A stretch of 34,621 nt of DNA. Source: a virus. Where the stretch lies: the IMG/VR virus record IMGVR_UViG_3300017788_000085, positions 1-34,621 of that record. One strand, written 5' to 3'. The position numbers were made by a program, and so were the translations under genes. Positions 1 through 34,621 of the stretch are shown piece after piece. The first letter of the stretch is position 1. Each line of letters opens with the position of its first letter. Under the pieces are notes generated by a model, which ran no database searches, had not been told where the DNA came from, and saw only the letters and a list, made by a program, of their open reading frames with translations.

Positions 1-1068
1 AATGCCGGTGGCGATCCTTACACTTCATATTATCCTAGCAGTTACAATCCGTCCTTAACAAGCATGACACTTAGTGAAGTAGCTAGATGGCAAAAAGATT
101 TAGTTCAAGAAAACGTAAGAAAAGGTTTTGTAAACTCTAGTGCTAGTGGTAGATATCAATTTATACAAGCCACACTACAAACTGCAATAGATTCTGTAGG
201 TTTAGATAGAGACAATACAAGATTTACAGCAGACGTTCAAGACGTTCTAATAATAGACGTTTTAAAACGAGTGAGAAGATACGATGATTGGTTAGCAGGT
301 TCTATAACTACAGAACAATTTCAATTTAACTTGAGCGGAGAATTTGAAAGTGTTCCTTTACCTTGTTCTCAGAATAATGCAACAAAAAGATTAGGAAGAA
401 TCGGTACAAAGCGTGCTTTACACGACTGTGATACTTTTTTTCAAGCATTAGAAGACATCAAAAATGGTGGCACAGGTAGAAGCTTTATAGTAGACGTAAC
501 ACCTTCAGGTAAAAGTGGTGCAAATCCATCTACAGGTAATTCAGCTAAACGAGCAGCAGAATTAAGAACATCAGGCAATAACTATACAACAGGCGGACAT
601 AATGTTTCCCAAAATCCTAGCTCTACAACAGCACTACCTGATTCTGGTAATCCATATTTTTATGAACCGATCGACTTTTATGATGATAGATATGATTTTA
701 GAACAGGTAAGAAAATAAGAGATATAGGAATTAACGGCGTTAACCCAGTATCGTCAAATGCTAGATACAACGTAGGTGTTCCGTCGGATAGTTCAGGCGT
801 TGATACTCCCGGCGGCGGCGTACCTCAGCCTAATAATGTGCGAGATTGGAGCAATGATGATATAGTTAAACTATTGGAAGGAGAACCGGTAGGTAATTTA
901 AAAACTGAAACTGTACAAACTCCAGCAGGACCACAAACTGTTGTAAAAAGAACACAGATAATTAACACTCCGGCAGGACCGAAAGAAGTTAACGTTGACA
1001 AGCAGTTTTACGGCAGTGCATCTACTAAAAAATTACCTCAACCTTCTGCAAAAACAGGACCATTTTAA
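1..1068 (+). CDS. Muramidase-like tail-associated lysozyme, 5' partial
   Basis: The reading frame is open from base 1, so the gene starts upstream. The ATG at 64 is an internal Met, since the residues before it (NAGGDPYTSYYPSSYNPSLTS) fit the domain. The N-terminal part resembles lambda-endolysin-like muramidases (GH104-like), which cut the glycan strands of peptidoglycan. It has the SASGRYQFI motif, followed about 70 residues later by NLSGEFESVP, which matches the family's LS..WASLP region. The catalytic Glu expected upstream of GRYQ is not visible and should lie just outside the window. The C-terminal ~200 residues are Gly/Ser/Pro/Asn-rich and low in complexity, with a twice-repeated TPAGP motif, suggesting a flexible structural extension. 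The stop overlaps the ribosome binding site (TAAGGA) of the gp5-like gene, so the product may be a virion-associated hydrolase used during infection. The enzyme class is inferred from motifs only. Confidence 0.65.
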   Translation, partial: NAGGDPYTSYYPSSYNPSLTSMTLSEVARWQKDLVQENVRKGFVNSSASGRYQFIQATLQTAIDSVGLDRDNTRFTADVQDVLIIDVLKRVRRYDDWLAGSITTEQFQFNLSGEFESVPLPCSQNNATKRLGRIGTKRALHDCDTFFQALEDIKNGGTGRSFIVDVTPSGKSGANPSTGNSAKRAAELRTSGNNYTTGGHNVSQNPSSTTALPDSGNPYFYEPIDFYDDRYDFRTGKKIRDIGINGVNPVSSNARYNVGVPSDSSGVDTPGGGVPQPNNVRDWSNDDIVKLLEGEPVGNLKTETVQTPAGPQTVVKRTQIINTPAGPKEVNVDKQFYGSASTKKLPQPSAKTGPF

Positions 1069-1078
1069 GGAATATTAA

Positions 1079-3592
1079 ATGTCATCATATCAATATACGA
1101 GAACTAGATTAGAAGATGGTGCTATTTTAGACATAGGTCCCTATGAAGCAATCGTAATCAATCATTTAGATCCATTGAGTATGGGTTCTCTAGAAGTTGA
1201 ATTACTACGCAAAAGAGGTGCTACCGGTACGCCAGAACGTTCTGGACAATTGGTTATGGTAAAATATCTAAGTCCATTTTATGGTGTTACTCCTGTTAAA
1301 GGATTAAAAGAAAATGACGGGTATCAATTTACACAAAAGAGTTATGGATTTTGGGCAGTACCGCCTGATCCAGGAACAAAAGTTTTAGTAATTTTTGCAG
1401 AAGGCCACGCAGCATACGGATATTGGATAGGTTGTATTCAAGATCATGGTATGAACTTTATGGTTCCTGATGGCAGACCTTCTACTATTAATACAACTAA
1501 CATCACACCGCCTAATTTAAAAGGTGCAAAATTACCTGTTGGAGAATATAATAAATTAATAGAAGATGGATCGTTAATTGATCCTACCCTTTTTGCTAAA
1601 CCTTATAACAAAGATTTTACTGAAGTTTTAGAGACACAGGGATTATTATATGATGAAGCAAGAGGAACAACTACAAGCAGTGCTAGAAGAGAAACCCCTA
1701 GCATGGTTTTTGGTTGGAGCTCACCGGGACCGCTAGATAAAAGGGCTACTCATCCTACTACAAAATATGGAGATGATAGGGCACCTGTTGACTATCCTTT
1801 TAACAGATTAGGTGGTTCTAGCATTGTTATGGATGACGGCGACGATAAGTTTATCAGAGCAACTCATGCAGAAGACGGACCTCCTATTTACATTAACAAA
1901 GAAGTAGGCGAACCAGGCGGTGACGAAACTATTCCTCAAAATGAACTTTTTAGAATTCGTACTAGAACCGGCCATCAAATACTATTACACAATTCTGAAG
2001 ACATGATTTATATTAGCAACTCTAGAGGTACTGCTTGGATAGAATTATCGTCAGATGGTAAAATTGATATACATGCTCAAGATAGCATTAGCGTTATGAC
2101 TGACGCTGATTTAAACTTTACCGCAGAAAGAGATATAAACCTTGAAGCAGGCAGAAATGTCAATATTAAAGCGTCTGCAAGATGGAGTGATGGAAAACAA
2201 TTTGAACAGGGGAAAGAAAGTGGTAGAGTACAAATTGAAAGTTTATTTAATACAAACATAGATGTAGGAAAAGACTATAAATTGACTGTGGGAGGTTCTG
2301 CAGATGTTTTAGTAAGAAAAGAAATGAAAACTACAGTTGAAAACAATTACTTTTTACACTCAAATGCAAATATATTTCAGCGTTCAGACAGTGCCACACA
2401 CGAATCTTCGGGCCACAGTTTTTATAGAACTTCGGAATCTAATTTGCACGACAGAGTTTTAGGAGTATCATTTTTAGATGTAGACGGTGACGTTAATATA
2501 TGGTCAAAGGAAAATGTAAAAGTTAGAGCAGCTATCGATATTAATACTTTATCGGGTGAACGAACTAAATTTACAAGTACAGATAGTATGAATATTAGAT
2601 CAACAGGTGATAACGTTTACATTACAGGATCTCCAAACATTCATCTAAACGGACCTCCTGCTGCTATTGCAGATCCTGCATTGCCTGCGACAAAGTCATC
2701 ATTGCCAGAAGATGCTACTCCTGTTATCCTTTTGTCGACCTATACACTACCGTACATTATACCGGGCTCGTTAACACCTGTTCAGTACGATAGCATATTG
2801 TTACGAGCACCACAACACGAACCGTGGCCTCATCACGAAAACCTTGCTCCATTGAATTTTAAAAAACATGAAACGGATAGAGAAAATCCCGGAGATGTAG
2901 CATCTGCTGATAGAATATTAACTCCTGATACATTCTTAAAAAATAAAGGAGAATTAGCTCGTAGTACTAGAGTTACAGGAAGTGGCGGTAACATTGTAAG
3001 TGGCGGCGGCGGCGGGGATGCAGGTGATTTCCACGGTCAAGGATATAATCCTAACGAAAGTGCAGGACAACCTGCAGGACAATCAAGATATCCAGATGGC
3101 TTAGAATATAATGCGGATTATACAAGTAAGTTGCCACCTAATGTATTAAGTGATGATCCTGAATTACCTAGACAATATATTCTCGATGCAATGCAACAAG
3201 CAGTTATAGAAGCATTAGGTTCTACTTACAAAGTGAGAATTACACCGCAAGGCGGCAGAGGAACACGAAAAGAAGGAACACAAAACCATCCCGGCGGCTA
3301 TGCAGCAGATTTTTATATTATTGATCCTCAAAATCAAAGAATTACTCCTCCATATGGACAAGAATTATATACAAAATTAGTAGAAAAACTAGTAATCAAT
3401 GCTAATGCAAAAGGGGTAAGGCCAGGCATAGCAGGTTATAATTGGGGTATTCATTATGACGAAACTCCTAGTAGACAACCTAAACCTCCTATAGTTAATA
3501 AAGGCGATGCTACTACTTGGAGCAACTACAGTTCGTCATATAATGCTGCTATAGCACGAGCAATACAAAATGTTAAAAAAGGACTAGCATAA
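1079..3592 (+). CDS. 5: Baseplate central spike/hub protein gp5-like, with C-terminal peptidase-like domain
   Basis: 837 residues. Residues ~15-125 form a gp5-type OB fold, with VPPDPGTKVLVIFAEG at 94-109 and GYWIGCI soon after. Residues ~290-520 are alternating beta-strand sequence (RTRTGHQILLHNSED, then repeated hydrophobic/polar strands) as in the gp5/VgrG needle beta-helix. The lysozyme domain that T4 gp5 carries between these parts is not recognisable here. After a Gly-rich linker (~640-660), residues ~675-815 look like an M15-type peptidase: NHPGGYAADF gives H737 and D744, and GIHYDE gives H792, a plausible His-Asp-His zinc set. The protein would trimerise as the puncturing tip and digest peptide cross-links. 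The start follows TAAGGA by 7 nt. The stop shares a base with the next ATG (TAATG), implying translational coupling to gp25. Assignment to gp5 is firm; the peptidase domain is an inference. Confidence 0.85.
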   Translation: MSSYQYTRTRLEDGAILDIGPYEAIVINHLDPLSMGSLEVELLRKRGATGTPERSGQLVMVKYLSPFYGVTPVKGLKENDGYQFTQKSYGFWAVPPDPGTKVLVIFAEGHAAYGYWIGCIQDHGMNFMVPDGRPSTINTTNITPPNLKGAKLPVGEYNKLIEDGSLIDPTLFAKPYNKDFTEVLETQGLLYDEARGTTTSSARRETPSMVFGWSSPGPLDKRATHPTTKYGDDRAPVDYPFNRLGGSSIVMDDGDDKFIRATHAEDGPPIYINKEVGEPGGDETIPQNELFRIRTRTGHQILLHNSEDMIYISNSRGTAWIELSSDGKIDIHAQDSISVMTDADLNFTAERDINLEAGRNVNIKASARWSDGKQFEQGKESGRVQIESLFNTNIDVGKDYKLTVGGSADVLVRKEMKTTVENNYFLHSNANIFQRSDSATHESSGHSFYRTSESNLHDRVLGVSFLDVDGDVNIWSKENVKVRAAIDINTLSGERTKFTSTDSMNIRSTGDNVYITGSPNIHLNGPPAAIADPALPATKSSLPEDATPVILLSTYTLPYIIPGSLTPVQYDSILLRAPQHEPWPHHENLAPLNFKKHETDRENPGDVASADRILTPDTFLKNKGELARSTRVTGSGGNIVSGGGGGDAGDFHGQGYNPNESAGQPAGQSRYPDGLEYNADYTSKLPPNVLSDDPELPRQYILDAMQQAVIEALGSTYKVRITPQGGRGTRKEGTQNHPGGYAADFYIIDPQNQRITPPYGQELYTKLVEKLVINANAKGVRPGIAGYNWGIHYDETPSRQPKPPIVNKGDATTWSNYSSSYNAAIARAIQNVKKGLA

Positions 3593-4029
3593 TGAGTACA
3601 TTAGAAAAAAATCTATACAAGCGAGTAGTAGTAGAGGGCGGACCACAACGTGCCCAAGTAGGTAGAGCTTACAGAGGATTTTCTAGTGTAAGTGAAAACA
3701 CTGAAAATTTTGCTCTTTATGATTTTGAATTGATAAAACAAGATATTATTAATCATTTTCATATTAGACAAGGAGAAAAACTAAGCGATCCTAGTTTTGG
3801 TTGTATAATTTGGGATATGCTATTTGAACCTTTTACTGATCAAGTTAGAGAAGCAATTATTCAGAACGTTACAGACATTGTAAATTATGATCCAAGAGTG
3901 CAAGTTAATGAAATATTAATTGACAGTTACGAACAAGGCATAGAAATAAGATGTACTTTAACATATTTGCCTTACAATATTTCAGACCAAATGATTTATA
4001 GATTTGATCAAAGAACAAACCTAATATAA
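3592..4029 (+). CDS. 25: Baseplate wedge subunit gp25
   Basis: 145 residues, close to T4 gp25 (132). It has the conserved gp25/GPW-type core: an N-terminal helix (FELIKQDIINHF), then SDPSFGCIIWDMLFEP at residues 65-80, a helix (VREAIIQNVTDIV) and a C-terminal beta strand pair (IEIRCTLTYLPYNISDQM). In T4 this small protein joins gp6 and gp53 in the wedge and helps start sheath polymerisation. The family was once called lysozyme-like but is structural. Its ATG overlaps the stop of the gp5-like gene by one base. A short gap with a late-type promoter separates it from gp6. Confidence 0.92.
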   Translation: MSTLEKNLYKRVVVEGGPQRAQVGRAYRGFSSVSENTENFALYDFELIKQDIINHFHIRQGEKLSDPSFGCIIWDMLFEPFTDQVREAIIQNVTDIVNYDPRVQVNEILIDSYEQGIEIRCTLTYLPYNISDQMIYRFDQRTNLI

Positions 4030-4052
4030 TTATATACGCTGTTAATTATTAA

Positions 4053-4060
4053 GATAAATA
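4053..4060 (+). promoter_or_regulatory. T4-type late promoter -10 box upstream of gp6
   Basis: GATAAATA followed by CC, matching the T4 late consensus TATAAATA at 7 of 8 positions. It lies in the 56-nt gap between gp25 and gp6, 26 nt before the start codon. By analogy with T4, transcription would start near 4066. T4-like phages read such boxes with the phage late sigma factor gp55. No start-site data are available here. Confidence 0.6.
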
Positions 4061-4076
4061 CCTTATATAGATAAGG
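4061..4076 (+). promoter_or_regulatory. Possible hairpin covering the gp6 ribosome binding site
   Basis: CCTTAT-ATAG-ATAAGG makes a perfect 6-bp stem with a 4-nt loop. The 3' arm contains most of the Shine-Dalgarno sequence AAGGA (4073-4077) of gp6. The 5' arm falls mostly before the start predicted from the late box at 4053-4060, so only read-through mRNA would carry the full hairpin. The stem is short and AT-rich, hence weak. Confidence 0.35.
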
Positions 4077-4085
4077 AAATTTACT

Positions 4086-7000
4086 ATGTCTTCAACTGAC
4101 AGACAGTCTAGATTATTAGCAACAGAAGATTGGAAAGCAATTTATCAAAGTTTTAGAAATGCAGATTTTCAAAGTTATGATTTTGACAATTTGCGTAGAA
4201 CTATGATAAACTATCTGCGTCAAAACTATCCAGAAGATTTTAATGACTATATTGAAAGTTCAGAATATCTTGCATTGATCGACTTGATTGCATTTTTGGG
4301 ACAGAATTTAAGTTTCCGTGTTGACCTTAATGCTAGAGAAAATTTCTTAGAAACAGCAGAACGCAGAGAAAGCGTTTTAAGATTAGCAAGACTTATATCT
4401 TACAATGCTACACGCAATCAACCTGCTAACGGGCTATTAAAATTTGATACAGTTTCTACTAGTGAAACTGTAAGAGACAGCACTGGTTTTAATCTAGCCG
4501 GAACAGTAGTAAGATGGAATGATAGATCTAACCCCAACTATTTAGAACAGTTTATTAAAATTCTAAATGCAGCACTGCCTGTTAATAACACTATAGGCAG
4601 ACCTTTAAAAACTGAACTTATTGCAAATGTGTCAACCGAACAATACAGAATAAATGCAATTAACACTGACGTTCCTGTTTTTGGTTTTTCTAAAACTGTA
4701 GAAGGTATAAGTACAAGATTTGAAATAGTTAGCACTGGTATAGAAAATGGTAACATTGTAGAAGAACCTCCTTTGCCTGGAAACAATCCCGCGTTTTTAT
4801 ATAGAGATGACGGGCAAGGTCCTGGAAGTTCTAACAGTGGATTTTTTATGCATTTTAGACAAGGCAGATTGGAAAATGGTAGTTTCTTAGTAGAAGCACC
4901 CATTCCTAATCAAATTATTTCTATAGATGCAGTTAATATTAATCACACCGATGTTTGGTTATATAGTACAGATTCAAACGGATTTGAAAACAGCTTATGG
5001 TCTAAATTAGAATCAGTAGAAGGTAATAATATTATCTACAATAGCTTGTTTGCCGGAATAAGAAATTCCTATGCGGTAGTTTCTAGAATAGATGATAGAA
5101 TTAACTTGATCTTTAGCGATGGTGTTTTTGGTAATTTACCTAATGGAAACTTTAAAGTTTACTACAGAGTTTCAGACAATCGAAACAGTGTTGTATCACC
5201 AGGCAATATGACCAATATCAATATCGAAATTCCGTATATTAGCAAAAGTAACACACAGGAAACTCTTACTATAGGATTAAGTTTAAAGTACACAGTTACA
5301 AATGCCAGACCGACAGAAACTAATGCTGACATTAAAGCAAATGCTCCTGCAACTTATTATACTCAAAATAGATTAATTACCGCAGAAGATTACAATATAG
5401 GTCCTTTGGGTATAAGTCAAGAAATAGTTAAAACAAAAAGTGTAAACAGAATTGCCAGTGGTATTAGTAGATATTATGATTTAAAAGATCCCAGTGGAAA
5501 ATATTCCAGCACTAATCTTTTTGCAGACGATGGTGTGATATTTAAAGAAGAATTTGTCAGAAAAAAGAATTTTACTTTTGTAACTCAATCTGATATTGAG
5601 GGAATTATTATTAACACTATAGAACCTATTATTTCGAGTGTGAATGTTAACAATTTTTATTTAGGAAAATTTAATAGGATAATTTTAAGTGACTTGAACA
5701 TATCTTGGAATTTAGAAACCTTTACTACAAACCGTTCTACTGGTTATTTTGCTGATCAAGATGGAGTAGCATTAAAATTAGGTTCGTTTACTTCTACTAA
5801 TTTAAAGTTTGCAGAGACAGGAGCATTATGTAGATTTACTGCACCACTTACTAATACAGGAGATCCCCAATATTTCTTAAAGGATGGAACACTAACAACT
5901 AATGAAAATGCATTAGGAGCAAGTGCATATAAGTGGGTTAAAGTAGTCAGTGTTACAGGTGATGGTTCTAGTGTAGACACTAACGGAATTGGTCCTGTAT
6001 TATTTAATGATTACATATCTCAAGGTGCTGTATTAGATCAAATTATTCCTAAATTTTCAAGAACATTGACTAATGATGTAAAAACACAAATCATTGATAG
6101 AACATTTGCCTATCAAGATTATGCATTAAGATATGATCAAAACAGCAGACAATGGAAAATTATAACAGCAGAAAACATCAATACAGTAGAAAACTTTTCG
6201 TTAGGTAAAGAAGGTAATACATCTAATCAAAATTTAGATAGCAGTTGGGTTCTTTATTTAAAGACCAACGGAGAATCCTATTCTGTTACTTACAGAAATT
6301 TAAGATATCTTTTAGAAAGTGCAAACGAAATAAAATTTTATTTTGATAGTGCAGATAAAATTTATGATACAAAAACTGGACAAATTGTAAGAGATAGAAT
6401 AGAAATTTTAAACATCAATAGAAAACCTGATAGTCTGTTTCCATTTACACAAGATTATACTTGGAACATTAGTGACTCATACAGGGACACTGAAGGATAC
6501 ATTGATAATAGAAAAATAGAAATACAATTCAACGATTTTGATGACGACGGAATCGTTGACAATCCACAATTGTTTGAAGATGTTGTAAACGAAACTACAA
6601 ATCCTGACACAAAATATATTTTCCAAGAAAAATATATTTCTAGCGATGGCGTAGAAGATTACAAGTATTTTGATAATTCTGCAAACACAATAATTATTAA
6701 ACAAAACGAAGCAGCGATCGGTGCATGGAGCCAATACGAAGAGGGGCAAATTTTTTATCTTGTAGAAGAAACAGTTTTTAAACAAATTAACAAATCAAAA
6801 AATAATATAAGTTTTAATACTTTATATAAAGCATATATAGGCAGAGACAACTTAAAGTTTCAATACATTCATGTAGCAGATTCTTCTTATCGAATAGACC
6901 CGGCTGCAAGTAATATTATTGATATATTTGTATTAACAAAAACCTATGATACTGAATTTAGAAAATATCTAAGCGGTGGATTGACAACTCAACCATTGCC

Positions 7001-7526
7001 GCCTAGCACAGATGAATTATTTAGAAATTTTGGAACTGCTATTGGTAAAATTAAATCAATAAGTGACGAAATTGTTTTTCATCCTGTTAAGTATAAGATG
7101 TTGTTTGGTACTAAAGCAAGAGAAGATCTACAAGTTACATTTAAGATTGTAAAAAACCCAACACTTGTTACTAACAATAACGAATTAAAAGCAAATGTTA
7201 TTGATGCTGTAAATCAATTCTTTGCAATAGAAAACTGGAATTTTGGCGATACATTTTATTTTCAAGAATTAAGTGCGTATGTAATGAATACACTTTCGCC
7301 TAATTTAGTTTCTGTAGTTATAGTACCTAAACAATCAAATCAAGCATTTGGTAGTTTATTTGAAATTAAATCAGAAAGTGATGAGATTTTTGTAAACGCA
7401 GCAGAAGTATCTGATGTAGAAATAATAGATCAAATAACAGCAACAGAATTACAAGCAACTGGTAATGTTATAACCAGTGTATCTAGATCTTTATCCGGAA
7501 TTCAAAGTTCAATAAGTAGGAGTTAA
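4086..7526 (+). CDS. 6: Baseplate wedge subunit gp6 (enlarged)
   Basis: 1146 residues. The N-terminus is a clear gp6/gpJ-type wedge protein: LRQNYPEDFNDYIESSEYLA followed by LIDLIAFLGQNLSFRVD (about residues 64-80), and NFLETAERRESVLRLARLI. Near the C-terminus come a typical domain (VKYKMLFGTKAREDLQVTFK) and a helical NELKANVIDAVNQFF segment. In T4, gp6 dimers form the inner ring linking the wedges. The protein is much longer than T4 gp6 (660), with the extra beta-rich sequence in the middle (~550-950). Acidic stretches such as FNDFDDDGIVDNPQ (~485-500 residues before the end of that insert) could bind calcium, but this is a guess. The start follows AAGGA by 8 nt. It is likely transcribed from the late promoter just upstream as well as by read-through. 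Confidence 0.9.
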   Translation: MSSTDRQSRLLATEDWKAIYQSFRNADFQSYDFDNLRRTMINYLRQNYPEDFNDYIESSEYLALIDLIAFLGQNLSFRVDLNARENFLETAERRESVLRLARLISYNATRNQPANGLLKFDTVSTSETVRDSTGFNLAGTVVRWNDRSNPNYLEQFIKILNAALPVNNTIGRPLKTELIANVSTEQYRINAINTDVPVFGFSKTVEGISTRFEIVSTGIENGNIVEEPPLPGNNPAFLYRDDGQGPGSSNSGFFMHFRQGRLENGSFLVEAPIPNQIISIDAVNINHTDVWLYSTDSNGFENSLWSKLESVEGNNIIYNSLFAGIRNSYAVVSRIDDRINLIFSDGVFGNLPNGNFKVYYRVSDNRNSVVSPGNMTNINIEIPYISKSNTQETLTIGLSLKYTVTNARPTETNADIKANAPATYYTQNRLITAEDYNIGPLGISQEIVKTKSVNRIASGISRYYDLKDPSGKYSSTNLFADDGVIFKEEFVRKKNFTFVTQSDIEGIIINTIEPIISSVNVNNFYLGKFNRIILSDLNISWNLETFTTNRSTGYFADQDGVALKLGSFTSTNLKFAETGALCRFTAPLTNTGDPQYFLKDGTLTTNENALGASAYKWVKVVSVTGDGSSVDTNGIGPVLFNDYISQGAVLDQIIPKFSRTLTNDVKTQIIDRTFAYQDYALRYDQNSRQWKIITAENINTVENFSLGKEGNTSNQNLDSSWVLYLKTNGESYSVTYRNLRYLLESANEIKFYFDSADKIYDTKTGQIVRDRIEILNINRKPDSLFPFTQDYTWNISDSYRDTEGYIDNRKIEIQFNDFDDDGIVDNPQLFEDVVNETTNPDTKYIFQEKYISSDGVEDYKYFDNSANTIIIKQNEAAIGAWSQYEEGQIFYLVEETVFKQINKSKNNISFNTLYKAYIGRDNLKFQYIHVADSSYRIDPAASNIIDIFVLTKTYDTEFRKYLSGGLTTQPLPPSTDELFRNFGTAIGKIKSISDEIVFHPVKYKMLFGTKAREDLQVTFKIVKNPTLVTNNNELKANVIDAVNQFFAIENWNFGDTFYFQELSAYVMNTLSPNLVSVVIVPKQSNQAFGSLFEIKSESDEIFVNAAEVSDVEIIDQITATELQATGNVITSVSRSLSGIQSSISRS

Positions 7527-7533
7527 GTAAACA

Positions 7534-10500
7534 ATGGCTAAAAATACACAAAACGAATTTGGTTTACCAGTTCCGGGTGACAATAAAAGAACAGCCGCTA
7601 GTTTATTACCAAGATTTTTTAGAACAGAAGCAAATCAAAAATTTCTTCAGGCAACATTAGATCAACTGATTCAACCAGGCGTTGCTGAAAAACTTAATGG
7701 ATATTTTGGTAGAAGAAATTCAAAGTCTTTTACTAGCACTGACACTTATATTCCGGATGTATCAAGTAATAGACAAAATTACCAATTAGAGCCTGCGTTA
7801 GTAATTAAAGATAATTTAAACAATGTAACATTCTACAAAGATTATAATGATTACATAAATCAAATTAAGAATTTAGGCGGTAACGTAGATGATCATTCTG
7901 TATTAAATTCACAAGAAACTTATCCGTGGAACCCCAATATTGACTGGGACAAATTTGTTAATTTTAGAGAATATTATTGGTTGCCAAACGGTCCTTTAGG
8001 TGTACCAGTACGAGGACAAAGTAGAGACGTTGTTAGTACCTATACTGTAACTGTAGTAGAAGAAGATGATAATTTTGCATATGTTTTTTCACCCAACGGA
8101 TTTACTAGAAATCCCAGTTTAAAACTATACAGAGGACAAAAATATAGATTTGAAATAGATACTCCCGGTCATCCAATGGCATTTGCCTTGACTAGAAGTT
8201 TCACTCCTGGCAATGCAATTATTGTTGCAACTAGAGACGGAGTTAGAGCACCAGGCTTGTTTGACGCAACACTTTATGGAAACGAGTATGATATAGGCGA
8301 TTTTATCATACTACCAGCAGCAGGCGGATTAGTGGGATTTGAAGATAATGAAAATGTATCAACTATCTATTCTGATGGGCAGATTAAATTAGGTGAAGAA
8401 GGCGAACAAATTGCCAATGTCTATGTAGAAAAAGGTGTAATAGAATTTACAATTCCGTTTAATGCTCCTGATAGGTTATTTTATATTTCAAAAAATAACA
8501 TTGACACTAGTGGTACAATGAGAATCTACGACATAGAAGAAAATGCATTTTTAGATGTTGAAAACGATGTTTTAGGAAAAAAGACCTATACCAGTGCTAA
8601 TGGTGTTGTATTTTCGAACGGTTTAAGAATTTATTTTCAAGGTGATGTAATTCCTTCTGCCTACGAAACAGGGTTTTATTATGTAGAAGGTGTCGGTGAT
8701 AAAATAAAACTAATTAATGAACAATCCTTAATTATTCCTTCCGCATTTGCAGACGAAGTAGCAGTACCTTTTGACGTTCAAGGGTTTGACACTGTACCAT
8801 TTGAAGACAGCAGATTTACACCCGTAAATAAAGAATATATTGTAATTAATAGAGCAAGCTTAGATAAAAATCCATGGACTAGATTTAATAGATGGATTCA
8901 TAAAGATATAATAATAAAATCAGCCGAATATAACAATATCTCAGTTGATATTGATGAATCTAATAGAGCAGTAAGACCGATTATTGAATTTGAATCAGGA
9001 TTAAAACTATACCAATACGGAACCTTTGCTAAAGTAGATATTGATTTAGTTGATACTTTTACTCAAGATGTATTTTCTACTATTGAAGGCAGTATCGGTT
9101 ACAATATTGACGAGATAGACTTAGTAGATGGAATGCGAATTTTGTTTCTAGCAGATCCTGATATACTAGTAAACGGTAAGATTTTTCAAGTTAAATTTGT
9201 TAGACTAAACAATATTAGACAAATAAGTTTGATAGCTACTGTTGATTCTGATCCGCTGGAATTAGAAACGGTATTTGTAACTAAAGGTAAAAAAAATGCC
9301 GGTCTATCATATTATTACCAAAATGGAAAATGGCATACAGGACAAACAAAAACTGCAACCAATCAACCGCCTCTGTTTGATCTTTGCTGCCCACAAGGTA
9401 ATTTTTATGGAGATCTAAATGTTTTTGATAGTTCTAATTTCAAAGGAACAAAAATATTTTCTTATAGTATAGGTGATGGTAGAGCAGATACAGAATTAGG
9501 ATTTCCATTAGCATATCGAAATATAGACAATACTGGCGATATTCTTTTTGAATTTAATCTATTAACTGATGCAATTACCGTTCAATCTGGGCTAGGATTA
9601 ATAAATGTTTCTACAAGTGTGGGTAATTTACGCAAGTACAGTAATAGAACCGAGTTTGAATATGCAAACGGTTGGTCAAAGACTCCCTACAATTCTAAGC
9701 AAAAAGTATTGAGACAGTATGTTGCAAAGTTAGGCGAAACTAACAATTTTTCTATTGACGTTTATGATAAACCTACCAAATTAACAGACATTAAAGTTAA
9801 TATTTTTGTTAATAATAATTTGAAAAAAGAATTTAACGATTACGAACTTGATAAAATTAATAATAAATTGTTGATAAGATTTTACAATGATTTATCTGTA
9901 AATGATGTATTGTTAATCAAAACAACCTCGTCTGCTGTAAAAAATGCAAACGGTTGGTACGATGTTCCTATTAACCTAGAAAGAAACCCACTTAACGAAG
10001 ATATTACTACATTTACTTTGGGAGAAGTAATAGATCATGTTAACTGGATGTTGGAAGACATCCGATTGTTTGAAGGATTATATTTAGGTTCTTCAAATCT
10101 AAGAGATCTAGGAGATTTAGATTTTTACGGAAAACGATTTGTTAAACACAGCGGTCCAATAAATCTAGCTGCATATCATATTACAAATAAAAAATACAAT
10201 TTAATAAAGGCAATAGAATATTCTAGAAGAGAATACAGCAGATTTAAACGAATATTCTTAGAAACTGCAACATTGTTAGGTTACGACGGTCCTGTTAAAG
10301 AACATGTTGACAGAATATTAACGGAATTAAACAAAGACAAAATCAAGACACAACCTTTTTACTTTTCTGATATGCTAGGGTATGGCACAACTAATAAGAT
10401 ATCTTACGAAGTATTAGATGAAAGAAATCCTTTTTACGGACTATCTCAAAATTTTGATTTAACAAATCTATCTAACAAGTCTGTATTGGTCTACTTAAAT

Positions 10501-13500
10501 GGCACACAGTTGGTGTTTAACAGAGATTATAATTTTAATACAGACGGTTACGTATTGATTAACAGTTACCAAGAAGAAGGCGACGTTATTGATATCTATG
10601 AATATGAAACTACAAATGGTAGTTTTGTCCCCGAAACTCCGACAAAATTAGGGCTGTATCCCAAGTATGAACCAGAAATCACAATAGATGATACGTATCT
10701 CACAAGCGAACCAACAGTTAACGGACCATTTAAGATCTATGGTGAATTAAACAATAATCAAAATCAAAGAGGATGGTTTTATCCTGTATATATTTCTAAA
10801 AGATCTGCAGAACTAGCAGATACTGCTAATAGTTCTGTTCTTTTACAATTTAAAGGCTTAAATCGACTAATATATGCTCCTGCAAATGTAGTATCATTGG
10901 CAGCGCAAGACAATATTCAATATGACGAATACCCGATTGGGATAGCTATGATTAGAGGACATGATGGTAGTTATATTAAGGCTTACAAAGATTTTAGAGA
11001 TAATCTACTATTAGAACTAGAAAATAGAATTTACAACAATATTAAAGCAACGTACAACACGGATATAATAGACATTCATGATTTTATCGGTGGAAAATTT
11101 AGAAATACAAACATTTCTAAAGATAATATTAACAATTCAATGCTGAAAGACTTCACTCAATGGTTAAGAATTGTTGATAATGATTACACATCTAATAATT
11201 TTTATAATAGAGAAAATCCGTTTACTTTTAATTATAGAGCACAAACTAGTGTTGTTGATGGCAAAAATCTTCCGGGTTTTTGGCGTGGCGTATATATAGA
11301 AGCCTTTGATACTGATCGTCCGCATAGTCATCCTTGGGAAATGTTAGGTTTTACTATTAAACCAATCTGGTGGGATCAAACCTATGGACCTGCACCATAT
11401 ACTTCTAATAACTTGATTTTATGGGATGACTTAGAGCAAGGTATTGTTCGAGAACCTAACAAATCTATTAAAATTTTGCCTAAGTATGTTCGACCTGGAT
11501 TAAAGAATTTTATTCCTTCAGACAATCAAGGCAGATTAAAAGACCCTATTGCTGCTAACTATGCTCAAAACTTATTTTTTAGATTTACAAATAGCACGTT
11601 TGCGTTTGGTGATCATGCTCCTGTAGAAACTGCTTGGAGACGCAGTTCAGAATATCCATTTGCTGTAATTAAATCGTGGATGCTTAATCAACCTGCAAAA
11701 ATTATAGGATTGGGATTCGATACATCGAGAATTACTAAAAATCTCGTAGGACAATATGTATACAAAACCACATTAAAACCTATCACATTACAGGACATTG
11801 TTTTTCCTACAGCACCTACTGATGAAAGTCTATTCTTAACAAGTGGTTTAGTAAATTATATTACAAATTTAATACAAAGCAATGTATCTAGAGTGTATGA
11901 TGATTACAAATCAGATGTGCAAAATATTACTAATCAGTTAGGTATTAAAATAGGCGGATTTACAGATAAAAATAAATTTAGAATAATCTTAGATAGTAAA
12001 TCTCCTATTAAATCACAAGCAGAAAGCGTGTTTGTCCCTCAAGAAAATTACAATATATTTTTAAATGTTAGTTCTCCGATTGATACACTCGTTTACAGTG
12101 GAATTGTAATTGAAAAACAAGCAGACGGATATATTATAAGGGGATATAACGATGATATTCCTTATTTTAATTATTATAGCTTTGTAGAAACTAGTAGCGA
12201 CATTGTAGTTAATATTGGCGGAATTTCTGAAGTTACAGTAGATTGGGAAGAAAACAAAACCTATGCACGAGGACAGGTAATTGCATATCAAAATAGATTT
12301 TATCGCGTAATTAGAGACTTTACAAGTTCTAGCGTTTTTACACAAAATAATGTTGCGCTGTTATCAGAACTGCCTATAGTCGGCGGAAAAACTGCTATTT
12401 TTAGAAGAAATTTTAATAAAAATATTACCAATAAATTAATATATGGCGCCAAATTAGTAGACAGTCAAGCAGTGGTTGATTTTATATTAGGATATGATGC
12501 GTACCTTAAAAATGCAGGTTTTGAATTTAATTTCTTTAATCAAGACACTGGATTTGTAGAAAATTGGGATCATTCTGCAAGAGAATTCTTATTCTGGACT
12601 ACTCAAAATTGGGCAGCAGGATCTAGTATTGTTTTAAGTTCTGCTGCTAATGAAATCTTCTTCAAACAAGATTATGCTGTAGTCGATGACATTTATGATG
12701 ATTTTTATGAATACACACTATTAAAATCAGACGGATTACCATTAGAAAGAAGATTTGGAAGTATTCTAAGAGAAAGAAACAGCTTCGGTCTTTCAACTAA
12801 AAATACAGATGATGGTATTTTTAATATAAAATTACCTCTTGTGCAAAAAGAACACGTAGTACTGTTAGATAACAGAACAATTTTTAATGACATAATATAC
12901 CAACCTAACACGGGTTATAGACAAGAAAGACTTCGTATATTAGGGTATAGATCAGACAATTGGGATGGCAGTCTCAATATACCTGGGTTTGTTTATGATG
13001 ATGCAACTGTGTTAGAATGGGAACCTTGGCAAGATTATGCTATAGGTTCTTTAGTAAAATACAAACAATTCTTTTATGTTGCGTTATATCAAGTCACTGG
13101 TTCTGATGTGTTTGTTGATAATTTTTGGTTTAGATTAAATGAAAAACCAGAATCTCAATTGATAACTAACTTTGATTATAGAATAAATCAATTTACTGAT
13201 TTTTATGATTTAGATTCTGACAATTTTGATGAAGAACAGCAAAGATTAGCACAACATTTAATAGGTTATCAAAAAAGAGAGTATCTTGCTAACATCATCA
13301 ATGATGACGTTTCTCAATATAAATTCTATCAAGGATTTATTCAAGAAAAGGGTACTAGAAATGCTCTAGAAAAACTTTTTAATAAACTAAGCGAAGCAGG
13401 ACAAGATAGTTTAAAATTTTATGAAGAGTGGGCTATTCAAACAGGAAGATATGGTGCTGCATCAGCCATTGAACAGGTAGAATTTGAATTAGACGAAACT

Positions 13501-16500
13501 AAGTTTCAGGAATCACCACAGGCATTTGAGTTAACAAACTCACTGCCTAAAGACAATTTTGATAAAATATATAGAATTTTACCATTCCAAGTATGGGATA
13601 AACCTGAAAATTATAACCATTCTCCATTTCCTACTACTAATTTAAAAGAATATGTGTTGTCGGGAGGTTACGTACACGAAGATGATGTTGAATATAAAGC
13701 AGGATCTATTTTAGAATTAGCAACAGGTGACATAAATCAAGTATCATTTGGTGAATATATTTGGTTAACAGACAATAACAGCGAAGAATGGACTGTTTAT
13801 CAAATTACTAAAAGTATTGCTAAAGTAAATCAACTTGTAGATAATGAAGAAAAAAATTCATTGAACGAAACTTTATTAGAAATAGTAATAGATCGTTGGA
13901 CTACAAACATTATTGCTAAAGATGATATTGTAGGTATAAAAGGTGCTTCAGAGTATTTAATATTTGGTCTTTATAAAGTAGACAGTGTAAAATCTAATAG
14001 ATTCAACATCGTTGTTCCAGAAGATAACGAAATATCAGAATTTGCAGATCAAGAATATGATTTGATTAAACTTAGACCTGTTAGAGTAGACAATTTAACA
14101 GCAGCAAATCAACTTGTACAACAAGCTCTATATCCTGCACAAAAAATTTGGATAGACAATTATAATAACGGCGATTGGTCTGTATTAGAAAACAAACCAG
14201 TTTATGAAAATTTACAAACTATAGTAAATCCACAACTTTGGGATAGTACTGAACAAGAATTCAGCAGATCTATGAGTGTCACGGATGATAATAGAAATCT
14301 ATTTATTTCTGCTGCAAATTATCAAAATGGTGCTGTATATTATTATCGTAGAACTTTGGAAACCAATAACTTAATACTAGAACAAGAAATATCTCCACCT
14401 AGTAGTTTGTATAATGTTGTAGATTCGAATTTTGGCGAAAGCGTTTCTATAAGTGAAGATGGTAAATTTTTAGCAGTGGGAATTCCTAATGCAAGTGCAG
14501 TGTTAACTAGATACAGAGGTTTATTTGACCCCACTCAAACTTATAACAAAAATGACATTGTAAAATATAGAGAAACACTATGGCGAGCTAATAGAACTAT
14601 ATTACCTGAACTTGCAGCAATTACCTATTCAACATTTGAAACATATGTAAACATTGTTCAAACTGAAACAGCAGATAGTACAGAAATAAATCTATTATTT
14701 ACAGGTAATCCTGGGTTAGAAAACAGTGTAACTGATCACTTTTTAGTTAGACCGCCTGCTGATATGTTTAATGCAAGTCAGGCAGGAGACAAAATAAAAT
14801 TATTTTGGAATAAAGTTAGTTATGCTTATCCTACATTAGATGAATACGAACCATGGAATGGCGTTATTACCGAATTGTATAATAATTCTACTAGTTTAGA
14901 TTTGATTTCACAAACACACACTATTGTATCAAAAATAGAAAGAATTTTTGTAATTCCTGTCTTTATTACATTGCCTTTAGTATCGGACAGAGTGTCAACC
15001 GACACTGGATCGGGTATAATTAGTTACATTGACATAAAAGAAGATAGTGCAGTTATTTACTTAACAGATGTCAATGGTACGTTTGACCTAACCGGTGAAT
15101 TGTTTGTAAATGATACACAATTTATAGGTTTTTATACTGAAGAATTAACTTACAATCCTGCAGAAACATTGGGAGGTTTATGGTTAATCAATACAGTTTC
15201 TTACAATAATAGAAGTACATGGGCAGAAACAGGCAGAGGACTGGTATATGTAGACTTTATAAGAAATACTGAAACTAGATTAGAAAACAACTATTTTAAT
15301 ATTCAATCTACTATAAGTGCTGTAGGCCCGTTTATTTCAAATAACAACAGAAGTAGTTTTATAGAGCAATTAAGTTCTGAATACAACGGCAATTTTCTAG
15401 AACCAAGAAGAACAGACCTATTTGTAATTAGAGGAAGTAGAAGTTTTACAAATATCTTGTCACTGGGCAACGAATACGAATTTAGACTTTATGATGGAGA
15501 TAATAGAGTAGTAGATGTAGCATCTGCTGGTCTTTCGTATGATGTATTAAACAAATTACTCCAAGTAGAGGATTTATGGGATGGATATATTGATTTTGAA
15601 TATACTAATTTTGACTTTACAGGTAATCCGTTTGAACCTATTGCAAGATATTTTTGGAATGGAACTGAATATATAGATAGGGGTGCAGGAACAGGGGATA
15701 TATTAGAAGACGTTCAAACACCTATAGGTACATTTACGTCTACATCTACTAGTAGAGCACGAATCATGTTCTATAAAAGAGATTTCCTAAATGTTAGAGT
15801 ATATGTAAAAATAATTTCAGGTAATTGGCAATTACTGAATAACATACAAACAGTGCAACTAAGAAGACTTGCAAATGTAGATCCTGTATTTGGAAGAGGC
15901 CCGGGCGATGTTAACAGAATTATAGGTACCGTAAACGATTTTAATAATGATGTTGCAGTTGGAAATAATATTATAGGACAGTTGATATTAATTAAAAATA
16001 CTGTAGCAGTTGGATCAAACCCTCTTCTTCCTAATACGTTTGACATTGTTTCTAATCCATCTATAATAGACGAAGAGTATTGGTTTTTCCAAGAATTGTT
16101 AAATCAGACTGGTATAGGTAGAGATGAAAACCCGCCGAACAGTTTAAACAAAGATTATGTTCAAGTTTATAATATAAGTGCTAATGACTTTGGAACAGCA
16201 GGTCCAAATAACGCAGGTGCTGTTGCGTTGTACAGAAATACGCAAGCAGGATATCGATTGATAGATCTAATTGTATCAGAATATTCAATAGAAAATAAAC
16301 AGTTTGGTAAAAAAGTTAAACTGACTAAGAAAAATAACCTATATACATTGTTTGTTTCTAGTGTAGGAAATGCAACTAGAGAACATCCTGGTTCTATTGA
16401 AATATTTAAACATGGAACTTTTGACAGTGAAATTTTTGCAGGCGTCTGGAGTAGATTACAAACTTATAGCAGAAATGAAGTTGTTGAATATCAAGGAAAT

Positions 16501-19500
16501 TATTACAAGGCACGAAAAGATGTAATCATTCAAACCGAATTTTCTATTAATGACACTGTTCTATGGAATAAGATTAGTTGGCGTAGAGGACAAGATGAAA
16601 ATTACAGAGGTGAATGGAACAACCAGTACCCTTATGCAATAAACTCTATTGTAGTGTTTGGAAATCTTTATAAAGCAAAAACAAATATCGCTGCGGGAGC
16701 TCCGTTTAGTTTAAACAATTGGAGTTTATTAGATTCTAATATAGATTATTTGGGATATTTGCCGAATCTAACCGGTAATGCTTTTTATAATGAAAATGTT
16801 TTTGATCCTGCAACAAATATTGAAAGATTTGCTAAGAATTTTGATGTTTCAAAAGATGGAACTATATTAACTGTAACTAGCCAACAAGTAAACAATGACA
16901 GTACAAGTATAATCAAAGTACTAATATACAGATTGTTGGGTGACAAATATGTATTAAGTCAAACTATCCCTGCTTCAAATAATGTCGATGGTTTTGCAGA
17001 AGCAGTAAGCATGATTCCCGATGGATCTAAAATTGCAATAAGTGAACCATTTAACGATGAAAATAAATTAGATCAAGGAATTGTTTATATATATTCTCAA
17101 GTTAACGGATCATTTGTTTTAACACAAACATTATTTTCTCCTAATAATGAAGAAGTTGAAAAATTTGGTTATCAACTATATTCGAGTGAAGACAACCTTG
17201 TAATAGCAAGTCTAAACGGAGACATGAAAAAAAATACAACGTTTGACGTAGAAACAGGAAGTCCTACAACATTTGACAAAGGATTTACAGAATTTTCTAA
17301 CAAGCTTATAGATACTGGCAGTGTGTATGTATTTGAGTTTATTCAAAATTCATTAGTGTTTAGTGAATCATTTAGATATGATCTAGCTACTACACTGTTT
17401 GGTGAATGTATTTTAGCAAAAACTAATCATGTCTATGTAGGTATGCCTAGAATGGGCAATGATTTGTATAGAGGCACTGTGCTAGATTATAGAAAGGCTA
17501 AAAACAAATATGCTTGGAATGTAATACGTGAATTAATACGTCCAGTCGATGTTGAAAAAATAAGAGGGGCGTTTCTTTACGATAAGAGAAAAAATGAAAT
17601 TATTACTTATTTAGATTATATAGATCCTATACAAGGTAAAATTGCAGGACCTGCTGAACAAGAGTTAACTTTTAAAACTCCTTATGATCCAGCTACTTAT
17701 AATTCTGGAACAAATACCACAAGTGCTAATTTAGATTATTTTTGGGCAGACGAACATGTAGGAAAACTGTGGTGGAATTTGCGAGAAGCTAGATTTACCT
17801 ATCCATATCAAAGTGACATTCAATATCAAAAAGCAAATTGGAATGAACTACAGCCCGGTGCTTCTATACAAATATACGAATGGGTAGAAAGCGATTACTT
17901 GCCCAGTCAATGGGATGAAATAGCAGATACAGATCAAGGTATTCTGCAAGGTATTAGTGGAACATCTCTTTATGGTGATGAAAAATATACAGAAAGATAC
18001 GTATACGATAGTATTGCACAATCCTTTACCCCAAAGTATTATTTTTGGGTTCAATTTAAAAACACTATTCCTACAGGAAAAAATAGATCAATTAGTGCTA
18101 TAGATGTTGCAAGATTAATTGCCAATCCGAGAGAACAGGGTTACAGATTTATAAGTTTACTTGCAAATAATAGATTTGTGTTAAACAACGTAGAAAGTTT
18201 AATTTATAACAAAGATGTTGTTTTAAACATCAAATGGTTGACGATTGACAAACCAAATCAAGCACTGCATTCTGTGTATCAAATATTAACAGATGGAGTT
18301 GCTACTAGCAACGCAAACACAGACGTTGAACGTAAATGGTTTGATAGTTTAATAGGATATGATGAACAAAACAGAAAAGTACCAAATCCTGAATTGTCAG
18401 TAAAACAAAGATATGGTATTCAAAATAGACCTAGACAAAGTATTTTTATTAATAGAGTTGAAGCATTAAAACAAGTTATAGAACGTGTTAATATTGTGTT
18501 GAAAAAAACAATAGTAATTGATGAATTTGATATAACTCCATTATTTAGAAAAGAACCTGTCCCTTCAATTTTTAATGGAGCATACGATATTGCTATAGAT
18601 ACAATAGACGAATTACGTTTTGTAAGTACAAATAAAATTGTTGCTGCGCAATTAGAGCCAGTTGTTCAAAATGGAAAGTTGATTAAAGTGCGAATTGTCA
18701 ATCCTGGCCGAGGATACAAAGTTGCACCTAGTTATGAAATATTTGGAGCGGGAACAGATGCTGAGATAGAAATTACTATTAATAACTTAGGACAAATCAA
18801 TAATGTAACTGTTTTAAACGAAGGTAAAGATTACGTTGATACTACTAGAATCATAGTGAGAAAGTTTACTGTGTTAATTAATGCAGATTCTACAGTATTT
18901 GACAAATGGGCATTATATTCTTATGATAATCAACAAGCAATTTGGTTTAGAAAAAGTGTACAAGATTTTGATGTAACTTTATTCTGGAGTTATGCAGATT
19001 GGTATGAATCAGGATATAACGAAAATACTGCATGGGATTATATAATCGACGAAGCATATCAATTAACAAGTTTAACTGATAGTATAGGCGATATTGTTAA
19101 AATTAATAATGTTGGCACCGGCGGATGGTTACTATTACAAAAAGAAGCAAACGAGAACACCGAAGACTATTCCGTTAATTATAAAACTATCGGTAGACAA
19201 AACGGTACAATTCAATTCTTAGACACACTGTACGATTATTCTAAAAATAACGTAGGGTTTGATAATATTAGTTTTGATAGATATTTTTATGATAACGATC
19301 CTAGAATAGAATTAAGAATAATTTTAGAAACAATTAGAGACAACTTGTTTGTTAAAGATCTCAAAGTAGAGTATAATCAATTGTTTATTTCCAGTTTACG
19401 ATATGTATTATCTGAACAAAATAATGTAGATTGGTTCTTTAAAACTAGTTTTGTATCTGTAAATCATAATCTAGGAGAACTAAAACAGGATATTACGTTT

Positions 19501-22500
19501 AATAGTGATACACTGCCCAGTTATCAAAAATATGTAGAAGAAGTTAAACCGTTTAAAACTGTAATTAGAGAATTTGTTAGCAGTTATCAATCAATTGATA
19601 ATACAAACAGTGCAACAACTGATTTCGATTTACCACCTTATTATAATACACTGTTACAACGTATAACTCCGTCTGAAGCAAAAATTCTAGATAATACGTT
19701 AATACAACTGGATGACAACACAGAAGATTATCCAAGAAAGTTTTGGTTAGATAACGTAGGATATAGCGTCAAAGAAATACAAGTTAGAAATGGTGGAAGC
19801 GGTTATATATTTCCACCTGTAATTAGATTGGTCGGTGGCGGGGGAAGTGGTGCTACTGCAAGAGCCTATTTAGGATATAGTTCTATAACAAGTATAGTTG
19901 TGACCAATCCAGGAAAAGGTTATACTACTGCACCCCAAGTTATAATAGATGGCTCAGTTGACGTCGGAGGTCAATCTGCTAGAGCATCAGCAATTCTAGG
20001 AAACGGACTTGTAAGAACTCCTAGTATCAAAATTAAATTTGATAGACTTGCAGGTTCATACTTTGTTTCTACACTAGTTGAAGAAGAAGAATTTATAGGT
20101 ACAAATGTTAATTTTAAATTTAATTTAAAATATCCTATAAACACTAATACAAATACATATGCTGTTTATGTCAACGATGAAGAACAACTAAGAAGTGCAT
20201 ACACTGTTGTTAATCTGTCCAACACTGTTGCGGGATATACAAGAGTTCAAGGACAGCTAGAATTTAAAACTCCGCCTTCGTTAGGCAGTAACATAAAAAT
20301 AGAATATAAAAAATCTCTATCAATGCTAAATGCAGAAGATAGAATTCAATTCGGATACGAGTCATTAACAGGCATGCTAGGTAAAGATCTAGCACAATTA
20401 ATGGACGGTGTTGATTATGGCGGAGTAGAAGTTAAAAGTTATGACTTTGGCGGTCCGTCTGGTTGGGATACTAAAGGTTGGTACACAGACACGTGGGATG
20501 AATTTGATAATACATTTGAGGACGAAATCTTTAGATTTGATGAATCTACAACTAATATAGAATTAAGTCAGCCTTTAGAAATAGACACAGTTTACAATGT
20601 CTATCTAAACGGGACAAGAATTGATGATCCTAATTTTGGAATAGGCGTTGTTAATAACACAAATGCTATTATGCCAAGTCTAGTCGGCGACGGATCGACA
20701 CAAACTATCGACATTGCAAATTATGGTATTCAAGCTGGTAATAATGATGTATTAATTATTAGAAAAATAACTAGCGACGGTGCATTTAAACCAGATCCAA
20801 ACAGTTATGACACTGCACTAAGCGGCGGTGATCTACAATATGGTAATGCTACTGGAACTAGAGCAGAAGACATTATTGTTGACGGCGACGGCTTTGTTAC
20901 ACCTACAACTAGTAAAGGTCCCGAAGAACTAGTTCCAGGACAGATTTTAGATACTCTAGATATTAAAGTCTATACTAGAGACACAGACGGCCAGGGATTA
21001 ATTTATAGTCAAAATTATATAATGAACAGTGCAATTGATACCTATAGTTTAGGTTCTATTCCGGGAAGTAAACCTGCGGTATTGATAAAAATGAACAATC
21101 AAATATTGAATGACACCGAATATACAATAGATTGGATAAACAACACAGCAACAATACTCAATCCTATTAACGGTGTAGAGTTAAGTATTATTTCAGTACA
21201 ATCAGCAGCACAAAACATTGTAAATTATGGATATTTTAGTTCTGATGAATCATCGACCGATTATGTAATACCTGTAAAATATAATTCAAATTATAGCATA
21301 CATGTAACAGTAGATGGAAATAAACAAACTGTTTTATTGTTACAGTCTGAAATCGACAATAATATAGTAATTAGATTTTCATCGCCGTTATTGCAAAATC
21401 AAACAGTTAGTTATATTGTGTTTACGAATAATAATTTAATAAATTATAGTCAAATTACTAAAGATATATTTATAGGTGACGGATCTACTAACGTGTTTAA
21501 TTTAACTTCACAACCGTTGTATGCACAACCTACTGCTTATAATGTTCTAGTTAAAGTGGATAATAATATATTAAATCCTGGATATTCAATAGAGTATACT
21601 ATACCACAAACAGGAGATAGAGAATATGCAATCGAAGCATTTCAATTTCCAGTAGGAACTCTAAGTGTATTAGATGTTGTAGTGTTTATAAACGGAGAAG
21701 AAATCACAACTCCTGACAAGTGGAGAATTAATATTGCAAATTCTAGTATAACTCTTACTGAATCTATCGGTATACCTGGAGATATTGTTACAATTTATGT
21801 TCTTACAAACAGTGATTATAATATAATAGGTTCGCAATTGATTTTAAATTCTACACCAAGTGTAGGACAATCTATAGAAATATTTAAATTTACTAATCAT
21901 GATTTATTAGGCTTAAAAAGAATAAGCTATGACGTTGTAGCAAGAACTACTCTTTATGTAGAAGATATCGAATATAAAAAATATAACAGGCTAACAATCG
22001 GTGAAGTAACTTTAAGAAAACTAGCAATTGATGCAGAATACGTTTGGGTTGCAGTCAACGGCGAATTGCTTTCACCTAGTGTTGACTATTCAGTTACACC
22101 TGACGGTACAAAGTTACGATTGTTAAGACAACCCAATCCGGGTGATATTTTAGATGTAATTCAATTCACTTCTCCCGTAAGAATTGAAAAATTTGCATTT
22201 AGACAATTCAAAGATATTATGAATAGAACCCATTATAAACGTTTAGATGCACCGGCTACGGAGTTAAGTCAAGATCTAAATTATTATGATTTAAGAATAG
22301 AAGTATCTGACGGTTCTCAATTGCCCGAACCTAATAAAGGTGCCAATCTACCTGGTGTTATTTTTATAAACAATGAAAGAATTGAATATTTTGTAAAAGA
22401 AAATAATACACTAAGACAGTTAAGAAGAGGAACACTAGGTACAGGCGTAGCGACCAAACATGTTGCAGGATCTGATGTATATGATCAAAGTTCTTTAAAA

Positions 22501-22881
22501 AATATTCCTTATAAGGATATTACGCAAATACAAACAATTGTCGGTGATGGCGAAACTGATACGTTTACTTTAAACTTTACACCTACAAATATAAATCAAT
22601 TTGAAGTGTTTGTGGGCGGAAAAAGATTGCGTAAAAATGCAATACAAAAATTTAATCAAACTCTAGGATTAGACAGTCCTGATGCAGATGAAACAATTCC
22701 ACCTGAATTTTCTTTAAGTAATGGCAATTTGGTATTAACAGACATACCTGCAGATGGAGTTAATATTAGCATAATTAGAAAAATAGGAAAACTTTGGACT
22801 GAACCTGGTGTATCCTTGGGAGAAACACAAAATGATATTGGTTTCTTCGTTCGTTCCGGAACGATCATGCTACCCGAATAA
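7534..22881 (+). CDS. Giant virion structural protein, probable baseplate wedge protein (gp7-like region)
   Basis: 5115 residues in one uninterrupted frame, preceded by AGGAG (7518-7522). It lies directly after gp6, where T4 has gp7 (1032 residues). In order: an N-terminal domain (LLPRFFRTEANQKFLQATLD); a cupredoxin-like domain (~165-335); a LGFPLAYRNIDNTGDILFEF segment (~655-680) that I recall from marine T4-like structural proteins; chitin-binding-like modules at ~1570 and ~1829; FYQGFIQEKGTRNALEKLF (~1934-1952), resembling T4 gp7 FYSTKGIEASYKFLF; seven propeller-type repeats (2243-3330) with three further chitin-binding-like inserts; GxGY repeats (~3713 and ~4081); about nine beta units (~4190-5110); and near the end RIEYFVKENNTLRQLRRGTL. 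No signal peptide or membrane segment is seen. The likely role is as a wedge or peripheral baseplate protein that also contacts surface glycans. It may combine several T4 wedge functions. That it is structural is secure; gp7 identity is tentative. Confidence 0.7.
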   Translation: MAKNTQNEFGLPVPGDNKRTAASLLPRFFRTEANQKFLQATLDQLIQPGVAEKLNGYFGRRNSKSFTSTDTYIPDVSSNRQNYQLEPALVIKDNLNNVTFYKDYNDYINQIKNLGGNVDDHSVLNSQETYPWNPNIDWDKFVNFREYYWLPNGPLGVPVRGQSRDVVSTYTVTVVEEDDNFAYVFSPNGFTRNPSLKLYRGQKYRFEIDTPGHPMAFALTRSFTPGNAIIVATRDGVRAPGLFDATLYGNEYDIGDFIILPAAGGLVGFEDNENVSTIYSDGQIKLGEEGEQIANVYVEKGVIEFTIPFNAPDRLFYISKNNIDTSGTMRIYDIEENAFLDVENDVLGKKTYTSANGVVFSNGLRIYFQGDVIPSAYETGFYYVEGVGDKIKLINEQSLIIPSAFADEVAVPFDVQGFDTVPFEDSRFTPVNKEYIVINRASLDKNPWTRFNRWIHKDIIIKSAEYNNISVDIDESNRAVRPIIEFESGLKLYQYGTFAKVDIDLVDTFTQDVFSTIEGSIGYNIDEIDLVDGMRILFLADPDILVNGKIFQVKFVRLNNIRQISLIATVDSDPLELETVFVTKGKKNAGLSYYYQNGKWHTGQTKTATNQPPLFDLCCPQGNFYGDLNVFDSSNFKGTKIFSYSIGDGRADTELGFPLAYRNIDNTGDILFEFNLLTDAITVQSGLGLINVSTSVGNLRKYSNRTEFEYANGWSKTPYNSKQKVLRQYVAKLGETNNFSIDVYDKPTKLTDIKVNIFVNNNLKKEFNDYELDKINNKLLIRFYNDLSVNDVLLIKTTSSAVKNANGWYDVPINLERNPLNEDITTFTLGEVIDHVNWMLEDIRLFEGLYLGSSNLRDLGDLDFYGKRFVKHSGPINLAAYHITNKKYNLIKAIEYSRREYSRFKRIFLETATLLGYDGPVKEHVDRILTELNKDKIKTQPFYFSDMLGYGTTNKISYEVLDERNPFYGLSQNFDLTNLSNKSVLVYLNGTQLVFNRDYNFNTDGYVLINSYQEEGDVIDIYEYETTNGSFVPETPTKLGLYPKYEPEITIDDTYLTSEPTVNGPFKIYGELNNNQNQRGWFYPVYISKRSAELADTANSSVLLQFKGLNRLIYAPANVVSLAAQDNIQYDEYPIGIAMIRGHDGSYIKAYKDFRDNLLLELENRIYNNIKATYNTDIIDIHDFIGGKFRNTNISKDNINNSMLKDFTQWLRIVDNDYTSNNFYNRENPFTFNYRAQTSVVDGKNLPGFWRGVYIEAFDTDRPHSHPWEMLGFTIKPIWWDQTYGPAPYTSNNLILWDDLEQGIVREPNKSIKILPKYVRPGLKNFIPSDNQGRLKDPIAANYAQNLFFRFTNSTFAFGDHAPVETAWRRSSEYPFAVIKSWMLNQPAKIIGLGFDTSRITKNLVGQYVYKTTLKPITLQDIVFPTAPTDESLFLTSGLVNYITNLIQSNVSRVYDDYKSDVQNITNQLGIKIGGFTDKNKFRIILDSKSPIKSQAESVFVPQENYNIFLNVSSPIDTLVYSGIVIEKQADGYIIRGYNDDIPYFNYYSFVETSSDIVVNIGGISEVTVDWEENKTYARGQVIAYQNRFYRVIRDFTSSSVFTQNNVALLSELPIVGGKTAIFRRNFNKNITNKLIYGAKLVDSQAVVDFILGYDAYLKNAGFEFNFFNQDTGFVENWDHSAREFLFWTTQNWAAGSSIVLSSAANEIFFKQDYAVVDDIYDDFYEYTLLKSDGLPLERRFGSILRERNSFGLSTKNTDDGIFNIKLPLVQKEHVVLLDNRTIFNDIIYQPNTGYRQERLRILGYRSDNWDGSLNIPGFVYDDATVLEWEPWQDYAIGSLVKYKQFFYVALYQVTGSDVFVDNFWFRLNEKPESQLITNFDYRINQFTDFYDLDSDNFDEEQQRLAQHLIGYQKREYLANIINDDVSQYKFYQGFIQEKGTRNALEKLFNKLSEAGQDSLKFYEEWAIQTGRYGAASAIEQVEFELDETKFQESPQAFELTNSLPKDNFDKIYRILPFQVWDKPENYNHSPFPTTNLKEYVLSGGYVHEDDVEYKAGSILELATGDINQVSFGEYIWLTDNNSEEWTVYQITKSIAKVNQLVDNEEKNSLNETLLEIVIDRWTTNIIAKDDIVGIKGASEYLIFGLYKVDSVKSNRFNIVVPEDNEISEFADQEYDLIKLRPVRVDNLTAANQLVQQALYPAQKIWIDNYNNGDWSVLENKPVYENLQTIVNPQLWDSTEQEFSRSMSVTDDNRNLFISAANYQNGAVYYYRRTLETNNLILEQEISPPSSLYNVVDSNFGESVSISEDGKFLAVGIPNASAVLTRYRGLFDPTQTYNKNDIVKYRETLWRANRTILPELAAITYSTFETYVNIVQTETADSTEINLLFTGNPGLENSVTDHFLVRPPADMFNASQAGDKIKLFWNKVSYAYPTLDEYEPWNGVITELYNNSTSLDLISQTHTIVSKIERIFVIPVFITLPLVSDRVSTDTGSGIISYIDIKEDSAVIYLTDVNGTFDLTGELFVNDTQFIGFYTEELTYNPAETLGGLWLINTVSYNNRSTWAETGRGLVYVDFIRNTETRLENNYFNIQSTISAVGPFISNNNRSSFIEQLSSEYNGNFLEPRRTDLFVIRGSRSFTNILSLGNEYEFRLYDGDNRVVDVASAGLSYDVLNKLLQVEDLWDGYIDFEYTNFDFTGNPFEPIARYFWNGTEYIDRGAGTGDILEDVQTPIGTFTSTSTSRARIMFYKRDFLNVRVYVKIISGNWQLLNNIQTVQLRRLANVDPVFGRGPGDVNRIIGTVNDFNNDVAVGNNIIGQLILIKNTVAVGSNPLLPNTFDIVSNPSIIDEEYWFFQELLNQTGIGRDENPPNSLNKDYVQVYNISANDFGTAGPNNAGAVALYRNTQAGYRLIDLIVSEYSIENKQFGKKVKLTKKNNLYTLFVSSVGNATREHPGSIEIFKHGTFDSEIFAGVWSRLQTYSRNEVVEYQGNYYKARKDVIIQTEFSINDTVLWNKISWRRGQDENYRGEWNNQYPYAINSIVVFGNLYKAKTNIAAGAPFSLNNWSLLDSNIDYLGYLPNLTGNAFYNENVFDPATNIERFAKNFDVSKDGTILTVTSQQVNNDSTSIIKVLIYRLLGDKYVLSQTIPASNNVDGFAEAVSMIPDGSKIAISEPFNDENKLDQGIVYIYSQVNGSFVLTQTLFSPNNEEVEKFGYQLYSSEDNLVIASLNGDMKKNTTFDVETGSPTTFDKGFTEFSNKLIDTGSVYVFEFIQNSLVFSESFRYDLATTLFGECILAKTNHVYVGMPRMGNDLYRGTVLDYRKAKNKYAWNVIRELIRPVDVEKIRGAFLYDKRKNEIITYLDYIDPIQGKIAGPAEQELTFKTPYDPATYNSGTNTTSANLDYFWADEHVGKLWWNLREARFTYPYQSDIQYQKANWNELQPGASIQIYEWVESDYLPSQWDEIADTDQGILQGISGTSLYGDEKYTERYVYDSIAQSFTPKYYFWVQFKNTIPTGKNRSISAIDVARLIANPREQGYRFISLLANNRFVLNNVESLIYNKDVVLNIKWLTIDKPNQALHSVYQILTDGVATSNANTDVERKWFDSLIGYDEQNRKVPNPELSVKQRYGIQNRPRQSIFINRVEALKQVIERVNIVLKKTIVIDEFDITPLFRKEPVPSIFNGAYDIAIDTIDELRFVSTNKIVAAQLEPVVQNGKLIKVRIVNPGRGYKVAPSYEIFGAGTDAEIEITINNLGQINNVTVLNEGKDYVDTTRIIVRKFTVLINADSTVFDKWALYSYDNQQAIWFRKSVQDFDVTLFWSYADWYESGYNENTAWDYIIDEAYQLTSLTDSIGDIVKINNVGTGGWLLLQKEANENTEDYSVNYKTIGRQNGTIQFLDTLYDYSKNNVGFDNISFDRYFYDNDPRIELRIILETIRDNLFVKDLKVEYNQLFISSLRYVLSEQNNVDWFFKTSFVSVNHNLGELKQDITFNSDTLPSYQKYVEEVKPFKTVIREFVSSYQSIDNTNSATTDFDLPPYYNTLLQRITPSEAKILDNTLIQLDDNTEDYPRKFWLDNVGYSVKEIQVRNGGSGYIFPPVIRLVGGGGSGATARAYLGYSSITSIVVTNPGKGYTTAPQVIIDGSVDVGGQSARASAILGNGLVRTPSIKIKFDRLAGSYFVSTLVEEEEFIGTNVNFKFNLKYPINTNTNTYAVYVNDEEQLRSAYTVVNLSNTVAGYTRVQGQLEFKTPPSLGSNIKIEYKKSLSMLNAEDRIQFGYESLTGMLGKDLAQLMDGVDYGGVEVKSYDFGGPSGWDTKGWYTDTWDEFDNTFEDEIFRFDESTTNIELSQPLEIDTVYNVYLNGTRIDDPNFGIGVVNNTNAIMPSLVGDGSTQTIDIANYGIQAGNNDVLIIRKITSDGAFKPDPNSYDTALSGGDLQYGNATGTRAEDIIVDGDGFVTPTTSKGPEELVPGQILDTLDIKVYTRDTDGQGLIYSQNYIMNSAIDTYSLGSIPGSKPAVLIKMNNQILNDTEYTIDWINNTATILNPINGVELSIISVQSAAQNIVNYGYFSSDESSTDYVIPVKYNSNYSIHVTVDGNKQTVLLLQSEIDNNIVIRFSSPLLQNQTVSYIVFTNNNLINYSQITKDIFIGDGSTNVFNLTSQPLYAQPTAYNVLVKVDNNILNPGYSIEYTIPQTGDREYAIEAFQFPVGTLSVLDVVVFINGEEITTPDKWRINIANSSITLTESIGIPGDIVTIYVLTNSDYNIIGSQLILNSTPSVGQSIEIFKFTNHDLLGLKRISYDVVARTTLYVEDIEYKKYNRLTIGEVTLRKLAIDAEYVWVAVNGELLSPSVDYSVTPDGTKLRLLRQPNPGDILDVIQFTSPVRIEKFAFRQFKDIMNRTHYKRLDAPATELSQDLNYYDLRIEVSDGSQLPEPNKGANLPGVIFINNERIEYFVKENNTLRQLRRGTLGTGVATKHVAGSDVYDQSSLKNIPYKDITQIQTIVGDGETDTFTLNFTPTNINQFEVFVGGKRLRKNAIQKFNQTLGLDSPDADETIPPEFSLSNGNLVLTDIPADGVNISIIRKIGKLWTEPGVSLGETQNDIGFFVRSGTIMLPE
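8028..8538 (+). other. Cupredoxin-like domain in the giant protein
   Basis: About residues 165-335 show the layout of cupredoxin-like domains common in marine phage structural proteins: LKLYRGQKYRFEIDTPGHPM (His at residue 213), a middle beta region, GVIEFTIPFNAPDRLFY, and a final strand SGTMRIYDIEE. In copper-binding relatives the loop after LFYY holds Cys/His/Met ligands. Here the loop reads ISKNNIDTSGTM, with Asn where His is expected and no Cys, so metal binding is unlikely. I infer a purely structural fold. Confidence 0.5.
12238..16731 (+). repeat. Five chitin-binding-like (CBM5/12-type) modules in the giant protein
   Basis: Five ~30-45-residue segments share the pattern W..x.Y..G/N..V.Y....Y.A: VDWEENKTYARGQVIAYQ (from W1571), LEWEPWQDYAIGSLVKYK (from W1829), FDPTQTYNKNDIVKYRETLW (~2331), VWSRLQTYSRNEVVEYQGNY (from W2972), and EWNNQYPYAINSIVVFGNLY (from W3028). 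Several end in a second Trp (DNFWFRL, TVLWNKIS, NNWSLLD). This matches the aromatic layout of ChtBD3/CBM5/12 folds that bind polysaccharides. In phage tails such modules often contact surface glycans. The match is by eye; the ligand is unknown. Confidence 0.55.
14260..17530 (+). repeat. Seven FG-GAP-like propeller repeats, split by inserts, in the giant protein
   Basis: Seven segments share F(G/A/S)...S.DG..L.V....G.VY.Y: they start at F2243 (FSRSMSVTDDNRNLFISA), F2300 (FGESVSISEDGKFLAVGIP), F2924 (FGKKVKLTKKNNLYTLFVSS), F3099 (FAKNFDVSKDGTILTVTS), F3154 (FAEAVSMIPDGSKIAISEP), F3211 (FGYQLYSSEDNLVIASLNG) and F3289 (FGECILAKTNHVYVGMP). Most are followed by a G(S/T/I)VY or IEIF strand. Seven is the usual number for a closed FG-GAP beta-propeller. 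About 620 residues separate repeats 2 and 3, and about 175 separate repeats 3 and 4. The chitin-binding-like modules at ~2331, 2972 and 3028 lie in these gaps. Confidence 0.5.
18670..20010 (+). repeat. Two glycine-rich GxGY repeat domains in the giant protein
   Basis: Residues ~3713-3785 contain VNPGRGYKVAPSYEIFGAG, then a second half LNEGKDYVDTTRIIV. Residues ~4081-4160 contain VRNGGSGYIFPPVIRLVGGG, then VVTNPGKGYTTAPQVIIDG. Both have the form (N)xGxGY..(P)P.(V/I)...G with two copies each, a beta-rich element frequent in phage tail and fibre proteins. The function is not known to me; they probably act as rigid beta stalk segments. Confidence 0.5.
20110..22800 (+). repeat. About nine tandem beta units at the C-terminus of the giant protein
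   Basis: Residues ~4190-5090 repeat the pattern F.L....... Y.V.VNG..L....DY....(I).L..P...GD.I.I..F, at roughly 70-110 residue spacing. Examples are TYAVYVNDEEQL, TVYNVYLNGTRI, AVLIKMNNQILNDTEYTID, YSIHVTVDGNKQTVLL, YNVLVKVDNNILNPGYSIEY, LDVVVFINGEEITTPDKW, EYVWVAVNGELLSPSVDYSV and NQFEVFVGGKRL. Three units open with GDG(S/E)T..F.L or a close variant. This looks like a chain of similar small beta-sandwich domains, as in tail proteins that form extended arms. Confidence 0.55.
22851..22864. other. Perfect 14-bp palindrome near the end of the giant gene
   Basis: TCGTTCCGGAACGA reads the same on both strands, within the codons for the last ten or so residues of the giant gene. As RNA it could form a 5-bp stem with a CCGG loop. 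There is no T-run after it, so it is not an intrinsic terminator. It lies 13 nt before the late-type box at 22877. Chance or codon constraint could explain it. Confidence 0.35.
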
Positions 22882-22884
22882 ATA
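22877..22884 (+). promoter_or_regulatory. Putative T4-type late promoter -10 box upstream of the 203-residue gene
   Basis: AATAAATA, 7 of 8 matches to TATAAATA, overlapping the stop codon of the giant gene and 17 nt before the next ATG. Transcription would start near 22890, leaving a short leader containing the Shine-Dalgarno sequence AGGAAAAG. It could let fibre genes be expressed independently of the 15-kb gene upstream. Confidence 0.45.
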
Positions 22885-22901
22885 TAAGTATAGGAAAAGA
22901 A

Positions 22902-23513
22902 ATGAGTTCAAATATGAAAGATAACAGTGGAATAGTTGTTCAAGGACATATAAAAATATTTGATCCAGAAACACAAAAAGTGTACGTTGACAAACGTAAT
23001 GCTATTCATTACGAAAATATGAGTATTGCACTTGCAGAAAGTTTAAGCAATTCAGGTCAAGGCTGGATACATGAAATGAGTTTCGGTAACGGTGGCACTA
23101 GTGTTGACCCAACTGGTATTATTACTTATTTGACCCCAAATTCAACGGGAACAAATGCAAGTTTATACAACCAGACATTTACAAAAATAGTTGATGACAG
23201 AAGTGTTAATAACATTGATCCTGCTAGAAATTATTTAGAAACTAGGCATTTGAGTGGTACAAATTATACAGACGTCTTGGTTACTTGTTTGTTAGATTAC
23301 GGTGAACCCAACGGACAACAAGCATTTGATACTGCAACTAATGCAGATGATTTATATGTGTTTGATGAATTAGGTTTAAGAAGCTATTCTTCGTCGGGCA
23401 CCGGAAGATTGATTACGCATGTTATATTTCATCCTGTACAAAAAAGCTTGAATAGATTAATACAAATAGATTATACAGTCCGTATACAAAGTCTCAGCGG
23501 AGGTAATATCTAA
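22902..23513 (+). CDS. Virion structural protein of unknown role, fibre-gene neighbour
   Basis: 203 residues. I do not recognise a T4 counterpart; it does not resemble T4 gp8 or gp9. Its sequence is typical of a baseplate or fibre accessory protein: an early GHIKIFDPETQKV strand region, a helical YENMSIALAESLSN segment, GWIHEMSFGNGG, and a C-terminal half with VFDELGLRSYSSSGTG then LITHVIFHPVQKSLNRLIQ and a final beta strand (IDYTVRI). That C-terminal pattern is one I recall from structural genes of marine T4-like phages. It is preceded by AGGAAAAG and a late-type box, and its stop overlaps the start of the first fibre gene (TAATG), so the two are probably translated together. An adaptor between baseplate and fibres is a reasonable guess. 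Confidence 0.6.
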   Translation: MSSNMKDNSGIVVQGHIKIFDPETQKVYVDKRNAIHYENMSIALAESLSNSGQGWIHEMSFGNGGTSVDPTGIITYLTPNSTGTNASLYNQTFTKIVDDRSVNNIDPARNYLETRHLSGTNYTDVLVTCLLDYGEPNGQQAFDTATNADDLYVFDELGLRSYSSSGTGRLITHVIFHPVQKSLNRLIQIDYTVRIQSLSGGNI

Positions 23514-25576
23514 TGGCTTATGAAGTAAGGTATACTGACACTGTAAACAAAGGCAGTATAACAGTAGATGACAATACATTGAATACAGAAACTAGCATTG
23601 CTTTGCCGGGAAGAGGAACCACAGCGTATGGACAAGCCGTTGCAGAAGGATTATTACATCTTTTAGAAAATTTTGCAAATTCGAATGCACCTGAAAGACC
23701 AGTAGAAGGCCAGTTGTGGTACGATAATTCGACAGGTGTAGATCAATTAAAAGTCTATGATGGAACTACATGGGTAGCAGCAGGGGGGTTAAAGCGGGCA
23801 ACTAGTGAACCGTCTGTAGCAAATAGTGTTGCAGGAGAATTATGGGTTAATACGCAAACACAACAATTATATTTGTTTTCAGGATCTTCTTGGGTTTTAG
23901 TAGGTCCGGAATTTACAGATGGTTTAGTTACTGGAGCAAAACCTGAAATAATTATAGGCACCGACAATGTTTCGTATAACTGTTTAGTTGTTAGAATAGA
24001 TAACATACCTAGAGTAATTATTAGTAGTAGAACATTTTTTCCTAAAACTACAATAGACGGTTTTAGGAACGGAATAAACGCAGGAATTAATATTTCTACC
24101 TCAGTTGCAGTAACAGGTGATATTTTAAAATATTGGGGCGTAGCAGAAAAAGCAGAAAATCTTATAATAGGCGGTGCAGTTATTCCGGCATCTAACTTTT
24201 TAAGATCAAACGACGTTTCTACAACAAATTTTCAGTTACGTATAAAATCCGATGATGGTGTTCAAGTAGGTCTAGGAGGACAATTCAATGTTTCAGTAGA
24301 CAGTAACGTGGGAGTTTTACAGAACAACGTTAGTGGATCTGCAATAGACATTAGATTAAGAGATGGTACTGCTACTAATACAGTAATGCGTATTGATAGT
24401 ACAAAAAGAATAGGAATTAACAATCTTGCGCCTGAAGAAGACTTGGATGTTGCAGGCAATGTAAGAATTAGTACTAATCCTGCTGATGCTACAACAGGAT
24501 TTTTATTAATCGAAAGTACAATTAATAGCACTGACATCGACGAAGGTTCGTTAATTGTAAACGGAGGTGCAGGCATTGCGTTAAATCTTAATGTAGGCGG
24601 TAATACTGATCTTAGTGGCGGCGTGTTAACTACAAATAATATTGCACCTGACAGTAATAGTGCAAGAAACATAGGAACAGTTAACAACAAATACGATCAA
24701 ATTTACGCCAATACTTTTTTTGGAAACTTGCAAGGAAATGTTAGTGGAACAGTAACAGGTAGAGCGGGCAACGCAGACAGGCTAACTACTGCTACAACAT
24801 TTGCATTGTCAGGCGATGTAGAACCTTCCAGTTTTGCATTTGACGGCCAAACCGGTGGTACAACTAAAACATTTAATGTTGCAATATCTAACTCTTTTAT
24901 TTCTAATAAAGACGTTGTGTATGATGCAGGAAATGCAGATGAAATACTACTAAACGTAACAACCGGTACTACCGGAGTTTATAGAATAACTAAAAGAAAC
25001 TTTTTAAAAACTATACCATTAGTTCCTGCAGGTGTATTTGTGCCATTCGGCGGTGAAGAGGCTCCTGCAGGTTGGCTATTGTGCGATGGCTCTGAAGTAA
25101 GAAAGTCGGATTATAACGAATTATGGTTAGCAATAGGTTTTAATTTTAGAGACGCTAGTTTAATCTCCGACGGCGGTGTTAACTTTTTTGCATTGCCCGA
25201 TCTTCGTGGGAGATTTCCACTTGGATTAGATAACATGGGAGGTCCTAGTGCAAATCGAGTAACAAGTTCTGCCGCAGACGGGTTAGGAAACAGTTCAGGA
25301 TCAGAAACTAAAACAATTGGATTAGCAAACATACCTGACCATGAACATGACCTAGAAGGTGAAACAGGAAATCAGTATTATGCATTGAGAGTTGCTTCTG
25401 GTGCTCCGTCAGATGCTAGTGCAATTACCTTTCCAATAGAACCTGGATTGGGCGGAACACACGCCTTGGCTACAAGCGGAGGTGTAAAAAAACCTATTAC
25501 AACTACGTTGGGCACACCCATAGATGTTATGAATCCTTATATGGCTGTGAATTATATAATTTATACTGGACAATAA
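23513..25576 (+). CDS. Tail fibre with C-terminal tail-collar domain (short-fibre-like)
   Basis: 687 residues. Residues ~1-130 are the N-terminal module shared with the next two genes, including LLENFANSNAPERPVEGQLW and two tryptophan repeats of the form G(Q/E)LW......L.(V/L)(Y/F)(D/S)G..W. Residues ~130-500 are a beta-rich shaft with fibre motifs (NNLAPEEDLDVAGNVRIS, SARNIGTVNNKYDQIYANTF). Residues ~504-687 form a Phage Tail Collar domain: FVPFGGEEAPAGWLLCDGSE, then FALPDLRGRFPLGLDNMGG, and PDHEHDL at ~608-614, which recalls the HxH metal-binding motifs of T4 gp12. The likely job is receptor binding as a trimeric short tail fibre. Its start overlaps the upstream stop, and the next gene begins one base after its stop. 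Confidence 0.8.
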   Translation: MAYEVRYTDTVNKGSITVDDNTLNTETSIALPGRGTTAYGQAVAEGLLHLLENFANSNAPERPVEGQLWYDNSTGVDQLKVYDGTTWVAAGGLKRATSEPSVANSVAGELWVNTQTQQLYLFSGSSWVLVGPEFTDGLVTGAKPEIIIGTDNVSYNCLVVRIDNIPRVIISSRTFFPKTTIDGFRNGINAGINISTSVAVTGDILKYWGVAEKAENLIIGGAVIPASNFLRSNDVSTTNFQLRIKSDDGVQVGLGGQFNVSVDSNVGVLQNNVSGSAIDIRLRDGTATNTVMRIDSTKRIGINNLAPEEDLDVAGNVRISTNPADATTGFLLIESTINSTDIDEGSLIVNGGAGIALNLNVGGNTDLSGGVLTTNNIAPDSNSARNIGTVNNKYDQIYANTFFGNLQGNVSGTVTGRAGNADRLTTATTFALSGDVEPSSFAFDGQTGGTTKTFNVAISNSFISNKDVVYDAGNADEILLNVTTGTTGVYRITKRNFLKTIPLVPAGVFVPFGGEEAPAGWLLCDGSEVRKSDYNELWLAIGFNFRDASLISDGGVNFFALPDLRGRFPLGLDNMGGPSANRVTSSAADGLGNSSGSETKTIGLANIPDHEHDLEGETGNQYYALRVASGAPSDASAITFPIEPGLGGTHALATSGGVKKPITTTLGTPIDVMNPYMAVNYIIYTGQ

Positions 25577-25577
25577 A

Positions 25578-27470
25578 ATGAGTTATCAATTAAATAGAAC
25601 TGACGGCACATTACTAACAGAACTTATCGATGGGCAATCAGACACTCAAAGTACAAATTTAACATTTGTAGGTAGAAATTTTATCGGATACGGCGAAGCA
25701 TTTAATGAAAACTTTATAAAACTGTTAGAAAACTTTTCTAACACTGCTGCTCCTAGCAATCCGTTATCTGGACAACTATGGTGGGATTCTTCGGAGCAAC
25801 GACTGAAAGTATACAACGGAGCACAATGGAAAGCAAGTGGTGGTCCTATAGTTCAAGCGACGCAGCCGCAAATGGTTGCTGGTGATCTTTGGATTAATAA
25901 CGCAACAAATCAAGTATATGCATTTGATGGAACTGATTTAATTCTTATAGGTCCAGATTATACTGCAAACCAACAGATTAGTGGATTTCAAATTGCAAGT
26001 ATATTAGATGAGCAAAGTAGAAGTAGAACTGTTGCTAAACTTTTTGTAGGAGGAACTTTAGTTGCAGTATTAAGTGCAATTACATTTGTACCTACAGTCA
26101 CTGAACGAATACTGGGTTTAGTTACCTTAACTAACCCTAACGGAACAATTTTCGAAGGTATTAATTTAATAAACAAGGATACCTTTCAATTTTATGGTAT
26201 TGCAGATTCGTCTAGAGCATTAATATCTATTACAGGTGCATCACGAACTGCTGATCAATTTTTACCATCTGATTCAAATGGTGTTACTGTGGGAACATTA
26301 AATATACAAAACTCGGGCGGTCTTACTATAGGTTTGTCGCAAAATACCGTACAGAAAATTGTAGGTCAAAGTTTTTATATAGAAAATCAACTTATTAATC
26401 ATGATTTGAGTTTGAGAGTTAGATCTAGTGCGTTCGGATCGCTTATTGTAGATGGAATTTACATAGACGCATCTGAAGCTAGAGTCGGAATATTTACTAC
26501 AACAAGATTACCAGAATATACATTAGATGTAGAGGGTGATTTAAGAGTTACTGGTAACTTAATTATAGAAGGCACAACAACAACTTTTGAAACATCAACT
26601 CTGCGAATTGAAGATAAAAACATCGAATTAGGTTCGTTAAATGACAGTTCATTGGGAGATGATACTGCGATCGACGGCGGCGGTATTACTGTTCTTTCTT
26701 CAGATGGTAATAAAACACTAACTTGGGAAAGTAGTACTAATAGTTGGACAGCTAACAAAAATTTTAATTTGTCTTCTAGTTTATTATCGTATAAGATAGC
26801 AGGAAGTACAAAACTTACAACTGATAGCTTGACTAATATTTTGTATGCTAACGATTTAATACAAATTGGAACATTAGTAAATTTAGATGTTGACAGCATT
26901 AATATAAATGGCGCTGCAATAACAAGCAGTCTTGCCTTGGGTGTGGTTGCTGCGTCAGGAATTAATATTACTGCTGGCGGTGATATAGGTATTACTGACA
27001 ATAGAAAGATTACCGGATTAGCAACTCCTACAGCTAACCAAGATGCTGCTAATAAATTGTATGTAGATAGCGAAATAGCAAATGAAACAATAGCATTTAG
27101 TTTTGATATTACAGGGTTAGGTGTGGGTGTAACACTACAAAATGCAGTAGCAGCATTTATAAATGATATGTATCCTGCGGCTGGTGCAAATACTGGAAAA
27201 TTTGCTAGAATACATGCTGTGTCTTATGCAGGAGCAACAGTAAGTGGTATTAGCGTCACAATAACACAATCTCCTAACACTACTGGAGTATTAACAAAAT
27301 CTCTAATTGCTGTTGATTCTAACGGAACACAAAACGAATCAGTAGTTCAAGACATAGTTTCGTCAAACACTGCATCGGGTGTAGCGTCATTAACTGCAAT
27401 TAGAAGTTTAATGATATATCAATCTAACGGATCGGCTTGGACGTTTGTCTCATCTACAGCATATCCATAA
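25578..27470 (+). CDS. Tail fibre protein, second paralog
   Basis: 630 residues. The N-terminus matches the neighbours (FVGRNFIGYGEAFNENFIKL, then LSGQLWWDSSEQRLKVYNG and a second repeat GDLWINNATNQVYAFDG). The middle has the classic marine-phage fibre motif GTTTTFETSTLRIEDKNIEL (~333-353) and, at ~477-497, ITGLATPTANQDAANKLYVD, which often precedes the distal fibre domain. The C-terminal ~130 residues are a beta-rich region (FSFDITGLGVGVTLQNAV to the end) with no recognisable enzyme or collar domain. It probably forms another fibre type or a co-assembled segment. Its stop is followed by a 38-nt gap holding a late-type promoter. Confidence 0.75.
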   Translation: MSYQLNRTDGTLLTELIDGQSDTQSTNLTFVGRNFIGYGEAFNENFIKLLENFSNTAAPSNPLSGQLWWDSSEQRLKVYNGAQWKASGGPIVQATQPQMVAGDLWINNATNQVYAFDGTDLILIGPDYTANQQISGFQIASILDEQSRSRTVAKLFVGGTLVAVLSAITFVPTVTERILGLVTLTNPNGTIFEGINLINKDTFQFYGIADSSRALISITGASRTADQFLPSDSNGVTVGTLNIQNSGGLTIGLSQNTVQKIVGQSFYIENQLINHDLSLRVRSSAFGSLIVDGIYIDASEARVGIFTTTRLPEYTLDVEGDLRVTGNLIIEGTTTTFETSTLRIEDKNIELGSLNDSSLGDDTAIDGGGITVLSSDGNKTLTWESSTNSWTANKNFNLSSSLLSYKIAGSTKLTTDSLTNILYANDLIQIGTLVNLDVDSININGAAITSSLALGVVAASGINITAGGDIGITDNRKITGLATPTANQDAANKLYVDSEIANETIAFSFDITGLGVGVTLQNAVAAFINDMYPAAGANTGKFARIHAVSYAGATVSGISVTITQSPNTTGVLTKSLIAVDSNGTQNESVVQDIVSSNTASGVASLTAIRSLMIYQSNGSAWTFVSSTAYP

Positions 27471-27475
27471 AATAC

Positions 27476-27483
27476 GATAAATA
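27476..27483 (+). promoter_or_regulatory. T4-type late promoter -10 box upstream of the third fibre gene
   Basis: GATAAATA, one mismatch to TATAAATA, in the 38-nt gap after the second fibre gene. Transcription would start near 27489. The leader contains the Shine-Dalgarno sequence AGGGG (27496-27500), 8 nt before the ATG. No hairpin covers this binding site, unlike at 4061 and 29945. Confidence 0.6.
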
Positions 27484-27508
27484 AAATAAATCACTAGGGG
27501 TTCAATTA

Positions 27509-28975
27509 ATGGCTTATCAAATAGATAGATATAACAATACAGTATTAACTGTAGTCGAAGACGGAACAATAGATCAAACAACCGATCTAAAGTTTATCGG
27601 AAGAAATTATGCAGGTTATGGTGAAATTCAAAATGAAAATTTCGTATACTTGTTAGAAAACTTTGCTGGAGCAAATCAACCTCCTAGAGCATTAAGCGGA
27701 CAATTGTGGTTTGATACTGCAAGCAGTAAGATGAAATTTTATGATGGTATAAAATGGAGAACAACTGGCGGATCAGAAGTATCTAGCGCAGAACCAACAG
27801 GGTTGACAGAAGGTGATTTCTGGTGGGACAGCGCAAATAAACAACTTTATGTTTATGATGGCACAGACTTTATTTTGATAGGTCCACAAAACGCAGGCGA
27901 CGGCGTAACTCAAATGGTGAGTTTAGAAGTGCTTGATACTAGCAGTATTACTAGAAGTATAATTGCTGCTACTATCAATGATGAAATTATGTTTGTTATT
28001 AGCAGCATTGAATTTACACTAAACGCATTAACTCCATTAACAGGTTTTGATAGAATCAAAAAGGGAATTACCCTAATCAACACTAGATTAGCAACAAACG
28101 GTGTAACCAGTACAGATCATTGGTTTTGGGGAACAGCATCTAATTCTGCAAGATTAGGCGGTCTACTTGCATCAGACTACCTTACCGCAGCAAATCCAAC
28201 TTTTACTACTACAGTGGCATTTCCAGATGCGGGAATTACTATAGGTAATGATTTAGATCTAAAAATTTACATTGAAAACGGAAACCAAGGTGTTATCGAA
28301 AATCAAAATGGTACTAACGGAATTATAAAATTCAAAGCAACTAATGGTGCAGGAGCAAGTACTCATAGCCTAACTGTTACATCGGCAGGCATGAATCCCG
28401 CAGCAGACAACACAATTAATCTAGGAACTAGCAGTTTAGGATTTAATACTGTGTATGCTTATAGTGTTGTGGGTGAAGCAACAAAGGCAACCAGCGTAAG
28501 AGTGGGATCAGATTTTAGAACTGCAAGTGTAAGTGCCACTAACAATACTGTTGTTGTTAGAGATGCAACAGGTAATATTGCTGCAAACTTGTTTCAAGGA
28601 ACTGCTACTGCTGCAAGATATGCAGACCTAGCTGAAAAATATAGCACAAGCGGTAACTTATCGGTAGGTACTGCGGTTGCAGTTTGCAATCATGATAGTC
28701 ATGAAGTAGAACCAGCTACAGCAAGCAATATGTGTATAGGTGTAGTTAGCGATAAACCTGCTTATCTAATGAATTCAGATGCAGAAGGGCAAGCAATTGC
28801 ACTTGTAGGTCGTGTTCCTGTAAGAGTAACAGGTTCTGTTAAAAAAGGACAAGCAGTCTATGCATGGGATGCAGGTGTATGTTCTACTATACAAACAACT
28901 GCGTTAGTAGGCATTGCATTAGAAACTAACAATGACGAGGGCGAAAAACTAGTAGAATGTGTATTAAAAGTTTAA
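27509..28975 (+). CDS. Tail fibre protein, third paralog, with YADLAEKY C-terminal domain
   Basis: 488 residues. It carries the shared N-terminal module (FIGRNYAGYGEIQNENFVYL, LSGQLWFDTASSKMKFYDG, and the second repeat GDFWWDSANKQLYVYDG). The shaft includes DNTINLGTSSLGFNTVYAYS and VVVRDATGNIAANLFQGTA. The last ~118 residues begin with YADLAEKY (Y371) and continue with MCIGVVSDKPAYLMN, ALVGRVPVRVTG and VKKGQAVYAW. This is a conserved fibre C-terminal domain in marine T4-like phages. It resembles Peptidase_G2-type intramolecular chaperone domains that help trimerise fibres and may self-cleave; I infer this from the pattern and see no proven catalytic residues. It has its own late-type promoter. 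Confidence 0.75.
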   Translation: MAYQIDRYNNTVLTVVEDGTIDQTTDLKFIGRNYAGYGEIQNENFVYLLENFAGANQPPRALSGQLWFDTASSKMKFYDGIKWRTTGGSEVSSAEPTGLTEGDFWWDSANKQLYVYDGTDFILIGPQNAGDGVTQMVSLEVLDTSSITRSIIAATINDEIMFVISSIEFTLNALTPLTGFDRIKKGITLINTRLATNGVTSTDHWFWGTASNSARLGGLLASDYLTAANPTFTTTVAFPDAGITIGNDLDLKIYIENGNQGVIENQNGTNGIIKFKATNGAGASTHSLTVTSAGMNPAADNTINLGTSSLGFNTVYAYSVVGEATKATSVRVGSDFRTASVSATNNTVVVRDATGNIAANLFQGTATAARYADLAEKYSTSGNLSVGTAVAVCNHDSHEVEPATASNMCIGVVSDKPAYLMNSDAEGQAIALVGRVPVRVTGSVKKGQAVYAWDAGVCSTIQTTALVGIALETNNDEGEKLVECVLKV

Positions 28976-28984
28976 GGACTTGTC

Positions 28985-29911
28985 ATGGTAGATGTAACAG
29001 CAGCACGACATAATAATTTACAAAGCAGAATAGCATTAATTTTAGGTAATGGTGCTGGACAAAATGGTTACGGACAGACTTTAACTAGTTATCAAGTTAA
29101 TAACAGCGGAAAAATTGCAGAAGCAGCAGACATAAACGCTGTATATACTGATATGGTAAAAGCAAGGGTACATCAAACAGGAACTGTTCCTACCTCTATA
29201 GCACAAATTATACAAAATTTAAATACTATTGCAGAAACAGAAAGTAATTTTATTAATAATTCAGGTATAACCACTGTAGATCTAGACGGCACTAAAAAGG
29301 GTATTACTGATTTTGAAAATTTAATGACTTTTATAGAATCTGACAAATTTTTAATGCATCCCTCCCAGGCAAGTTTAGAATTAGGGATTTCTAGTGTAAG
29401 AACAACGCAATGGAATGGCATAGTGTTTCATGAAGCAACAGTAAATTTTGTTAATTCTGACAGAAGAAGACACTTTTTTAATAGTGGCGGCGAATTTAGA
29501 TTTACTAGTAATATTACAGGTGCTAATACACCTAAAGGCTTAGACTGGACTGCACTTTGTTCTAGCACAGGAGTTGTTAGATTTAATTACAATTCTACAG
29601 CAACTACCGGTTCTGGTAGTGGATCTGCCATAGGTAATTATCAACTAACTTCCACCTATCAAACTGTTTTTAATAGAATAGGCGGCGGCACAGTTAGTGG
29701 AGTATATAATGGTAATATTTACACAATCAAAGCAAGAGCCCCTACTGCAAGTTCTATACAATTTAGAATAGAATTTAATGACATTGCAGTAGACAATTTA
29801 ATTGATAATAACGTAACAGGTGTGTTAACAAGTACAATACAGCATTATAGAGCAGATAACGTTAATGTTTCAATAACTGCTCCAACATATACTAACAATT
29901 CTTCTCTCTAA
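28985..29911 (+). CDS. Probable fibre-associated structural protein, paralog A
   Basis: 308 residues, preceded by AAGGA overlapping the stop of the third fibre gene. It is a clear paralog of the following gene: both start with a V(D/K)(V/I)TAAR.N.LQ.RI helix and share NGYGQT/TGYGQT, KARVHQ/RARVHQ, RRHFFN(S/A)GG (at ~161) and an identical GSAIGNYQLTSTYQ (~212-225). The N-terminal third is helical and the rest is beta-rich with many Asn/Ser/Thr residues, as in adhesins and fibre tips. No catalytic motif is seen. Genes of this type occur beside fibre genes in marine T4-like phages. The role is inferred from position and composition. Confidence 0.65.
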   Translation: MVDVTAARHNNLQSRIALILGNGAGQNGYGQTLTSYQVNNSGKIAEAADINAVYTDMVKARVHQTGTVPTSIAQIIQNLNTIAETESNFINNSGITTVDLDGTKKGITDFENLMTFIESDKFLMHPSQASLELGISSVRTTQWNGIVFHEATVNFVNSDRRRHFFNSGGEFRFTSNITGANTPKGLDWTALCSSTGVVRFNYNSTATTGSGSGSAIGNYQLTSTYQTVFNRIGGGTVSGVYNGNIYTIKARAPTASSIQFRIEFNDIAVDNLIDNNVTGVLTSTIQHYRADNVNVSITAPTYTNNSSL

Positions 29912-29936
29912 TTTTTTTATTGAAAGTTAAATGTAT

Positions 29937-29944
29937 AATAAATA
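29937..29944 (+). promoter_or_regulatory. T4-type late promoter -10 box upstream of paralog B
   Basis: AATAAATA followed by CTC, closely matching the extended T4 late consensus TATAAATACT. It lies in the 54-nt gap between the two paralogs. Transcription would start near 29950. Confidence 0.6.
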
Positions 29945-29957
29945 CTCTGTTAAAGAG
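29945..29957 (+). promoter_or_regulatory. Possible short hairpin covering the ribosome binding site of paralog B
   Basis: CTCT-GTTAA-AGAG gives a 4-bp stem whose 3' arm is part of the Shine-Dalgarno sequence AGAGGA (29954-29959). The 5' arm sits between the late box and the predicted start at ~29950, so mRNA made from the late promoter would lack it. The stem is very short, so this is suggestive mainly because the layout repeats that at 4061-4076. Confidence 0.25.
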
Positions 29958-29965
29958 GAATATCT

Positions 29966-30940
29966 ATGTCTGTTAAAATCACCGCTGCTAGATATAATAC
30001 ATTGCAACAGAGAATATCTGCAATTATGGGCGTTAGTTCATCCGGAGCCCCTACTACAGGATACGGACAAACTGTAAATAGCGATGTTCATTTTCCTATA
30101 GCTGGCGATTTTTTATCAAACGCAAATTTAACTGATAAAATCGACGATCAAGAGTATAGAGATTTATATATTGATATTGTAAGAGCAAGAGTTCATCAAA
30201 TTGGAGCAGCAGCGTTTACTGTTGATCCTTTTGTTGTGGGCAATTATACAGCAAATCCGCTAACTGCTGATAAAATTAGAGAATCATATATATCTAATCT
30301 AGAAAGTTTAATGACTACAATAGAAACAAATAAATTCACTATACATATACCTACACAAGCTAGTTTAGAAAATTTATTAACTACTGGTGCTGTTCCAGTT
30401 GTAAGCACTAGAAGTACTGCATGGAACGGCAGTATATTTCATATTTTTACTGTAACTTTTGCGACTGCCTTAGCAAGAAGACATTTTTTTAACGCAGGCG
30501 GACAAATTAGATTATCAGCAGGCATTACATATGCAGGCGCTGAATCAAAAACTCTGTTGTGGCAAAGTGCGTTATCTTCAATGGGAATTATTAGTTTTGC
30601 TGCAAATAGTACATTTAGTAATGCAGGTGTAGGGACTGGATCTGCTATCGGCAATTATCAATTAACCTCTACCTATCAATCCTTGTACACACGATCTGTA
30701 GGTGGTATATACACTAATGCGTTTTATAGAATAGACGCATTGTCAAACAGCACAACTACAATTCAATTTAGAGCAGGATTTAACGATCTTACTGTGGAAA
30801 ATGTAGATGAAAATGTGCAAGGTACGTTATCTAGTAATATTGGAATTGCAAGACCTGATGGTTCAGTTAATATAAACGGAACAGTATACGACACTGTTGA
30901 TTTAGTAGCACCAACTGGTACTACAACAACAAATCTTTAA
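29966..30940 (+). CDS. Probable fibre-associated structural protein, paralog B
   Basis: 324 residues, paralogous to the gene before it (shared VHQ, RRHFFNAGG at ~170 and GSAIGNYQLTSTYQ at ~223). Differences are concentrated in an extra N-terminal stretch (~40-60) and in the C-terminal ~70 residues, where receptor-contacting or exposed parts might lie. The start is preceded by AGAGGA and a late-type promoter. The gene is followed by the hairpin and host-like promoter at 30945-30982, marking the end of the structural block. No catalytic motif is visible. Confidence 0.65.
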   Translation: MSVKITAARYNTLQQRISAIMGVSSSGAPTTGYGQTVNSDVHFPIAGDFLSNANLTDKIDDQEYRDLYIDIVRARVHQIGAAAFTVDPFVVGNYTANPLTADKIRESYISNLESLMTTIETNKFTIHIPTQASLENLLTTGAVPVVSTRSTAWNGSIFHIFTVTFATALARRHFFNAGGQIRLSAGITYAGAESKTLLWQSALSSMGIISFAANSTFSNAGVGTGSAIGNYQLTSTYQSLYTRSVGGIYTNAFYRIDALSNSTTTIQFRAGFNDLTVENVDENVQGTLSSNIGIARPDGSVNINGTVYDTVDLVAPTGTTTTNL

Positions 30941-30944
30941 TATC

Positions 30945-30960
30945 AAATCAATCTTGATTT
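30945..30960 (+). terminator. Weak hairpin, possible terminator after paralog B
   Basis: AAATCA-ATCT-TGATTT is a perfect 6-bp stem with a 4-nt loop, 4 nt after the stop of paralog B, followed by TTATTTAATT. The stem is AT-rich and the T-run is interrupted, so termination would be inefficient. It also overlaps the -35 box of the promoter described next, so it may simply reflect that element. Confidence 0.35.
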
Positions 30961-30982
30961 TTATTTAATTCTATTATATAAT
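30954..30982 (+). promoter_or_regulatory. Sigma70-like promoter upstream of the glycosyltransferase block
   Basis: TTGATT (30954-30959), a 17-nt spacer, then TATAAT (30977-30982): a perfect -10, 4 of 6 at -35, and ideal spacing. It lies 20 nt before the ATG at 31003. No ATAAATA late box is present in this gap. It suggests the downstream genes can be read by host RNA polymerase with its own sigma factor, probably earlier in infection. AT-rich gaps can yield such matches by chance. Confidence 0.5.
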
Positions 30983-31002
30983 AATAGATATGGAGATATT
31001 TT

Positions 31003-31362
31003 ATGGACGAACGACTTCAAAAAGCATTAGAATTTTCAAATTACATGGTTACACTTAATAATCAAAAACGTATGCTTAAAGAGAAATATTATGAAGATTT
31101 AATTTATTTTTTTAATGGCGCTCAATTTACAATTACAAAAGAATTGATAACTTTTGTTGGTCTAATGTTAGAAAAAGGTAACGATAATAATATTGTGATT
31201 ACTGATGACAATGATGTGCCTAGTAGAATTGAAAATGTAAATGAATTTTATGATGCAATTGTTGATTGCTATTACACTGCTTCTAACAAATATTATACAG
31301 AATATGAATTGTTAAAGAAGAAAAGAAAAATAGATGTTTTGGTAGGATATAATGACGTCTAA
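31003..31362 (+). CDS. Small conserved phage protein of unknown function
   Basis: 119 residues, preceded by GGAG. It is predicted to be largely helical: MDERLQKALEFSNYMVTLNN at the start, a middle ITKELITFVGLMLEKG helix, a short ITDDNDVPSRIENV acidic turn, and a long C-terminal helix (YYTEYELLKKKRKID). I recall similar proteins starting MDERLQKALEFSNY in marine T4-like phage genomes next to fibre and glycosyltransferase genes, but no function is known to me. Its end overlaps the next start by 11 bases, so it is translationally linked to the glycosyltransferase that follows. An accessory or chaperone role is possible but unsupported. Confidence 0.65.
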   Translation: MDERLQKALEFSNYMVTLNNQKRMLKEKYYEDLIYFFNGAQFTITKELITFVGLMLEKGNDNNIVITDDNDVPSRIENVNEFYDAIVDCYYTASNKYYTEYELLKKKRKIDVLVGYNDV

Positions 31363-32212
31363 CGGAGTTATATTAATTGCAAAAAATAATGGTCAAATTG
31401 ATTATGTAAAGCAGGCCTGTTTTTCTGCTTCAAGAATAAAAAAATATTTAAATTTACCTGTTTCAATTATAACTGATAGCGTTGATTATTTAAAAAAACA
31501 ATTTGATTATTCCTGCTTTGACCAAATTATTCCTATAGAATATCATCAGACACGCAATACTAAAATTTATCATGACGGAAGCATGGCCTATAAAACACTT
31601 GCGTTTAAAAATGATCTACGTCATCAAGCCTATTGGTTGTCGCCTTATGATAAAACATTAATAATGGACACAGACTATATTATAAACAACAGTTTGTTAA
31701 AAAATTGTTTTTTATCTAACGAAAGTTTTTTGATTTATAAAAATTCTGAAGATATTGCCAAGGTTCGAGACGAAACTGAATTTAAGTACATCAGTGATAG
31801 CAGTGTTGATTTTTATTGGGCTACTGTAGTATATTTTGAAAAAACTCAATTAAATAATGTATTTTTTAATTTAGTAGCTCATATTCAAGACGAGTGGAAT
31901 CATTATAGTAGAATTTATCAAATCAAGTCATCATTATTCAGAAACGATTTTGCATTTAGCATAGCAATACATATAATGAACGGTTTTACTAACGGAGAAT
32001 TTGCTAAACCCTTACCAGGCAAACATCTGTATACAATCGATAGAGATATTTTATGGCAACACAAAGACGACGAAATGATGTTTTTAGTTGAAAAACAAAA
32101 CTATCTCGGAGAATACACTGCGTTATCTACAAAAGGATTAAACATTCATGTTATGAATAAATTTAGTCTAGATAGAATAATAGACGAGGTCTTGAATAAT
32201 GGAAAAGAATAA
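31352..32212 (+). CDS. GT8-like glycosyltransferase
   Basis: 286 residues. The layout is that of a GT-A fold, family-8-like transferase: VILIAKNNGQIDYVKQACF at the start (nucleotide-sugar binding strand and helix), LPVSIITD, FDQIIPIE, then the metal-binding DxD as IMDTDYI (D106, D108). It would transfer a sugar from a nucleotide donor onto an unknown acceptor. The following gene is a paralog with the same N-terminal plan (YV.QAC, SIIT, FDQIIPI). The start codon lies inside the previous gene and the end overlaps the next start by 14 bases. Possible targets are virion proteins or host surface glycans; the sequence does not say which. Confidence 0.7.
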   Translation: MTSNGVILIAKNNGQIDYVKQACFSASRIKKYLNLPVSIITDSVDYLKKQFDYSCFDQIIPIEYHQTRNTKIYHDGSMAYKTLAFKNDLRHQAYWLSPYDKTLIMDTDYIINNSLLKNCFLSNESFLIYKNSEDIAKVRDETEFKYISDSSVDFYWATVVYFEKTQLNNVFFNLVAHIQDEWNHYSRIYQIKSSLFRNDFAFSIAIHIMNGFTNGEFAKPLPGKHLYTIDRDILWQHKDDEMMFLVEKQNYLGEYTALSTKGLNIHVMNKFSLDRIIDEVLNNGKE

Positions 32213-33044
32213 AGGAATTGTCGTATTAGCACAAAATTTGTCTAACGTAAATTATGTAGAACAAGCTTGTGCATTAGCAATGAGTATAAAAGTAACAAAT
32301 CCATCAGTGAATGTTTCTATTATAACAAATGATACTGTGCCGGAAGAATATAATTTTTTATTCGATCAGATAATACCCATACCGTTTAATGATGATGCTG
32401 TGCTGTCTGATTGGAAAATTGAAAATAGATGGAAAATTTATCATGCTAGTCCTTATGAACAAACAATTGTAATGGACTCAGATATGATAGTTTTACAAGA
32501 CATTTCGGCTTGGTGGGATTATTTTGAAAATTATGATTTATATTTTACTACTTATGTCGTTACATATAGAAATGAAAAAATAGAAAATGACTATTACAGA
32601 AAATTATTTACAGCTAATTATTTGCCTAGCATATATACTGGATTACATTATTTCAAAAAAAATGAATTTGCATATAGATTCTATAAATGGTTAGAAATAA
32701 TTACCCAGAATTGGGAATTCTTTTACGGCAATTTTATAAAAGAATATTATCCGAGTAGACCTTCAATGGACGTTACCGCAGCAATTGCTATTAAAATATT
32801 AGATTGCGAAACAGTTGTTACAAATAAAACAAGCAAATTGCCTTATTTTGTTCATATGAAACCAAAAATACAGAATTGGACGCAAAACGTAGATAGATGG
32901 CAAGATTATGTAGGAGTTTATATTAACAAAAACTGTGAAATTAAGATTGGAAATCACAGTCAAAATGGTATTCTTCATTATACAGAAAAAGATTTTATTA
33001 AATCTTCTATTATAGAAAGATATAGGAATTATTTGCATGTCTAA
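32199..33044 (+). CDS. GT8-like glycosyltransferase, second copy
   Basis: 281 residues, paralogous to the preceding gene. It has GIVVLAQNLSNVNYVEQACA, VSIITND, FDQIIPIPF, and the DxD motif IVMDSDMIVLQD (D93, D95), where Mn2+ and the sugar nucleotide bind in this family. A later YTGLHYFKKNEFAYRFYKW and PSMDVTAAIAI resemble the acceptor-side GT8 region. A C-terminal HMKPKIQNW includes a His that could be the second metal ligand, as in GT8 enzymes. It is a better GT8 match than the first copy. Overlapping starts and stops place it in the same operon. Confidence 0.75.
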   Translation: MEKNKGIVVLAQNLSNVNYVEQACALAMSIKVTNPSVNVSIITNDTVPEEYNFLFDQIIPIPFNDDAVLSDWKIENRWKIYHASPYEQTIVMDSDMIVLQDISAWWDYFENYDLYFTTYVVTYRNEKIENDYYRKLFTANYLPSIYTGLHYFKKNEFAYRFYKWLEIITQNWEFFYGNFIKEYYPSRPSMDVTAAIAIKILDCETVVTNKTSKLPYFVHMKPKIQNWTQNVDRWQDYVGVYINKNCEIKIGNHSQNGILHYTEKDFIKSSIIERYRNYLHV

Positions 33045-34395
33045 TTTATTAGAAATATTAAAAGATATAATTATAGATATCAATTCTGATCAGACGTTAT
33101 ATGTTTACTATGACAAAAATAACGGTTCTATTATTAAAATAAACAGTAGATATAAAGATACTCACGATTATAAAATTTTAAAAGTACCTTATTCCCAAGT
33201 TGAGGAAATAATGACAGGTAGTAAAAAATTAGAAGATTTTACCGTAGTTTACGATTTGAGTGCTAAATCTTATATAATTAAAGAAAATACATACGAACAT
33301 AAATTAGTTTCTATAGAAAAAACCCTTTACCAGTTACCTGTATACAAAAGAAGTATAGATGTAAAAATAGAAAACACTGTAATATTTGAAGAAATATATG
33401 AAAATGTAGACGTCTTTGTTTATGTTAATGACCAATTATATTATAATAATTCTTTATTATGGTTTAATAACTCTGTTTATAAACTAAAAAAAGATGTGTT
33501 AAATGATTTTTGTGAAATAGATCATGAAATTTACATTACAGATGTTTTATTAACAGATTTTAAATCTAATGTATTAACCACAAAATATAATTTATTTGAA
33601 ACTATTTACTCTGGAGTATTTGTAGATGTGTGGTATAACAATTTACCTCATTTAGCGGGGCAACATGTATGGAATAGTAATAATGTTTATAGAATTAAAA
33701 CCGATCAATCATCAAACACCGACTTTGAACTGGATAATGTAGAATTAATTCTTGAAAATGTACAGTTATACGACGATGCAAACAAATCTTTAAATTTTAT
33801 AAAAGAAGTACAGTTTGGTGATAAATTATTAATTAATAATTTTTTGTATCTGTACAGTGAAAAAAACACAGTTAATCAATTGTCTAACAAATTTATAAAA
33901 TTTTACATAAATCCTTACACTTTTTTGATAAACACAGATAATTTACATTTTGTCAAATTAACTAATGTTAACAATAAAGTTGATTATGAAACATGTGAAT
34001 TTGATTCTAATTTACATCCTGCCCATTTAGTCAATAATGGACAAAAAATACTTATTGGAAAAAATTTATATATTGCCAAACAAACTAATGAAAATGTTGA
34101 CATTACAGTATTACAAAATTATGATAAAAAATGTTGGAACATAATTTTAAACAGAGTTACTAGAAAAACACTTTTAGAAAGTGGATACAAATTTGATGAT
34201 AGATTAGTTTTTAGTATTACTGCAAAATATGATCCTAATATATTATATAGGACAATAGAATTTACGTTAAACGACTTAATAAATGAAGTTTATAAAAATT
34301 ATCCTTTCATTTATGACTGGGAATTTAATAAAGAAAATGTAAGTATATATACGCCTAAATATTTTGAAACATATGCTCACGAGATCCTTGAATGA
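33037..34395 (+). CDS. Unrecognised protein with repeated small beta motifs
   Basis: 452 residues, very AT-rich DNA and Asn/Asp/Tyr/Ile/Lys-rich. I do not recognise the family. Four segments share a (G/N)..(I/V)..N..(L/V)Y.... pattern: NSLLWFNNSVYKLK (~140-150), AGQHVWNSNNVYRIK (~207-221), FGDKLLINNFLYLYSEKN (~260-277) and NGQKILIGKNLYIAKQTNEN (~334-353). These recall the G..V...N.LY.A core of small carbohydrate-binding modules, but the flanking tryptophans are mostly absent. The C-terminal ~60 residues are helical. It starts inside the preceding glycosyltransferase gene (8-base overlap) and ends in an ATGA overlap with the next gene. It could be a glycan-binding partner of the transferases or a structural protein. 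Confidence 0.6.
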   Translation: MSNLLEILKDIIIDINSDQTLYVYYDKNNGSIIKINSRYKDTHDYKILKVPYSQVEEIMTGSKKLEDFTVVYDLSAKSYIIKENTYEHKLVSIEKTLYQLPVYKRSIDVKIENTVIFEEIYENVDVFVYVNDQLYYNNSLLWFNNSVYKLKKDVLNDFCEIDHEIYITDVLLTDFKSNVLTTKYNLFETIYSGVFVDVWYNNLPHLAGQHVWNSNNVYRIKTDQSSNTDFELDNVELILENVQLYDDANKSLNFIKEVQFGDKLLINNFLYLYSEKNTVNQLSNKFIKFYINPYTFLINTDNLHFVKLTNVNNKVDYETCEFDSNLHPAHLVNNGQKILIGKNLYIAKQTNENVDITVLQNYDKKCWNIILNRVTRKTLLESGYKFDDRLVFSITAKYDPNILYRTIEFTLNDLINEVYKNYPFIYDWEFNKENVSIYTPKYFETYAHEILE

Positions 34396-34621
34396 AAACT
34401 AAATTTAAAATAGTTGATTATGACATAATATATCTAAGCTATGACGAGCCTAATGCAGAACGCAATTATGCAGATCTGTGTAAAAAAGTGCCGTGGGCAA
34501 AAAGAGTTCACGGCGTTAAAGGAAGTGATGCTGCACACAAGGCCTGTGCTAGATTAAGTGAAACTGATAGATTTATTACAATCGACGGCGACAACATAAT
34601 TGATCAATCTTTTTTAAACCA
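34392..34621 (+). CDS. GT-A-like glycosyltransferase, 3' partial
   Basis: 76 residues are visible before the window ends; the start overlaps the previous stop as ATGA. The sequence begins with a strand IVDYDIIYLSYDEPNAERNY, followed by WAKRVHGVKGSDAAHKACA and then FITIDGDNII, where D65-G66-D67 is a DxD-type metal site. This arrangement matches a family of predicted glycosyltransferase domains I recall from marine phages (the ISYDEPNA and RVHGVKG motifs are characteristic). It is a different family from the two GT8-like genes upstream. Activity and acceptor are unknown, and the rest of the protein lies beyond the window. Confidence 0.7.
   Translation, partial: MKTKFKIVDYDIIYLSYDEPNAERNYADLCKKVPWAKRVHGVKGSDAAHKACARLSETDRFITIDGDNIIDQSFLN

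Follow-up and report, generated by a model that had tools for sequence, protein, structure and literature searches.

One of the closest described counterparts of the locus considered here is the host recognition cluster (HRC) of pelagimyophages, in which GT8 is the commonest glycosyltransferase family and which has been read as modifying the O-chain against coinfection; middle and late promoters could not be predicted in those phages (PMC7029224). The jumbo cyanophages P-SSM2 and S-SSM6a harbor LPS-type clusters as well as a second cluster with a halogenase, 2OG oxygenases and cupins (PMC7824862), and the Campylobacter phages CP220 and CPt10 encode 11 and 12 radical SAM proteins per genome respectively, with an exchangeable module that holds five of them (PMC2853527). 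Core glycosyltransferases are reported in the "Moraphages" (PMC12619734) and a single radical SAM protein is described for a different phage cluster (PMC10783043). The usual view of phage glycosyltransferases near fibres is that they are exchangeable cargo; the core considered here, of five genes, persists in almost all testable relatives. The window, by which we mean the whole 34,621-nucleotide stretch of virus record IMGVR_UViG_3300017788_000085, contains this core at its right end, and the features referred to below are as follows:

4053..4060, plus strand: late box GATAAATA before the baseplate wedge gene g04 (sequence)
22877..22884, plus strand: late box AATAAATA before g06 (also in 28 of 36 relatives)
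22902..30940, plus strand: g06-g11, tail collar and fibre-like genes directly upstream of the block (ORFs, Pfam, PHROG)
27476..27483, plus strand: late box GATAAATA before g09 (also in 47 of 48 relatives)
29937..29944, plus strand: late box AATAAATA before g11 (also in 26 of 35 relatives)
30954..30982, plus strand: sigma-70-type promoter TTGATT-17-TATAAT of the block (sequence; conserved in relatives)
30992..30995, plus strand: GGAG, likely ribosome binding site of g12 (sequence)
31003..31362, plus strand: g12, 119 aa, conserved, first operon gene (ORF and relatives' alignment)
31352..32212, plus strand: g13, 286 aa, GT8-like paralogue of g14 (D106-x-D108, profile comparison)
32199..33044, plus strand: g14, 281 aa, GT8-like (glycogenin profile match, D93-x-D95)
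33037..34395, plus strand: g15, 452 aa, core common to relatives and an insert that carries two chitin-binding-like modules
34392..34619, plus strand: g16, N-terminal 76 aa; the GT-A-fold protein is about 306 aa long in relatives

The block comprises five ORFs whose four junctions overlap by 11, 14, 8 and 4 bases (ORF calling was mechanical and took the longest frame, so overlaps are favoured and some starts are placed too far upstream), and g16 is cut by the end of the record. The g14 profile matches glycogenin-1, a GT8 enzyme, at E 7.8e-7 in the PDB, covering positions 3-106 of 280 only, and g14 matches PHROG 1903 (function not assigned) at E 3.1e-5; in 43 sequences of g14 the DxD motif has D93 in at least 90% and D95 invariant. 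On its own g13 reaches glycogenin at E 0.56 only; the g13 and g14 profiles match each other at 99.8% probability, and D106 and D108 of g13 are invariant in 45 sequences (alignment A2). Both are termed GT8-like because a single-sequence Pfam scan found no family for either at E 1. The AlphaFold model of the g16 homologue from relative L002 (pLDDT 87.9) has a GT-A fold with RmlT as best Foldseek match (E 6.2e-5) and Z 10.1 to B4GALNT1 (VIA, 3.2 A over 140 residues), and D64 and D66 are invariant in 36 sequences. Since the MobA and IspD nucleotidyltransferases also score Z 8-9, the fold is no proof of sugar transfer; sequence searches with the same homologue found neither a Pfam or PHROG family at E 0.01 nor any glycosyltransferase of solved structure. 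A contig with GT2, GT4-type and ABC-2 exporter genes also contains a partial cellular relative of g16. For g12 there was no convincing Pfam or PHROG match, and naming it from PDB profile matches was rejected, these being weak (syntaxin Vam3, E 0.0084) and taken as chance. No membrane-helix-like stretch occurs in g12-g16 (highest 19-residue mean 1.22). The original prediction of five ORFs with overlapping ends, two of them GT8-like and a third GT-A-like, is supported by these results, and its description of a glycosyltransferase block possibly modifying fibres or host surface is judged right.

The modules of g15, candidates for the chitin-binding CBM5/12 type, lie inside the insert, at about residues 126-170 and 196-240. 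Each is about 45 residues long and they match phage receptor-binding structures (Milano, 7-7-1); a module superposes on Milano 8fqc_P1 at 1.2 A over 43 residues (Z 7.4) and on a chitinase C module at 1.6 A over 45 residues (Z 6.5), and Foldseek gives E 0.17 against a chitin-binding domain. As a lead, the N-terminus of g15 shows a likeness to the entry for the Mu tail-fibre chaperone, though at no more than Z 4.4.

Presence counts from the first 80 loci are biased by their having been fetched with g14, and the set fetched with the fibre-region gene g06, meant to correct this, consists of the best 80 of at least 590 and is likewise the best-scoring part. In the latter, block genes occur at the same place in 45 of the 46 contigs with room, 38 by two or more of g12-g14 and the other 7 by a g14 located farther along (in one case only a 43-residue piece at a contig end); the sole contig with room and without block genes is 12 kb long. 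The block stands behind a fibre gene in 44/44 distinct loci with room. All seven genes were present in 36 loci, 30 of them distinct, and over these 30 loci block and fibre distances correlate with r 0.65 for g09-g14 and 0.74 for g07-g13, 0 of 999 permutations being as high. The block seems to be a long-standing component of these phages rather than one imported recently.

The promoter before g12 consists of a -35 element TTGATT (30954-30959), a 17-base spacer and a -10 element TATAAT (30977-30982), and the ATG of g12 is at 31003. Considered on the window's sequence only, the match has no statistical significance, with 54 promoter-like sites between 22000 and 34621 versus 65.2 (sd 7.7) in shuffles, so that a chance origin is excluded by conservation only. 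In relatives it reads mostly TTGACA/T-17-TATA(A/C)T, about 50-60 bases upstream of g12. Scored as the sigma-70 match out of 12 in the 100 bases before g12, with at least 10 as a pass, 44 of 54 distinct 100-base strings pass (letter shuffles 0.04), as do 39 of 49 when one is counted per locus (distinct at 95% g14 identity); the latter becomes 40/49 after three starts were re-set and 41/49 with 130 bases (first-order shuffles 0.04), both changes having been chosen after the misses were known. A further 30 of 36 strings from g06-fetched contigs pass, five contigs already in the first set having been excluded, by name only. A good match is missing in 9/49 loci, including G001, G002 and the two nearest relatives, L002 and L003, which score only 9; L004 passes only with 130 bases, and G002 has TTGACA-17-TATACT before g16 rather than before g12. 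A hairpin before g12 (AATCAA-TC-TTGATT) was rejected as a g11 terminator: it runs into the -35 element, one of its base pairs is G-C, and the terminator list does not include it.

The plus-strand NATAAATA late boxes of the window number four, each 25-33 bases upstream of g04, g06, g09 and g11, and none stands before g12, either in the window or in 49 relatives (distinct at 95% g14). A TTGATT-17-TATAAT promoter in place of the late boxes used upstream is what had been proposed at the outset, and both points are confirmed. In the related contig G002, sigma-70-type matches lie in the upstream regions of 6/10 scanned genes (primase, exonuclease, thymidylate-synthase/kinase-type, HNH endonuclease, GTP cyclohydrolase and QueD), and late boxes stand before the virion protein, tail tube, head-tail adaptor and baseplate wedge genes (four of ten scanned, the other six being without assigned function). 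It can be argued from these sequence motifs that the promoter classes speak against late co-expression of the block with structural genes. The mostly conserved promoter puts the core in an early-type class, though inside the late region.

Of the region past the fibres the window takes in only the initial 3.6 kb. Three relatives show the operon leading into a radical SAM-rich island that reaches about 15-39 kb beyond g16; these three are not a random sample, and their scans exclude 5 ORFs crossing fetched pieces. They hold 5 to 22 radical SAM matches each, counted at E 0.001 with some below Pfam's own cut-off included. In the G004 island 22 of 37 scanned proteins match the radical SAM family (6 SPASM domain), and of the 37 scanned in G001 nine match the radical SAM family, five an Asp/Asn hydroxylase and one a Trp halogenase. 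Each of the three has a UDP-glucose/GDP-mannose dehydrogenase or an epimerase; radical SAM proteins, hydroxylases and the halogenase outnumber sugar-nucleotide genes. Radical SAM, hydroxylase and halogenase families often act on peptides. A search with one of the islands' radical SAM proteins gave two Vibrio phages, at 25% identity.

Layout, promoter class and its conservation, families, folds and co-inheritance with fibre genes are results of computation. We favour, at not quite even odds, an early action of the block in which it modifies host surface glycans. The genes g12-g16 would form one operon, transcribed by host RNA polymerase from the sigma-70-type promoter before the late fibre genes switch on, a timing that we infer from the promoter class. 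In the cytoplasm, three soluble glycosyltransferases (GT8-like g13 and g14, GT-A g16) would work on a glycan of the host surface, with an LPS core or O-chain as the probable acceptor, and host machinery would then export the modified glycan. The adjacent variable island, whose content was computed in three relatives and which the window's own phage presumably carries, would supply altered sugars and further chemical changes, and g15 may hold or recognise the glycan via its carbohydrate-binding-type modules. The changed surface might block adsorption to the infected cell or its debris, both by other phages and by the progeny of the phage itself. This host-surface reading is supported by the promoter, conserved and of the class found before primase, exonuclease, GTP cyclohydrolase and QueD in G002, by the GT8-like and GT-A assignments in proteins without a membrane-helix-like stretch, by the dehydrogenase or epimerase of each island, by the GT2, GT4-type and exporter neighbours of the cellular g16 relative, and by the HRC precedent (PMC7029224). 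Against it, the enzyme mix of the islands would suit the modification of proteins or peptides no less, fibre genes lie next to the block, g15 modules match receptor-binding structures, the core is conserved whereas surface-diversifying clusters are described as sporadic (PMC7824862), and the 9/49 loci without a good promoter include the two nearest relatives and the G001 and G002 used for the island and promoter-class work.

Modification of fibres is a serious rival to the host-surface reading, even if we hold it to be rather unlikely: block and island would act on fibres, or on the giant baseplate protein, of the phage itself, with g15 as a fibre-associated glycan-binding protein, and glycosyltransferases, radical SAM enzymes and hydroxylases would put unusual groups on virion proteins made later. 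The position behind a fibre gene in all 44 loci with room, the radical SAM, SPASM, hydroxylase and halogenase matches of G004 and G001, and the likeness of g15 modules to the Milano and 7-7-1 structures all favour it; however, the promoter class of the block differs from that of the fibres, no modified fibre residue is known, and the g15 matches depend on modules of about 45 residues. A more speculative proposal, to which we give a low probability, makes the block the constant, early-expressed head of a "modification factory", in which a fixed glycosyltransferase core and an exchangeable battery of radical SAM enzymes, hydroxylases and halogenases would place natural-product-like groups on fibres or a phage-coded peptide; what the host encounters would then vary between close relatives in its chemistry as well as in its sequence. 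It is very unlikely that the glycosyltransferases add sugars to modified phage DNA bases made with queuosine-type genes. Viral DNA glycosyltransferases are in print (references of PMC12619734) and the same promoter class precedes GTP cyclohydrolase and QueD in G002, but the block is placed behind fibres and runs into a radical SAM island, and the enzymes closest to it by profile and fold have sugars, lipids, proteins or nucleotides as substrates.

The shift in base composition reported earlier is borne out by the two stretches concerned, with 13 G+C in the 60 bases from 33841 versus 27 in the 60 from 25201. The G+C content is 23.5-28.8% in g12-g15, 35.5% in the g16 fragment and 33.7-38.5% in g06-g11, other dips to about 29% occur at 6.0-7.5 kb and 21-22 kb, and the drop is found in 70/70 g14-fetched relatives with enough sequence (of 80 loci). 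Amino-acid content predicts the G+C of every complete block gene within 0.015, and third-position G+C of complete genes is 0.17-0.24 inside the block versus 0.16-0.23 outside. The originally suggested acquired cassette, taken as a recent import of foreign composition, is therefore exceedingly improbable: its G+C is indeed lower than in the fibres, but amino acids account for the dip, distances correlate with those of the fibre genes, and place and composition are conserved in relatives (45/46; 70/70) with no patchy presence among them. That conservation was one of two observations named beforehand as contrary to the prediction; the promoter classes speak against the other, late expression with structural genes. 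The block makes it testable whether the host surface is altered early or the virion late, and the radical-SAM-rich island is a source of uncharacterised enzymes.

Among named phages, a DNA search found no match to the window, g14 found only the unannotated LR756508 (E 2e-4), and g12 and g16 found none; HTVC008M gave nothing with the g12 and g14 profiles. The group consists of large phages known from metagenomes, and it is from the names given to some MAGs that they are taken to be marine. Among named phages, those nearest to them are jumbo phages of Agrobacterium and Sinorhizobium, and Atu_ph07 and Phosso carry several radical SAM genes in the same slot, behind g06/g09 homologues. Unlike the window, their fetched regions gave no g12-g16 profile match; none of their ORFs between about 22.6 and 31.4 kb matches G001, G002 or G004 ORFs at E 1e-5, and searches of both whole records with g12, g14 and g16 profiles gave one weak g12 match elsewhere in Atu_ph07 (E 0.009). 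In CP220 and CPt10 a glycosyltransferase core is not mentioned alongside the radical SAM modules in the available text of PMC2853527. The cyanophage LPS-type clusters are alike in combining glycosyltransferases with sugar-altering enzymes, but they are described as sporadic and polymorphic, unlike the g12-g16 core found in nearly every tested relative, and the word "radical" is absent from the main text of PMC7824862. With the HRC, as PMC7029224 describes it, these phages share a large island, tail fibres behind a long structural gene, several glycosyltransferases, a UDP-glucose dehydrogenase and radical SAM cassettes. The relatives carry, within their structural region, a large and variable island that includes fibres and glycosyltransferases; as regards the HRC location (VrlC to gp14, T4-like), the block follows the 5115-aa virion protein g05 (phrog_10938) and the fibres. 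Unlike the HRC, the first five genes here are collinear across relatives and mostly have a promoter of their own.

The window, a complete IMG/VR virus record of 34,621 bases, is taken as a piece of a large tailed phage, with a plus-strand gene order of baseplate hub and wedge genes (g02-g04), a virion protein (g05, 5,115 residues), collar or fibre-like genes (g06-g11) and the putative glycosyltransferase block (g12-g16). The g05 product is encoded by a single gene of 5115 codons (window 7534-22881), pieces of which match phrog_10938. The g09 product (window 27509-28975) weakly matches Peptidase_G2, an autoproteolytic chaperone domain (E 3.6e-5, slightly short of the Pfam cut-off), which suggests a self-cleaving fibre. 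The best-ranked named phages for g04 and g06 are Sinorhizobium phage Phosso and Agrobacterium phage Atu_ph07 (35–37% identity for g04, 54–55% for g06); a DNA-level search of the fibre-to-block stretch against named phages returned none matching.

Sequence comparison makes early cytoplasmic modification of a host surface glycan the likeliest role of the block, whose products would be early-expressed cytoplasmic glycosyltransferases; modification of the phage's own fibres remains a serious rival because of both the position of the block and its enzyme types. The g14 profile matched glycogenin (E 7.8e-7, covering the first third only) and g13 is a paralogue of g14 (hhalign probability 99.8; 24% identity). 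A full-length g16 was borrowed from the homologue in L002, a relative's locus; its AlphaFold model (pLDDT 87.9) has a GT-A fold, and the DxD motif is invariant across 36 sequences. In most relatives g15 is a core of about 180–225 residues, to which the window's clade adds an insert of some 250 residues; the g15 model (pLDDT 83.8, pTM 0.49) holds two small modules resembling chitin-binding domains and also parts of the receptor-binding structures of phages Milano and 7-7-1. No family assignment was obtained for g12, and none of g12-g16 looks like a membrane protein.

The original prediction placed a host-type promoter before the block, where the window carries the following site:

30954-30982, plus strand: TTGATT-17-TATAAT, 49 bases ahead of the g12 start

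This single match has no weight by itself, since the DNA is A+T-rich and the scanned window DNA holds fewer promoter-like sites (54) than its shuffles (65.2). Among relatives, a sigma-70 match of at least 10 of 12 letters was found in 44 of the 54 different 100-base stretches preceding g12, usually as TTGACA or TTGACT, 17 bases and TATACT or TATAAT, mostly 48–61 bases before g12. Keeping a single row for each locus, at 95% g14 identity, leaves 39/49, or 40/49 after three g12 starts were re-set and 41/49 with 130 bases, compared to 0.04 in shuffles. These counts bear the prediction out; the nearest relatives miss. The two nearest (L002, on the longer contig G001, and L003), L028 and the 187-kb relative G002 score only 9 before g12, and L004 passes only with the 130-base stretch. 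Among 36 further g12-upstream strings, from relatives fetched with g06, 30 score 10 or more and one has a late box. Matches of at least 10 before other genes are fewer: g06 0/36, g07 0/35, g08 0/48, g09 3/48, g10 2/48, g13 2/53, g14 2/54, g15 2/42, g11 8/35 and g16 15/51, the last figure pointing to a possible additional promoter ahead of g16 in part of the relatives.

The late box NATAAATA occurs four times on the window's plus strand, each 25–33 bases ahead of the start of g04, g06, g09 or g11. Its predicted absence ahead of the block held among relatives, where it precedes g12 in 0/54 whereas it precedes g09 in 47/48 (g06 28/36, g11 26/35, g10 14/48). Within the 219 ORFs of G002, a sigma-70 match of at least 11 precedes 12 and a late box 22. 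The former include g16 and the g09 homologue, which has a late box too; the remaining ten comprise six replication, nucleotide or pterin/queuosine-type genes and four without known function or match. Ten of the 22 late-box ORFs were scanned: six stayed without assignment, and four encode virion, tail, adaptor or baseplate proteins. Some late boxes lie within islands. The division into early-type and late promoter classes is thus clear, if imperfect. Since the contrast with late boxes holds, the odds given to the readings are unchanged by the slightly lower promoter count and the nearest-relative misses.

The block had also been proposed as an acquired, AT-richer cassette. The dip in G+C is real (23.5–28.8% in g12-g15 vs 33.7–38.5% in g06-g11) and recurs in 70/70 relatives having enough sequence, but it fails as a sign of origin: it sits at codon positions one and two, third-position G+C being alike, and, if the codon usage of the rest of the window's genes is assumed, the G+C of every complete block gene follows from its amino-acid content alone to within 0.015 (for the g16 fragment of 76 codons the deviation is 0.031). 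On this sequence evidence the dip reflects enzymes versus fibres. Conservation speaks against the cassette as well. The g14-baited scan gave 125 relatives (best 80 kept) with collinear block order; among 52 distinct loci, where there was room, g12 and g13 lie upstream in 48/48, a fibre gene upstream in 44/44 and g16 downstream in 40/41. Because g14 had been the bait, g06 was used as a second one (590 relatives or more, of which the best 80 were retained). Of 46 such contigs that continue for 9.5 kb or more past g06, 38 hold two or more of g12-g14, and seven of the other eight have g14 farther along the contig on the same strand (in one case just 43 residues of it, where the contig ends; L121 was the positive control), so that the block is in the same place in 45 of these best-scoring 46; the eighth, with no g14 located, is a 12-kb contig. 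Junctions overlap or abut within the block (g12/g13 50/50, g13/g14 50/50, g14/g15 33/39, g15/g16 35/36) and at g11/g12 in 0/30. Pairwise distances correlate between fibre and block genes (g09-g14 0.65, g07-g13 0.74, g06-g16 0.59; 30 loci, 0 of 999 permutations as high in each case). The weakest correlations with other genes are those of g16, which may recombine more than the others.

The gene that follows g16 encodes a CxxxCxxC radical SAM motif in 24/28 distinct loci having 5 kb of room. Since the record stops inside g16, an island in the window's own phage is only inferred from three longer ones, which extend past g16 by about 15 kb (G002), 32 kb (G001, some genes on the opposite strand) and 39 kb (G004; L095-L097, 3456-42682). 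Pfam radical SAM matches were found in 22/37 scanned proteins of G004, 9/37 of G001 and 5/14 of G002, together with SPASM domains, Asp/Asn hydroxylases and UDP-sugar dehydrogenase or epimerase; among the scanned proteins Pfam named no O-antigen flippase, polymerase or exporter family. The G001 island has a tryptophan halogenase match (E 4.2e-90) beside five Asp/Asn hydroxylase-family matches; the bulk scan names no member, probably L099:18079-19314. G002 also carries five tandem paralogous ORFs (L085:93-2487) starting MRNGLI/MRNRMI or MRNGLT, with repeated WYQN..LHR..GPAVE units. Diverged second g16 copies lie 5–14 kb from the first in 7/7 contigs (G001-G007), and for three of these copies the open frame spans 547–651 residues.

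Seventeen g16-type loci lie in contigs of bacterial or archaeal MAGs. The 10 that also have g12-g14 look like phage contigs from the group described here that ended up in MAG bins, and host labels derived from such MAGs are unsafe. These contigs (L103-L106, L108-L111, L113, L117; one of 335 kb) are labelled Neomarinimicrobiota, Rickettsiales, Gammaproteobacteria, Bdellovibrionales, Rhodobacteraceae and Pacearchaeota. The remaining 7 include some that look cellular. KSB1 contig L119 has GT2, GT4-type and ABC-2 export genes close to a partial relative of g16 (40% over 91 residues); in the Bacteriovoracaceae-type contigs L114 and L116 a relative of g16 has GT2 or radical SAM genes nearby. These neighbourhoods hint that cellular g16 relatives work on surface glycans.

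Among known systems, Phosso and Atu_ph07 (L082, L083, ~22600-31400) carry radical SAM clusters in the same slot behind the fibre genes, with no homology detected to the islands seen here; by sequence, the slot is shared and the cargo different. The closest kind is the host recognition cluster of pelagimyophages, to which the authors (PMC7029224) give the same host-surface reading. Unlike that cluster, the phages described here keep a constant core, which has a promoter of its own, and give a heavier weight to radical SAM enzymes.
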